NCBI GenBank assembly: GCA_024679955.1
Contig: JAILCQ010000040.1
Location: 1-56,051, forward strand
From: Bacillota bacterium
Lineage (GTDB): Bacteria; Bacillota; Dehalobacteriia; UBA4068
Direction: 5' to 3'
DNA: 56,051 bases
This document shows, piece by piece, positions 1 to 56,051 of the stretch. Below the pieces are notes generated by a model. It had not been told where the DNA came from, ran no database searches, and was given only the letters and a program-made list of their open reading frames with translations. A program made the position numbers and the translations under genes. How positions within the stretch are numbered: the first letter of the stretch is position 1; every line of letters begins with the position of its first letter.

Positions 1-110
1 GCCTCCCGCAAACACAGTTACGAGGGTCGTATCCCGGATTCTGACCGGATTTCCTAATCACCGCGCCTGCCTTTCGGCAGCAGCGGGGTGACACGATGAA
101 AAGATTTCCC
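1..110 (-). promoter_or_regulatory. Cobalamin (B12) riboswitch-like leader, cut by window edge
   Basis: Read on the minus strand, about 80-1 carries the cobalamin riboswitch core. A P3-like hairpin (CTGCC-GAAA-GGCAG at about 66-84) is followed by AGGAAATCCGGTCAGAATCC, then GACCCTCG and AACTGTG. This order resembles the family pattern of GGGAA, GGTG, A-CCGG, a C-rich strand and ACTGT. Transcription would run leftward off the window, so the controlled gene (commonly B12 transport or synthesis) is not visible. The call rests on primary-sequence resemblance. No covariance model was run, and the 5' boundary is approximate. Confidence 0.7.
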
Positions 111-128
111 TGGCGTTTCGTTTTGCCT

Positions 129-343
129 TGTTTCAAAAAGCCGTGCATCCGTGCATCCGGGGACGGTTCTTTTGTCCCACTTTCTCCCGACGGCAACGCC
201 GGAAGCTGGCCTTTTCCCCATGCCAACGCCTGTTTCAAAAAGCCGGTTTTGGGCCTGCGGGGACGGTTTTTTTATCCCAATTTTCCCCGATTGCAACGCC
301 GGAAGCAGGCCTTTTCCTCTTTCCAATGCCTGTTTCAGAAAGT
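129..343. repeat. About 100-bp tandem repeat, two copies plus a partial third
   Basis: The motif TGTTTCAAAAAGCC starts near 130 and again near 231 and recurs in altered form near 331, so the period is about 101 bp. Each full unit contains a GGGGACGG...TCCCA segment able to fold as a small hairpin (GGGAC/GTCCC in the first copy), then CAACGCCGGAAGC and a CCTTTTCC tract. The two copies differ by scattered substitutions. Short reading frames over this stretch have repetitive, compositionally odd translations and are not credible genes. The TGTTTCAAAAAG motif is also the half-site of the adjacent inverted dyads. Confidence 0.8.
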
Positions 344-505
344 AGACTTTTTGAAACAGATATACTATAATGGTTTTGCGTTCGTTTTAGGTCAAAAAAG
401 GCCATGAAAGCCCATAAAGGGCCCTAAAAACCTCGTAAAAACCCCTGTTTTTTCCATTTTTTGTTTCATATTCATCTGTTTCAAAAAGTCTACCCTTTGA
501 AACAG
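330..505. other. Candidate invertible DNA switch (two inverted recombinase sites)
   Basis: Two 30-bp dyads have the form expected for serine-recombinase crossover sites. The left site (330-359) has arms CTGTTTCAGAAAGT and ACTTTTTGAAACAG around a central AG. The right site (476-505) has arms CTGTTTCAAAAAGT and ACCCTTTGAAACAG around a central CT. AG and CT are reverse complements, so the sites lie in inverted orientation, and a 19-bp perfect inverted repeat (342-360 and 475-493) spans both cores. Recombination would invert about 145 bp. A recombinase gene abuts the right site and its last codons lie inside it. Inversion itself is inferred. Confidence 0.65.
343..371 (+). promoter_or_regulatory. 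Promoter-like sequence inside the invertible segment
   Basis: TAGACT (343-348), 17 bp, then TATAAT (366-371). The -35 lies in the part of the left site shared by both inverted repeats and the -10 lies just inside the segment. As drawn it points right, antisense to the recombinase gene. After inversion the same -10 would join the TAGACT of the right site and point left, toward the riboswitch leader. No comparable -10 follows the right-hand arm in the current orientation. Confidence 0.5.
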
Positions 506-1095
506 ATTTTTTTATCCCCGCAATAGCGCCGGTAAAAGGTGCTGTGGCTTACGCCCAAGATCTTTGCAGCCTCTCGTGTTGTCATTTCGCCGTATTCGCA
601 TTGCAGGTAAAGCCGGTCATACCCCTGCGGCAAGGGGATAGGCGGCCGGCCCAGCCTTTTCCCGCTGGCCTTTGCCGCCGCGATGCCCTCCGCCTGCCGC
701 TGGCGGATGTAATCCCGCTCGGTTTGGGCCACATAGCTGAGGAGCTGCAAAACGATGTCGGCGATCAGCGTGCCGGTCAGGTCCCGGTTCGCCCGCGTGT
801 CCAATAGCGGCATATCCAGCACCACGATGGCGGCCTGTTTTTCCTTGGTGACGATGCGCCACTGTTCCAAAATCTCCTCATAATTGCGGCCCAGGCGGTC
901 GATGCTCTTCACCACAAGGGTATCGCCGCTTTTCAGCTTGCACAGCAGCCGCTGATAGTTTTCCCGCTCAAAATCCTTGCCCGACTGTTTGTCCAAAAAG
1001 ATTCGCCTCCTTTCCAGACCGAAAGCCTTCAATGCCAACATCTGCCGCTGTTCGTTCTGTTCCCTGGTGGATACTCTGGCATAGCCGTAATCCAT
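490..1095 (-). CDS. Small serine recombinase (resolvase/invertase family)
   Basis: A 201-residue protein with the resolvase/invertase N-terminal catalytic domain: YGYARVST near the start with the nucleophile Ser9, then VVKSIDRLGRNYEEI and a long E-helix. A short C-terminal helix-turn-helix follows (GRPPIPLP, then TREAAKILGVSHSTFYRR). The length is typical of Hin/Gin/Tn3-resolvase enzymes, not large serine integrases. The start is the ATG at 1095 because GGAGG at 1103-1107 sits 8 nt upstream; two upstream in-frame ATGs are too close to or before it. The stop codon and last residues are encoded within the right-hand 30-bp dyad. This suggests a dedicated invertase for that switch. A stand-alone transposon resolvase is the alternative. 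Confidence 0.9.
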   Translation of the reverse strand: MDYGYARVSTREQNEQRQMLALKAFGLERRRIFLDKQSGKDFERENYQRLLCKLKSGDTLVVKSIDRLGRNYEEILEQWRIVTKEKQAAIVVLDMPLLDTRANRDLTGTLIADIVLQLLSYVAQTERDYIRQRQAEGIAAAKASGKRLGRPPIPLPQGYDRLYLQCEYGEMTTREAAKILGVSHSTFYRRYCGDKKICFKG

Positions 1096-1200
1096 AGTCA
1101 TGACCTCCAATCTGTATTTGATACCGATAAGCCTGATTTGTCACCGGAAAGCGCCCCTCCTGCCACGATTTCCCGGCGGGCGGTAACGTTTGCGGGGCAA

Positions 1201-1247
1201 AATAAAAAAACCCTGCAAGAGATCGTTTGTATCGATCGCCTGCAGGG
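1201..1247 (-). terminator. Intrinsic terminator, minus strand
   Basis: CCCTGCA (1211-1217) pairs with TGCAGGG (1241-1247), with inner GATC pairing, followed on the minus strand by a T-rich tail (1210-1201). It is the second terminator after the surface-protein gene and would insulate the recombinase gene from read-through. The remainder of 1096-1410 holds no gene that I can support. Confidence 0.65.
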
Positions 1248-1341
1248 CTTGGCGTATGCGGCGGAAGCCTTGGCCAAGGCCACGGCGGTTTCCGGGGCTG
1301 CTCTTTCCGGCGGAAAAGCCGCCCCGGTTCGCCCACAGAAA

Positions 1342-1381
1342 AGCAAAAACCCGAGGCCGGTCTTGGCCTCGGATTTTTGCT
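1342..1381. terminator. Strong bidirectional terminator
   Basis: AGCAAAAA-C-CCGAGGCC (1342-1358) and GGCCTCGG-A-TTTTTGCT (1365-1381) form a long stem with a 6-nt loop. It lies directly downstream of the minus-strand surface-protein gene. Confidence 0.85.
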
Positions 1382-1410
1382 TGGCTTGTATTGTATAAAG
1401 GGCTTGCCGG

Positions 1411-4079
1411 TTATTTCACGTTTTCCATAAACCGCATGAGGATGGCTGCGGCCTGGGCCCGGGTGGCGCCCTGGCCGGGCAGCAGGTTGTGCTGCTCGTC
1501 GCCTTGCATCAGTTCCGCGCCGCAGGCCCATTGCATGGCCGGCATGGCCCAGCTGCTGATGCTGAAGGCGTCGTTATAAGAGAGGATATTGGTGTCCTCG
1601 CCTACGCTGACGTCATAGCCTTTGAACTTGGCATAGCGGTAGAGGATCGCCGCCATCTGCTCCCGGGTGATGTTGTCGTTCGGCCCGAATTTGCCGTTGC
1701 CGTAGCCTTCCACGATGCCGTTGGCATTGGCCCAGATCACCGCGTCGGCGTACCACTGACCATCAGCCACGTCGCTGAAGGGATTGGCTTCGCTGACAGC
1801 GGGGCTGCCGGCCAGGCGATAGAGGATGGTGACGATCATGGCCCGGTTGGTGGTTCCGTTGGGGTCGAAGCGGTTGGCGCTGACGCCCTGCATCAAGCCT
1901 TTTTCCACCACATAATCCACCGCTTCATGATACCAGGCGTTTTCGCTTATGTCCGTAAAGTTCGCGGAGGGGCAAACATGCTCTTGCTCTTTTTCTTTAA
2001 ATGTCACGGCCACTTTGACTTTGCCGGCGGGCATCTTAAAGGTGTAGCTGCCGTCGCCGTTCTCCTTCACGGGGATATTGTCCCCGTCCCGGTCGGTGGC
2101 GGTGACTTTTTCCACCTCATAGCCTTCATCGGGCCGGGTGGTAACGGTGACGGTCTCGTCTTCTCTGGCGGCGGTGGGTTTCACCGCAGCGGAACCGTTA
2201 TCCCCCACGTCCAGCGTTATGCCGTAGGAAGGATCGCTGCCGGAGCCGCTGCCGTTGCCGCCGGGGTAGCTCTTCTTGACATAATTGGCCTGTACCACTA
2301 CATTACCGGCCGGCATGGTGAAGCTGGTGCGGTAGGCGTTGGGGTTGTCGAGAACTGCGCCGCCGGAAAGCACCTGCCACCTGTCGAAGGTGTAGCCGCT
2401 TTTCAGCTTGGGCGTGATCGTAACGGTCTCGCCGGGCAGGGCCTCGCTCTTATCCAACCTGCCGTCGATGACGGTGACGGGGAAGACGCGGGCGTAGGTG
2501 TTGGTCAGCTCCGCCGCGGCGCTGTCGCCGGAAACGGTCACGCTGACCGGAGCGTCCTCCGTGCCTTCCTCGGTCTCATAATCCTCCGGCACGGTTTCCC
2601 AAATCTGCAGGGACTCTGCCCCGGCCGGGATCACCATTTCATAGGTCCAGGTGTCGTCGCCGTTATCTACCCATGCGCCGGCGTCCCGGTCGGTGGTAAG
2701 CAGATAAGCGGTTTTCAGATAGTAGAGCTCCAGGGAATTCTCGGCGGTGGGATGGCACCAGATGTCGTATTGCTCGCCATCCGCTTCGGTGGTATATTCC
2801 GTTTTGAAATCGTCCGTAGCGGGCAAAAGACCGGAGATATATGCAAGGAGCTCCGACTCGCTCATTTTTGCCAGGGCAGCGTTTTCCCAGGCCTGGGCGT
2901 CTTTCAGCGATTTTACAAGCACCGAACCGCCGGTACCGGCGCTGGCCTCGATGGAAAAGGCGGCGATGTTCCTTGCCGTTTCCGGGGCCGTGACCTTGAT
3001 GAAAACGCTCAGATCATCCGGCCGCGCATTGGCAGCATCGCTGTAGTCTTCCCAGGTTTTGGTGATGGCGAGGGGGATAGCCTGTCCCAAAATGGCCTCG
3101 CCGTCTTGGGTCAGGACCACACAGTAGTCCTCTTTGTCACAGAAGAAATTGGACTCGTCGCCGTTGCCCGGCAGGCCCTCGGTAAAAGCCGCGTCGGGGC
3201 TCTTGGGCCAGATGCCGATCTTTGCGCCTTCCAGACTGCCAACGATTTTGATCTTGGGCAAGTTGGCCATCTTCACATCGGCGGCAGCGCCTTCGCCGTT
3301 GGTGTTGCCCGAGATCACCGGGTCGCCGCGAAGGGTGAAATCCGTGGTGCTCTCGTTGAACCATACGGCGTAACCGTTATCCACGCTGGTGGAGGTGTTG
3401 CCGGTAATGACGCCCCCGCTGAGCGTAAAAGTACCGTATCCGTCTCTGAAGTAGACGCCGGAGCAGGCAGCAGCCTTGTTGTTGCTGATCTCGCCGCCGG
3501 TCATAACAAAGGAGCTGGGGGTAGCACTGCGATAAAAGCCAACGATAGCATTGTTGGATTCGTTTTTGGTGATGGAACCGCCGTTTAAGGTAAATTTGCC
3601 GTCTCTCACATAAACGCCGGCGCTGATAGTTGCCTTGTTTTCGGTGATGGAACCGCCGTTCATGATGCATTCGCCATAGTAGACAAAGACGCCGCCGGCG
3701 TCGCCGCTGCAATTGCCGCCGGTGATCTTGCCGGAGCCGGTCGAGTCATTGATGATGAGCTTGGCGTTCTTTTCGACCTTGATGACATAACCCAGGGCAA
3801 CAGCCTGCTTATCTTTCAGGCCGCGGTCGATGGACTTGCCGTTCAGGTTGAGCGTTACCGTCACGCCCTCCGGCACCACCAGAGCCACATCATCCGCATC
3901 GGCCACCACGTTGCCGGTAAGCGTGATCTCGCCGCCCGCCGTCATTTTCTCCTGAAGGCCGCTCCAGGTAAGCGCGGCATTGGCGTCCTCGCCCGCTGCC
4001 AGGGCCGCCATGGGAAGCAGGCCAAAGGCCAAAAGTACGGCAAAGACGAAGGCAAAAATCTTACTGGTTTTCCTTTCAT
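1411..4079 (-). CDS. S-layer-homology surface protein with beta-helix and InlB-type repeats; frameshift at start
   Basis: The continuous frame (stop at 1411, open back to 4107) encodes a signal peptide ending LPMAALAAG. Next comes a region of short repeated GGSI/GGxIT strands typical of a right-handed beta-helix, two InlB B-repeat-like domains (GYTFDRWQ...AGNVVVQANY and a second copy), and three C-terminal SLH domains (FTDISENAWY, FSDVADGQWY, and a weaker third). SLH domains bind secondary wall polymer, so it should be a cell-surface adhesin or wall protein. The only good start, ATG 4079 with GAGGTG 5-6 nt upstream, is one frame off. Adding one A after ATGAAA would give an ideal MKRKTSKIFAF signal peptide. 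Without this the first usable start is TTG 4032, inside the signal peptide. Confidence 0.85.
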
Positions 4080-4251
4080 AAAAGCACCTCGTTCCTAAAT
4101 GGTTTGGTCACAAAGACAAACGCCGCCGATCCGGCCGCAACGGCCGGCATACAAAAACGGATCGGGGAACGCCGCCAGCGGCGCAAAACGGTTTTTATCC
4201 GTTGCCATCCTCCGCAGCGCGTTAATGAAAATGAATACAATATACATAACA

Positions 4252-4280
4252 AGTATAGTATATTCCCACCGTCTTTTCAA
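4252..4280 (-). promoter_or_regulatory. Promoter of the SLH surface protein
   Basis: On the minus strand, TTGAAA (4280-4275), a 17-bp spacer and TATACT (4257-4252). This leaves an untranslated leader of about 165 nt before the ATG at 4079. The leader contains GC-rich self-complementary stretches (GCCGGCCG, CGGCCGG) that I could not assign to a known riboswitch. The rest of 4281-4470 is AT-rich and holds no gene that I can see. Confidence 0.7.
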
Positions 4281-4470
4281 TAGGAACGCCGTTATATAGA
4301 TTGCTTGTTTTATTATGAATCCGTGTGTTATTTTTTCTATCTATATGTGATCAATTTGTTTCTTCCGCAAGGCGGGTGATTTCACGTTCGTTTTCTGGTT
4401 TTTCTATCCGCATTTTTCTATCCGCCAAGAAACCGGTCCGGCCCCAGGGCAACGCTGCCTTGGCCTTCCC

Positions 4471-5346
4471 TCAACGGTTGCCGGTCTTTCCGCCCAGCAC
4501 CTGATTCAGTTGGTCTTGCAGCAAATTCATCATAGCGGCGTTATCAATGCCGCCCATAATGGGCTGACCGACGATGCGGCCCTGGCCGTCTACCACATAG
4601 GTGGTGGGAAAGCCCAGTATCTGCCCGGCAAATTGCCCGGCCTCGCTGTCGCTGGCAAACCAGACGTTCTGATAAACGGTGCCTTTCTCTTCCAGTATCC
4701 TTTTGGCCTCCGCGATCTGGCCTTCATCCCCGTCCAGGGTATCGGTGTTGACGCCGACGACCGCGCCGCCCTTTTCCTGCAGTTGCCGGTGCAGGGCGTT
4801 CAGATCCTCCATTTCCGCCAGGCAGGAAGGACAGGTGTTGAACCAAAAGTTCACCACCGTGACCGTGTTGCCGGAAAAAAGGCTTTGGCTGTCCACGGCG
4901 TTGCCGTCCAGATCCTTGCCGCTGAAAGCAGGAAAAGGTTCCGCTTCGGCGTCCCCGCCCTGCAGCTTTTCATATTGGGCTTCCAGCGCTTCCAGCTCCG
5001 CCTCCAGGCCGCGGATCTTTTCCATATCCCCGTCCAGCGCCTTGCGGTCCGAGTCTTCCAGGGTATCCCCGTACTTGTCCAGCAGCGTTTGCAAATAGGC
5101 GCTGATGGCGCTGCCTGCATAAACCTGGCCGCCCGCACCTTCCTCCTGGGCGAAGAGCCCGTCCCACAGGGCGCCGTGGCCGTCCATGACTTCATTGATC
5201 TGCCGGATTTGCCCGTCGATTTTCTCTTGCAGTTCATCCGCGGTCAGGTTTGTATCGTCCGCCGCCGGCAAATCGCCGCCGCAGGCGGTCAGGGCAAAAA
5301 CCATGACCAGCGTCAACAGATATGCTGCTATCCTTTTCCGATCCAT
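4471..5346 (-). CDS. TlpA-like thiol-redox lipoprotein
   Basis: A 291-residue exported lipoprotein. The start is ATG 5346, preceded by AAGGAGG at 6 nt. A hydrophobic signal ends in the lipobox LTAC (Cys22). Residues about 35-140 are charged and helical, probably coiled coil (EAELEALEAQYEKL). The C-terminal half is a thioredoxin-fold redoxin domain with the active-site CPSC in NFWFNTCPSCLAEM and the cis-Pro loop GFPTTYVVD. It is the last gene of a three-gene operon, 11 nt after the polyferredoxin gene. The pairing suggests that electrons pass from the membrane iron-sulfur protein to this extracytoplasmic thiol protein. The final target is unknown; methionine sulfoxide or disulfide reduction are guesses. 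Confidence 0.9.
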   Translation of the reverse strand: MDRKRIAAYLLTLVMVFALTACGGDLPAADDTNLTADELQEKIDGQIRQINEVMDGHGALWDGLFAQEEGAGGQVYAGSAISAYLQTLLDKYGDTLEDSDRKALDGDMEKIRGLEAELEALEAQYEKLQGGDAEAEPFPAFSGKDLDGNAVDSQSLFSGNTVTVVNFWFNTCPSCLAEMEDLNALHRQLQEKGGAVVGVNTDTLDGDEGQIAEAKRILEEKGTVYQNVWFASDSEAGQFAGQILGFPTTYVVDGQGRIVGQPIMGGIDNAAMMNLLQDQLNQVLGGKTGNR

Positions 5347-5357
5347 GTTCATCCTCC

Positions 5358-6272
5358 TTATGCCGATCCCAAGTTTGTTTCTTTGCTTGTTTCCCCTTCT
5401 GCAGGCTTGCCGCCAAATCCCCAGGTATAGCAGATGGCCTTTTGCGGACAGGCCCGGACGCACATGCCGCAGCGGATGCATTCGCTGTGATTGGCATGCC
5501 TGGTCACATCCACGTCCATTTTGCAGGCGGCGGCGCATTGGCCGCAGGCGACGCAGCGGCTTTTATCCACCTGCATTTGCAGCAGCGATATCCGGTTGAA
5601 CAGCCCGTAAAACGCGCCCAGCGGACACAGCCACTTGCAAAAAGGACGGTAGAAGACCACGCTGAGCAGGACGGTCAGCCCCAGCAAAACCGCTTTCCAG
5701 GTAAACAGCGGACCCAGAGCGGCGCGGACGCCGGCGTTTGTCAAAGCCATGGGGATCGCCCCCTGCAATATCCCCTGGGGGCACAGGTACTTGCAAAACC
5801 AGGGCTCGCCCATGCCCAGTTCGTCCACGGCCAGCATGGGCAGGAAAACCACCGCCAGCAGCAGCACAATGTATTTCAGCCAACGCAGCGGCCGCAAGCG
5901 TTTGCCGGAAAACTTGCGGCTGGGGATTTTGTGCAGCCATTCCTGAAACCAGCCGAAAGGACAGAGAAAACCGCAAAGGAACCGTCCCAGCAGCACGCCC
6001 AGGAGAATCAGAAAACCGGTAATATAATAGGAAAAACGGAATGCGGAAGAACCCACCGCCGCCTGGAACGCGCCGATGGGACAGGAGGCTGTCGCGGCGG
6101 GACAGGAATAGCAGTTCAGTCCCGGCACGCAGACGGTTTTCAGCGGCCCTTGGTATATCGTCCCTTTGAAAAAGTTGGCAAGATGGACATTGCTCAGCAG
6201 CGTAGCCGCCGCCTGTATCCATCCCCGGGCCCGGGCCAAAAGCCGGGAAACGCCGTCCCTGCGCTCAACCAA
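5358..6272 (-). CDS. Membrane 4Fe-4S polyferredoxin (NapH/CcoG-like)
   Basis: A 304-residue integral membrane iron-sulfur protein. Several hydrophobic segments (about 80-100, 128-150 and 190-215) alternate with cysteine motifs of the NapH type: CYSCP near 55, FLCGFLCPFGW, CKYLCPQG and CKWLCPLG. Two classical 4Fe-4S ferredoxin motifs follow near the C-terminus (CVACGQCAAACK and CIRCGMCVRACP). The start is TTG 6272, the only start before an upstream in-frame stop, with GGAG 10 nt upstream. It overlaps the preceding miniprotein gene by 8 bp, implying translational coupling. The probable role is electron transfer across or into the membrane for the downstream lipoprotein. Confidence 0.88.
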   Translation of the reverse strand: MVERRDGVSRLLARARGWIQAAATLLSNVHLANFFKGTIYQGPLKTVCVPGLNCYSCPAATASCPIGAFQAAVGSSAFRFSYYITGFLILLGVLLGRFLCGFLCPFGWFQEWLHKIPSRKFSGKRLRPLRWLKYIVLLLAVVFLPMLAVDELGMGEPWFCKYLCPQGILQGAIPMALTNAGVRAALGPLFTWKAVLLGLTVLLSVVFYRPFCKWLCPLGAFYGLFNRISLLQMQVDKSRCVACGQCAAACKMDVDVTRHANHSECIRCGMCVRACPQKAICYTWGFGGKPAEGETSKETNLGSA

Positions 6273-6411
6273 TGCCGATACACTCCAAACAGATTTTTAC
6301 GGCCTTGGACAGCACCGCGGCGGCCTCGCCGCGGCTTGCGCCATAGGCGATAAAGGCCGAGGCGGCCAGCAGCAGCCCTGCTTGTACAGCGGCTTTCTTT
6401 TGCCTTGCCAT
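6265..6411 (-). CDS. CD1871A-family CXXC membrane miniprotein
   Basis: A 48-residue protein: a short basic N-terminus, one hydrophobic helix (GLLLAASAFIAYGAS) and the diagnostic C-terminal CLECIGIG containing a CXXC pair. This matches the CD1871A-family CXXC-motif proteins, which I recall sitting next to a 4Fe-4S membrane protein and a TlpA-like lipoprotein, as here. The ATG at 6411 follows a purine-rich GGAAGGG...GGGGG stretch. It is the first gene of the operon, and its TGA (6267-6265) lies inside the start of the next gene. The role is inferred to be a small redox partner or assembly subunit in the membrane; no biochemical function is known to me. Confidence 0.85.
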   Translation of the reverse strand: MARQKKAAVQAGLLLAASAFIAYGASRGEAAAVLSKAVKICLECIGIG

Positions 6412-6563
6412 TGCCCCCACATCCCTTCCGTCGTTTCCCTTGGTTTCTTGTGATATATTACCACCTGCAAAAGAAAATCCCTGTTTTTTTTCCGCTTTGC
6501 CGGAACTTATTTTTGATCCGCCGGGTTTTATGCGGGTATTTCGCGGCAAAACCGATAGGAAAT

Positions 6564-6592
6564 TTGCAATTCCGCCCCATATGCGTTACACT
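6564..6592 (+). promoter_or_regulatory. Promoter of the LysR-type regulator gene
   Basis: TTGCAA (6564-6569), 17 bp, TACACT (6587-6592), giving a leader of about 90 nt. It lies in the 278-bp divergent region between the regulator and the CXXC operon. I did not find an equally clear promoter on the minus strand. Confidence 0.6.
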
Positions 6593-6689
6593 ATTTACAG
6601 CTTTTGCGGGAGGCTTCCCTTGATGCTTTGCCAACGGAAGCCAAACGGCGCTTTCCCAAAACCGTCCGGGCACAAAATGGAGCAGAAAA

Positions 6690-7580
6690 ATGGATATACG
6701 GACTTTGCAGTACTTCGTTACGGTGGCCGAGGAATTGAATATCACCAGGGCCGCCGAAAAGTTGCATATCAGCCAGCCGCCCCTCAGCGCCCAGATCAAA
6801 AACCTGGAGCTGGAACTGGATACGGTATTGTTCATCCGGGGCAAAAGGCGTCTGACGCTTACGGAATCCGGCCAATTGCTGTACCGAAGGGCCAAAAGCA
6901 TACTTCATCTGGAGGAAAAGACCCGGTCGGAGATCCTTTCCATGGGCGACGGCATGCGCGGCACCATAGCCATGGGGCTGGTGGAGGGCATGGCCCCGGA
7001 TATCGCCGCCGATTGGTTCGCGGAGTTTTTGAAACAATATCCCCATGTGCGGTTCCGCATCCTGGACGGCAATAGCGACGATCTGCTGGAAAAGCTGCGC
7101 AGCGGCATCATCAGCCTGGCGGTGATCACCCCGCCCTGCGACAATTCCCTTTTGAACAGCTTCTATGTAGGCGAAGAAAAGATGACCGCCCTGATGAGCC
7201 AATATCATCCGCTGGCGGCCGCAGAAAGCCGGCAGATCCGGGTGGCGGATCTGATCGGCGAAAGCCTGATCGTTCCCAGCCGCAAGGCGGTCATCGAAAC
7301 TATATACAAATGGTTCCGGGCCGAAAACGCCGAGCCGAAAATCGTCTGCGAGATGGACAGTTATCTGGACGCCGCCGCCCTGGCCGGCAGAAGGGCCGGC
7401 GTCAGCATATATCCCCGGACGGCCTATATCCCCAATGATTTTCTGGTCTGCAAGGAGATCGCCGGCGAAGATAAAAAAATGGAGTATTTTTTCGTCTGGT
7501 TGAAAGGCCATCCCCTGCCGGCCATCGAGGAAAAATTCATCGACTTCGTCAAGGACAAAGTAAACCGCGGCGAAGAATAG
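6690..7580 (+). CDS. LysR-family transcriptional regulator
   Basis: A 296-residue protein of standard LTTR length. The N-terminal winged helix-turn-helix is clear (MDIRTLQYFVTVAEELNITR, then AAEKLHISQPPLSAQIKNLE). A linker helix is followed by a type 2 periplasmic-binding-like effector domain (from about residue 92, ending GAGVSIYP-type positions and a C-terminal helix). The start is supported by GGAG 8-10 nt upstream. It is divergent from the CD1871A/polyferredoxin/TlpA operon, the classic arrangement for a LysR regulator and its target, so it may respond to redox or thiol stress. The effector is unknown. Confidence 0.92.
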   Translation: MDIRTLQYFVTVAEELNITRAAEKLHISQPPLSAQIKNLELELDTVLFIRGKRRLTLTESGQLLYRRAKSILHLEEKTRSEILSMGDGMRGTIAMGLVEGMAPDIAADWFAEFLKQYPHVRFRILDGNSDDLLEKLRSGIISLAVITPPCDNSLLNSFYVGEEKMTALMSQYHPLAAAESRQIRVADLIGESLIVPSRKAVIETIYKWFRAENAEPKIVCEMDSYLDAAALAGRRAGVSIYPRTAYIPNDFLVCKEIAGEDKKMEYFFVWLKGHPLPAIEEKFIDFVKDKVNRGEE

Positions 7581-7625
7581 CATGGCCGCAAAGCGGCTTC
7601 GCCGCTCAACCGGATCAAAACACAA

Positions 7626-7653
7626 GAGAGAGCCTGCATATGCGGGCTTTCTC
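7626..7653 (+). terminator. Hairpin terminator after the LysR gene
   Basis: GAGAGAGCCTGC (7626-7637) pairs with GCGGGCTTTCTC (7642-7653) over 12 bp with two G-U pairs, followed by a short T-containing tail. It lies 45 nt after the stop codon. Confidence 0.6.
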
Positions 7654-7654
7654 T

Positions 7655-7677
7655 TATCATATGCAAAACATATGATA
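7655..7677. repeat. Perfect palindrome upstream of glnN
   Basis: TATCATATG (7655-7663) and CATATGATA (7669-7677) are perfect 9-bp arms around CAAAA. It lies about 90 bp before the glutamine synthetase start. It could be a regulator binding site for nitrogen control or the tail of the preceding terminator. I could not fit a convincing -35/-10 pair next to it. Confidence 0.5.
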
Positions 7678-7764
7678 CTGCCTATGATATATGTATTTCC
7701 TTTGTTCTCTCAATAGCGTTATTCTGGTAGTATGTTTTTTCTTTCAGGAAAGAGGTGGCTTTCT

Positions 7765-9855
7765 TTGACTACGGTATCCGATTATTTTGGCTCCATGGTA
7801 TTCGACGACAAGGTCATGCGCTCCATGCTGTCGGCGGAAGTTTACAGCTCCATGCAGAAAACGGTCAATCAGGGCTATCCGCTGAATCCGGATATAGCCA
7901 ACGCGGTGGCCCAGGCCATGAAAAACTGGGCGGTATCCAAAGGCGCGACCCATTACACCCACTGGTTCCAGCCTTTAAACGGCGTCACCGCCGAAAAGCA
8001 TGACAGCTTCATCCAAAATCTGCCGGAGGGCGGCGTGATCATGAATTTCTCCGGCAAAGAGCTGATCAAAGGGGAACCGGACGCCTCCTCCTTCCCCTCC
8101 GGCGGCCTCAGGGCCACCTTTGAGGCCAGAGGCTATACCGCCTGGGACCCAACCTCCTATGCCTTCATCAAAGGCCGCACCCTGTGCATACCCACGGCGT
8201 TTTGCTCCTACAGCGGCGAGGCGCTGGACGAAAAAACGGCGCTGCTCCGCTCCATGGAGGCCCTGAACCGGCAGGCTCTGCGCTTGCTCAGAGCCATCGG
8301 CAACAATAGCGTGCAAAGGGTACATGCCCAGGTGGGCGTGGAACAGGAATATTTCCTGGTGCCCCAGGAGCTGTACGAAAAGCGGCCCGACCTGCGTTTC
8401 ACCGGCCGGACTTTATTTGGCGTGATGCCGCCGAAAGGCCAGGAACTGGACGACCATTATTTCGGCCCCATCAAGCCCGAGATATCCCGGTTCATGGATG
8501 AGCTGGATCAGGAATTGTGGCGCCTGGGCGTGCTGGCCAAAACCGAACATAACGAGGTGGCCCCCTCCCAGCACGAGCTGGCCTGCATCTATACGAAAGT
8601 CAATGTGGCCGCGGATCAAAACCAGTTGGTGATGGAAACCATCAAAACCGTAGCGGAACGCCATGGCTTTGTGGCGCTGCTGCATGAAAAACCCTTTGAA
8701 GGCGTCAACGGCAACGGCAAGCATAACAACTGGTCCCTGGCTACGGATACCGGCGTCAATTTGATGGCCCCCGGCGAAACGCCCCATGACAACGCCCAGT
8801 TTTTGCTTTTCCTCTGCGCGGTCATCCGCGCCGTGGACGAATATCAGGACCTGCTGCGCATATCCGCGGCTTCGGCGGGAAACGATCACCGGCTGGGCGC
8901 CAGCGAAGCGCCGCCGGCGGTGGTATCCATTTTCCTGGGCGAGGAATTGACCGCCGTACTGAGATCCATCGAGGAAGACGTACCCTATGAGAACAGCCGG
9001 GAAGTCACGATGAAGCTGGGCTCCAAGGTGCTGCCCCGCTTCAGCCGGGACAATACCGACCGCAACCGCACCTCCCCCTTTGCCTTTACCGGCAATAAGT
9101 TCGAGTTCCGCATGCCCGGCTCCATGGGCAATGTCGCTTTTCCCAATGTGGTCATCAACAGCGCCGTGGCCGATTCCCTGGCCTGCTTTGCCCAACAATT
9201 GGAGCCGGCGGAAAACATCCGGGAAACCATGGCCGCTCTGATCCGGGAAACCCTGCGGGAACACAAAAGGATCATTTTCAACGGCAACGGCTACGACGCC
9301 AAATGGGTGGAGGAAGCGGAAAAAAGAGGCTTGTCCAATTACAGGACAACGGCGGACTGCGCGCCCCATCTTTTGGACCGCCGCAATGTAGACATGCTGA
9401 CGCGTATGGGCGTGCTTAGCGAATCCGAGCTGCGCTCCAGATGCGAGATCATGCTGGAAAACTACTGCAAAACCGTCTGCATCGAAGCCCGGACCATGCG
9501 TTCCATGGCCATCAAAAGGATACTGCCGGCCATTGAAAACTATACGGCGGAGCTGGCCCGCAACATGAACGACAAGAAAAAAGCCCTGCCGGAGCTGGAA
9601 TGCCGCTTTGAAAAGGACACCATACAAAAGCTTTCCGCCCTGACCGACCGCATCCATGCCGACGTGGGCCGCATGATCCAAGCGCTGAACGCTTTGAGTT
9701 ATGCCGATTATGAAGCGGACAGCCGGAAAATAAGAGACGAACTGTTGCCTGCCATGGAAAAGCTGCGGGCAGGCAGCGACGCCGCGGAGATGATCACCTC
9801 CAAAGGCTGCTGGCCGCTGCCCAATTACGGCTTGCTCCTGTTTGGGGAGAAATAA
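7765..9855 (+). CDS. glnN: Glutamine synthetase type III
   Basis: A 696-residue GSIII-type glutamine synthetase, converting glutamate, ammonia and ATP to glutamine. The N-terminal GSIII-specific region (YFGSMVFDDKVMRSML) precedes the catalytic core (HAQVGVEQEYFL, KTEHNEVAPSQHELA, VNGNGKHNNWS, NRTSPFAFTGNKFEFRMPGS). The length fits GSIII (about 700), not GSI (about 450). I choose TTG 7765, which has AGAGGTGG 6 nt upstream, over ATG 7732, which lacks a ribosome site. It is a single gene between the LysR terminator and pyrG. A short GC hairpin at 9860-9876 separates it from pyrG but lacks a T-tract, so read-through into pyrG is possible. Coupling of glutamine supply to CTP synthesis is a reasonable inference. 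Confidence 0.96.
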   Translation: MTTVSDYFGSMVFDDKVMRSMLSAEVYSSMQKTVNQGYPLNPDIANAVAQAMKNWAVSKGATHYTHWFQPLNGVTAEKHDSFIQNLPEGGVIMNFSGKELIKGEPDASSFPSGGLRATFEARGYTAWDPTSYAFIKGRTLCIPTAFCSYSGEALDEKTALLRSMEALNRQALRLLRAIGNNSVQRVHAQVGVEQEYFLVPQELYEKRPDLRFTGRTLFGVMPPKGQELDDHYFGPIKPEISRFMDELDQELWRLGVLAKTEHNEVAPSQHELACIYTKVNVAADQNQLVMETIKTVAERHGFVALLHEKPFEGVNGNGKHNNWSLATDTGVNLMAPGETPHDNAQFLLFLCAVIRAVDEYQDLLRISAASAGNDHRLGASEAPPAVVSIFLGEELTAVLRSIEEDVPYENSREVTMKLGSKVLPRFSRDNTDRNRTSPFAFTGNKFEFRMPGSMGNVAFPNVVINSAVADSLACFAQQLEPAENIRETMAALIRETLREHKRIIFNGNGYDAKWVEEAEKRGLSNYRTTADCAPHLLDRRNVDMLTRMGVLSESELRSRCEIMLENYCKTVCIEARTMRSMAIKRILPAIENYTAELARNMNDKKKALPELECRFEKDTIQKLSALTDRIHADVGRMIQALNALSYADYEADSRKIRDELLPAMEKLRAGSDAAEMITSKGCWPLPNYGLLLFGEK

Positions 9856-11529
<1,674 letters not shown>

Positions 11530-11578
11530 GGGGCCGCGGAACCGGCAGCCCGCACCGGATACCATACCCCAAAAGACG

Positions 11579-11611
11579 AACCAGAGAGGCAGGATGCCTG
11601 CCTCTCTGGTT
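11579..11611. terminator. Bidirectional terminator between pyrG and the ABC operon
   Basis: Perfect 15-bp arms AACCAGAGAGGCAGG (11579-11593) and its complement (11597-11611) with a 3-nt loop. It serves convergent pyrG and the sugar ABC operon. Confidence 0.9.
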
Positions 11612-11692
11612 CTGTTATATGGGATTCCTATCGTTTTTCCGACTTATCTCCATGGCAGCGGCCGCCGCCATGGCTTCCGTTATCCTTGTCGA

Positions 11693-12805
11693 TTATTTAT
11701 AGCCGTCGAATTCGGCCACATTGTCGGTATTGATGGCGTCCAGCGGGCAGTAGACCGCGTCGCCCATATCCATGCCTTGGGCCAGCTTCAGCAGCATGAC
11801 CACAGCGGCTTTGGCATAGGCGGAAGCGGGATAGGTGATGCTGCCGTCCATCGTGCCGGCTTTGATCGCCGCTTTGGCTTCTTCGGTGCCGTCCACGCCG
11901 TAGATCAAAACGCCGTCTTTGGCGCCGGCGTCCATCAGGGCCTGGGAAGCGGCCAGGGCCATAACGTCGTTGCAGCAGAAGATCGCTTTCAGATCCGGAT
12001 GGGTCTGGATCAGGTCGGCGGCTACGTTATAGGCGGTGGTGCTGTCCCAATCCGCCGGCTGTACGCTGACCACTTCCACGCCGTCGGTGGCTTCAAACAC
12101 TTTTTTGGCGCCTTCGGTACGGCCTTCGCTTTGCGCCGCGCCGGAAATGCCTTGGATGATCGCCACTTTACCGCTGCCGATGCGGGCTACGATATCCGTA
12201 GCGGCCATTTCGCCCTGCTGGGCGAAATCCACGGTCAGACGTCCGTCCAGATGACCGCCCATATCCGTCAAGCCGTCCACATTGATGCCAGGGCCCAGAT
12301 TGATCACGGGGATGCCGTTTTCATTGCAGGCGACGATGCCCGGCAGCAGATTGAAAGGTTCGATGGGGGAGAAGACGATGGCGTCATAATCTTTCAGCGC
12401 CATGGCCTGCAAGGTTTCCAGCTGGGACTGTTTGTCCCCTTCCGTGGGAGCGGACATGACTTCGATGTTCACGCCGTACTGCTCTGCCGCCGCTTCATAG
12501 GCTTCTTTCATGCCCACCCAGTAGGGGTTGGTCAAAGAGATCACCAAAGCGCCTAAATTTTCGCCGCCGTTGAATTGAGGCATTTCACCGATTTGTTCCA
12601 TCAATTCGTTTTCGATCTCCTGCACTCTGGCATTGACCTGGGGTTCCGTTTCCTGTTGTTCCTGTTGTTCTTCCGCGTTTTGCTCTTCCTGCTGCGCATC
12701 ATCATCCGTCGCGTCATTGGCGGCCGGCGCGCAAGCGGCGAACAGCAGCGCCAGGGCTAACAAAGCCATGACCAATAAAAGCAACTGTTTCTTTCCTTTT
12801 TTCAT
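11693..12805 (-). CDS. Ribose-type ABC transporter substrate-binding lipoprotein
   Basis: A 370-residue lipoprotein. A hydrophobic signal leads to the lipobox FAAC (Cys25). An acidic, Gln-rich linker (about 30-55) precedes a type 1 periplasmic-binding domain of the RbsB/Peripla_BP_4 kind (LGALVISLTNPYWVGMKEAY near the start, then YDAIVFSPIEP and AIFCCNDVMALAASQAL). It captures a small ligand, probably a sugar or polyol, for the adjacent permease and ATPase. It is the last gene of the operon, 25 nt after the permease, with GGAGG about 12 nt before the ATG. The ligand cannot be read from sequence, and no sugar kinase or regulator is adjacent. Confidence 0.93.
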   Translation of the reverse strand: MKKGKKQLLLLVMALLALALLFAACAPAANDATDDDAQQEEQNAEEQQEQQETEPQVNARVQEIENELMEQIGEMPQFNGGENLGALVISLTNPYWVGMKEAYEAAAEQYGVNIEVMSAPTEGDKQSQLETLQAMALKDYDAIVFSPIEPFNLLPGIVACNENGIPVINLGPGINVDGLTDMGGHLDGRLTVDFAQQGEMAATDIVARIGSGKVAIIQGISGAAQSEGRTEGAKKVFEATDGVEVVSVQPADWDSTTAYNVAADLIQTHPDLKAIFCCNDVMALAASQALMDAGAKDGVLIYGVDGTEEAKAAIKAGTMDGSITYPASAYAKAAVVMLLKLAQGMDMGDAVYCPLDAINTDNVAEFDGYK

Positions 12806-12830
12806 TTTTTGTTTTTACCTCCTGTTTTTC

Positions 12831-13865
12831 CTACACTGTTTTTTTATCTGAACCTGCATCGCAGGAACAGCTCTTTGGGATGGCTGCCCCGGGCGCGGCG
12901 TCCCCGCCGCTGCGTTTCAGCCTTTTTTGCCGCAGATCGGTGACCACCACCGCCAGCAGCAGCAACATACCGATGATGAATTCCTGATATTGGGCGTCCA
13001 CGCTGAGCATGGTCAGGCCGTTTTTGATCACCGACAGCAGCAGGCAGGCCACCGTGGTGCCGAACAAGGTGCTTTTGCCGCCGCTGAGCAAAGTGCCGCC
13101 CATGATCACCGCGGCGATGGCGTTCATCTCCATGCCGGAGCCTGCCGTGGCTTCCGCCGTGTTCAGGCGGGCGGAAATGATCAAAGTGGCCACGCCGGCC
13201 AAAAAACCGCTCAGGGCATAAACGGAAACCTTCTGCCAGGCCACGTTTACCCCCAGACGGCGCAGGGCTTCGCAATTGCTGCCCAGGGCCAGGGTATAGC
13301 GGCCCCATTTGGTGCAGTGGCTGAGCACCAACGCCGCCCCCAAAACCACCGCCGCCATCAGCACCGGTATGGGCAGCCAATAATCGCCCTTGGCCAATTG
13401 CAGGAATTCCTGGGGCATGCCGTAGATCGGCGTGCCGCCGGTGACGATGATCGCCAGCCCGCGGAACACGGAAGCGCTGCCCAGGGTGATGATCAAAGGA
13501 TTGATGCGGAAATTGGCCACCAGCAAACCGTTGACCGCCCCCATGGCGGCGGCGGAAAACAGGGCCAAAGCCACGGCCAGGGGTATGGCCATACCGGCGT
13601 TCAAGGCAAAGGCCAGAATGATGCCGGACAAAGCCAGTATGGATCCTACGGAAAGATCGATGCCCGCCGTGGAGATGACAAAAGTCATGCCTACGGCCAG
13701 GATCAACTGATGGGCCATATGGTTTTTCAATATATTCATCCAGTTTTTGCCGGTCATGAAGGCGTCGGAATAGATGCTGAGCAGCACCACCAGGACCAGC
13801 AGCACCCCCAAAAGCAGCAGGGATTGGAAATATTCGCTGAAATGAAATTTTCTTTTGTTCCTCAC
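12831..13865 (-). CDS. Ribose-type ABC transporter permease
   Basis: A 344-residue RbsC/BPD_transp_2-type permease with about eight to ten hydrophobic helices. Family motifs include TFVISTAGIDLSVGSILALSG near residues 58-80 and NAIAAVIMGGTLLSGGKSTL near 230. It starts with GTG 13865 preceded by AAGGGGG. It sits between the ATPase (13 nt upstream) and the binding protein. It forms the membrane channel of the import system. Confidence 0.94.
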   Translation of the reverse strand: MRNKRKFHFSEYFQSLLLLGVLLVLVVLLSIYSDAFMTGKNWMNILKNHMAHQLILAVGMTFVISTAGIDLSVGSILALSGIILAFALNAGMAIPLAVALALFSAAAMGAVNGLLVANFRINPLIITLGSASVFRGLAIIVTGGTPIYGMPQEFLQLAKGDYWLPIPVLMAAVVLGAALVLSHCTKWGRYTLALGSNCEALRRLGVNVAWQKVSVYALSGFLAGVATLIISARLNTAEATAGSGMEMNAIAAVIMGGTLLSGGKSTLFGTTVACLLLSVIKNGLTMLSVDAQYQEFIIGMLLLLAVVVTDLRQKRLKRSGGDAAPGAAIPKSCSCDAGSDKKTV

Positions 13866-13878
13866 CGCCGGGCCCCCT

Positions 13879-14637
13879 TCAATCCACCTCGTCCGCGTCG
13901 ATAATCATCTGCTGCAGCTGTTCCAGCGGCGTGTCCGCGGTGGACGTGGTCTGCAGGATCTTACCGTGCCGCATGATTGATACCTGATCCGCCACTTCGT
14001 ATACCTGATGCAGATTGTGGCAGATGATGATGATCGCCATATGTTTCTGGGCCAGGCTGCGGATCAGCCGCAAAACCGCCGCCGATTCCCGCACGCCCAT
14101 GGCCGCGGTGGGTTCATCGAAAATCACCAGTTTTTTCCCATGATACACCGCCCGGGCCACCGCCACCGCCTGGCGCTGGCCGCCGGAAAAGGAGCCCACC
14201 GGCAGGGTAATATCGGGGATGCCGATATTCAGATCCCGGATCAAATCCCCGGCGATGCGGGTCATTTCCTTTTTGCGCAGGAACAGCCCGCCATAGGTCA
14301 ATTCTTCGCCCAAAAAGATATTGGCGGCAACGTCCCGGTAATCGTCCAGGGACAGATCCTGATACACCGTGGATATGCCCGCCGCCAAAGACTGCTTTGG
14401 GGTCAAAAAAGCATGCGATACGCCCTGTATCCAAATCGTACCGCTGTCCGGCCGCAAATTGCCGGAAAGGATTTTGATAAACGTGGTTTTGCCGCTGCCG
14501 TTATCGCCTACGATGGCGGCGATCTGGCCGGCGCACACCGAAAAATCCACGCCCTGCAGGGCCCGGATATTGCCAAACCGTTTGGCAATCCCTTCCGTCG
14601 CCAGCAGCGGCGGCTCCGAAGCGATGACCGTATCCAT
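13879..14637 (-). CDS. Ribose-type ABC transporter ATP-binding protein, single domain
   Basis: A 252-residue ATPase with Walker A GDNGSGKTT, signature SFSGGQRQA, Walker B LVIFDEPT and the H-loop His in IICHNLHQV. RbsA-type partners usually carry two fused nucleotide-binding domains (about 500 residues). This one has a single complete domain, as in FrcA-like systems, so a homodimer is expected. It is the first gene of the operon; GGGAGGGAG precedes the ATG. The 86 bp between this gene and the upstream ABC ATPase contain a TAGTAT box and self-complementary GGCCGCC segments but no clear terminator. Confidence 0.94.
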   Translation of the reverse strand: MDTVIASEPPLLATEGIAKRFGNIRALQGVDFSVCAGQIAAIVGDNGSGKTTFIKILSGNLRPDSGTIWIQGVSHAFLTPKQSLAAGISTVYQDLSLDDYRDVAANIFLGEELTYGGLFLRKKEMTRIAGDLIRDLNIGIPDITLPVGSFSGGQRQAVAVARAVYHGKKLVIFDEPTAAMGVRESAAVLRLIRSLAQKHMAIIIICHNLHQVYEVADQVSIMRHGKILQTTSTADTPLEQLQQMIIDADEVD

Positions 14638-14723
14638 ATTCTCCCTCCCCGGCGGCAGGCCGTCCCAAGGCGGCCGGCGCCTATACTACAGCTTTGCGGC
14701 GTTTCGGCGGAGGCCGGCGGCGA

Positions 14724-15398
14724 TCACAGCGCCCGGCCGTCTTCCACCAGCTTGCCGCCTTGCAATCGATAGCGCTTTTCTGCCCGCTGGGCGTATTGGG
14801 GATTGTGGGTGACCAGAATCAGCGCTTTGCCGGAAGCATGCAGATCCGTGCACAGTTCCATCACCTGCTCCGCCCAGTATTCATCCAAATCATTGGTAGG
14901 CTCGTCCAACAAATACAAACGGGGATTGCGGGCCCAGGTAACGGCGATCATGGCCCGCCGTTTCTGTCCGCCGCTTAAATAGCGGGGCAAATGATCCCGT
15001 TTTTCCGTCAATCCCAAACGCGCCAGGATCTCTTCCACGCCGGCCGGGTTGGTGTTGGCAAAACCGCTGCGCCGGCAAACCTGCTGCGCAAAACGGATGT
15101 TTTCCTCTACGGTCAGGGCCTGCAGTAACTGGATGCTTTGGGAAATATAACCGATATGGGCGGAGCGCATAACGGAGATTTGGTTGTCGTTCATGGCGCT
15201 GTAGGGCCGGCCGTCAAAAAAGATTTCCCCCCGGCTGGGGGTGAGCATGCCGCCGGCCAACAGCAGCAAAGTGCTTTTCCCCGCCCCGGACTCGCCGCTG
15301 ACGGAGATATAATCCTGTTCTTCCACGGAAAGATCCAGATCTTCTATGGGCGTGATATCCTCATAGGCTTTGGTTACGTTTTGCAGCCGGCACAGCAT
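14724..15398 (-). CDS. ABC ATPase, LolD/MacB type
   Basis: A 224-residue ATPase with Walker A GESGAGKST, signature YLSGGQKRRA and Walker B LYLLDEPTNDLDEYW. It starts at ATG 15398, 7 nt after GGAAGGAG. The stop of the upstream FtsX-like permease (15400) almost abuts this start, so the two form one unit. Such pairs use ATP to drive conformational change in an FtsX/MacB-like permease, for lipoprotein or peptide export or for signalling, not classical import. The substrate is unknown. Confidence 0.92.
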   Translation of the reverse strand: MLCRLQNVTKAYEDITPIEDLDLSVEEQDYISVSGESGAGKSTLLLLAGGMLTPSRGEIFFDGRPYSAMNDNQISVMRSAHIGYISQSIQLLQALTVEENIRFAQQVCRRSGFANTNPAGVEEILARLGLTEKRDHLPRYLSGGQKRRAMIAVTWARNPRLYLLDEPTNDLDEYWAEQVMELCTDLHASGKALILVTHNPQYAQRAEKRYRLQGGKLVEDGRAL

Positions 15399-15399
15399 A

Positions 15400-16605
15400 T
15401 CAATACTCTCCTTCCGTAACGGCTTTGGCCGGGTCTTTGCCAACGCTGCGGACGATCGGCGCCAAAGAGGAGACCAGGCTGATCAGCAGGGCCAAAACCA
15501 CGCCGGACAGCACCGCCAGCACCGCGCCGCCGAAACCGAGGCGGCTGACCGGCAGCACCAAAACCTCCTGCAAAAACCTGACCGCGGGATTCAGCAGCAG
15601 CACGGCCAAAACACCGCCGATGAGGCCGCCGATGCCGCCCATAAGGCAAACCTGCAGAAAGACGCTGAAGAAAACGTCTCTTTTCCGCAAGCCCACGGAA
15701 CGCATATAGCCGATCTCCCGCTGCATTTTGCCGGTAAGATTCACATATTGCGCATACAGCGCCAGACAGCCCAGCAAAATAATGGCCGCCGTGAAAGCGA
15801 AAAGTATCTTCGCCAAATCGTTCAACTCATCGCTGAGCTGCGACCGGGCCGCGGAAATGGAGGCGATCTGGGCGTCGATGCCGGTATCCTTCACCGCCGC
15901 CACAAAATCATCCGGGGATATCTGGTCGTTGAGCTTGATCAAATAGCAGGTAACCAAATTGTCAAGATGCTGACCTTTTTCAAAATAATGAAAATCGTCT
16001 TGGGTAAATCTTTCTGCGGCGATTTTCCGAGCCTCATCGATATCAATAAATACCGACTGGTCAATGGCGGAGCCGGTCTCGGCGATTTTATCCACCACTT
16101 TAAAGGTATTGCCCAGCAGCAGCACCTTTATATTGGGCCGCAGAGAGCCGTTATGGGCGCCCACCAACATATCTTCGGCATGCAGCATCTCCACATTATG
16201 CCAGGGGGCGACGATGAAATCACTTTCCTTGTCGATGCCCACGATGCGGAATTCCTCATCCGTGGCGCAGCAGCTGGCCGCCGGCAGCGTTTTCAGGAAA
16301 AACTGGGGCGTGATATGCTCGATATACTGCTGGGGCAGCTTGCCGTCGATCACCGAGGCGTCCATGTACACCATCTGGGGGATGCCGCTGTACAAAAACT
16401 CAGCGTCGCTGATCTCCGCGTCTTTAGGATAAATGATCACATCCGCGCCCATGCGCATGGCGCTGATCGCCAACCCCGAGCGGATACCCATACTGAGCAA
16501 AGAAACCAAAACCGCTGCCAAAACCGCTATAGCTGTTACTATTACGGCATTGGCGGCGGCGCCTTTGCGGCGGGAAACGTTCAGTATTGCCAATTTCCAC
16601 AACAT
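15400..16605 (-). CDS. FtsX/MacB-like ABC permease
   Basis: A 401-residue permease with the MacB/FtsX layout. One N-terminal membrane helix (about 18-42) is followed by an extracytoplasmic domain of about 220 residues that includes a Cys-Cys pair (AASCCATDEE). Three C-terminal helices (about 268-290, 318-345 and 365-390) contain QREIGYMRSVGLRKRDVF between the first two. It lies 12 nt after the DUF4418 gene and is followed immediately by its ATPase. Confidence 0.9.
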   Translation of the reverse strand: MLWKLAILNVSRRKGAAANAVIVTAIAVLAAVLVSLLSMGIRSGLAISAMRMGADVIIYPKDAEISDAEFLYSGIPQMVYMDASVIDGKLPQQYIEHITPQFFLKTLPAASCCATDEEFRIVGIDKESDFIVAPWHNVEMLHAEDMLVGAHNGSLRPNIKVLLLGNTFKVVDKIAETGSAIDQSVFIDIDEARKIAAERFTQDDFHYFEKGQHLDNLVTCYLIKLNDQISPDDFVAAVKDTGIDAQIASISAARSQLSDELNDLAKILFAFTAAIILLGCLALYAQYVNLTGKMQREIGYMRSVGLRKRDVFFSVFLQVCLMGGIGGLIGGVLAVLLLNPAVRFLQEVLVLPVSRLGFGGAVLAVLSGVVLALLISLVSSLAPIVRSVGKDPAKAVTEGEY

Positions 16606-16617
16606 AAGTCTTATCCT

Positions 16618-17031
16618 TTACAGAGAATGCCGGTCTTTCCGAAAGAAAGCGGCCACGCCGTCCGCAACGGTCAAAACGGCAAAAAGACGGATCCACAAAA
16701 CCGAGGTATGGCAGGCCATATCCGGTTTGGCGCAAATGCCGATGCCCAAAGCGCCGGCAAAGGTGATGAGGAACAAAGCCAGGCCGAAGCCGATATAAGT
16801 AAACGACGCGATCCGTTTTTTCGCCAGATTTTCCAGGGCTGCAACGAACAGTAAAGCGGCGATCAGCTTGGCCGCTTTTGTGGTATAAACGCATTTCATA
16901 AGCGTGAAATTGCCGTTGGCCAATTCCAACTGTCCGGAGCAAGGGGGAGCCCACAGACTCAAGGCGGCAATCAGCAATACGGCAAAAACCATGGGCGCTG
17001 CATTGAGAAACCAGTTTCTTTTCGTTTGCAT
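16618..17031 (-). CDS. DUF4418 membrane protein
   Basis: A 137-residue protein with four predicted membrane helices and conserved cysteines: PPCSG, MKCVYT and GICAKPDMACHT. These match my recollection of DUF4418, a family of unknown function found beside FtsX-like ABC cassettes. It is the first gene of the DUF4418-permease-ATPase operon, with AGGAGG 6 nt before ATG 17031. The paired cysteines facing the outside might be redox-active or bind metal; this is inference. Confidence 0.82.
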   Translation of the reverse strand: MQTKRNWFLNAAPMVFAVLLIAALSLWAPPCSGQLELANGNFTLMKCVYTTKAAKLIAALLFVAALENLAKKRIASFTYIGFGLALFLITFAGALGIGICAKPDMACHTSVLWIRLFAVLTVADGVAAFFRKDRHSL

Positions 17032-17062
17032 GAGGAGCCTCCTGAAAGATTACCTTACTTGT

Positions 17063-17097
17063 ATTATATACATTTGGGAATAAATCCCGTTCCCAAA
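17063..17097 (-). promoter_or_regulatory. Putative promoter and operator of the DUF4418 operon
   Basis: On the minus strand TATAAT lies at 17068-17063. Just upstream is an inverted repeat, TTTGGGAA (17073-17080) and TTCCCAAA (17090-17097), with a 9-nt spacer. No good -35 stands at 17 bp, so the dyad may be an activator or repressor site overlapping the promoter. Confidence 0.4.
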
Positions 17098-17253
17098 GGC
17101 TATTATAGTGGTTTGCCCCGGCGGCTTCAATTGTTTTTCCTGAACATGAAGAAGGATCATCTATAAAATCGATAGATATATCTGTAAGACACGAATCTTT
17201 ACTCTTGGCCCCAATCGCTTTTTTTGCTCTGGCGATACAGAAGATCCGGGTTA

Positions 17254-17262
17254 TGATATAAT
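17254..17262 (+). promoter_or_regulatory. Extended -10 promoter of the GyrI-like gene
   Basis: TGA directly precedes TATAAT (17257-17262), an extended -10 with a weak -35 (GATACA). The transcript would start near 17269, about 54 nt before the chosen GTG start. Confidence 0.55.
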
Positions 17263-17322
17263 GATCCTGTGCAAACAATACAGGCAAAACGATCGTTGGC
17301 AGCGATAGAGGAGGTTTGCGAC

Positions 17323-17955
17323 GTGGCATTTGATTACAAAAAGGAATACAAAGAATTCTATATGCCCAAGGATCAGCCCGGTATTGTCACCGTGCCGGTC
17401 ATGAACTATATCGCCGTCCGCGGCCAGGGAGACCCCAATGCCGAAGACGGCGCATATCAACAGGCCATCGGGCTTTTGTACGGCGTGGCCTTTACCATCA
17501 AGATGAGCAAAAAAGGCGACCGCCGCATAGAAGGGTATTTTGATTATGTGGTGCCGCCTCTGGAGGGCTTTTGGTGGCAGGAGGGCGCAGCCGGTATCGA
17601 CTATGCCCACAAGGAAAGCTTTCAGTGGATCTCCGTCATACGCCTGCCGGATTTTGTGACCCCGGCGGATTTCGACTGGGCGGTAGAGACAGCAGCCGGA
17701 AAAAAGAAATGCGACTTTTCCAAGGTGGAATTTTTCACCTATGAAGAGGGCCTGTGCGTGCAGTGTATGCACATCGGCCCCTATGACGAAGAACCCGCCA
17801 CCGTGGCCCGCATGCACGAGTATATGGAAAGCCGGGGCTATGTGCTGGATATTACAGAGAAAAGGCTGCATCATGAGATCTATCTCAGCGACGCCAGAAG
17901 GGTCGCCCCCGAAAAGCTGAAAACCGTGATCCGCCACCCCATCCGCAAAGCCTGA
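17323..17955 (+). CDS. GyrI-like small-molecule-binding domain protein
   Basis: A 210-residue protein with the GyrI/AraC effector-binding fold: YIAVRGQGDPN near the N-terminus, LYGVAFTIKM, GFWWQEG, and C-terminal MHIGPYDEEPATVARMHEYM followed by HHEIYLSDARRV. It has no DNA-binding domain, so it is a stand-alone ligand-binding protein of the kind that binds hydrophobic or cationic compounds. I use GTG 17323 because AGAGGAGG lies 8 nt upstream. It is a single gene divergent from the DUF4418 ABC operon, and both could respond to the same toxic compound. Confidence 0.85.
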   Translation: MAFDYKKEYKEFYMPKDQPGIVTVPVMNYIAVRGQGDPNAEDGAYQQAIGLLYGVAFTIKMSKKGDRRIEGYFDYVVPPLEGFWWQEGAAGIDYAHKESFQWISVIRLPDFVTPADFDWAVETAAGKKKCDFSKVEFFTYEEGLCVQCMHIGPYDEEPATVARMHEYMESRGYVLDITEKRLHHEIYLSDARRVAPEKLKTVIRHPIRKA

Positions 17956-18013
17956 GGCCGCGGCCGGACGGCACAAGGGGGCGCAAACGCCGGATATGCC
18001 CGGCACATGCAAA

Positions 18014-18052
18014 AAACCGCCCTTGCACCCAAACGGTGCAGAGGCGGTTTTG
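18014..18052. terminator. Bidirectional terminator
   Basis: AAACCGCC (18014-18021) pairs with GGCGGTTT (18043-18050), and TGCACC pairs with GGTGCA inside it, with A and T runs on either side. It serves the convergent GyrI-like and AEC transporter genes. Confidence 0.8.
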
Positions 18053-18103
18053 TCTTCGCAGGCAAAAGTCAGGAGATCGGCGGCAAAAATACAGCGTTCG
18101 CCC

Positions 18104-19039
18104 TTATACCCATCCCAACAAACGCAAGGTGTAAATGAAAGCAAAGAGGGTGAACAAAGACAACGCATTGGAAAAGACAATAGCCATGGAAGCCAGGCGA
18201 TGATTGGCCTGCATCTGATAGGCCATGGGGAAGCTGGCGATGGCCGTGGGGCAGGCAAAGAGGATCATCAGCACCACGATATCCAAACGGCTCAAATCCA
18301 TCCAGAAAAACAGAGGCAGCATCAGCAGGGGGTTGAACACGGTTTTGAACACCGCCGCCGCGGCCGCCAGAGGGATATCCTCCGCGGATTTGCTGGGGGA
18401 AAAAGCGCCGCCCAAAGCCAGCAGGGCCAAAGGCATGGACATGGAGGCCAAAGCGTCCACCGGTTCGTACAAAAACAGCGGCAGCCGCAAATCGATCAGC
18501 GAAGCCAAAATCCCCAGCAAGGAACCAATGATCATGGGATTGGTGATGATCTTGCGCCACAGCACACGGCCTTTGGCGTCGGGCTGGGCCGTAGCCAAAA
18601 CCAGCACCGCCAGGATATTGTACAAAGGAGCGATGACGCACAGGGCCAAAGCCACCTTGGCTACGCCCAGAGAACCGGCCACATTGCCGACGATGGGCAC
18701 GCCGATGACCACAAAATTGCTGCGAAAGCTGGCCTGCACAAAAGCGGCCCGGGTGGGCCGGTCCTTAATCCACAGCGGCGTCAGCAAATACAGCAGGACA
18801 TAGACGAACACGGTGCCGCCGGCCGCCGCCAGCAGCAGATTGACGTCAAAGGTTTGGTCGAAATCGTTGCTGCAAATGTCCCGAAACAGCATACAGGGAA
18901 TGCAGATATTGAACACCACTTTGGTCGCCGCATCCACAAAGCTATCCCGCAAAAAACCGATGCGGTGCAAAAGCCAGCCCAAGCCCATCAGAATAAAGAT
19001 AGGCGCTATGGAATTGAAGCTGAACCAGACGTTTTCCAC
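18104..19039 (-). CDS. AEC-family (auxin efflux carrier type) transporter
   Basis: A 311-residue membrane protein with about ten hydrophobic helices. The N-terminal helix is IAPIFILMGLGWLLHRIGFL, the middle contains RSNFVVIGVPIVGNVAG, and a late helix contains ILFACPTAIASFPMAYQMQA. These are typical of AEC (TC 2.A.69) carriers that move malate, other organic acids or amino-acid derivatives. I choose GTG 19039, with GGAGG 8 nt upstream; the open frame continues 52 codons further without membrane character. It is a single gene, and its substrate is unknown. Confidence 0.9.
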   Translation of the reverse strand: MENVWFSFNSIAPIFILMGLGWLLHRIGFLRDSFVDAATKVVFNICIPCMLFRDICSNDFDQTFDVNLLLAAAGGTVFVYVLLYLLTPLWIKDRPTRAAFVQASFRSNFVVIGVPIVGNVAGSLGVAKVALALCVIAPLYNILAVLVLATAQPDAKGRVLWRKIITNPMIIGSLLGILASLIDLRLPLFLYEPVDALASMSMPLALLALGGAFSPSKSAEDIPLAAAAAVFKTVFNPLLMLPLFFWMDLSRLDIVVLMILFACPTAIASFPMAYQMQANHRLASMAIVFSNALSLFTLFAFIYTLRLLGWV

Positions 19040-19184
19040 AAAATCTGCCTCCGTTTCCCGGTGTCCGCTTCCTATTGTACCATCTGCATCCCGGCGGGGC
19101 AACGGAAAAAACTTTTCTCCACGGTTTATCGCAGGAAAACCCGACGGCAAAGGGAAATATAGTATACGGATGGGAGGGACGCCT

Positions 19185-19634
19185 ATGGAATACAAACCCT
19201 TGCCGGATTGGCTGCAAAAACGCCTGCCGGAACTGAAACAAACCGCTCTGGCCGCCCGGGAAAACGCCTATGCCCCCTATTCCCGCTTTATGGTTGGCGC
19301 GGCGCTGCTGGCGGAATCCGGCAAAATCTATCCCGGCTGCAATCTGGAAAACGGCGCTTTTTCCCCCAGCCTGTGCGGGGAAAGGACCGCCCTGGCCGCG
19401 GCCTGGATGGCCGGGGAAAGACACTTTTCCCTGTTGGCCATTGTGGGCGGGCCCCAGGATCAGCCGGCGGAAACATGGGAGTTTTGCTATCCCTGCGGCG
19501 TTTGCCGCCAAACCTACGCCGAATTTTGCCCGCCGGATTTTCCTCTGCTGATCATGGCCGGCAACCGGGAAACAAAAATTCTGCGCCTGGAAGAATTGTT
19601 GCCCTGGGCCTTTGCCTTCTCCGGCGGCAAATAA
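19185..19634 (+). CDS. cdd: Cytidine deaminase
   Basis: A 149-residue zinc enzyme converting cytidine or deoxycytidine to the uridine forms. The ligand set is that of tetrameric bacterial enzymes: Cys and the proton-shuttle Glu in SLCGERTALA, and two Cys in PCGVCRQ. AYAPYSRFMVGAAL is the family N-terminal motif. It starts at ATG 19185 with GGGAGG 7 nt upstream. It is the first of four same-strand genes; the next gene begins 127 nt later. Confidence 0.96.
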   Translation: MEYKPLPDWLQKRLPELKQTALAARENAYAPYSRFMVGAALLAESGKIYPGCNLENGAFSPSLCGERTALAAAWMAGERHFSLLAIVGGPQDQPAETWEFCYPCGVCRQTYAEFCPPDFPLLIMAGNRETKILRLEELLPWAFAFSGGK

Positions 19635-19761
19635 ACCCTGCCCCAAAAGGCAAGGCGGCTATATGAGCGACAGAAATCTTGACCGGCGCGGCATCGAATA
19701 CCGGCGCATGCCACAAACGGCATTGCATACTATAGAGGTCTTTACGGAAGGAGAAACGATC

Positions 19762-20322
19762 ATGGCGCAAACATTGACCCTGGACTTGGCCAAACAAATC
19801 GTGGCCCAACATATCGACGACGATCACCTGCTGGCCCATTGCCTGGCGGTAAGCGCCGCCATGGCCGGCATGGCCGCCCATTTCGGCGAGGACGCGGAAC
19901 ATTGGCAGGCGGTGGGTTATCTGCACGACGTGGATTATCAAAAATATCCCCAGGAACATCTGCAGCATACCGAAGAATTGCTGGCCCCCTACGACGTGCC
20001 GGCGGAAGACCTGCGGGCGGTGCTTTCCCATGGCTACGGCATCTGCACCCAGGTGGAACCCCAAACCCTGATGGAAAAAAGCCTGTTTACCGTTGACGAG
20101 CTCAGCGGCATCGTCCAGGCGGCGGCCCGGCTGCGTCCCGGCGGCCTGTCGGATATGGAAGTCAAAAGCGTTTTGAAAAAATTCAAAGACAAACGTTTCG
20201 CCGCCGGCTGCGACCGGCAAGTCATCCTCCAGGGCTGCCAAATGCTGGAAATGGAATTAAGCGACGTGCTGCAATGCGTATTGGACGGCATGAAGCCCTG
20301 CGCTCAGGCATTGGGCCTGTAA
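19762..20322 (+). CDS. HD-domain phosphohydrolase-like protein
   Basis: A 186-residue protein with the HD signature: His in LLAHCLAVSAAMAGMA, HD in VGYLHDVDYQKYP, and H in LSHGYG. Such proteins hydrolyse phosphates of nucleotides or second messengers; the substrate is not predictable here. ATG 19762 follows GGAAGGAG at 8 nt. It lies in a run cdd - HD - YbaK - PPTase, possibly one transcript. Confidence 0.88.
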   Translation: MAQTLTLDLAKQIVAQHIDDDHLLAHCLAVSAAMAGMAAHFGEDAEHWQAVGYLHDVDYQKYPQEHLQHTEELLAPYDVPAEDLRAVLSHGYGICTQVEPQTLMEKSLFTVDELSGIVQAAARLRPGGLSDMEVKSVLKKFKDKRFAAGCDRQVILQGCQMLEMELSDVLQCVLDGMKPCAQALGL

Positions 20323-20351
20323 GGCGGCGCGACAAAAAGGATGGAGCACCC

Positions 20352-20831
20352 ATGGAAAAAAAGGAAAAAACCAATGCCATGCGCTTATTGGATGAGGCCG
20401 GCTTGGCCTATACCGCCCACAGCTACAACGCCGACGACGGCAAAATCGACGGCCTGTCCGTAGCGGCGAAAATCGCCATGCCTGCCGAACAGGTCTATAA
20501 AACCCTGGTGACACAAGGGAACAGCGGCGATTATTTCGTATTCGTTCTGCCGGTAGGGGCGGAACTGGATCTGAAAAAAGCGGCCAAGGCCGCCAAACAA
20601 AAACATGTGGAAATGATACCGGTAAAGGATATCCTCCGGGTCACCGGTTATATCCGCGGCGGCTGTTCCCCCATCGGCATGAAAAAATCCTATCCCACTT
20701 TTGTGGAAGAAGAAGCCATGCTCTATGATACCATCGTCTTTTCCGGCGGCAAGATCGGCGCGCAGATCGAAATGAATCCCGACGCGTTGATAGAATGGAT
20801 CGGCGGCGCTTATGCGCCTTTGTGCAAATGA
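20352..20831 (+). CDS. ybaK: YbaK/EbsC-family Cys-tRNA(Pro) deacylase
   Basis: A 159-residue trans-editing enzyme of normal length that hydrolyses mischarged Cys-tRNA(Pro). Conserved features are QVYKTLVTQG with the catalytic-site Lys, LPVGAELDLKKAAKA, and TGYIRGGCSPIGMKK followed by FVEEEAM. ATG 20352 is preceded by GGATGGAG. Its TGA overlaps the ATG of the next gene (ATGA at 20828-20831). Confidence 0.95.
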   Translation: MEKKEKTNAMRLLDEAGLAYTAHSYNADDGKIDGLSVAAKIAMPAEQVYKTLVTQGNSGDYFVFVLPVGAELDLKKAAKAAKQKHVEMIPVKDILRVTGYIRGGCSPIGMKKSYPTFVEEEAMLYDTIVFSGGKIGAQIEMNPDALIEWIGGAYAPLCK

Positions 20832-21409
20832 CAGCCCCGGCGGCGGTATATCGCCTGCCCCTGGCCGCAGACGCCCCGACGGAACGCAGGCGGCGGCTGC
20901 AGGCATGGGCGGCGGATTACGGCAGGCTATGCGGCCGGGATTTCACCGCTTTGCCCCTGGCGGAAAGCAAGCCCGGGCAAAAGCCCCGCTTCCTTGGGGA
21001 TACGCCCTGCTTTTCCCTGAGCCACAGCGGCGATTTGCTGCTGTGCGCTTTTTCCTTGACGCCGGTGGGTCTGGACCTGGAAAAGCTGCGCCCTTTGCCC
21101 CAGGCCCCGGCTTTGGCCAGGCGCTTTTTCCATCCCCAGGAGCGGGAATGGCTGGCCGGGAAGGATGCGCTTTTTTTCTTTCTGGTCTGGACGGCCAAGG
21201 AAGCGGCGGTCAAATGGAGCGGCCAGGGCATCAATCAGAATTTCCCGCGCTTTTCCGTAATCCCCGCCTTCTGCCGCAACCAACCGATCCGCCTGGAAGG
21301 CCAGGATTTGGCCTTGCAATGGCTGACGCCGGAACCAGGCTATATCGCCTGCCTGGCCACAACGCCGCCCCGGCCGCCGCTGCGGCTGAAAAACGGCGGG
21401 GACGGCTGA
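20828..21409 (+). CDS. 4'-phosphopantetheinyl transferase (Sfp type)
   Basis: A 193-residue Sfp-superfamily enzyme transferring phosphopantetheine from CoA to carrier proteins. Motifs in order: KPRFLGDTPCFSLSHSGDL, VGLDLEKL with the Mg-binding Asp, and WTAKEAAVKWSG. It starts at ATG 20828 and is translationally coupled to ybaK. No polyketide or peptide synthase is in this window, so the target carrier protein (perhaps fatty-acid ACP) lies elsewhere. Confidence 0.93.
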   Translation: MTAPAAVYRLPLAADAPTERRRRLQAWAADYGRLCGRDFTALPLAESKPGQKPRFLGDTPCFSLSHSGDLLLCAFSLTPVGLDLEKLRPLPQAPALARRFFHPQEREWLAGKDALFFFLVWTAKEAAVKWSGQGINQNFPRFSVIPAFCRNQPIRLEGQDLALQWLTPEPGYIACLATTPPRPPLRLKNGGDG

Positions 21410-21473
21410 ACCCCGCCCCCATCGGGCCCCGAAGAAAATTTCCGGCAAAAGCATAGCTTTTGTGAAAAAAAGC

Positions 21474-21502
21474 TTGCAAAATTTTCCCGCATCGTGTATA
21501 AT
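21474..21502 (+). promoter_or_regulatory. tRNA-Thr promoter
   Basis: TTGCAA (21474-21479), 17 bp, TATAAT (21497-21502), about 45 nt before the mature tRNA 5' end. Confidence 0.8.
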
Positions 21503-21552
21503 AATTTTCGCTGTGGCGGCCCGCTTTTTTCAAAGCCGCCTCCATCGAAAAC

Positions 21553-21628
<76 letters not shown>

Positions 21629-21632
21629 TATG

Positions 21633-21679
21633 AACGAAGTCCGTTTTTCGAACATTTTTCTCGGAAAACGGACTTCGTT
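21633..21679. terminator. Terminator after tRNA-Thr
   Basis: AACGAAGTCCGTTTT (21633-21647) and AAAACGGACTTCGTT (21665-21679) form a perfect 15-bp stem starting 4 nt after the tRNA CCA. Confidence 0.8.
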
Positions 21680-21801
21680 ATTGTTTGGAAGCCTGATAAA
21701 TCAAGGGGTTTCAGATTTCGGCTGGAATTCGCTTCAGTCCAAAAACTCCGGAAATCCAAAAACTTTTTTCGGCTCAAGGACGATATTTCAACACTGTTTT
21801 C

Positions 21802-22611
21802 TCATCCGGCAGCATAATAGGCGTCCTCGACCTCTTGTGGTGTTTTGTATTTTAAAGTCTGATGCGGCCGTGCTTCATTGTAGAACTCGATATACTGTGC
21901 AACGCTTTTGCGAAAGCTCTCTTCTGAGGTGTACTCTCTGCGGTACGCCTCTTCTTTTTTGAACGATGCAAAGAAGGCTTCCGCTACAGCGTTATCATGA
22001 GGTCTTCCGGAAAAAGAAAACGAGTGCCTCACATCACAATTCTGCATGAGCAGGCCAAATGTGTTGGAATCATACTGCTTTCCTCTGTCACTGTGGAAGG
22101 TAAGATTCTTAGGATTGTTTCTTTCCGAATAGGCGTTCCGGAACGCAGTCGTGACCAGATTGGTGCTGGCATTGCGAGACACTCTCCAACCGACGATCTT
22201 ACGGGAGAAAAGGTCAATGATGATACAGAAGTACATCCAAATACCTTTTACCCTGAAATAAGTAAAATCTCCGACCCAGACTTGGTTCGGCCGATCAGCG
22301 GAGAAATCCTGCTTCAAAAGGTTTTTCTTTTCAGATTTCTGCCGCTTTTTATACTCTTTTTTTGCATCAGTGCGGACGCTGCGCAGTCCCAACTCCTGCA
22401 TGATGCCGGAAATGCGTTTTGTACTCACATGGATACCGCTGTTCGCAAGAACAGCTCGAATCTTCTCCGCCCCGAAACGCTGCGCGTTATCATCAAATAT
22501 CTGCTGGACCTGCAGCATCAGGCGAGCCTGCTCCTCCTCATACTTCGTTCGATCTGCCCTGCGAAAATATGATTGTAAAAGGTGCCTCGATCCACTTCTA
22601 AAGCTTCGCAT
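21802..22611 (-). CDS. IS3-family transposase OrfB (DDE integrase core)
   Basis: A 269-residue rve-type catalytic subunit. The HTH_21-like region (RFGAEKIRAVLANSGIHVS) precedes the DDE core: Asp in QVWVGDFTYF, Asp in FHSDRGKQY, Glu in NAVAEAFFASFKKEE. It then ends YNEARPHQTLKYKTP. In full IS3 elements it is made as an OrfAB fusion by -1 frameshifting in the 22518-22611 overlap. I see no canonical A-AAA-AAG slippery site there. Both frames appear intact, so the element may be active. Confidence 0.93.
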   Translation of the reverse strand: MRSFRSGSRHLLQSYFRRADRTKYEEEQARLMLQVQQIFDDNAQRFGAEKIRAVLANSGIHVSTKRISGIMQELGLRSVRTDAKKEYKKRQKSEKKNLLKQDFSADRPNQVWVGDFTYFRVKGIWMYFCIIIDLFSRKIVGWRVSRNASTNLVTTAFRNAYSERNNPKNLTFHSDRGKQYDSNTFGLLMQNCDVRHSFSFSGRPHDNAVAEAFFASFKKEEAYRREYTSEESFRKSVAQYIEFYNEARPHQTLKYKTPQEVEDAYYAAG

Positions 22612-22937
22612 AGTTCATATACGCTGTAGGGACTGTCTTGTGTATAGATGCTTTCCAGCTTCTCCAGACGTCTCCGAAGCGGGATATCAGAAAGGTATCC
22701 ACACAGGCGGATAATCTCCATTTCATGCCGGAGTTTTTGCAACTGACGACACATGCTGTCAAACTCTTTGGGTGTGTAAGTCCTTTGCGGCGTTTTGATG
22801 GAACAGTATTTGATCCGCCAACGGTACAGCGTACTCAGTGCAACACTGAATTCTTTGCTTAATTCCTTAAGATCCTCGCCTTTCTCATAACGGTGAATTA
22901 CCGTTTGCTTGAATTGCTCCGTATAATTTACTGGCAT
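22518..22937 (-). CDS. IS3-family transposase OrfA (HTH)
   Basis: A 139-residue DNA-binding subunit. The N-terminal helix-turn-helix is typical (YTEQFKQTVIHRYEKGEDLK, ELSKEFSVALSTLYRW), followed by a helical, leucine-containing region (RQLQKLRHEMEIIRL). The last 30 residues overlap the orfB frame, which is -1 relative to this one. Confidence 0.9.
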   Translation of the reverse strand: MPVNYTEQFKQTVIHRYEKGEDLKELSKEFSVALSTLYRWRIKYCSIKTPQRTYTPKEFDSMCRQLQKLRHEMEIIRLCGYLSDIPLRRRLEKLESIYTQDSPYSVYELCEALEVDRGTFYNHIFAGQIERSMRRSRLA

Positions 22938-23001
22938 AGACTCAACTCCTTTGTAAGTGATGAATTTATTGTACTGTATTAGGGGAGCTGTTAATCTCGT
23001 C

Positions 23002-23030
23002 TTGCAAAAAATGTTGTATTCTGTTAAGAT
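23002..23030 (+). promoter_or_regulatory. Retron promoter
   Basis: TTGCAA (23002-23007), 17 bp, TAAGAT (23025-23030). The expected start at 23037-23038 coincides with the first base of the a1 repeat of the retron RNA. The -35 lies at or inside the right edge of the IS3 element, so the insertion may have kept, altered or supplied it. Confidence 0.65.
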
Positions 23031-23037
23031 ATGTACA

Positions 23038-23195
23038 GGAAACGCTTAGTAAAATATATGGCTAAAAAAGTCCGTATTGCGCTTTGTGTTAAACAGAGCC
23101 AGATGAATTGTGAGAATTACAAGCAGTTGCTGCGTCACGCTTGTAATTTCTCATTACAAGCGCGCCACAGCAACTGCTTTGTTGTAAGTGTTTCC
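23038..23195 (+). ncRNA. Retron msr-msd RNA
   Basis: All parts of a retron RNA can be read. The end repeats are a1 GGAAACGCTTA (23038-23048) and a2 TAAGTGTTTCC (23185-23195), pairing over 11 bp with one G-U. G23049 directly follows a1 in a TTAG context, the place of the branching guanosine. msr hairpins include GCTTTGT-GTTAA-ACAGAGC (23081-23099) and a weaker one near 23057-23078. The msd is a long hairpin: AAGCAGTTGCTG (23121-23132) pairs perfectly with CAGCAACTGCTT (23168-23179), enclosing GCTTGTAAT-TTCTC-ATTACAAGC (23139-23161). The effector and RT genes follow directly. msDNA length would be roughly 65-75 nt (inferred). Confidence 0.88.
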
Positions 23196-23220
23196 AAACT
23201 ATCTGGATAGGTGATATTCT

Positions 23221-24159
23221 TTGAAGATGAAGGCATTCGGTGAGTATCAGCTTAAAAGCATTAGAGAACATCTCGACTCGAGAGATTCAAAGTATGTCAC
23301 CTATCCTAAATTTATCTTTCTTTGCGGAAAAGGTTTCGATAAAAATATTAAAGACTCGTATTGGAATACTAACCGAGGAACAATCCATCGTTATATGGAA
23401 AAACTACTGCCGGATGTAAACATTGTGTTATCAGAGCAATTATGGGAGGACGGATTTGATAGTAAGATTGACCTTTTAACATTTGAAGAGTTCCTTGCAG
23501 AGGTTAGCGATGCAATTATTCTTTTTGTCGAAAGCCCCGGATCCTTCTGTGAGCTCGGAGCGTTCGCATATGCAGATTCACTATTCAGTGACAAAATGAT
23601 AATTGTATTGGACGAGTCGTATCGCGATAGTCGTTCTTTTGTTGCAACGGGCCCAGTGTTAAAAGCGTCTGATAACGGATCAAAGATTGTATATGCTGAA
23701 ATAAGAGAAGGGGCTTTGTTGGCAAGTGTGGAGTTGCGATCTGCAGTGATAGATTTAATGGATGCAATGAAAAACAAGGTTTCTTCCATAAATAAACGAA
23801 TAATTAACAAAAATGTCAATGTACACATCGGCTCATTTATCCCGGAAATACTTGAGATTATTAAACTTGCGCAACCAATTATGAGTACTGATTTGATTCA
23901 GTTATATAAGAACATCAAGGGCTTTGATACTTTTACTTTTGTCAAGCGCAATGGAGAAACTTTTTCTCGTGAGATTCAAGTTGGGTATATCTGGAAGCTT
24001 CTTGAAGTCTCGAAGATAATCCAAGTGGATGCAGGTTACATCTCATTGTTTAATTATATAAAACCTCAAAGCTTTATGTTGAAATATTTCGGAAATGCTA
24101 TGGATCGTGAGCGTAATCGGATTATGTGCAGAAAATATCGATATGGTGAGAAAGTATGA
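23221..24159 (+). CDS. Retron effector, nucleoside deoxyribosyltransferase-like, with winged-helix tail
   Basis: A 312-residue protein. Residues about 25-190 form a NDT-like domain: YPKFIFLCGKGFDK at the start, and the family hallmark ESPGSFCELGAFAYAD with the presumed catalytic Glu111. The C-terminal 90 residues look like a winged helix (GETFSREIQVGYIWKLLEVS). This architecture matches effectors of Ec86/Eco1- and Sen2 (RcaT)-type retrons, which hydrolyse nucleotides or NAD-like substrates once the RT-msDNA complex is disturbed by phage. The start is TTG 23221 with AGGTGA 6 nt upstream; ATG 23227 is possible. Its stop overlaps the RT start by 4 nt. Confidence 0.9.
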   Translation: MKMKAFGEYQLKSIREHLDSRDSKYVTYPKFIFLCGKGFDKNIKDSYWNTNRGTIHRYMEKLLPDVNIVLSEQLWEDGFDSKIDLLTFEEFLAEVSDAIILFVESPGSFCELGAFAYADSLFSDKMIIVLDESYRDSRSFVATGPVLKASDNGSKIVYAEIREGALLASVELRSAVIDLMDAMKNKVSSINKRIINKNVNVHIGSFIPEILEIIKLAQPIMSTDLIQLYKNIKGFDTFTFVKRNGETFSREIQVGYIWKLLEVSKIIQVDAGYISLFNYIKPQSFMLKYFGNAMDRERNRIMCRKYRYGEKV

Positions 24160-25118
24160 GTTCATTGATAAATCGCATTTCTACAGATTTGAAATTAAAA
24201 GACGAATATATTAATTCAATAGTACGTCGTAGCAACTATTACTATAAAGATTATCGTATTCCCAAAAGGAACGGTGGCCAGAGACGTATTTCACAAGCAA
24301 GTCCAGAGCTGAAAACGCTTCAATATTGGATTAAAGCCAATATACTTTCACTTATGCCGATTTCCAAGGGAGCATTTGCCTACAACAAAGGAAGCAGCAT
24401 CAAGAAACACGTTTCATTCCATAAGGATGCCTACTTTATCTTTCATACAGATATAAAGGATTTCTTTCCCAGTATAACATCGAAACAACTTGTCGATGTG
24501 TTAATCGCAAATCAAGGTGTACTTAAAACCGCGGGCCTTTGGTTTGATGATATAACGGATGTAATATCAAGCATTTGTTTTCGTCATAATCATTTGTGTA
24601 TTGGTACGGTAAGTTCTCCAGCTATATGCAATATTATTATGTATTCTTTTGATGAGTACTTTGTAGATTATTGTAATAGTCATAATTGGAAGTATTCAAG
24701 ATATGCTGATGACATCTATATTTCCTCACGAGAATATCTTCCCTGCTCTCTACGAAATGAGGTTAATCAGAAATTACAAGAGATTGGATTTTCTTCTAAT
24801 GATAATAAAACCTGGTTTTGCTCCAAGAAGTCTCAAAGAAAGATTACTGGGTTGATTTTAACAGAAAAGGGAAGAATATCTGTTGGCTTGGAAAGACGTT
24901 TGGCCATAAAGAAAATGGTCTATGACCGAATTGTGCACGGCCGAGGAGATCCCGACGTAGTTTTGGGAAATTTGGCCTTTCTAAAAGACATCGAACCCAA
25001 TGTATACAATAGTTTTCTCATTAAATATGCTGGGTATTGTGAGGGTGATGTTATTGCCGCAATAAAAAGTGGCCCTAATCCGAATCTTATAGTTAAATTT
25101 GATTTTCCAGACATCTAA
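24156..25118 (+). CDS. Retron reverse transcriptase
   Basis: A 320-residue RT of usual retron size. Motifs in order: the N-terminal IPKRNGGQRRI, the pre-A region YNKGSSIKKHV (place of the retron X/NAxxH region), motif A DIKDFFPSI, motif B-like CIGTVSSPAICN (diverged from the common LPQGAPTSP), motif C YADD (183-186), and motif E region RKITGLILT in place of the VTG of known retrons. It uses the adjacent RNA as primer and template. ATGA overlap with the effector gene implies coupled synthesis. Base composition is AT-rich like the rest of the island. Confidence 0.95.
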   Translation: MSSLINRISTDLKLKDEYINSIVRRSNYYYKDYRIPKRNGGQRRISQASPELKTLQYWIKANILSLMPISKGAFAYNKGSSIKKHVSFHKDAYFIFHTDIKDFFPSITSKQLVDVLIANQGVLKTAGLWFDDITDVISSICFRHNHLCIGTVSSPAICNIIMYSFDEYFVDYCNSHNWKYSRYADDIYISSREYLPCSLRNEVNQKLQEIGFSSNDNKTWFCSKKSQRKITGLILTEKGRISVGLERRLAIKKMVYDRIVHGRGDPDVVLGNLAFLKDIEPNVYNSFLIKYAGYCEGDVIAAIKSGPNPNLIVKFDFPDI

Positions 25119-25187
25119 AAGAGTATTAGACAAAATCTATTTTTCAATAAATGCTGCGGCATCTAAAGTGTCAAGTGATTACAAACA

Positions 25188-25226
25188 AAGCCCCTGCTAT
25201 CCTATGATAGACAGGGGCTTATTGTT
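25188..25226 (+). terminator. Retron operon terminator
   Basis: AAGCCCCTG (25188-25196) and CAGGGGCTT (25212-25220) with inner TATC/GATA pairing, followed by ATTGTTTTT. It lies 70 nt after the RT stop. Confidence 0.85.
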
Positions 25227-25271
25227 TTTATCTATTCCATACGTTTTTCCCTATCTTCTCCCCTGGCTTGA

Positions 25272-25309
25272 CTATCTGCATATAAATAGATAGAATTATA
25301 TGCAGATAG
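25272..25309. promoter_or_regulatory. Perfect 14-bp-arm palindrome overlapping the Fic leader
   Basis: CTATCTGCATATAA (25272-25285) and TTATATGCAGATAG (25296-25309) flank a 10-bp spacer that itself repeats ATAGA/TAGAA. It ends at the ribosome-binding site of the fic-like gene, so it can act as an operator or as an mRNA hairpin sequestering initiation. Confidence 0.8.
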
Positions 25310-25320
25310 GGGGCATGGAT

Positions 25321-26367
25321 ATGAGAAGATTTGATTATTCCTTTCTGGATAACGGACTGCTGCCGGCGAAGTTGGTAAATCTCACCGCAAGCATTGCCAG
25401 CTTGAAAACGATGGCCGGCATTCGCAAAGAAGAGTATATTCGCGTTTTTACAGAGTTGGAAGTCATTGCCAAAGTGCAGTCCGTCAAAAGCTCCAACGCC
25501 ATCGAAGGGATCGTCACCAGCGACGAACGCATCGAAGCCATCGTCAATCAGAACAGCGCCCCGTTGAATCACAACGAGGCGGAGATTGCCGGATATAGAG
25601 ACGCTCTGAACGAAATTCATCTTGGATATGCGCATATCGATTTCCGTCAGCGCGACATTCTGCGTCTTCATGAAATGCTGCTTTCCATCGCCGGGTATGC
25701 GTACGGCGGTCGGTATAAAACGAACGACAATGTGATCCTGGAAATGGATACGGCCGGAAACAGAAAGGTGCGGTTTGCGCCCACGCCGGCAGCCGAGACA
25801 GAAGCTGCTATGGAACAGCTGGAGCTTGCTTATCTGGACGCCTGCAGCGACGCCAACATCAACCAGCTCTTGTTGATCCCCTGTGTGATCCTGGATTTCC
25901 TGTGTATCCATCCCTTCCGGGATGGCAATGGGCGAATGTCCAGGCTTTTATCGTTGTTGCTGCTTTATAAAAACGGCTATGACGTAGGCAAATATGTTTC
26001 CTTTGAGGAACAGATCAACAATCATAAAGCCTTTTATTATGAGGCATTGCGGCAGTCGTCTACAGGCTGGCACACCAACGAAAACTCGTATTTTCCGTTT
26101 ATTGAGAACTTCCTTTCCACCCTGCATATGTGCTACAAGGAACTGGACAAGCGGTTTGCCGTCGTCCACGGGAAAAAAATCACCAAAAAAGCCCGCATCG
26201 AGGCAACGGTAATAAACAGCCTGACTCCTCTTTCCAAGGCGGAAATCTGCAAGATCCTGCCGGACGTCAGCCCCACAACGGTAGAGGCCGTGCTGGGCGC
26301 TATGGTAAAAGACGGCGCAATCCAGCGTATCGGAGCAGGAAGAGCATCCAGGTATATTAAACTGTAA
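25321..26367 (+). CDS. Fic-family AMPylase-like protein with winged-helix tail
   Basis: A 348-residue Fic/DOC protein. The active-site motif HPFRDGNGR (197-205) is complete, with the His and both phosphate-loop residues. An N-terminal inhibitory motif SNAIEG (Ser58, Glu62, Gly63) marks a class II self-inhibited enzyme. The N-terminal 50 residues match the Fic_N-type extension, and the C-terminal 70 residues form a winged helix (LTPLSKAEICKILPDVSPTT). It probably transfers AMP from ATP to a protein. ATG 25321 has AGGGGG 7 nt upstream; earlier ATGs at 25300 and 25315 do not. It has its own dyad-bearing leader and codon use less AT-rich than its neighbours. Confidence 0.92.
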   Translation: MRRFDYSFLDNGLLPAKLVNLTASIASLKTMAGIRKEEYIRVFTELEVIAKVQSVKSSNAIEGIVTSDERIEAIVNQNSAPLNHNEAEIAGYRDALNEIHLGYAHIDFRQRDILRLHEMLLSIAGYAYGGRYKTNDNVILEMDTAGNRKVRFAPTPAAETEAAMEQLELAYLDACSDANINQLLLIPCVILDFLCIHPFRDGNGRMSRLLSLLLLYKNGYDVGKYVSFEEQINNHKAFYYEALRQSSTGWHTNENSYFPFIENFLSTLHMCYKELDKRFAVVHGKKITKKARIEATVINSLTPLSKAEICKILPDVSPTTVEAVLGAMVKDGAIQRIGAGRASRYIKL

Positions 26368-26530
26368 TATGCAAAGAAGTATAGCGTACTTTCTATTTAC
26401 TAGTTATCTAATAATTGAGTATTTGATCTACAAAACAGTCTATTCCCAGTCTGATTCACAATTGTTTTGCAAATCAATATACAGCAGTATTAAGCTCCCG
26501 TTAAAATTGGCAATGAAAGGAGAGCATTTT

Positions 26531-29500
26531 ATGAGCTTGGAACCTGGTGGCCGTGCAGAAAAATACGGAGATGAATATGAGAATCGTTACCTTACCATTC
26601 TTCTGTTACGTGTAGTAAATGAAAGTCTTTCCAATATCATTGTCGAACCAATTGGCGAAAATAGTGATAGCGTAGAGTTTATCACCGAGGATAAATTCGG
26701 CATTTCCGGATACTATCAATGCAAGGCGAGCAATAAGACCAAGCCGGCTTGGAGTATAGCTGATTTAAAGCGTTACGCTGTGTTCACTCGAATAAAAAAT
26801 ATATTATCTGATAATGCAAATGCACATTATTACTTTATTTCTCCTTTAGCTTATAACGAATTGGATGAGATTTGCAAACGTGCAAGAACGACTCTTTCTG
26901 CAAAAGACTTAATGGATTATCAGCTTACAAACGACACAATAAGACGCACCTTTAAAGACTGCGCTAGAGCGTTTCAGTTGGATATTAATTGCGCCCAAGA
27001 TATGGATGCGTTTGTGGCGTTGTTATCTCGTTGCTATTTTGAACAGTGTCCTAATGGAACTGAAGCAGTTCGTGATCTGGAAGAAAGAATCAGCTTGATG
27101 TTTACAGGAGAAGCTTCCGAAGTCCGCATTCTGCTCGAACAATTCTCAAATTCAACAGGAAACTATGGAAAAAGAATTTCGGCAAAAGATATTATTGATT
27201 ATCTGGAATCTCTTAACATCCATGTTCGTATTACACATTTTGATAATCGGATTCTTACCAGAATTAAAACTTTGAACGATATCTATTGGGACACTTGTCC
27301 TACCATTAACGGGCAACTAATCCATAGGGAAGCAACATCAAAAATTATTAATAGAATCAAAGAGGGTGGTTCCGTTATTCTGCATGGGAAAGCCGGAAGT
27401 GGAAAGAGCGGCTGCCTTCAAGAAACGATTAATCAACTAAAACAGGACGGCATACTATATTTGGCAATCAAACTGGACAAAATTGTCCCAGAAACATCCG
27501 CTGACGAGTTTGGCAGAAAGCTTGGACTCCCAGAATCGCCAGTCTACTGTCTTGCCAGGCATGCTGGGGACTCGCCTTGTGTATTGATTCTTGATCAATT
27601 AGACGTTCTTCGGTGGACAACAAGCCATTCGGCGACGGCATTGAGTATTTGCAAAGAGTTGATTAGCCAAACAGAGGTGCTCAATAATCATGAAGGTAAA
27701 AGTATATCTATTGTTTTCGCTTCCAGAACTTTTGATCTTGAAAATGATAGCGGATTGAAAGCTCTGTTTAACAGAGAAAACAGCCAAGGCACCTCAAAGT
27801 GGAAGAAAATAAGTATTGACAACTTTACTCAAAGTGAAGTTGTTCAACTTATAGGAAATTCATATTATCAACTTTCTTCTCGCTTACAAAAGCTTCTGCT
27901 GACACCAGCTTCCTTATATGTTTGGACGCAATTAGAAACGAGCAAAAGAAAAAACAATGTATCCTCTATGCATCAGCTGATGAGAACATGGTGGACGCAA
28001 ATTATAGAAAGCTCCGACGCAAAAGGAATAGCACAAAAAAGGATGATATGTTGTAAAAACAAAATTGTACGCCAAATGGAACAGAATACAATTTTTTCCC
28101 TTCCGATGGCCCTTTTTGTTGACGACGAAAAAGCTATTTTTAATCTGATTTCAAACGGAATGATTCGAACTGATGGAACAAATATTTCATTTGTGCATCA
28201 GAGCTTTCTCGATTTTTTTATTACATTTGATTACTTATCTAAAATCTATGATGGGGATAATGTTGTTGATTTAATAGAACCCTATGACAAACAGATCCCA
28301 CAAGTAAGATACCGACTTGTATCTGTTCTGCAGAACCTTATCGAGTCAAATCAAGATATGTTTGTTCAGCAGGGACGCTCGATATTGGAATCGAGCGGAA
28401 TTCATTATTATTTCCAGTGCGCAGTATTTGAAGTGATTGGTCAATGTGATACTCCTCAAGAATCAATTTATTCTTTGGTTGACCAGTATGCTTTGTTAAA
28501 AGAATGGAACACATATATAATCCAAGTTGTTTATTCTGCTCATCCGGTCTTTTTAAAACATCTAGCAGAACAAGGCTGTGACTGGCTTGAGGATACGAAC
28601 CTCTTACTGCTAAAATCAATAAATAGTAAAGATCCAGACTTCGTCGTAAATACGCTGCGTTCTTATGAAATCGATAATATCGAAGATGCTCGTAGAATCC
28701 ATTGGACTCTTTGCCCCAGCATTGCTGATGACTCGGATGATATGTTTCAATTCCGGATTGAATTGTTGAAAAGGTATCCTGTTCTCTTGGATGATTATTA
28801 TGGAATTCCAGATTTATATATTAGAAATCCACTACGGGCAATTCAGTTACTCAAAATAATCCTGGGAAATAGCTCTAGTCATAAATTCATGAGGGTCTAT
28901 CTTGGAGAAAAAAAACACATCGGCAAGTTTACTCTTAATCACAATGATTTAATCATAAAAGAGTTGTTTCCTCTCATTTGCCAGAAAACCAATTCATTGA
29001 CAATAACATGGCAAAACCATTACTCTTGGCTTAGCAATGATCATCAGGATTGGTTTGCAGACAATATAAAAAAGTCTGTTTTACGAGAGATCGTCGATAT
29101 AACAAAGGGGGCATTAGCTGAGTATGCTATAAAATACCCCAACAAGCTTTGTGAACTCATAAAGGAATACCAACTGTTTTCGTCAGCAATCTGTCATGAA
29201 CTACTCTCGCATGCTATTTTGTGCTTACCGGAAGAACAAGGCAATTTCACCATTCAGTGGTTGCTCCATAATTTTAATGCAAAAGTATTCGTCTTTACGG
29301 ATAATCAAGAGGACTACTTATCATATACAAAACAAATAATCCAAAAGTTTTCTTCGATATGTTCATCCACCTTATTTCAAAAACTTGAGAGCACTATCTG
29401 CAGATGGAAAGACAGCTCAAAAACGATGTGCGATACATATAAGCGTCGTATAGAAATAAACAAGAGTCAACAATATGATCCCTATTACGTTGCGTTTTGG

Positions 29501-31093
29501 GGGCATATGCAAAAAGAATTGCTGCCTTGTCTTGATATAACGCGTATGTCTCGTTATTCACGGGAATTACTCCAGTTATTGAACAGAAATACATGGGTGC
29601 GTATACCGCATTTTAATTCAGGTATCACATTTAGTCCTGTAAAAACAGTAATATCTCCCATACATAATCATGTAGAACAGATTAGCGATGCGAGTTGGCT
29701 AAGAATTATTTCTGCTCCTATTGACAAAATGAGTACGAGCTGGCAAGGGAAGGATCAAGGTTCAGATTATTTTATTGAAACTGATCACAGAGCTTTTTCT
29801 GATTCTCTCAGAAAACAAGCAGAGAGAGAACCTGCACGGTTTGCACAACTATCTCTGAACTTCCCAGATGGGTGCTATGTAGGCTATGTTCTTGGTGTCT
29901 TAGATGCATTGAGAGAAGCAGATAAAAACGATAATCCTGTTGACATTGATTTGATATCCCAAATTATTCGACGGTTTAATACTATTCCAGACCACAATGT
30001 TGCTATCGCAATTGCCCGAGTTGTTGAGCACCTAAAAAAAGAAGCCTGGCCAGATGACATTTTAGATTTGATAGCTGAAATTGCAACAAAGCACCCTAAT
30101 CCCCAAACAGATGAATACTCTATTACAAACAGAGATGACCCTGAACATTTTTCTATAAGAACGCTACAAGAAAACGAGATCAACTGCGCGCGAGGCTGTG
30201 CACTTCATGCAATTGCTGCCCTTGTCTGGGAAAATGGGGATTTGATGGAACGATTCAAGCCAACTGCTTCTATTGGATGTTGTGATAAGAATCCTGCCGT
30301 TCGCTTTGCTGCTTTGCATTGCCTGCTTCCATTTTTCCAGTCAGATAGCGATTTTGTTGTTGCTAAATTAAGACAATTGCTTAATACAGATTTGCGGATT
30401 ATTGGCGCACATGACTTTTGGAATCTTTTATCACAAGATTATCAAAACAACAAACAGGCTTATCGCGATATACTGTTGGAGGCATGTAGGTCTAACTTTG
30501 AAGACTTGTCAGAAGTTGCTGCAGGTATGCTTTGCGCACTTGCGATTTTCACAAATGATGATCAAGCCTATGAGGCCATCACATCATTTGATTTCTCTTT
30601 CGAACAACAAAATAAGATTTGCAAACAAGCTGTATCTTCTTTTGATATCGCCAACTTTCATACGCGCAGCAAAGAGATTTTACTTACCTTTAGTAACAAG
30701 ACAACAAAATATCTATCCAGTTTTAACCAATTGTTTTATGAGAAACGCATTTCGATACAACGAGACAGTGATTTTTTGATTTGTCTTATGAAATCAAGGC
30801 AGAATCAACGGCTACTGTATTCTTTTGTAAACTATCTAAACAAGTCAGACGAAGATATTTGCCAGTTTGCAGAAGCTCTTAAAACACTGGCTGATAGCTT
30901 AGCAGATTCTCCATTCTGTGGATATGAAAGATTGGATGTCCAAAACTTTGTTCAATGTGTTGTTCGTTTGTCAGATAGAAGCAAGGATAATCCGGCGATA
31001 CAAAAAATCTGTCTTGAGATTTGGGACAATCTATTCAAAAACAATTGGCAATATGTAAAACCTATATCGGATATGATTGATTATTTTGAATAG
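26531..31093 (+). CDS. Avs-like defence protein: PD-(D/E)xK nuclease, STAND ATPase, repeat sensor
   Basis: A 1520-residue protein. Residues 1-110 contain a Cap4/DUF4297-like nuclease pattern: GGRAEKYGDEYENRY, then SDSVEF with Asp46, then YYQCKAS with Gln63 and Lys65. A P-loop ATPase follows: Walker A GKAGSGKS (286-293), Walker B CVLILDQLD (350-358), a sensor-like FASRTFDL, and the STAND-type SFVHQSFLDFFI before about 900 residues of helical repeats (for example NPAVRFAALHCLLPFF). This N-effector, central NTPase, C-sensor order is that of antiviral STAND (Avs) proteins, which detect phage proteins and then cut DNA. ATG 26531 has AAAGGAG upstream; earlier in-frame codons are AT-rich leader. No partner gene is needed. 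Confidence 0.85.
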   Translation: MSLEPGGRAEKYGDEYENRYLTILLLRVVNESLSNIIVEPIGENSDSVEFITEDKFGISGYYQCKASNKTKPAWSIADLKRYAVFTRIKNILSDNANAHYYFISPLAYNELDEICKRARTTLSAKDLMDYQLTNDTIRRTFKDCARAFQLDINCAQDMDAFVALLSRCYFEQCPNGTEAVRDLEERISLMFTGEASEVRILLEQFSNSTGNYGKRISAKDIIDYLESLNIHVRITHFDNRILTRIKTLNDIYWDTCPTINGQLIHREATSKIINRIKEGGSVILHGKAGSGKSGCLQETINQLKQDGILYLAIKLDKIVPETSADEFGRKLGLPESPVYCLARHAGDSPCVLILDQLDVLRWTTSHSATALSICKELISQTEVLNNHEGKSISIVFASRTFDLENDSGLKALFNRENSQGTSKWKKISIDNFTQSEVVQLIGNSYYQLSSRLQKLLLTPASLYVWTQLETSKRKNNVSSMHQLMRTWWTQIIESSDAKGIAQKRMICCKNKIVRQMEQNTIFSLPMALFVDDEKAIFNLISNGMIRTDGTNISFVHQSFLDFFITFDYLSKIYDGDNVVDLIEPYDKQIPQVRYRLVSVLQNLIESNQDMFVQQGRSILESSGIHYYFQCAVFEVIGQCDTPQESIYSLVDQYALLKEWNTYIIQVVYSAHPVFLKHLAEQGCDWLEDTNLLLLKSINSKDPDFVVNTLRSYEIDNIEDARRIHWTLCPSIADDSDDMFQFRIELLKRYPVLLDDYYGIPDLYIRNPLRAIQLLKIILGNSSSHKFMRVYLGEKKHIGKFTLNHNDLIIKELFPLICQKTNSLTITWQNHYSWLSNDHQDWFADNIKKSVLREIVDITKGALAEYAIKYPNKLCELIKEYQLFSSAICHELLSHAILCLPEEQGNFTIQWLLHNFNAKVFVFTDNQEDYLSYTKQIIQKFSSICSSTLFQKLESTICRWKDSSKTMCDTYKRRIEINKSQQYDPYYVAFWGHMQKELLPCLDITRMSRYSRELLQLLNRNTWVRIPHFNSGITFSPVKTVISPIHNHVEQISDASWLRIISAPIDKMSTSWQGKDQGSDYFIETDHRAFSDSLRKQAEREPARFAQLSLNFPDGCYVGYVLGVLDALREADKNDNPVDIDLISQIIRRFNTIPDHNVAIAIARVVEHLKKEAWPDDILDLIAEIATKHPNPQTDEYSITNRDDPEHFSIRTLQENEINCARGCALHAIAALVWENGDLMERFKPTASIGCCDKNPAVRFAALHCLLPFFQSDSDFVVAKLRQLLNTDLRIIGAHDFWNLLSQDYQNNKQAYRDILLEACRSNFEDLSEVAAGMLCALAIFTNDDQAYEAITSFDFSFEQQNKICKQAVSSFDIANFHTRSKEILLTFSNKTTKYLSSFNQLFYEKRISIQRDSDFLICLMKSRQNQRLLYSFVNYLNKSDEDICQFAEALKTLADSLADSPFCGYERLDVQNFVQCVVRLSDRSKDNPAIQKICLEIWDNLFKNNWQYVKPISDMIDYFE

Positions 31094-31264
31094 GGCATTT
31101 CACATTATAAAATATTCCTCAAAAAGACCATGTTGTATTATGAATCAATTCAGATATTACGATTTATTAGCCATCGGCGTTAGATTTGTATAAAAGCCCT
31201 GTTGCCGTGCAGCGCTTTTTGGGAATAAATCTCTAAAGTGTAAAGTGAGAATAAAACAATAACA

Positions 31265-31309
31265 GGCGTTGCATCAAAACAGCTTTATACGCTAAATTGA
31301 TACAACGCC
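31265..31309 (-). terminator. Terminator of the aromatic operon
   Basis: On the minus strand GGCGTTGTATCA pairs with TGATGCAACGCC (one mismatch), followed by TGTTATTGTTTTATT. It lies about 45 nt after the aroF stop. The remaining part of 31094-31354 is AT-rich and shows no gene. Confidence 0.75.
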
Positions 31310-31354
31310 CTTTCTCTAGCTTCATTTGCCCCAATCCTGTGCCCGGCCCCAACT

Positions 31355-32386
31355 TTAGCGCAGATCGGCGATTTCCAGGATCAGACGGCGGGTCTTTTCC
31401 CAGCCCAGGCAGGGGTCGGTGATGGACTTTCCGTAAATGCCTTCTTCCGCCTTTTGGCAGCCGTCCTCGAGATACGACTCGATCATCAGACCTTTCACCA
31501 GGCCGTTTACTTCCGGGGAATGGCGCATGCTGTGCAGGATCTCCTTGGCGATGCGGGGCTGTTCCCACCATTTTTTGCCGGAATTGGCATGGTTGACGTC
31601 CACGATGACCGCCGGATTCTTCAGCCCGCTTTCACTGTAGGCCTGGCACAGCAAAATCAAATCTTCATAATGATAATTGGCATGGGATTGGCCGTATTGG
31701 TTGACATAGCCCCGCAGCACGGCATGGGCCAGCGCATTGCCTTTGCTGGCCACTTCCCAGCCGCCGTATTCAAACGTATGCCCGTTTTGGGCGGCGGTGA
31801 TGGCGTTGATCATCACCGAAAGGTCGCCGCTGGTGGGGTTTTTCATGCCCACCGGCAGATCCAGGCCGCTGGCGGTCAGCCGGTGCTGCTGATTTTCCAC
31901 AGAGCGGGCCCCCACCGCCACATAGGAAAGGATATCCCCCAGATAGCGATGGTTTTCCGGGTACAGCATTTCATCCGCGCCGGAAAAACCGGTTTGTTCC
32001 AGGGCTTTGATATGCACCTTGCGAATGGCGATCAGCCCTTTGAGCATATTCGGGGAGCCGTTGGGATCGGTTTGATGCAGCATGCCTTTATACCCCGCGC
32101 CGGTGGTGCGGGGTTTGTTGGTATATATACGGGGGATAATGATGATTTTATCCTTCACCTGCTCCTGCACGCCCCGCAAACGGGAAATATAGTCCAAAAC
32201 CGCGTCTTCCCGATCGGCGGAACAGGGGCCGATCACCAGAATAAATTTGTCGCTTTCGCCGCGGAACACCTTTTGTATTTCTTCGTCGTTGTGCGCTTTT
32301 TGCCGGGCCAGACTTTCCGAAAGCGGATACATGCTCATGACTTCCTCGGGGGTAGGCAATTTGCGTTTGAATTCCATGTTTATCAT
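31355..32386 (-). CDS. aroF: DAHP synthase, class I (AroFGH type)
   Basis: A 343-residue enzyme joining phosphoenolpyruvate and erythrose-4-phosphate, the entry step of the shikimate pathway. Family motifs: LVIGPCSADR with the metal-binding Cys, YTNKPRTTGAGYKG, GARSVENQQHR, GMKNPTSGD, and VDVNHANSGK with the metal-binding His. It is the last gene of the eight-gene operon, 14 nt after tyrA. Its placement at the end of a Phe/Tyr-attenuated operon means that supply and end-branch enzymes are controlled together. Which amino acid inhibits this isozyme cannot be told by eye. Confidence 0.97.
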   Translation of the reverse strand: MINMEFKRKLPTPEEVMSMYPLSESLARQKAHNDEEIQKVFRGESDKFILVIGPCSADREDAVLDYISRLRGVQEQVKDKIIIIPRIYTNKPRTTGAGYKGMLHQTDPNGSPNMLKGLIAIRKVHIKALEQTGFSGADEMLYPENHRYLGDILSYVAVGARSVENQQHRLTASGLDLPVGMKNPTSGDLSVMINAITAAQNGHTFEYGGWEVASKGNALAHAVLRGYVNQYGQSHANYHYEDLILLCQAYSESGLKNPAVIVDVNHANSGKKWWEQPRIAKEILHSMRHSPEVNGLVKGLMIESYLEDGCQKAEEGIYGKSITDPCLGWEKTRRLILEIADLR

Positions 32387-32400
32387 CGGGGTACGCTCCT

Positions 32401-33249
32401 TTATTGATCAAAATAGGTTCGGTTGGCGGTGGAAAGCCGCATCATTTTCTCTATTTCCGGCACGTTTTCCGCCTGCAAATTGTTGCGAAGCGTCATAAAC
32501 CGGTCGATAAAAATATCCATTTGCCGCAAAAGCTCTTCTTTGTTGGCCAAAAACAGCTCGCTCCACATGGTCTCATTGATTTTGGCGATACGGGTCAGAT
32601 CCCGAAACGAGTCGCCGGTATAATCCTTCAGCCGGGGGGAATCGTGACAGGTCATCAGGGAAATGGCAATGCAGTGGGTCAGCTGGGAAAGAAAAGCGAT
32701 CATCTCGTCATGTTCTTCCGGGGACAGGGTGCAAATGCGCTTGAAGCCCAGGGTGCGGCCAAAATCCATACAGCGTTCTATGGCCGCCTGGCTGTTGGCC
32801 GCCGTAGGGACCACAATATAATTGGCGTCGGTGAATATCTCTTTGGCGGCGTTGACCACGCCGCTGCTTTCCCGGCCGGCCATGGGATGGGCGGCGATGA
32901 ATTCCACATCCGGACGCAGCATTTGCTGGGCCGGGTAAACCACCGGCACTTTCACTCCGGTCACGTCGGTCAGCAAAGCCCCCGGCTTCAGCAGATGCTG
33001 ATGGTCCCGGAGCCATTGGAGGAACACATGGGGATACAGGGCGAAAACCACCAGGTCAAAATCGCCCACATAATCCGCGTCCGGCCGGGTGCGGCCATGA
33101 CGGATCATGCCCCGCTGCAAAGCGAATTGCAAATCCGACTCTTCTTTGGTCACCGCGCCCACTTCATAGCCTTGGTCGCTCAGGGCCTGGGCATAGCTGC
33201 CGCCGATCAGCCCCAGCCCCACCACCAGTATTTTTTGGCTTTTATCCAT
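32401..33249 (-). CDS. tyrA: Prephenate dehydrogenase
   Basis: A 282-residue NAD(P)-dependent enzyme making 4-hydroxyphenylpyruvate for tyrosine. The N-terminal Rossmann motif GLGLIGGSYA, then LTDVTGVK, the active-site HPMAGRESSGV, and helical LSQLTHCIAISL identify it. It lacks a chorismate mutase fusion and a C-terminal ACT domain. It could be arogenate-specific; sequence alone does not settle this. It overlaps the aroA stop by 8 bp. Confidence 0.95.
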   Translation of the reverse strand: MDKSQKILVVGLGLIGGSYAQALSDQGYEVGAVTKEESDLQFALQRGMIRHGRTRPDADYVGDFDLVVFALYPHVFLQWLRDHQHLLKPGALLTDVTGVKVPVVYPAQQMLRPDVEFIAAHPMAGRESSGVVNAAKEIFTDANYIVVPTAANSQAAIERCMDFGRTLGFKRICTLSPEEHDEMIAFLSQLTHCIAISLMTCHDSPRLKDYTGDSFRDLTRIAKINETMWSELFLANKEELLRQMDIFIDRFMTLRNNLQAENVPEIEKMMRLSTANRTYFDQ

Positions 33250-34453
33250 CCGCGTAATCGACCTCCAATCCCAATTGGCGCAGGGCCCGGAAAAAGCCGC
33301 CGAAGCTTTTGTTCACCGCCTCCGCCCCTTCGATGACGCCGCCGGTAAACGCCGCCAATACCGAAAGGGCCATGACGATACGGTGATCGTTATGTCCCCA
33401 AAGGGGCTGCTGGGGCGGGCCGAAGGATTTGGCGATGATTTCCACGGTGTTGTCGCCGGTTTTCCCTTCCACGCCGAATTTTTTCAGTTCCGCCAGCATC
33501 GCCTGGACGCGGTCGCTTTCCTTGATGGCCAAACGCCGGGTGCCGTAAAAGCGGGCCCCGTGTTTGGCGGCGGCCACGGCAAAAAGCACCGGGCCCAGAT
33601 CGGGGCAATCGGACAGATCCAGCTCCGCGCCGGGGCTGTCCAGGGCAGCCAGCATATCCAGGCACACCCGGTCCCCCTGCAGGCTATGGGGATTCAAGCC
33701 GGTAACCTCCACCGCCCCGCCCAAAGCCCCCAGGGCGTAGAAAAAGGCGGCGTTGGACCAATCCCCTTCCACAGCAAAGCGCCCCGGCCGGTATTGCTGC
33801 CCGCCGGGGACGGCAAAGGCGTTTTCCCCCTGGGGCAAAACCGCAATGCCGAAACGCTCCAGCACGTCCAGGGTCAGCCTGATATAGGAGCGGCTTTCCA
33901 CCGGCGGCCGTATCTCGATGCGGCTGTCCGCCGGCAGCAAGGGCAAGGCCAGCAATAAACCGGAAATAAACTGGCTGCTGACGTCTCCCCGGGGCCGGTA
34001 TATCCCCGGCTGCAAAAGGCCGCTTATCCGCAAGGCGTTTTTTTCCTCCGTCAGCATGATCCCGGTACCGGTCAGTATCTCCCGGTAAACGCCGACGCCC
34101 CGGGCCATCAGCCGTTCCGTGCCGCAAAAGCGGATCTCGCCGCCGCCCAACAGGGCCACAGGCAAAAGCAGCCGCAGGGTGCTGCCGCTTTCCCCGCAAA
34201 GCAAAGGCCCGGCCGCCGCCGGACGGCCGCCGCAGCCGTTCATATGCAAAACCCCGTCTTCCAGCCGGTATTTGGCCCCCAGGGCGGACAGGCAATCCAA
34301 AGTGGCCCGGATATCCTGGCTCAGGGCTACTCCTTGCAGCTGGCTTTCCCCCGCCGCCAAAGCCGCGGCGATCAACAGGCGATGGGCATAGCTTTTGGAG
34401 GGCGGCGCCGCCACCGTTCCCTTGGGGCTGCCCCCTTTAAATTCCGCTTTCAT
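33242..34453 (-). CDS. aroA: EPSP synthase (3-phosphoshikimate 1-carboxyvinyltransferase)
   Basis: A 403-residue enzyme, slightly shorter than the usual 427. PSKSYAHRLLIAAALA is the shikimate-phosphate-binding N-terminal motif. CGESGSTLRLLLP and GDWSNAAFF follow, and LAIKESDRVQAM and HNDHRIVMALSV are the PEP-site motifs. The start overlaps aroQ by 17 bp. Confidence 0.97.
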   Translation of the reverse strand: MKAEFKGGSPKGTVAAPPSKSYAHRLLIAAALAAGESQLQGVALSQDIRATLDCLSALGAKYRLEDGVLHMNGCGGRPAAAGPLLCGESGSTLRLLLPVALLGGGEIRFCGTERLMARGVGVYREILTGTGIMLTEEKNALRISGLLQPGIYRPRGDVSSQFISGLLLALPLLPADSRIEIRPPVESRSYIRLTLDVLERFGIAVLPQGENAFAVPGGQQYRPGRFAVEGDWSNAAFFYALGALGGAVEVTGLNPHSLQGDRVCLDMLAALDSPGAELDLSDCPDLGPVLFAVAAAKHGARFYGTRRLAIKESDRVQAMLAELKKFGVEGKTGDNTVEIIAKSFGPPQQPLWGHNDHRIVMALSVLAAFTGGVIEGAEAVNKSFGGFFRALRQLGLEVDYADG

Positions 34454-34895
34454 GGGCTTTTTCCTCCAAATGGGCTTTCAGAATATCTATAGCCTGCAAA
34501 TATCCGGCAAAGCCCTGGCCGGAAACAGTGGCCAAAACGCAATCCCGCACATAGCTGGTCTGCCGGAAGGCCTCCCTTTTTTCCACCTGGGAAATATGCA
34601 CCTCCACCGCGGGCAGGGCCACCGCTTTCAAGGCGTCGGCAATGGCCACGCTGGTATGGGTATAGGCGGCGGGGTTGATGACGATACCGTCCACGGCGTC
34701 AAAATAGGCGTTTTGTATGGCGTCCACGATCGCCCCTTCGTGATTGGATTGAAAAAACTGCGCGTCCACGCCAATCTCCCCGGCGTGATCGGCGATTTGC
34801 CGCAGCAGGCTGTTGTAGTCTTCCTTGCCGTAAATATCCGGCTCCCGTATGCCCAATAAATTGAGATTGGGGCCGTTGATCACCAAGATACGCAT
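34437..34895 (-). CDS. aroQ: 3-Dehydroquinate dehydratase, type II
   Basis: A 152-residue type II enzyme. NGPNLNLLGIREPDIYG contains the catalytic Tyr, followed by FFQSNHEGAIVDAI, INPAAYTHTSVAIADAL and VEVHISQVEKREAFR. It dehydrates 3-dehydroquinate by the anti mechanism. ATG 34895 has GGAGG 10 nt upstream, inside the end of the aroE-aroK gene. Confidence 0.97.
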   Translation of the reverse strand: MRILVINGPNLNLLGIREPDIYGKEDYNSLLRQIADHAGEIGVDAQFFQSNHEGAIVDAIQNAYFDAVDGIVINPAAYTHTSVAIADALKAVALPAVEVHISQVEKREAFRQTSYVRDCVLATVSGQGFAGYLQAIDILKAHLEEKAHESGI

Positions 34896-36136
34896 TTGTC
34901 GAATTCCTCCAAAATCTTTTCGCATACGGCTTCCGCCGGGCCGCCGGCGTCGATCCGCACATGGGCGGCTTGGCAATACAGGGGATACCGCTGCCGGTAA
35001 AGCCGCTCCAAGGCTTGCCGGTCGGCGGAAAGGGGCCGGTCGTCATAGGGCTGCAAAAGCGCCAAAGGCCGGTCCAGAAAATACAGCCTGCCGTTGCGGC
35101 GCAAGTGCCGCATATTGTCCCCGTCCAGCACCGCGCCGCCGCCGGTGGCGATGACGCAGCCGTTTTCTTCCGCCAATTGGGCGATGGCTTCCTTTTCGAT
35201 GCGGCGAAAAGCCGCTTCTCCCCGGCTGCGGATGATTTGCGCCGGGCTTTCCCCCTGCCGCTGCGCCACCCAGTCGTCGGCGTCCAGGAAGCGGCGGCCG
35301 GTCTTTTCCGCCAGCAGTTTTCCTACCAGGCTTTTACCGCTGGCAGGCATGCCGATCAAAACCAGATTCTCCTTATCCCGGCGCAGGCGGCGATAAATCT
35401 CTTCCGTTTGTCCTTCCGGCGGATCGCTGTCAAAGCCCAAAAACAGCCGGGAAGCGTAAACCGCCTGGGCCGCCAGCATATACAGGCCGCCTTCCGCCGT
35501 CAAGCCCCGTTCCTTGGCGGCAAGGATCAAATTGGTGTTCAGCGGATTGTATATGGCGTCGAAAACCGCCGTCAAGCGGGGCAGGCCGGCAATATCCATG
35601 GGCTGGCCCTCGCTGTCGGGGAACATCCCCGCCGGGGTGGCGTTGATCAAGCCCCGGGCGTCGCTGTGGGATGCCTGCGCCTGGTCATAAGAGACCGTCC
35701 CCGGCCGGCCGCTGCGGGAAACGGTGACGATGGACCCGGCCCCCAAATCCTCCGCCACAGCCCGCATGGTTTTGGCCGCGCCGCCGCTGCCCAGCAGCAG
35801 CACCTTTTTTCCCCGCCAATCCACCTGCCGCCGGCGTATCCAGTCCATGGCGCCGGCATAGTCAGTATTGTATCCCCATAGTTTCCCCTCCCGATTGATC
35901 ACGGTATTGACCGCGCCGATGCGGGCCGCCGCCGGGGAAAGCCCGTCCAGATAGGGGATGATCTGTTCTTTATAGGGGATGGTGACATTGACGCCGCAAA
36001 AGTCGCGGCGGCGGAAAAAATCCGCCGTTTGCTCCGGCTCCAGCTCCAGCAATTCATAGCGGTAATCGCCGATGCAGGCATGGATCTCCGGGGAAAAGCT
36101 GTGCCCCAGCCGCCGGCCGATCAATCCATATCGCAT
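34880..36136 (-). CDS. aroE-aroK: Fused shikimate dehydrogenase - shikimate kinase
   Basis: A 418-residue bifunctional protein. Residues 1 to about 245 are AroE: GLIGRRLGHSFSPEIH, NVTIPYKEQ with the catalytic Lys, GAVNTVI, GYNTDYAGAM with Asp, and the NADP-loop LLLGSGGAAKT. After a short linker, residues about 256-418 are AroK: P-loop GMPASGKS (262-269), DADDWV, RGEAAFRRIE and ATGGGAV. It performs two consecutive steps, dehydroshikimate to shikimate to shikimate-3-phosphate. ATG 36136 follows GGGAGG at 5-6 nt. Both halves keep their catalytic motifs. Confidence 0.95.
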   Translation of the reverse strand: MRYGLIGRRLGHSFSPEIHACIGDYRYELLELEPEQTADFFRRRDFCGVNVTIPYKEQIIPYLDGLSPAAARIGAVNTVINREGKLWGYNTDYAGAMDWIRRRQVDWRGKKVLLLGSGGAAKTMRAVAEDLGAGSIVTVSRSGRPGTVSYDQAQASHSDARGLINATPAGMFPDSEGQPMDIAGLPRLTAVFDAIYNPLNTNLILAAKERGLTAEGGLYMLAAQAVYASRLFLGFDSDPPEGQTEEIYRRLRRDKENLVLIGMPASGKSLVGKLLAEKTGRRFLDADDWVAQRQGESPAQIIRSRGEAAFRRIEKEAIAQLAEENGCVIATGGGAVLDGDNMRHLRRNGRLYFLDRPLALLQPYDDRPLSADRQALERLYRQRYPLYCQAAHVRIDAGGPAEAVCEKILEEFDKCVSW

Positions 36137-37236
36137 ACCGGCCTCCCTTTCGTAAACACATCCGTACCGTAACGCTGGGCCAGCAAATCGCAAAGCACCA
36201 GGGCGGTGACGGCGTCGATCACCGGGCAAATGCGGCGGACGATGGCCGGGTCGTGCCGGCCGGCAATGCGCAAAACCGCGTTTTCCCCGGTGAGAAAATT
36301 CACCGTTTGCTGTTCCCTGCCAATGGACGGGGTGGGCTTTACCGCGCATTGAAACAAGATGGGCATGCCGTTGCTGACGCCGCCGTTGATACCGCCGTTG
36401 CGATTGGTGACGGTGATCACCCGGCCCTTTTCCATACGCATGGCGTCATTGGCTTGACTGCCCCGAAGCTCGGCCAGTTGAAAGCCGTCGCCGAAGGACA
36501 CGGCCTTGACGCCGCCGATGCTGAACAAAGCATGGGAAAGCAGGCCCTCCACGCTGTCGAACCAAGGCTCGCCCAGGCCCGCCGGCAGGCCGGTCACCGC
36601 GGTCTGCACCACGCCGCCGATGCTGTCCCCCGCCTCCTTGGCGGCGAGAATGGCGGCAATCATAGCTTCGCCGCGGCTTTCCGTCAGCACCGGGAAGGCC
36701 GCCCGGTTCAAGCAGGCGATATCCTGCTCCAGGCAGTCAAAATCCCGATCCTCCACGCCGCCGCAGCGCAAAATATGGGTGCCCAGGGCCACCCCGGTCC
36801 CGGCCAGGGCGGTCAGCAGCACCGCCCCCAACGCCGTCAAAGCGGCGGTGACCCGGCCGGAAAAATGGCCGCCGCCCCGGTAATCCTCATAACCGTGATA
36901 TTTGCAAAAACCGGCGTAATCCCCGTGGGAAGGCCGGGCCAGGCCCCGGTTTTTTTCATAATCGCCGCTGTGCTGATCCTGATTGGCCAGGACGATGCAC
37001 AAAGGCGTACCGGTGGTCTTGCCCTGGAACACGCCGCTGAGTATGCGGAAATCGTCTGCCTCCCGCCGGGGGGTATCCCAGGGGGCGGAGGGCCGCCGCC
37101 GGTCCAGCAGGCGGCGAATGGCCTCGCCGTCCACGGGTATGCCAGGGGCCAGGCCGTCGATGACGCCGCCCACAGCCGGGCCGTGGCTTTCGCCGAACAG
37201 GGTCAAAGATACGCTGTGGCCAAAAGTGTTTTTCAT
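36121..37236 (-). CDS. aroC: Chorismate synthase
   Basis: A 371-residue flavin-dependent enzyme: FGHSVSLTLFGESHGPAVGG at the N-terminus, then RPSHGDYAGFCKYHGYEDYR, GGGHFSGRVTAALTALGAV, RNGGINGGVSNGMPI and the C-terminal AGRHDPAIVRRICPV. The RPSHGDYAGFCKY block departs somewhat from the common RPGHAD form, probably natural variation. ATG 37236 follows GGAGG and overlaps the aroB stop by 4 bp. Confidence 0.97.
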   Translation of the reverse strand: MKNTFGHSVSLTLFGESHGPAVGGVIDGLAPGIPVDGEAIRRLLDRRRPSAPWDTPRREADDFRILSGVFQGKTTGTPLCIVLANQDQHSGDYEKNRGLARPSHGDYAGFCKYHGYEDYRGGGHFSGRVTAALTALGAVLLTALAGTGVALGTHILRCGGVEDRDFDCLEQDIACLNRAAFPVLTESRGEAMIAAILAAKEAGDSIGGVVQTAVTGLPAGLGEPWFDSVEGLLSHALFSIGGVKAVSFGDGFQLAELRGSQANDAMRMEKGRVITVTNRNGGINGGVSNGMPILFQCAVKPTPSIGREQQTVNFLTGENAVLRIAGRHDPAIVRRICPVIDAVTALVLCDLLAQRYGTDVFTKGRPVCDMD

Positions 37237-38243
37237 AACCGTTCCTCCAAATGGGCCCGCCATTGTTCCTCATCCCAGCGGACGAAAGAAAACGAGCCGA
37301 TCTCCTCCACATATACCCCGGCCACCGTGCCGCCGGCGTCCATTTTCTTATCATGCAGCAAAAAGGGCATCAGATCCGTGGCCTGCGCCTGTACCTGCCG
37401 GGGCAAACGGAATTTTGCCAAAACCTGCTCCAACTGGGGCAAAACCGCCGGCCCGCACATCAGACGCATGCCCAAAGCCACGCATTCCCCATGCAGCAGG
37501 CGGCCCTGGGCAAAGCTTTCTATGGCATGCCCTACGGTGTGGCCGAAATTCAGCACCCGCCGCAAGCCGTTTTCCTGGGGATCGCTTTCCACCACCTGTT
37601 TTTTCACCAGCAGGGAGCGGTATATCACTTCCTGCCAATCCGCCGGGTCGTTTTCGATGCGGCTTAACAGCCGAAACAATTCCCCGTCGCAGGTCAGCGC
37701 CATTTTGACCGACTCGGCCACCCCGGCGTTGAACTGTCTTTCCTCCAAGGTTTTCAGGGTGTCCGGATCGATCAGCACCTTTTTCGGCTGATGAAACGCG
37801 CCCACGGGGTTTTTTACCCCTTGGAAATTCACGGCGGTCTTGCCGCCGATGGAAGAATCCACCTGGGACAAAAAGGTGGTGGGGATATTATAGAAATCCA
37901 CGCCCCGCATATAGGTAGCGGCGGCGAAACCGCTGACGTCCCCCACCATGCCGCCGCCTACCGCCAGCACGCAATCCCGGCGGCCGAAGCCGTTTTCCAG
38001 CATGACGGCCAGCAGCCGCTGATAGGATCCCATACTTTTGCTGGCTTCTCCCTGAGGCAGGGTCACCACCTGGGGCTCCCGGCAGCAGGCCGCCGCCTGC
38101 CGCACATATTCCGCAGGCACCCCATCGTCAGTGACCAGCAAGACCTTGCGCTGCAGCTGCAAATACTGATTTGCCTGGGATAAAACTCCCGGCTGCAATA
38201 CGATGTCATAGCCGTCCCGATCCAAATCCATCCGAATGATCAT
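37233..38243 (-). CDS. aroB: 3-Dehydroquinate synthase
   Basis: A 336-residue NAD- and metal-dependent enzyme. Motifs: VLAVGGGMVGDVSGFAAATYMRGVDF, PTTFLSQVDSSIGGKTAVN, GVAESVKMALTCD, and metal ligands in LNFGHTVGHAIES with a following HGECVALGM. It converts DAHP to dehydroquinate. It lies 76 nt after pheA and is coupled to aroC by ATGA overlap. Confidence 0.97.
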   Translation of the reverse strand: MIIRMDLDRDGYDIVLQPGVLSQANQYLQLQRKVLLVTDDGVPAEYVRQAAACCREPQVVTLPQGEASKSMGSYQRLLAVMLENGFGRRDCVLAVGGGMVGDVSGFAAATYMRGVDFYNIPTTFLSQVDSSIGGKTAVNFQGVKNPVGAFHQPKKVLIDPDTLKTLEERQFNAGVAESVKMALTCDGELFRLLSRIENDPADWQEVIYRSLLVKKQVVESDPQENGLRRVLNFGHTVGHAIESFAQGRLLHGECVALGMRLMCGPAVLPQLEQVLAKFRLPRQVQAQATDLMPFLLHDKKMDAGGTVAGVYVEEIGSFSFVRWDEEQWRAHLEERL

Positions 38244-38319
38244 CCGTTTTTCCTTTCATATTTTATTGCGTCTTTCGCGGCAAGTTGCGGCAAAGCTTTG
38301 TCGAAAAGCCGTTTTCTCC

Positions 38320-39408
38320 TCAGGCGCTGTAAGACCCCACCAGCCGCAGGCGGGCGCAGACCGCGGAAAGCTCCCGCAGCATATCCTGGCCGCTTTGGCT
38401 GCTGATATTGCCTTCCGCCTCAATATAGAAGTAATAATTCCACAGCAAGCCTTTCATGGGCCGGCTGCGCAAGGCCCGCATATTGAAATTGTGGGCGCCG
38501 ATGATATTCAAGGCTTTGGCCAGGGCCCCCGCCTCATTGCGCACGGTGAACACCAGGACAAAGCATTCGTTTTCGTTTTTGCTGCTGGGCGAAGGGGGAT
38601 TGGCCGCCCGGGAAAACACGGCGAAGCGGGTGGCGTTGCTTTTGCTGGCGTTGATATGGCTTTCCAAAACCTGCAGGCCGAAAATGCGGGCGGTTTCCGC
38701 CGAGGCCACGGCGGCCACGGTTTCGTCCCCTTCCTCCCGCACATATTTGGCGGCCAGGGCGGTATTGGCATAGGCCACCACATCCCAGCCGTGCTCCTTG
38801 ATAAAAGCGTCGCATTGGGCCAGGGCCTGGGGATGGCTGACCACGGTTTTGATCGTTTGCAGACTGGCCTCTTCCCTGGCCAGCAAATTGTGGACGATAT
38901 CCAGATCGATCATCTGATTGATATACAGGGAACCGGAAAAGATCAAATCCATCACCGCGCCCACAGCCCCGGCATAGCTGTTTTCCACCGGCAAAACCGC
39001 GCAATCAAAATCGCCGTTTTCCACCGCCCGGTAGGCGTCGGCAAAGTCGCTGCAGGGGGTATATTCGCCGCCGGGAAAAATCTTTTGGGCGGCGATGTGG
39101 CTAAAAGCCCCTTCCACGCCGCTGTAGGCCACCTTCACCCCCTGGGACAGCCGGTACTGATACTCCCGGGAAAGGCGCATGGTCTCCCGCAGGAACTGGC
39201 TGTAATATTCCCGCAGGGTGCTGTCGGAGATTTTCTCCGGCCTGCCGTTCAGCATCTCTTTTTCCCGCGCTTTGTCCAAAACCGGCAGGGCGTGTTCGGT
39301 TTTGTAGCGGGCCACCCGTTCTCCCGCCCGCATACGGCGCTCGAACAGCTTGGCCATCTGTTCGTCGATCTCGTCGATTTCCAAGCGGGCCTTTTCCAAT
39401 TCGTTCAT
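38320..39408 (-). CDS. pheA: Bifunctional chorismate mutase / prephenate dehydratase (P-protein)
   Basis: A 362-residue P-protein. Residues 1 to about 85 are an AroQ-type chorismate mutase helix bundle (LEIDEIDEQMAKLFERRM, EREKEML-like region, YYSQFLRETMRLSREYQ). From about 92 is prephenate dehydratase (VAYSGVEGAFSHIAA, LPVENSYAGAVGAV, NATRFAVFSR with the catalytic Thr-Arg-Phe). From about 285 is an ACT regulatory domain (LVFTVRNEAGALAKALNIIG and NMRALRSRPMKG), so feedback inhibition by phenylalanine is likely. ATG 39408 is better spaced from AGAGGT than ATG 39414. It is the first structural gene after the attenuator. Confidence 0.96.
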   Translation of the reverse strand: MNELEKARLEIDEIDEQMAKLFERRMRAGERVARYKTEHALPVLDKAREKEMLNGRPEKISDSTLREYYSQFLRETMRLSREYQYRLSQGVKVAYSGVEGAFSHIAAQKIFPGGEYTPCSDFADAYRAVENGDFDCAVLPVENSYAGAVGAVMDLIFSGSLYINQMIDLDIVHNLLAREEASLQTIKTVVSHPQALAQCDAFIKEHGWDVVAYANTALAAKYVREEGDETVAAVASAETARIFGLQVLESHINASKSNATRFAVFSRAANPPSPSSKNENECFVLVFTVRNEAGALAKALNIIGAHNFNMRALRSRPMKGLLWNYYFYIEAEGNISSQSGQDMLRELSAVCARLRLVGSYSA

Positions 39409-39471
39409 TTTCATTACCTCTCTATTCTACTATTATTTTATAATCTTCTTTTCGCCGGGGCAAGAAGCCAT

Positions 39472-39502
39472 AAAAAAAGAGGTTCCCGTTTGAGGAACCC
39501 CT
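39472..39502 (-). terminator. Attenuator terminator of the aromatic operon
   Basis: On the minus strand AGGGGTTCC, loop TCAAACG and GGAACCTCT form a 9-bp stem with one G-U, followed by a run of T. It sits between the leader-peptide stop and pheA. Upstream AGGATTCC (39545-39538, minus strand, leader codons 47-49) can instead pair with GGGGTTCCT of the terminator arm, forming an antiterminator. Confidence 0.85.
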
Positions 39503-39518
39503 ATAACATGCCGGTTTT

Positions 39519-39683
39519 TCAACACGATACCGGAAGCGGAATCCTATGCAAACGGACAAAAGAACGAGCCAGGCCATAGCCAAAAAAGCGGTACGCAAAA
39601 AAACGAACCGCGCCGGTAAAAGAATACCAGTTGAAATGGCAGGCGGGAAAAGCAGCCTGGTTAATCGTTTCGTTGGTATGCAC
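39519..39683 (-). CDS. Phe/Tyr-rich leader peptide of the aromatic operon
   Basis: A 54-codon frame starting GTG 39683, 8 nt after GGAGGG, and ending TGA at 39521-39519. Residues 12-42 hold 8 Phe, 3 Tyr and 1 Trp, including RFFAYRFFGY. The frame lies about 27 nt after the predicted transcript start and ends just upstream of the intrinsic terminator. Composition and position are those of an attenuation peptide (compare enterobacterial pheL). When charged tRNA-Phe or tRNA-Tyr is scarce, the ribosome would stall in residues 28-42, leaving the AGGATTCC segment free to form the antiterminator. When supply is ample it would reach the stop codon and the terminator would form. A longer overlapping frame (39422-39745) has no such signals. 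Confidence 0.88.
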   Translation of the reverse strand: MHTNETINQAAFPACHFNWYSFTGAVRFFAYRFFGYGLARSFVRLHRIPLPVSC

Positions 39684-39716
39684 CGTTTCCACCCTCCTTG
39701 TCCGGGAATATCTTGC

Positions 39717-39745
39717 ATTATACTATAGGCGAAAAAAAAAAGCAA
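39717..39745 (-). promoter_or_regulatory. Promoter of the aromatic operon
   Basis: On the minus strand TTGCTT (39745-39740), 17 bp that include a T-tract, and TATAAT (39722-39717). The start is expected near 39710, giving a leader of about 300 nt before pheA. The rest of 39746-39862 has no gene. Confidence 0.8.
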
Positions 39746-39862
39746 GAAAAAAAATGACCGGGGCCCTTTACGGTTTTAAGGGGAAAACGCCTTTCGACGG
39801 CGAACTATGCAAATAGAAAAGGGCTTTGGCCGCCGGTCAAAGCCCAGCCAAAGAGAGGCGTC

Positions 39863-40999
39863 ATGGAAAAAGAAGCGGCCCGTTTCGCGGGGATCTATAT
39901 ACATATACCTTTTTGCCTGCGCAAATGCAAGTATTGCGATTTTGTTTCCTATCCTGCCCCGGCGGATTCGCCGCTGCTGCGCCAATATGTGGATTGGCTG
40001 GCGGCGGAATGGCGGCTGTGGCAAGAGCAGGGGGATTTCCGCCATTGCGCCAGCCTGTATTTGGGCGGCGGCACCCCGTCCCTGCTGCCGGCGGAGGAAA
40101 TCGCCCGTTTGCTGGAGATACTGCCGCCGGCGGAGGAAATCACCCTGGAGGCCAATCCGGAAACCGTGGACGAACGCAAGCTGGCCCTGTGGCGGCAAGC
40201 GGGGATAAACCGTTTATCCCTGGGGGCGCAAAGCTTTCACCAACGCCTGCTGCAGGCCATGGGCCGGGGCCATGACGGGGAACAAACCCGGCAGGCGGTA
40301 GCCGCGGCCCGGCAGGCGGGCTTTGACAACATCGGTTTGGACTTGATCTACGGCCTGCCCGGACAGACCCTGGCGGACTGGAAGCAGGATGTGGCCCGGG
40401 CCCTGGCTTTGCAGCCCCAGCATCTGTCCCTGTATGGCCTGACCCTGGCCCCGGAAACCCCCTGGGGACGGCAGGCGGCGGCGGGGCGCTTGACCCCGGC
40501 GGCGGAGGAGGAAGCCGCCGCCATGCTGGCCTTTGCCATGGAGGCGCTGGAAAGCGCCGGCCTTCACCAATATGAGATCGCCAATTTCGCCCGGCCCGGC
40601 CGGGCCAGCCGTCACAATCAGGTCTATTGGCGGCGTGAGGATTATCTGGGCCTGGGCGCGGCGGCCTGCTCCTGCGCCGGCAACCGGCGTTTCGCCAATC
40701 ACCGGCGGCTGGAGGATTACCGGCAGGCCCTGGAACAGGGCCGTTTGCCCATCGCCGAAGAAGAATCCCTATCGCCCCGGCAGGTGCTGGGGGAAGCGAT
40801 GTTTTTGGGCCTGCGTCTGCGGCAAGGCGTCGATCAGCAGGCTTTTGCGCAACGCTACGGCGTAAGGCCGGATCAACTTTACGGCCCGGCCCTGAAAAAG
40901 CTGATCCAAAACGGCCTGTTGGAAGAGGACGGCCCCTGGCTGCGTCTGACCCGGCGGGGCTTGTTCCTGGCCAATCAGGTTTTTGTAGAATTCGTATGA
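39863..40999 (+). CDS. hemW: Radical SAM heme chaperone HemW
   Basis: A 378-residue radical-SAM protein with the iron-sulfur motif CLRKCKYCDF near residue 18, then YLGGGTPSLLP, EANPETVDE, GINRLSLGAQSFHQRLLQAMGR and IGLDLIYGLPGQT. A C-terminal HemN_C-like winged region follows (EAMFLGLRLRQGVD). HemW delivers heme to membrane enzymes; it is related to coproporphyrinogen oxidase HemN but lacks the HemN N-terminal extension. ATG 39863 is preceded by AGAGAGG. It is divergent from the aromatic operon and separated by 62 nt from the hydroxylase genes. Confidence 0.92.
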   Translation: MEKEAARFAGIYIHIPFCLRKCKYCDFVSYPAPADSPLLRQYVDWLAAEWRLWQEQGDFRHCASLYLGGGTPSLLPAEEIARLLEILPPAEEITLEANPETVDERKLALWRQAGINRLSLGAQSFHQRLLQAMGRGHDGEQTRQAVAAARQAGFDNIGLDLIYGLPGQTLADWKQDVARALALQPQHLSLYGLTLAPETPWGRQAAAGRLTPAAEEEAAAMLAFAMEALESAGLHQYEIANFARPGRASRHNQVYWRREDYLGLGAAACSCAGNRRFANHRRLEDYRQALEQGRLPIAEEESLSPRQVLGEAMFLGLRLRQGVDQQAFAQRYGVRPDQLYGPALKKLIQNGLLEEDGPWLRLTRRGLFLANQVFVEFV

Positions 41000-41061
41000 A
41001 CCCGGCCCGCCAAGGGCCGCGCCACGCAACAACCATCGTCTTGCAAAGGAGCGTGTTATTT

Positions 41062-43374
41062 ATGGGAGAGATCGGTCGTTCCATTCCCCGTGTGGACGCC
41101 AAAGACAAAGTATGCGGCACGGCAAAGTACACGGAAGATCTATGCCCGGCCTACGCCCTGACGGCCAAGATCTATCACGCCGCCATCGCCAACGGCTGGG
41201 TAGAACGCATCGACATAGACGATGCCCTGGCCGTTCCCGGCGTGGAAGCGGTATTCACCTGCATGGACGTGCCGCAGCTGCCTTTTGCCACCGCCGGACA
41301 CCCCTGGTCCACCGATCCCGGCCACCGGGACGTGGCCGACCGGCTGCTGCTGAACCGGCGGGTACGCTGTTACGGCGACGATATCGCCGTGGTGGTGGCA
41401 ACAGACGAAGTGGCCGCCGACCGGGGGCTTCGGGCCATCCGGGTGGAATACCGGGAAGAACCGGTGGCCGTCACCCCGGAGCAGGCCATGGAAATGGCCG
41501 CCCAGGGCGGAGAGCCCTTGCATGAGGCTTATGCCGATAATATACTGGGCCGCAGCCAATACCAGGAAGGGGAATGGCCGGCGGATACGGAGGAACTGAC
41601 CGCCGCCAAGGGCAGCTATGTCTGCCAGGCGGTGCAGCATTGCCATCTGGAAAGCGCCGTATCCTTCGCCTGGCAGGAGGGGGAAAAAATCACCGTGGTT
41701 TCCTCCACGCAAATCCCTCATATCGTCCGCCGGGTGGTAGGCCAGGCCCTGGGCCTGCCCTGGAGCCGCATACGGGTGATCAAGCCCTATATCGGCGGCG
41801 GCTTCGGCAATAAGCAGGACGTGCTCACCGAGCCCTTGAACGCCTGGCTGGCCCAGAAATTGCCGGGCCGCACCGTCAAGCTTTGCCTTTCCCGGGAAGA
41901 AGTGTTTTCCGCCACCCGCATCCGTCACCCCATCACCATCGATATCGAGACCCTGGCGGATCAACAGGGCAACCTGGTGGCCCGCAGCTATAACGCCGTA
42001 TCCTGCCAGGGGGCCTACGCCTCCCACGGACATGGCATCGCCGCCAACGGCATGACCGCCTTTCGCGATATGTACCGGCAAAGCCAGGCCCTGCGGCAGC
42101 AGGCCCTTACCGTATATTGCAACGTACCGGCGGCCGGGGCCATGCGGGGCTACGGCATCCCCCAGGAAACCTTCGCCACCGAAGCCAATATGGACGATTT
42201 GGCCCTGGCCCTAGCCATGGATCCTTTGGAACTGCGGCGGAAAAACATGATGCTCCCCGGCTTCAAAGACCCGGTAACCGGCATCACCTGTCACAGCAGC
42301 GGCCTGGAAGAATGCCTGCGCAAAGGCGAGGCCCTCATCGACTGGCAGGCAAAGCGGCAGGCCTACGCCAAGCAAAGCGGCCCCCTGCGGCGGGGCGTGG
42401 GCATGGCCCTGTTCTGCTACAAAACCGGGGTGTATCCCCTGTCTTTGGAAACCTCTTCCGCCCGCATGGTTTTGAACCAGGACGGCAGCGCCCAATTGCA
42501 TTTGGGGGCTACGGAGATCGGCCAGGGCGGGGATACGGTCTTTGCCCAGATGGCGGCGGAGGCCTGCGGCATGCGCACCGAGGACATACGGGTGGTCAGC
42601 TTCCAGGATACCGACGTGGCCCCCTATGATTCCGGCGCTTACGCTTCCCGGCAAACCTATGTCACCGGCATGGCCATACAAAAAACCGCCCGGCTGTTTG
42701 GAGAAAGGCTGACCGGCTATGCCGCCGGCCTTTGCGGCATGGCCCCGGAAAATCTGCGGGTACAGGGGCAGCATGTGGTAAAACAAGAGGACGGACAGCC
42801 GGTGATTTCCCTGGAGGAATTGGCCCAGGAGGCTTTTTACAGCCTGGAAAACAGCGTGCATATCAGCGCCCAGACCACCAATCATTGCCGCAGCAATACC
42901 TTTGCCTTCGGCTGTTCCTTTGTGGAGATCCAGGTGGACATGCCCCTGGGGCAGATCCGGGTGCTGCAGGCCATCAATCTGCACGACAGCGGCAAGCTCA
43001 TCAACCCCGCCCTGGCCGAAGCCCAGGTGCACGGCGGCATGAGCATGGCCCTGGGCTATGGCTTAAGCGAAAGGATGATTTTCCATCCCCAAAGCGGCAA
43101 GCTGCTGAACGGCAATCTTTTGGATTATAAGCTGGCCACCGCCCTGGATACCCCGGACCTGCAGGCAGTCTTTGTGGAGACCCAGGACCCCACCGGCCCC
43201 TTCGGCAACAAAGCCCTGGGGGAACCGCCGGCCTTGAGCCTGGCCCCGGCCCTGCGCAACGCTTTGCTTCATGCCACCGGGGTGAAAATCAACAGCCTGC
43301 CGCTGGAACCCCAACGGCTGACGGCGGCCTTCCGTGAGGCCGGTTTGCTGGAAGGAGGGGAAGACCATGTATGA
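41062..43374 (+). CDS. xdhA: Xanthine-dehydrogenase-type molybdopterin subunit
   Basis: A 770-residue molybdenum hydroxylase large subunit. It shows the aldehyde oxidase/xanthine dehydrogenase a/b hammerhead N-terminus (IPRVDAKDKVCGTAKYTED), then IGGGFGNKQDVLTEP, AGAMRGYGIPQ, ATEIGQGGDTVFAQMAAEAC and, near the C-terminus, TGPFGNKALGEPPA with the catalytic Glu of the GxGE region. ATG 41062 has AAAGGAG 10 nt upstream. It oxidises a purine or related heterocycle; the substrate is not settled by sequence. The Mo-FAD-FeS order matches the E. coli xdhABC operon. No molybdopterin maturation genes are adjacent. Confidence 0.92.
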   Translation: MGEIGRSIPRVDAKDKVCGTAKYTEDLCPAYALTAKIYHAAIANGWVERIDIDDALAVPGVEAVFTCMDVPQLPFATAGHPWSTDPGHRDVADRLLLNRRVRCYGDDIAVVVATDEVAADRGLRAIRVEYREEPVAVTPEQAMEMAAQGGEPLHEAYADNILGRSQYQEGEWPADTEELTAAKGSYVCQAVQHCHLESAVSFAWQEGEKITVVSSTQIPHIVRRVVGQALGLPWSRIRVIKPYIGGGFGNKQDVLTEPLNAWLAQKLPGRTVKLCLSREEVFSATRIRHPITIDIETLADQQGNLVARSYNAVSCQGAYASHGHGIAANGMTAFRDMYRQSQALRQQALTVYCNVPAAGAMRGYGIPQETFATEANMDDLALALAMDPLELRRKNMMLPGFKDPVTGITCHSSGLEECLRKGEALIDWQAKRQAYAKQSGPLRRGVGMALFCYKTGVYPLSLETSSARMVLNQDGSAQLHLGATEIGQGGDTVFAQMAAEACGMRTEDIRVVSFQDTDVAPYDSGAYASRQTYVTGMAIQKTARLFGERLTGYAAGLCGMAPENLRVQGQHVVKQEDGQPVISLEELAQEAFYSLENSVHISAQTTNHCRSNTFAFGCSFVEIQVDMPLGQIRVLQAINLHDSGKLINPALAEAQVHGGMSMALGYGLSERMIFHPQSGKLLNGNLLDYKLATALDTPDLQAVFVETQDPTGPFGNKALGEPPALSLAPALRNALLHATGVKINSLPLEPQRLTAAFREAGLLEGGEDHV

Positions 43375-44257
43375 TATCGAAGAATACGCCGCCGCCGCTT
43401 CTCTGGCGGACGCCCTGAACCGTTTGGCCGCCCGGCCGGAGCTGAAGATCATCGCCGGCGGCAGCGACGCTTTGCTGAAAATCCGCGACGGCAAATGGGC
43501 CGGCTGCGCCCTGCTGAGCATACACGGCCTGCCGGAGCTGCAGGGCGTCGCCATGGACGAAAAGGGCGATATAGAGATACGCCCCCTGACCACCTTCGGC
43601 CAGGCGGCGGAGGATACGCTGATTTGCCGCCATTTGCCCCTGCTGGCCCAGGGGGCGGCTTCCGCCGGCGGGCCGCAGCTGCGCCGTATGGGCACCATCG
43701 GCGGCAACATCTGCAACGGCGCGCCTTCCGCCGATACCGCCCCGGCCCTGCTGTGTCTGAACGCGGTTTTGGATCTGCGCAGCGCCGGGAAAAGCCGCCT
43801 GCTGCCCCTGAACGAATTCTATCTGGGCCCCGGCAAAACCGCCCTGGAAGCGGGGGAATTGCTGTGCGGCGTGCGCATCGCCAAAGAAGACTATCAGGGC
43901 TATCATGGCTGCTACTATAAATATTCCCAGCGCCGGGCCATGGATATCGCCAATATCAGCTGCGCCCTGTGGCTGAAAAGCATAGACAACGCCGTGGCCG
44001 ATATCCGTCTGGCCATGGGGGTGGCGGCTCCTACGCCCATCCGACTGCCCCAAACGGAGCGGGCCCTGCAAGGGCTGCCGCTGGAACAGGGACAAAAGCG
44101 CATCGCCAACCTGGTGCGGCAGGAAATTCAGCCCCGGGATTCCTGGCGGGCCAGCCGGGAATTCCGCCTGCAGATCGCCGGCGAAATCGCCGCGCGCTGC
44201 TTCGCCGCCGCCTGCGATAAAATTCAGGGAGGAAAAGCCGATGTATCAAACCGTTAA
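43367..44257 (+). CDS. xdhB: Xanthine-dehydrogenase-type FAD subunit
   Basis: A 296-residue FAD_binding_5-type subunit. AGGSDALLKIRDGKWAG and GGPQLRRMGTIGGNICNGAPSAD are the FAD-binding signatures. A CO-dehydrogenase flavoprotein C-terminal domain begins near residue 180 (KYSQRRAMDIANISCALWL). ATG 43367 lies within the end of the large-subunit gene after GAAGGAGGGG. Confidence 0.94.
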   Translation: MYDIEEYAAAASLADALNRLAARPELKIIAGGSDALLKIRDGKWAGCALLSIHGLPELQGVAMDEKGDIEIRPLTTFGQAAEDTLICRHLPLLAQGAASAGGPQLRRMGTIGGNICNGAPSADTAPALLCLNAVLDLRSAGKSRLLPLNEFYLGPGKTALEAGELLCGVRIAKEDYQGYHGCYYKYSQRRAMDIANISCALWLKSIDNAVADIRLAMGVAAPTPIRLPQTERALQGLPLEQGQKRIANLVRQEIQPRDSWRASREFRLQIAGEIAARCFAAACDKIQGGKADVSNR

Positions 44258-44711
44258 AATGACCATAAACGGCCGGGCCCGAGAGATCCCGGTGGATATC
44301 CGCGAATCCCTGGCGGAGCTTTTGCGCCGTTTGGGCTTCACCAGCGTAAAACAAGGCTGCCAGGTGGGAGAATGCGGCGCCTGCACCGTGCTGGTGGACG
44401 GCCATGCCGTGACCAGCTGCCTGTATCTGGCGGTGTGGGCGGAAGGAAAAAGCGTGCTGACCGTGGAAGGGCTGCGGGGCGACAACGGGGAATTGCATCC
44501 TGTGCAGCAGGCCTTTATCGACGAAGCCGCCGTGCAATGCGGCTTTTGCACACCGGGTTTGATCATGACCGCCGTGGAAATCGTCGGCCGGGGCATACCC
44601 TATACCCGGGAGGAATTGCGCCGTTTGATCTCCGGCCATCTGTGCCGCTGCACCGGCTATGAAAATATCCTCAACGCCATCGAAAAAGCCCTGCGCCAAG
44701 CCAACGGCTGA
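44241..44711 (+). CDS. xdhC: Xanthine-dehydrogenase-type 2Fe-2S subunit
   Basis: A 156-residue two-cluster ferredoxin subunit. The plant-type cluster is CQVGECGACTVLVDG with a later TSCLYLAV. The helical domain cluster is VQCGFCTPGLIM and HLCRCTGYENI. It passes electrons from the molybdenum centre to FAD. It overlaps xdhB by 17 bp. Confidence 0.95.
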   Translation: MYQTVKMTINGRAREIPVDIRESLAELLRRLGFTSVKQGCQVGECGACTVLVDGHAVTSCLYLAVWAEGKSVLTVEGLRGDNGELHPVQQAFIDEAAVQCGFCTPGLIMTAVEIVGRGIPYTREELRRLISGHLCRCTGYENILNAIEKALRQANG

Positions 44712-44757
44712 AAACCGCCCAGCGCGGGCAAAAAGCCTGACAGATATCGCTTACCCC

Positions 44758-44788
44758 AAACCTTCGCCTTTGCGGCGAAGGTTTTTTT
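44758..44788 (+). terminator. Terminator of the xdh operon
   Basis: AAACCTTCGCC (44758-44768) and GGCGAAGGTTT (44774-44784) with loop TTTGC, then further T. It follows xdhC by 46 nt. Confidence 0.9.
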
Positions 44789-44884
44789 ATGCCCGGCCAG
44801 GCCAGTCCGGCGCATCCAGATGCCCAGGGTTTTCGACAAAAAGATAGCGTTTCTTAGAATTTTCTTATTTTTTATCAAAACCTA

Positions 44885-44945
44885 TTGACAAAGCGCTTCC
44901 CTTCCATCTATACTACATGTATTAGTACACTATGACATATAGTAC
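44885..44945 (+). promoter_or_regulatory. GntR operon promoter and dyad operator
   Basis: TTGACA (44885-44890), 18 bp, TATACT (44909-44914). From 44925 a dyad has arms GTACnnTATG and CATAnnGTAC around a single A (44925-44945). It covers the expected transcript start, so a bound GntR-type dimer would block initiation. The site is probably for the YtrA-type regulator encoded 70 bp downstream. Confidence 0.8.
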
Positions 44946-45013
44946 AGTTACGCGTTGGACGCCAAAGGCAGGCTGCCGGCGGACGGCGCGCCTCTGCAAG
45001 GCGGGGAGGAACC

Positions 45014-45406
45014 ATGTTCAGCATCGATTATCGCAGCGACAAACCACTATATCAACAATTGGTGGACAATATAGAACGCCTGACTTTATGCGGCGTTTTG
45101 GCCCCGGAAAGCCGCCTGCCCTCGGTACGGGCTTTGGCTGGCGAGCTTTCCATCAATCCCAACACCATACAAAAAGCCTATACCGAACTGGAATCCCGGG
45201 GCGTGATTTTCACCCTGCCGGGCAAAGGCGCGTTCATCTGCCAGGAATCCGGCAAATTGCTGCATAAAAAACGCCTGGAAGTGCTGGAACAGCTCTTCGA
45301 CACCACGGCGGAGGCCTGCCGCCTGCATATCCCCCAGGAAGACGTGATCGCCTGCTGTCATCGGGCTTATGAAGAAACCGCGGACAAAGGGGGCGAAAGG
45401 AAATGA
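45014..45406 (+). CDS. GntR-family regulator, YtrA subfamily
   Basis: A 130-residue regulator: an N-terminal GntR winged helix (DKPLYQQLVDNIERLTLCG, SRLPSVRALAGELSINPNTI, then QKAYTELESRGVI) with only a short helical tail. That form defines the YtrA subfamily, which usually represses its own ABC transporter operon. ATG 45014 has GGGGAGG 6 nt upstream. Its stop overlaps the next gene (ATGA). Confidence 0.95.
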   Translation: MFSIDYRSDKPLYQQLVDNIERLTLCGVLAPESRLPSVRALAGELSINPNTIQKAYTELESRGVIFTLPGKGAFICQESGKLLHKKRLEVLEQLFDTTAEACRLHIPQEDVIACCHRAYEETADKGGERK

Positions 45407-46302
45407 TTGAAACCAAAGACCTGTGCAAAAGCTTCGGCGATTTGAAGGCCTTGGATCATGTTTCGGTCAGCATACGCTCCGGCGGCGTGTTCGGCCTGGT
45501 GGGCAGCAACGGCGCGGGGAAAAGCACGTTTTTGCGCCTGCTCAGCGGCATTTACCGGCCGGATTCCGGCTCCGTGGAAATCGACGGCAAGCGGGTATAC
45601 GAAAACCAAGCCGTCAAAAGCCGTTTGGTTTTCATAGCCGACGACCCCTATTTCTTTCCCAACGCCACCCCCAGGGAAATGGAAGAATACTACCGGGGCG
45701 TTTATGCCGCTTTCGATGGGCAGCGCTTCCGCAAGTTTTTAACAGCCCTGGACCTGGACGCCGGCCGCAAAATCTCCGCCTTTTCCAAAGGGATGAAAAA
45801 GCAACTGGCCGTACTGCTGGCCCTTTGCACCAACGTCCCCTATCTGTACGGAGATGAGACCATGGACGGCCTGGATCCGGTGATGCGCCGGGCCGTCAAG
45901 AGCCTGTTTGCCGAAGAGGTGGCCGCCCGGGGCCTGACCGCGGTGCTTTCCTCCCACAATTTGCGGGAGCTGGAGGACATTTGCGACCATATCGGTCTTT
46001 TGCATCGGGGCGGGCTGCTGCTGGCACAGGAATTGGACGAGCTGAAAAGCGGTCTTCATAAAGTGCAGGCGGTTTTCCCCTATACGGTGTATCCCAAGGC
46101 TTTCGAGGGGATGCAGCTGACCAGCTTCAAACAAAGCGGCCGCATGTATACCATGATTTTCCGGGGGGACGGGGAAGAGATCCGCCGCCGTCTGGAAGAA
46201 AAAGAGCCGGTATACATGGAAATGCTGCCGGTCAGCCTGGAAGAAGCCTTTATCTACGAAACGGAGGTGGCCGGTTATGATTTTCAAACCCTCTTCCTGT
46301 AA
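45403..46302 (+). CDS. ABC transporter ATP-binding protein
   Basis: A 299-residue ATPase with Walker A GSNGAGKST, signature FSKGMKKQL (the KGM form common in YtrB/BcrA-type exporters), Walker B YLYGDETMDGLD and H-loop SSHNLREL. Note that the Walker B Asp-Glu is followed by Thr, not Pro. The C-terminal 80 residues form an accessory domain. It pairs with the following membrane protein to export a peptide, lipid or drug. Confidence 0.93.
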   Translation: MIETKDLCKSFGDLKALDHVSVSIRSGGVFGLVGSNGAGKSTFLRLLSGIYRPDSGSVEIDGKRVYENQAVKSRLVFIADDPYFFPNATPREMEEYYRGVYAAFDGQRFRKFLTALDLDAGRKISAFSKGMKKQLAVLLALCTNVPYLYGDETMDGLDPVMRRAVKSLFAEEVAARGLTAVLSSHNLRELEDICDHIGLLHRGGLLLAQELDELKSGLHKVQAVFPYTVYPKAFEGMQLTSFKQSGRMYTMIFRGDGEEIRRRLEEKEPVYMEMLPVSLEEAFIYETEVAGYDFQTLFL

Positions 46303-48457
46303 TCCCCTGGGCCGGGCCGGGGGAAAACCCTGGGTCTTCGCCTGTTCCTTCGTGGCCTACTTTTTCGCCCTGCCGGTGTTTTGCGCCCTGCGTCTGCAGG
46401 AATACCTGCATTGGCAAAACGGGGCGGAAAGCGCTCTGGCAGGGCAAAAAATCGCCGGGGTTTTGCAGGAATTGTTCGGTTTGGCCAATGCGCCGGTTCT
46501 TATCGTCACCGCCGCCGGTTCTTTGATGGCGGCCTGGGTGTATTTCGCCTATCTCAACGATAAAAAACAGGTGGACTTTTATCATGCCCTGCCTATCTCC
46601 CGCCGCAAAATGTTTTTCCGCCGCAGCGCCGCCGCTTTGCTTTCCCTGTGGAGCGCCTATGGGCTGAATCTGCTCCTGGCGGCGGCGGTAGTCTATGCCA
46701 TGGGCATGGGCTCCCTGTGGCAATGGTCCGCCGTCTGGTCCGGTTTGGCCGGGCATTTGACCTTTTCCCTGGCCCTGTTCTTCACGGCGGTGCTGGCCAC
46801 GGAGCTGACGGGCATGCATATCCTCTCCGCGGCTTTGACTCTGTTCTTCCTGGGCGCCGGCCCCTCCGCCATTTGGAGCGTGCGCCAGCTGGCTTCCTGC
46901 TTTTATCCCAGCTATTATGCGGATTTTTACAATTGGCAAGCGCCCGCCTTATGGAGCAGCCCTTTGGCCCGCTATATCCTGGCCGCCGGGGAAAATCAGA
47001 TCCCGCCGGCGGACCGTCTGTGGATCGCCGGCGGCATAGCGCTGCTGGCCCTTGCGGCTTTGCTCCTGCATTTGCGCCGTCCTTCCGAGGCCGCCGGCCG
47101 CTCCATCGCCTTCCCGCTGGCGGAGCCTTTGCTGAAATATCCGGCGGCGCTGTGGACCGCCCTGATCCTGGCCATGCTGCTGCAGGAGATCGGCGGCCAG
47201 ACCCTGGCCGGTCTGCCCTATGGCTGGCTGCTGTTCGGCGCGCTGATCGGCGGCGTTTTGGCCTGCCAGGTGGCTGAGATCATCTTCCAGGGGGATTTCA
47301 AAGCCGGCAAAAGCCATCTGCGGGGCCTGGCCGTGTTCTGCCTGGCTCTGGTGGCGGTCATTTTGATGAATATATTCGATATTACCGGCTTCAACCGTTT
47401 CGTGCCTGCGCCGGAGCAAACGGCCCAGGTGCAGATCCGCTTTGACGGGGTCAACGACTATGTCTACGACGGCTATTATGTGACCAATATGTCCTATGAA
47501 TACAACACCGACGCCTCGGCGCAAAATATCCGCCGGGAATTCGCCCAGGGGACGCTGGACACGGAAGAAGGGATCGCCGCCGCCATCTCCATACAGAAAA
47601 AGCTGATCGACGCGGAGCAGGCCCAAAAGATCCGGGAAAGACAGGGGACGGCCGAAGACGCCGCGATAGAAGCAGAGCCCTATCACAGCTATACCGGCTG
47701 CTATTTGCTGTATACCTTAAAAGACGGCCGGCAAATCGCCCGCAAATGCGTCTACGCTCCCATACGCCTGACGGATATCGCCGAAGAATTGGACGTGATC
47801 TTCCGCAGCGACAGCTTCTTGGACGGGCAATATACGCTGTTCCAGCAAGCCCCCCAAAATCTGCGTCTGGACGACATCGCTTCTTTTGCCGATTACCGTT
47901 ACAACCAATGGAAAAACGATCCCTTGTTCCTCAAATGGCGGGGCAGGGACTTGGCCCCATTGCTGACGGCCTTTGAAGCGGATATAAAAAGCCTGACCCC
48001 GGATTATATGCGGCAAAACGCGCCAGTGGGCTCTCTGTCTTTTCGCTGCTATGTGCAGGGCATAGAAGACGGCGCCTCTTTGGAACAGCTGAACGGGCAA
48101 ACCTACGCCTATTATACCTATCCGCTGTATCCCTGTTTCAGCCAGACCCTGGCCGCTTTGGCGGATCTGGGCTATGAAGATATCATCTGGCAGGACCGGC
48201 CGGAAGACATTCGGCGCATCGTCCTCTATCAAACCCATGAAGACGGCCGGGAAACCGAAACGGTTTACGATACGTCTGAAGAAATAGAGCGTATCCTTGA
48301 CGCCAGCGTCATTTCCGATATGCTGCAATTCGATCCTTTCATCGAAGTGGATTACGACCGGTATTACACGGTAAAACACCTGGATCAGGATCGCTACGAT
48401 ACCACCCGCTACGGCAGGCTGGACCCACCGGACGCCGGCGGCAGCGGCAATCATTAA
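46277..48457 (+). CDS. ABC-2-like permease with large soluble C-terminal domain (DUF6449-like)
   Basis: A 726-residue protein. The first about 370 residues hold roughly eight to ten hydrophobic helices, with the cytoplasmic loop YLNDKKQVDFYHALPISRRK typical of this exporter family. The last about 340 residues are soluble and acidic (VQIRFDGVNDYVYDGYYVTN, YTLKDGRQIARKC), resembling the DUF6449 domain found on permeases of GntR-ABC operons. That name is from memory. It overlaps the ATPase gene by 26 bp. A weak hairpin with CTTTT (48510-48530) follows before the sigma gene. Confidence 0.82.
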   Translation: MIFKPSSCNPLGRAGGKPWVFACSFVAYFFALPVFCALRLQEYLHWQNGAESALAGQKIAGVLQELFGLANAPVLIVTAAGSLMAAWVYFAYLNDKKQVDFYHALPISRRKMFFRRSAAALLSLWSAYGLNLLLAAAVVYAMGMGSLWQWSAVWSGLAGHLTFSLALFFTAVLATELTGMHILSAALTLFFLGAGPSAIWSVRQLASCFYPSYYADFYNWQAPALWSSPLARYILAAGENQIPPADRLWIAGGIALLALAALLLHLRRPSEAAGRSIAFPLAEPLLKYPAALWTALILAMLLQEIGGQTLAGLPYGWLLFGALIGGVLACQVAEIIFQGDFKAGKSHLRGLAVFCLALVAVILMNIFDITGFNRFVPAPEQTAQVQIRFDGVNDYVYDGYYVTNMSYEYNTDASAQNIRREFAQGTLDTEEGIAAAISIQKKLIDAEQAQKIRERQGTAEDAAIEAEPYHSYTGCYLLYTLKDGRQIARKCVYAPIRLTDIAEELDVIFRSDSFLDGQYTLFQQAPQNLRLDDIASFADYRYNQWKNDPLFLKWRGRDLAPLLTAFEADIKSLTPDYMRQNAPVGSLSFRCYVQGIEDGASLEQLNGQTYAYYTYPLYPCFSQTLAALADLGYEDIIWQDRPEDIRRIVLYQTHEDGRETETVYDTSEEIERILDASVISDMLQFDPFIEVDYDRYYTVKHLDQDRYDTTRYGRLDPPDAGGSGNH

Positions 48458-48541
48458 GAAATATTTAAGAAAAACGTTACACTTGGGAACAAAGCGCAGT
48501 CTGTTTTTCCTCCTACTAACAGGAGCTTTTAAGGAGGCTCT

Positions 48542-49078
48542 ATGGACATTCAAAACAAAGAGCAATGCGAACGGTTTTTGGAGTATGTGATCGCCAACCG
48601 CAACCAATATTATCGCTTGGCTTATTCCTTTATGGGCAACGAGGCCGACAGCATGGACGCGGTATCCCAATTATCGGTGGTCATCATGGAAAAAAGCGCC
48701 GGCATCCGGGATGAAGCGGCTTTTCCCGCCTGGAGCAAACGGGTATTGATCAATATCTGCAAAACCAGGCTGAAAGAAAAGAAACGCCGGGAAATACCGA
48801 TGGAGGCCCCCCTGGAATGGGCCGCCGCCTCCGGCGGCGGCGTGAGCCAGGCGGAGCAGCTGGCCGTGCGGCAATGCATCGCCGCCCTGCCCACCCATTA
48901 TCGGGAACCGCTGCTGCTTCGGTATTACTTAAACTACGAATACGCGGAAATCGCCCAGGTGCTGCAGATCCCCGAAGGCACGGTCAAATCCCGCTTGCAT
49001 CGGGCCATCGGCGAATTGCGTTCGCAATTGCTGTCCGGCGAAGCAAAAAAAGATGAGGAAGCAATGAAAGGAGCGTAA
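48542..49078 (+). CDS. ECF-type RNA polymerase sigma factor
   Basis: A 178-residue sigma-70-family factor. Region 2 (YYRLAYSFMGNEADSMDAVSQL, AFPAWSKRVLINIC) and region 4 (LPTHYREPLLLRYYLNYEYA, EIAQVLQIPEGTVKSRLHRA) are joined by a short linker, without region 3. AAGGAGG lies close before ATG 48542. The gene ends 5 nt before the alpha-2-macroglobulin-like gene, whose cytoplasmic head is the obvious candidate for an anti-sigma domain. The leader contains GGGAAC (48485-48490), which might be part of an ECF-type -35, but I could not match a -10. Confidence 0.94.
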   Translation: MDIQNKEQCERFLEYVIANRNQYYRLAYSFMGNEADSMDAVSQLSVVIMEKSAGIRDEAAFPAWSKRVLINICKTRLKEKKRREIPMEAPLEWAAASGGGVSQAEQLAVRQCIAALPTHYREPLLLRYYLNYEYAEIAQVLQIPEGTVKSRLHRAIGELRSQLLSGEAKKDEEAMKGA

Positions 49079-49083
49079 GCTCT

Positions 49084-52000
49084 ATGGAAGCACAACGTCT
49101 GGAACATGTGCTGAACGAGTATTTCCGGCAAACCGGGGAGGATGTGGCCCAACAAACCGCGCCTTCCTGGTTTGAACATGTTTTGCGCAAATCCGCCTAT
49201 CTGGCGGAAAAAGGAGAAAAACCGGACTGGGACGCAGGGCGTTGGGCGGAACTCACCGATATGCGGGGCCTGGCGGATCCGGAAGAACAGCCGGCAGCGG
49301 CGGACGGCGTCCCGCCGGCGGAAACCGGCCCCGAGCCGGAACCCATGCCATCGCCCAATCCCGTGATCAAAAGCAAAGGCCGCCCCGGCAGGCGGCCGCC
49401 TAAATTCCGCCGGGCCTGGATGGGCTCTCTGGCGGCGGCGCTGGTGCTGTTCATCGGCTTCTTCAGCGCGCTGCATCTTCTTCCGGAACAGGAAGAAGAA
49501 CTGCCCCGCAGCTTTGGCGGGGCCATAGACGTCGTCGCCCAAAGCGACGCCGCCGGCGCGGTGACCAGCTTTGTGATCACCTCCGGGCAGCCTTTAAGCG
49601 AAGAACTGGTGCGGCAGGCTTTGACCATCTCCCCGGCCACCGAATACCGGGTAGCTCTGGAAGACGGCGGCAACGAAGCGGTGATCACGCCCACCGGTCC
49701 CCTGCAGGCGGGCAGCGTCTACAGCGTCAGCTTCGACCCGGAACAGTATCTGGCCGATCTGCCGCCCCGGGCCTCGCATACCTGGGCCTTTCAAACGGAA
49801 AGTCCCTTTGCCGTAAAAACAGTGCATCCCCAGGATCTAAGCACCTGGGTGGACGTAGCCACCGGCATAACCATCGCCTTCAATCAGACAGTCGACCCTT
49901 CCGCGGCCAAAGCCGTCTCCCTTTCCCCGGAGACCCCCGGCCAATGGCAGACGGAAGGCAACCGGCTGCTGTTCATCCCCAGCCAACCCCTGGCCGGCGA
50001 AACCGTATATGAAATCACCCTGGACGCTTCCGTCAGCGCCGCCGCCGGCGGCGCTTTGGGCGAAGAAAAAGTATACCGCTTCCAAACCGCCCCGATCGAT
50101 GAGGCGGAAGAAGAGACGGACGTATCCTGGCAGGCGGAAAACGACGAAAGCAATTTTTCGCCGGAAACCGTTCCCGGCCTGAGCCTGTACGCCTGGGGAG
50201 AAGCATTGGAAAAAGGCCCGGCGGCAGCGGAAGCCGTGCTGTACGCCTATAAAGATACGGAACAGTACGCGGCGGCTTTGCAAGAGCGCTACGGCGAATA
50301 TTTCTGGGCGCAAAACTTCGGCGAACAAAAATTGCCCACCGCCGCTTTGAAAAAATACGGCAGCTTTACCCTGCAGCCCGCCCCCGCCCCCGACGCCGGA
50401 TACAGCGGCCGCTACCGGCTGACCTTCCCCCAGGCCCTGCCGGAAGGCAGCTATCTGGCGGAACTGACCTGGTACGGCCAAACCCGGCAAGTCCTGTTCA
50501 CCGTATCGCCTCTGGCCGTATACATCGCCCAGGGTGAAAGCGACGCGCTGCTGTGGCTGCATGAAGGGAAGGAAGCAGCCCAGGCCAATATCCGCATCTA
50601 CGACGGCAAAGAAAACGCCACTGCCGGCCCCCAGGGCGTGGCCAGCCTGGCCCTGCCGGAAGGCGACCGGGAAGGCCGCACCGTATACCTGATCGACAGC
50701 GGCGAACATTCCCTGGCGGCGGCAGCCATGAACAGGGAGGCATTGTACCGCCTGTATGAAGCCAAGGAAGACGGTTTCCGTTTTGACTACTGGCATTACC
50801 TGTACGCCGACCGCACCCTGTACAAGCCCGGCGATACGGTATACCTGTTCGGCGTGGCCCAGGCCAAACAAGGGGCTTCGGCCATAGACCGGGTGGAGCT
50901 TCGTTTGACCGGCGGCAATTTGCCGGCGCAGGGCGACGCCCTGACCTGGGAGCTGCCGGTGGAAGACGGCGTCTACAGCGGGGAGATTTCCTTGCCCCAA
51001 TTGCAGGAAGGCTACTACACCCTGGAAGCCGTTTGCGACGGCGGTATGCTGGACAGCGTCTTTTTCCAGGTAGCCGACTATGACCTGCCCTCCTTCAAGA
51101 TACAAGTGACCTGCGACCGCCAGGCGGCGATGATCGGCGACCGGGTAAACTGGACCATGGAAGCCGCCTATTTTGACGGCACCCCCGCCGCCAACGTTTC
51201 CCTTAGCTACAGCTTTTGGGATCAACCGGAGGCGCAGGCCGTCACCGACAGCAACGGCCGGGCCACTGTGGAGACCGTTCTGGAAGGCGATGTGCTGGGC
51301 TGGGATTATATCCTCTATCCGGCGGGACTGTTCGTCCGCGCCACCCTGCCGGAAGGCGGCGAGGTCTACGCCGACGGCTATTGCGACGTATTCCTCAACC
51401 GGGAGGAGGCCAAAGGGGAATTGACGGCCGAAGGCGACGCCTACCGGCTGACCCTGGAAGGCTACAGCGTGGATCTCACGGATATACAGCCCTACGAAGG
51501 GGACGAAGAGCTGAAGGAACAAGCCTTTACCCGGCTTTCCCAGCCGCTGAACCTGCACGCCGAGTTGATCCATTGCGGCTTCCGCCAGGAAAAGGAAAGC
51601 AAATACAACGCCTATACCCAGCAGTTGGAAGAATCAATCCGCTATGTCAGCTATGAAGAAACGGAAGATCAGTTCGATCTCACCTTGAACGATTCCCGGG
51701 AAACTTCTTTCCGCGGGACCCTGGCCCATCCCCAGGACGCCTACCGCCTGGAACTGACGGGGCAGGACGCCGCCGGCCGGGAATTGAAACGGCTCTTTTA
51801 TCTGTGGCGGCAGGACGAATACCGATCCTACTGGCTGCAAAGCCGGGATGAAGAGGCGGACAGCCTGTACCGGCAGGGCGAGACCCTTGACCTGTATGCC
51901 GGCGACGGCCGGGAAGCGATGCAGCAGCCCGCCGGCGGAGAATGGCTGTTTTTCGCCTGCCAAAAGGATATCATCGATTATCAAGTCAAAGAAGAGAACC

Positions 52001-54273
52001 TCTACCAACGGGAATTCACCACCGCCGACGCGCCCAACCTGCATATCGGCGCGGTGGCCTATTGCGACGGCGTTTATCACGATATATCGCCCTATCAGGC
52101 CTGCCAGGATCCGGAGGATTACCGGGGCCATATCGAGATCACCGCCGGTCAAACCGCCTACCGGCCGGGGGATACGGTAAAGCTGGACCTGCGCTTTACC
52201 GATCAAACGGGCCGGCCCGTTTCCGGCAAGATCGCCGTCAGCGTGGTGGACGAAAGCCTGCTTTCCATAGCGGGGACTCCTGACGATATCGTATCCTCCC
52301 TCCTGGACGACTATTATCCCTACCCTTATCAAAGCTTTTTGTGGAACGCCGCCCGGGAAAGCAGCATGGACAGCGCCGAAGCCATGGCGGGCGGCATGGG
52401 CGCCGGGGAAAATATACGGGAGGATTTCTCCGATATGGCCTGCTTTGCCGTGGTGGAAGCCGACGGCCAGGGCCGGGCTGTCCTGGAATTCACCCTGCCG
52501 GACGACGTGACCGGCTGGCGCATCACCGCCCAGGGCTATGGGCCGGGGCCGGTTTGCGCCTGTGAGGAGATCACCGTCCGGGCCAGCCTGCCCTTGTTTG
52601 TGGAAGCCCGGCTGGGCGATACCTACCGCCTGGGCGACCGGTTGGATCTGGGCCTGCGGGCCGCCGCCGGGGAAACCGCCGAAGGGCAACTGGTATCCTA
52701 CCGGATCACCCTGCCCCAGTTGGATTTCAGCGCCACGGCGGAAGGAGAGCCCGGCGCTTGGACGGAGATCGCCTTACCGCCGCTCAGCAAAGCCGGCCAG
52801 TATACCCTGGAGGTAACGGCGGAATACAACGGCGCGCAGGATCGCATCCGCCGCATTTTCCGGGCGGTAGAGACCCTGTCCGGCTATGAAAAGATCGAAC
52901 AATATGCCTTGGATCAGGATTTCACCCTGCCCCAGCGGCAAAGCGATATCCTGCGGCTGTACTTCTATCCCACCGGCCGCCGGCAAATCATCGACGGCCT
53001 GATGGAGCTGTCGCAGCAAAGCGGCGCGCGGCTGGAACAGATTCTGTCGGCGCAAATGGCCCGGCAGGCGCTGAATGAATTCTTCCCGGAACAGGCAGGC
53101 GGCGCGGAAGCAACACCTGACGGCCTTTCCCTGCTCTCCAACTATCAGCAGCAGGACGGCGGCATATCCTCTTTCACCTACGGCCAAAGCGACCTGCTGG
53201 TTTCCGTTTTGGCGGCGGCCGCGGCCAAAGATCGCTTTGACCAGCGGGCCCTGGCCGCTTATTTCCAGAGCTTTGCCGAAGGCGTCTGGGATCAGGAGAC
53301 CGCCCTGGCCTATTGGGGCCTGGCCGCTTTGGGAGAACCGGTCCTCAATACCATGCTGGCCAAGGCCGAAGCCGCCGGAGAGGATATGGACGCCGTCAGC
53401 CAAATCTATTTGGCTTTGGCGCTGACCTGGTTCGGCAACGGTTCCGCCGCCCAGCCTTTGGCGGCGGAAATACTCGCCCGCTACGGCAATGCCGATGGCG
53501 AACTGGCTTTCGCCGCCGGTCAATCCCTGGACGACGCCGCCTTGCTGGCGCTGCTGGCGGGCATATACGATCTGCCGGGCAGCGGGGCTTTGCTGGATCA
53601 TGTGGAAGAGAATCATCCCGAGGACGAATACTATCTGCTGCAGCGGCTGCTGATTTTACAATCCCGCCTGGGGCAAATGGAGGGGGACGCCTCCTTCACC
53701 TATACCCTGGAGGGAAAAGAGACCCAGGTGGACTTCAAAGACCGGGAAGCCTGGGGCCTGACCCTGGATAAACAGCGGGCGGACCAGTGGCGGCTGGTCT
53801 CCTGCCAGGGAGATATCAGCGTGGCCGTGGTTTCCTGGGAGCCGGGCTATCCCCCGGAAAGCGGGGAAGACCCCTGGGGGCTGGAAATCAGCCGCAGCTA
53901 TAACCAAGGGGCGGAAGCGGTCTCCCAGGCCCAGCCGGTGACCGTGACCCTGAATTACCGCATTCCCGCAGCCGCGCCGGCAGGCAGCTATATCCTGGTG
54001 GATTATTTGCCGGCGGGACTGGATTTCCTGAAACAGATCTTCGATGAAGAGCAACCAGAGGACGGCGGGCAACGCTTTTGGCATTGCGGCAAGGAAGGCC
54101 AGGTTTTGACCTTCGTCGCCTACAAAGAAGCCGGCAAGGAACTTTCCGGCCGGATATCCTATGTGGCCAGGGCGCAAAGCGGCGGCAGCTTTACCGCCGA
54201 AGCCCCCTATCTGCGCCATTGTCTGGCCGCCTCCCGGGGCAGCGGCCAAGAGCAGACATTGACCGTCCGTTGA
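49084..54273 (+). CDS. Membrane-anchored alpha-2-macroglobulin-like protein with possible anti-sigma head
   Basis: A 1729-residue protein. Residues 1-110 are soluble and acidic, with no signal peptide. 111-133 form one membrane helix preceded by RRPPKFRR (inside-positive). SbsA/Ig-like domains follow (LTISPATEYRV and a second copy near 250-340), then MG domains (YADRTLYKPGDTVYLFGVA is the MG2-type motif). The region GHIEITAGQTAYRPGDTVKL, an A2M domain (FAVVEADGQGRAVLEFTLPDDVTGWRITAQG) and an all-helical TED-like domain come next. At the thioester position the sequence reads SGARLEQ with Arg1316 where Cys stands in CxEQ proteins, so no thioester forms. Bacterial A2Ms are thought to trap external proteases. 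The N-terminal cytoplasmic part beside a sigma gene suggests transmembrane signalling. Confidence 0.88.
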   Translation: MEAQRLEHVLNEYFRQTGEDVAQQTAPSWFEHVLRKSAYLAEKGEKPDWDAGRWAELTDMRGLADPEEQPAAADGVPPAETGPEPEPMPSPNPVIKSKGRPGRRPPKFRRAWMGSLAAALVLFIGFFSALHLLPEQEEELPRSFGGAIDVVAQSDAAGAVTSFVITSGQPLSEELVRQALTISPATEYRVALEDGGNEAVITPTGPLQAGSVYSVSFDPEQYLADLPPRASHTWAFQTESPFAVKTVHPQDLSTWVDVATGITIAFNQTVDPSAAKAVSLSPETPGQWQTEGNRLLFIPSQPLAGETVYEITLDASVSAAAGGALGEEKVYRFQTAPIDEAEEETDVSWQAENDESNFSPETVPGLSLYAWGEALEKGPAAAEAVLYAYKDTEQYAAALQERYGEYFWAQNFGEQKLPTAALKKYGSFTLQPAPAPDAGYSGRYRLTFPQALPEGSYLAELTWYGQTRQVLFTVSPLAVYIAQGESDALLWLHEGKEAAQANIRIYDGKENATAGPQGVASLALPEGDREGRTVYLIDSGEHSLAAAAMNREALYRLYEAKEDGFRFDYWHYLYADRTLYKPGDTVYLFGVAQAKQGASAIDRVELRLTGGNLPAQGDALTWELPVEDGVYSGEISLPQLQEGYYTLEAVCDGGMLDSVFFQVADYDLPSFKIQVTCDRQAAMIGDRVNWTMEAAYFDGTPAANVSLSYSFWDQPEAQAVTDSNGRATVETVLEGDVLGWDYILYPAGLFVRATLPEGGEVYADGYCDVFLNREEAKGELTAEGDAYRLTLEGYSVDLTDIQPYEGDEELKEQAFTRLSQPLNLHAELIHCGFRQEKESKYNAYTQQLEESIRYVSYEETEDQFDLTLNDSRETSFRGTLAHPQDAYRLELTGQDAAGRELKRLFYLWRQDEYRSYWLQSRDEEADSLYRQGETLDLYAGDGREAMQQPAGGEWLFFACQKDIIDYQVKEENLYQREFTTADAPNLHIGAVAYCDGVYHDISPYQACQDPEDYRGHIEITAGQTAYRPGDTVKLDLRFTDQTGRPVSGKIAVSVVDESLLSIAGTPDDIVSSLLDDYYPYPYQSFLWNAARESSMDSAEAMAGGMGAGENIREDFSDMACFAVVEADGQGRAVLEFTLPDDVTGWRITAQGYGPGPVCACEEITVRASLPLFVEARLGDTYRLGDRLDLGLRAAAGETAEGQLVSYRITLPQLDFSATAEGEPGAWTEIALPPLSKAGQYTLEVTAEYNGAQDRIRRIFRAVETLSGYEKIEQYALDQDFTLPQRQSDILRLYFYPTGRRQIIDGLMELSQQSGARLEQILSAQMARQALNEFFPEQAGGAEATPDGLSLLSNYQQQDGGISSFTYGQSDLLVSVLAAAAAKDRFDQRALAAYFQSFAEGVWDQETALAYWGLAALGEPVLNTMLAKAEAAGEDMDAVSQIYLALALTWFGNGSAAQPLAAEILARYGNADGELAFAAGQSLDDAALLALLAGIYDLPGSGALLDHVEENHPEDEYYLLQRLLILQSRLGQMEGDASFTYTLEGKETQVDFKDREAWGLTLDKQRADQWRLVSCQGDISVAVVSWEPGYPPESGEDPWGLEISRSYNQGAEAVSQAQPVTVTLNYRIPAAAPAGSYILVDYLPAGLDFLKQIFDEEQPEDGGQRFWHCGKEGQVLTFVAYKEAGKELSGRISYVARAQSGGSFTAEAPYLRHCLAASRGSGQEQTLTVR

Positions 54274-54329
54274 CCGCTGCGGTCATTGCCGCATGCAGCG
54301 GTAAAAACCGAATCGTTGGCAACTCTGCG

Positions 54330-54360
54330 GATCCGGCCGCCTGGCGGCCGGATCTTTATT
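54330..54360 (+). terminator. Terminator of the sigma-A2M operon
   Basis: GATCCGGCCGCC (54330-54341) and GGCGGCCGGATC (54343-54354) form a perfect 12-bp stem followed by TTTATTT. Confidence 0.85.
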
Positions 54361-54444
54361 TGTATCCACTCTTTTCCGGCATGCCTTAGGCGGGCAGCCA
54401 CAGAAAAAACGCGGACAAAGAAAAAGGGCGGCCCACGGTTTTTC

Positions 54445-54473
54445 TTGCATCCACATCTTACTAATGATATGAT
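54445..54473 (+). promoter_or_regulatory. guaA promoter
   Basis: TTGCAT (54445-54450), 17 bp ending in TGA, TATGAT (54468-54473). The TG makes an extended -10. The transcript would start about 25 nt before the ATG, too short for a purine riboswitch. Confidence 0.7.
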
Positions 54474-54505
54474 TAAAAAATAAAACAAAAAGGGATGATA
54501 CATAG

Positions 54506-55813
54506 ATGAAGCAAGATTTGATCGTCATTTTGGATCTGGGTTGCCCGAACAATGCCCAAATTGCCCGCAGTGTGCGGGCCCTGGGGGTATACAGCGAAAT
54601 CTACCCCGCCGGCTTCAGCCGGGAGCAATTCGGCCAATTGGCCAATGTCAAAGGCGTGATCTTAAACGGCGGCAAAAACCGGCAGGTGGACGGCCAAACG
54701 GTGCAAGCGCCCCAATGGCTGCTCCAATCCGGCCTGCCTTGTCTGGCGGTGGATTATGCCGCCCCCGCCGCGGCCATGACCCTGCCCCAATGGCCGGACA
54801 GCGAAGAAGAGATACAGGCGGCGCTGCGCCCCTTCCTTTTCGACGTTTGCCAGGCGGCGGCCACCTGGAATATGGAGAATTTCATCGCCGACCAAATCGA
54901 AGCCGTGCGCAAACAGGTGGGCAAAGAAAAGGTGCTGCTGGCCCTGTCCGGCGGCGTGGATTCTTCGGTGGTGGCGGCACTGCTGCTGAAAGCCATCGGC
55001 CCCCAACTGCAATGCGTGCATGTGAATCACGGCCTGATGCGCAAAGGCGAAAGCGAACAGGTGATCCGGGTCTTTCAGCAGGAAATGAAGGCCAATCTGC
55101 TGTATATCGACGCCAGCCAACGCTTTTTGGACAAATTGGCCGGCGTGGCCGACCCGGAACAAAAGCGGAAGATCATCGGCAATGAATTCATCCGCGTATT
55201 TGAAGAGGCGGCGGCCAATTTCACCGGCATTTCCTTCCTGGCCCAGGGCACCATTTATCCGGATATCGTGGAAAGCGGCAGCGGCACGGGCAAAAGCGTC
55301 AAAGCCCATCATAATGTAGGCGGCCTGCCGGAAGATATGAAATTTGACCTGGTGGAACCGCTGAAATTCCTGTTCAAGGACGAGGTGCGGGCCTGCGGTC
55401 TGGCCTTGGGCCTGCCTGCCGATATGGTTTACCGGCAACCCTTCCCCGGCCCCGGCCTGGGCGTGCGCTGCCTGGGCGCGATCACTGCGGAACGCCTGGA
55501 GGCGGTACGGGAAGCCGACGCCATCCTGCGGGAAGAGTTTGCCCGGGCCGGTTTGTCCGGCAAAGTATGGCAGTATTTCACCGTGGTGCCGGATCTCAAA
55601 TCCGTCGGCGTCAAAGACGGAGCCCGCTCCTTTGAATATCCTGTGATCCTCCGGGCCATCAATACCGTAGACGCCATGACCGCCACCGTGGAAGAACTGG
55701 AATGGCCCCTGCTGCATACCGTCTGCCAAAGGATACTCAACGAAGTGCCCCATGTGAACCGGGTGCTGTACGATATCTCCCCCAAGCCCCCGGCAACCAT
55801 CGAGTGGGAATAA
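54506..55813 (+). CDS. guaA: GMP synthase with degenerate, shortened glutaminase domain
   Basis: A 435-residue protein versus about 510-525 for typical GuaA. The C-terminal two-thirds are intact: PP-loop LLALSGGVDSSVVAALL, HVNHGLMRKGE, LAQGTIYPDIVES, the dimerisation RQPFPGPGLGVRCLG, and the C-terminal PPATIEWE. The N-terminal glutaminase region is only about 120 residues. It begins like GATase (VILDLGCPNNAQIARSVRALG, VYSEIYP, VKGVILNGG), but the nucleophile loop GICYG is replaced by LAVDYA and the His/Glu segment is missing. It should therefore use free ammonia or a separate glutaminase. ATG 54506 follows AAGGGATGA. Confidence 0.93.
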   Translation: MKQDLIVILDLGCPNNAQIARSVRALGVYSEIYPAGFSREQFGQLANVKGVILNGGKNRQVDGQTVQAPQWLLQSGLPCLAVDYAAPAAAMTLPQWPDSEEEIQAALRPFLFDVCQAAATWNMENFIADQIEAVRKQVGKEKVLLALSGGVDSSVVAALLLKAIGPQLQCVHVNHGLMRKGESEQVIRVFQQEMKANLLYIDASQRFLDKLAGVADPEQKRKIIGNEFIRVFEEAAANFTGISFLAQGTIYPDIVESGSGTGKSVKAHHNVGGLPEDMKFDLVEPLKFLFKDEVRACGLALGLPADMVYRQPFPGPGLGVRCLGAITAERLEAVREADAILREEFARAGLSGKVWQYFTVVPDLKSVGVKDGARSFEYPVILRAINTVDAMTATVEELEWPLLHTVCQRILNEVPHVNRVLYDISPKPPATIEWE

Positions 55814-55919
55814 TCCACAAAAGCGCCGGAAACCCGCATGAATACTGGGTTTTTGAGGCTTCAAGCAGCCTCGTGACAACGTTTTGACAACACTTTAAGC
55901 ATTACTCATAAATAAATAT

Positions 55920-55944
55920 CCCCCGGCATAGCCGGGGGTTTTTC
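55920..55944 (+). terminator. guaA terminator
   Basis: CCCCCGGC (55920-55927), ATA, GCCGGGGG (55931-55938), then TTTTT. After it, 55945-56051 contains short palindromes (TGCGCAC-AA-GTGCGCA at about 55976-55991 and CCCTTAAAAGGG near 56030) but no gene. Confidence 0.9.
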
Positions 55945-56051
55945 CTTTTCGGGCATAGCCCTAATACTATTGGCTGCGCACAAGTGCGCATGGATTGGCC
56001 TGCCAGCCATGCATCTTTTATCTGCTACCCTTAAAAGGGTCTTGGGGGTCG

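Follow-up and report, generated by a model that had tools for sequence, protein, structure and literature searches.

Introduction

The locus studied here raises the question of how an operon for the synthesis of phenylalanine and tyrosine is controlled when its first gene, pheA, is preceded by a short open reading frame rich in Phe and Tyr codons. For the shikimate pathway of gut and rumen Clostridia, control by T-boxes or repressors is what one would assume by default. The original prediction, made from the letters of the window (the whole stretch of 56,051 nucleotides that was analysed), instead proposed attenuation by a leader peptide. Having followed this proposal through conservation, RNA folding and comparison with relatives, we consider it very probable that the leader is a ribosome-mediated transcription attenuator, which reads the charging of Phe and Tyr tRNAs.

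Results

Organisation of the leader and the downstream operon

Promoter, ribosome site, Phe/Tyr-rich ORF and terminator could all be located on the minus strand, in the order claimed for them, ahead of pheA. The promoter (39717..39745) combines a −35 element TTGCTT (39745-39740) with a −10 element TATAAT (39722-39717) over a 17-nt spacer, and since just 3 of 6 positions of the −35 element match, it is absent from the list returned by the consensus promoter scan. Both hexamers and their spacing are identical in the sister species (locus L032), and promoters of the TTGACA-17-TATAAT type occupy the equivalent position in other leaders. The Shine-Dalgarno sequence AAGGAGG (39693..39699), present at similar spacing in L032, is followed by the leader ORF (39519..39683), which starts with GTG at 39683, encodes the 54 residues VHTNETINQAAFPACHFNWYSFTGAVRFFAYRFFGYGLARSFVRLHRIPLPVSC and ends with TGA at 39521-39519.

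Downstream, likewise on the minus strand, lie in this order pheA (chorismate mutase-prephenate dehydratase, 38320..39408), aroB (3-dehydroquinate synthase, 37233..38243), aroC (chorismate synthase, 36121..37263), an aroE-aroK fusion (shikimate dehydrogenase and shikimate kinase, 34880..36349), aroQ (type II dehydroquinase, 34437..34976, start codon provisional, PF01220 at 184 bits), aroA (EPSP synthase, 33242..34453), tyrA (prephenate dehydrogenase, 32401..33249) and aroF (DAHP synthase, 31355..32386). These eight genes cover all steps to Phe and Tyr bar the final aminotransferase, so that the operon was rightly described as complete for both amino acids. The order pheA-aroB(-aroC-aroEK) is found in most leader loci.

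A weak promoter-like element, TTGCCC-17-TAAAAT at 39463-39435 in the interval between terminator and pheA, could permit basal transcription independent of the attenuator. In the related loci L101 (~1584-1620), L102 and L055, a well-formed promoter-like TTGACA-N17/18-TATGGT (TATGTT in L055) is located after the leader stop codon and ahead of the terminator; RNAs initiated there would begin inside the stem of the terminator and could escape attenuation. Elsewhere in the window, two very large plus-strand ORFs of 1574 and 1729 aa occupy 26369-31093 and 49084-54273.

Composition and conservation of the leader ORF

Translation of the ORF confirmed the predicted counts of eight Phe and three Tyr codons, ten of these 11 falling within residues 17-42. 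With the Phe+Tyr fraction of 6.8% in seven operon proteins as baseline, the enrichment amounts to P(≥11 of 54) = 9e-4 for the whole ORF and to P(≥10 of 26) = 4e-6 for residues 17-42, a 26-residue stretch picked post hoc. Comparison with L032, in which the ORF is conserved, showed almost no variation at any site of the core or of the 3′ portion of the ORF, where synonymous changes are few, and free variation in the first 15 codons. Conservation of the leader frame, on which the original prediction had made its reading depend, extends to an AVRFFAYx-type core in 23 sequenced leaders, the window counted, with its Arg retained in every one of them. Beyond this core, peptide sequence and length vary freely, and the Phe/Tyr codons extend well past it. 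A Pfam search of the leader ORF gave no match.

A conserved hairpin inside the ORF

What is best conserved across the leader family is an element that the original prediction did not contain, a hairpin within the ORF (hairpin 1, 39588..39611, minus strand) with the arms and loop GCGGTTCG-TTTTTTTG-CGTACCGC, spanning the codons for AVRFFAYR and followed by T6 at 39587-39582. In the window it reaches −10.5 kcal/mol (z −3.2). Of the synonymous recodings, drawn so as to keep both the peptide and the third-base composition of the leader itself, nearly all were less stable than the native hairpin, with p 0.017 for the window and a Fisher value of 2.7e-20 over 15 representatives. Nine pairs are 90% formed across 21 distinct sequences, and four pairs, corresponding to eight cells, are changed on both sides, a cell count attained in 0 of 500 shuffles; the stem thus shows compensatory changes. 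The sequences compared are related and not independent, and a sliding control at +3 gives some apparent covariation (0.165 against 0.214); the recoding test is the stronger evidence. The stem is also kept where the peptide is altered, as in AMRWFAYR, AKRWFAYR, AVRIFTYC, AVRFFEYW and AVRFFADC, and among the loop codons Phe is mostly retained with varying third bases, as control codons would be. These computations show that hairpin 1 is under selection at the RNA level.

In most leaders, stem and downstream sequence, with 5-7 T in the first 8 nt, resemble an intrinsic terminator. Two GC-rich leaders, L042 and L075, have the hairpin and no T tract. A one-base deletion in the hairpin loop of L069 (2756-2785) shifts the leader frame with the stem kept, which is either an error of the MAG or a leader deprived of its later Phe/Tyr codons.

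Terminator and alternative pairing

The intrinsic terminator predicted before pheA (segments 3:4, AGGGGTTCCTCAAACGGGAACCTCT plus T run, 39472..39502, minus strand) was recovered by pattern scan and folding, its stem-loop extending over 39502-39478 and its T7 reaching to 39472, with −13.9 kcal/mol and z −3.5. A terminator hairpin could be delimited, by hand, in 23 of 23 leaders. Segment 2, the 5′ strand of the antiterminator (CGTTTGCATAGGATTCCG, 39537..39554, minus strand), pairs with GGGGTTCCTCAAAC, that is with the 5′ arm and loop of the terminator, at −11.6 kcal/mol. The antiterminator segment of the original prediction therefore exists and is longer than described; in the window alone its pairing is not significant against shuffles (p 0.22-0.24), and its support comes from relatives. 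Single loci range from p 0.005 to 0.24, and the family reaches a Fisher value of 3.4e-9 over 15 representatives, where, as for hairpin 1, the Fisher values treat related sequences as independent and where, for L198, the segment-2 search region was extended beyond the stop following inspection. Because the pairing sequences differ between lineages (GCAAAGGA/TCCTTTGC, ATAAGAGAA/TTCTCTTAT and GGGATAACCG/CGGTTTCCC), the match is not mere sequence conservation, and the alternative stem recurs in relatives with different sequences.

Dependence of the alternative pairing on ribosome position

We folded the RNA ahead of the ribosome codon by codon, with transcription having proceeded just beyond the terminator loop. 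With the A site in the Phe/Tyr cluster 9-15 antiterminator pairs are formed, and with the ribosome at the stop codon 0-5, in 15 of 16 leaders, the exception being L198, whose segment 2 is located past the stop. On average, the switch point lies near the end of the Phe/Tyr cluster. The antiterminator 5′ strand of the window ends 16 nt short of the stop codon, and a ribosome waiting at the stop may therefore not cover all of it.

In the absence of a ribosome, 15 of 16 leaders retain 8-15 antiterminator pairs, and L032 has 5.2. Since the antiterminator forms in most leaders without a ribosome, there is no classical protector helix (1:2), an element that is accessory and not obligatory in ribosome-mediated amino-acid attenuators. 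Of the conserved elements, the autonomous hairpin 1 alone could keep untranslated transcripts off or hold the polymerase for the ribosome. The equilibrium fold of most leaders favours the full terminator, so a kinetic decision must underlie the switch, as it does in other attenuators.

Distribution of the leader family

PheA relatives of the window, sought across 84,980 species genomes, yielded 60 loci. A short ORF with the AVRFFAYx core, followed by further Phe/Tyr codons, is found upstream of pheA in L032 and in many MAGs labelled Lachnospiraceae or Clostridia, the genomes being mostly uncultured bins. All 23 leaders stand before pheA operons in Clostridia-type genomes; in four (L039, L049, L050 and L055) the leader is more distant from pheA, with other sequence intervening. 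The contig of L043 begins just before pheA, and a matching leader found where a second contig of that genome ends (L098) was treated as its leader. Five leaders outside the model (L173, L174, L178, L186 and L198), 160-220 nt before pheA, were added by the core covariance model or by pattern. Nearly all carriers have the core pattern once per genome.

A class-wide pattern search gave 11 further matches, which on inspection were due to chance, hits of the family-level model under ~35 bits were mostly ordinary terminators with no leader ORF, and a second match in G070 is no leader. Upstream of another pheA (L086, ~145-70 nt before the gene) stands a Phe/Tyr leader of another kind, MFKKSFYFYFNMAMDCGIICEAE; it has an RBS and a terminator, lacks the VRFFAY hairpin and may be an independent attenuator.

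Among order- and family-level relatives of the window's genome, the leader was found in the sister species alone. Mapped onto a tree of 45 PheA sequences, presence of the leader takes 5 changes, compared with 14.2 for shuffled labels, and PheA of the window (operon 31355-39411) falls nearer to its counterparts from other Clostridia-type MAGs than to those of its own family. Because of this tree and of the missing leader in order and family relatives, a joint transfer of operon and leader is suggested, and is likelier than vertical descent.

Discussion

The features of the general attenuator class are present at this locus: clustered codons for the product amino acids, a terminator before the first gene and, at family level, an antiterminator that depends on position. 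Leader-peptide attenuation as originally proposed is supported by a conserved ORF, a Phe/Tyr cluster upstream of the alternative pairing and a position scan that switches. In the mechanism that we infer for coupling and starvation response, RNA polymerase would transcribe the leader ORF, on which a ribosome would initiate, and hairpin 1 with its T-rich downstream sequence would probably pause the polymerase, letting the ribosome catch up. With Phe- or Tyr-tRNA scarce, the ribosome would halt in the Phe/Tyr cluster, leaving segment 2 near the ORF end free to pair with the 5′ arm of the terminator once this is made, and the operon would be transcribed. With both plentiful, the ribosome would clear the cluster and cover segment 2, the terminator would form and transcription would stop.

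Coupling between ribosome and polymerase is thought to be loose in bacteria of this group. Since attenuators need the ribosome to keep pace, the conserved hairpin within the ORF is a concrete proposal for how coupling could be secured. Probably, hairpin 1 with its T-rich downstream sequence acts as a signal for RNA polymerase to pause or to stop by default, against which stands that the GC-rich L042 and L075 lack a T tract. NusG-dependent pauses of B. subtilis involve a hairpin lying 11-12 nt from the end of the RNA, with a TTNTTT motif in between (PMC12288461), and on the tlrB leader peptide of the same organism a pause of this type keeps ribosome and polymerase in step (PMC6851288). TTNTTT follows hairpin 1 by 0-1 nt in 11 of 18 leaders, the window among them, and is thus not universal in the family, and the Asn-Thr pair of NusG (N81/T82) described as critical, seen as RNT, is present in the window's genome and in all leader genomes examined for their NusG region. 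This match is a fit and not proof, and a role of hairpin 1 as a first terminator is likewise possible.

Tentatively, and with somewhat less than even confidence, we go further and propose an attenuator with two checkpoints, in which the leader coding sequence doubles as a pause or terminator hairpin for RNA polymerase whose loop and T tract are themselves Phe control codons. The hairpin would here replace the protector helix and enforce coupling, so that untranslated leaders would be off and only a ribosome starved in the cluster would give expression. A related but unlikely reading takes hairpin 1 as the regulated terminator itself, opened by the translating ribosome in a pyrBI-like coupling, with the second terminator as a backup. 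The terminator-like stem and T tract of most leaders speak for it, as does the antiterminator that forms without a ribosome in most of them, so that something else must stop untranslated transcripts; but a hairpin acting in this way alone gives the wrong sign for starvation, the consensus terminator scan of the window does not list it, and the hairpins of L042 and L075 are without a T tract.

Conservation of the core could also be owed to the peptide. If VRFFAY were a nascent-peptide arrest sequence that, within the ribosome tunnel, sensed Phe/Tyr in free form or some other small molecule, the Phe/Tyr codons would not be the sensor; a core far more conserved than the remaining peptide, with Arg in 23 of 23 leaders, speaks for this. 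We regard this as improbable, since the CG of the Arg codon sits in the hairpin stem, whereby an RNA constraint explains the Arg, since the peptide varies in the five variants named above while the hairpin holds, and since the Phe/Tyr codons run on well past the core. Least credible of all, and very improbable, is that the ORF is a genuine gene for a small protein, such as one of the membrane, whose transcript the terminator just ends: good translation signals and many aromatic residues would suit it, but sequence and length are free outside the core, Pfam has no match, synonymous changes are scarce in the core and towards the 3′ end, as an RNA constraint predicts, and the leader is linked to pheA operons. 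On the attenuator reading, this is a Phe/Tyr-sensing family through which gut and rumen Clostridia would govern their whole shikimate pathway, and for whose annotation the 24-nt core provides a handle.

Comparison with known systems

Rfam scans of the window and 47 other loci gave no other RNA class at the leader, none being above threshold, and uORFC-13-1 did not come up in them; over the whole window only a tRNA was found, with no T-box (RF00230) upstream of the operon, the five T-boxes of the window's genome all lying elsewhere. With E. coli pheL (RF01859) the leader shares a Phe-rich leader peptide, a terminator before pheA and an alternative antiterminator. It differs in its many Tyr codons, in having no protector helix that sequesters segment 2, in its autonomous hairpin within the ORF and in the control of a whole shikimate operon, and membership in the pheL family was rejected at 18.3 bits, with a threshold of 55. 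The original prediction called attenuation of the pheL kind uncommon in Bacillota; rare it is, but precedents are documented for his and ilv, and the RF01859 score sets the present leader apart from pheL proper.

As far as the parts of PMC9413887 and PMC2965389 available to us describe them, his leaders of Bacillota are ribosome-mediated attenuators, which, as here, stand in place of T-boxes in biosynthetic operons; they carry His codons before his genes, and no such hairpin within the ORF is described in those parts. Two reports from Breaker's group are compared here by their descriptions and not by alignments. According to the portion of PMC8632094 consulted, uORFC-13-1, reported from Acholeplasma and environmental sequences only, is a Phe uORF before aroF and shares with our leader the position at a shikimate gene, a U run, an extra helix and a terminator. 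Two uORFs with Phe/Tyr codons at shikimate genes, as outlined in what we consulted of PMC6429828, resemble it in these codons before such genes and, by description alone, could be related to the present family. Our literature search found no paper describing the AVRFFAYx leader motif. The family is absent from Rfam; the kind of attenuation is itself known and not a new mechanism.

For attenuation by a leader peptide in Bacillota, genetic support is provided by the leucine attenuator of S. aureus ilv (PMC5794164), which differs in its Leu codons and its ilv-leu operon. The tlrB leader of B. subtilis (PMC6851288), finally, resembles the present one in that a hairpin with a T-rich pause synchronises RNA polymerase and ribosome, and is unlike it in sensing tylosin and in placing the pause between leader peptide and gene, not inside the control codons.
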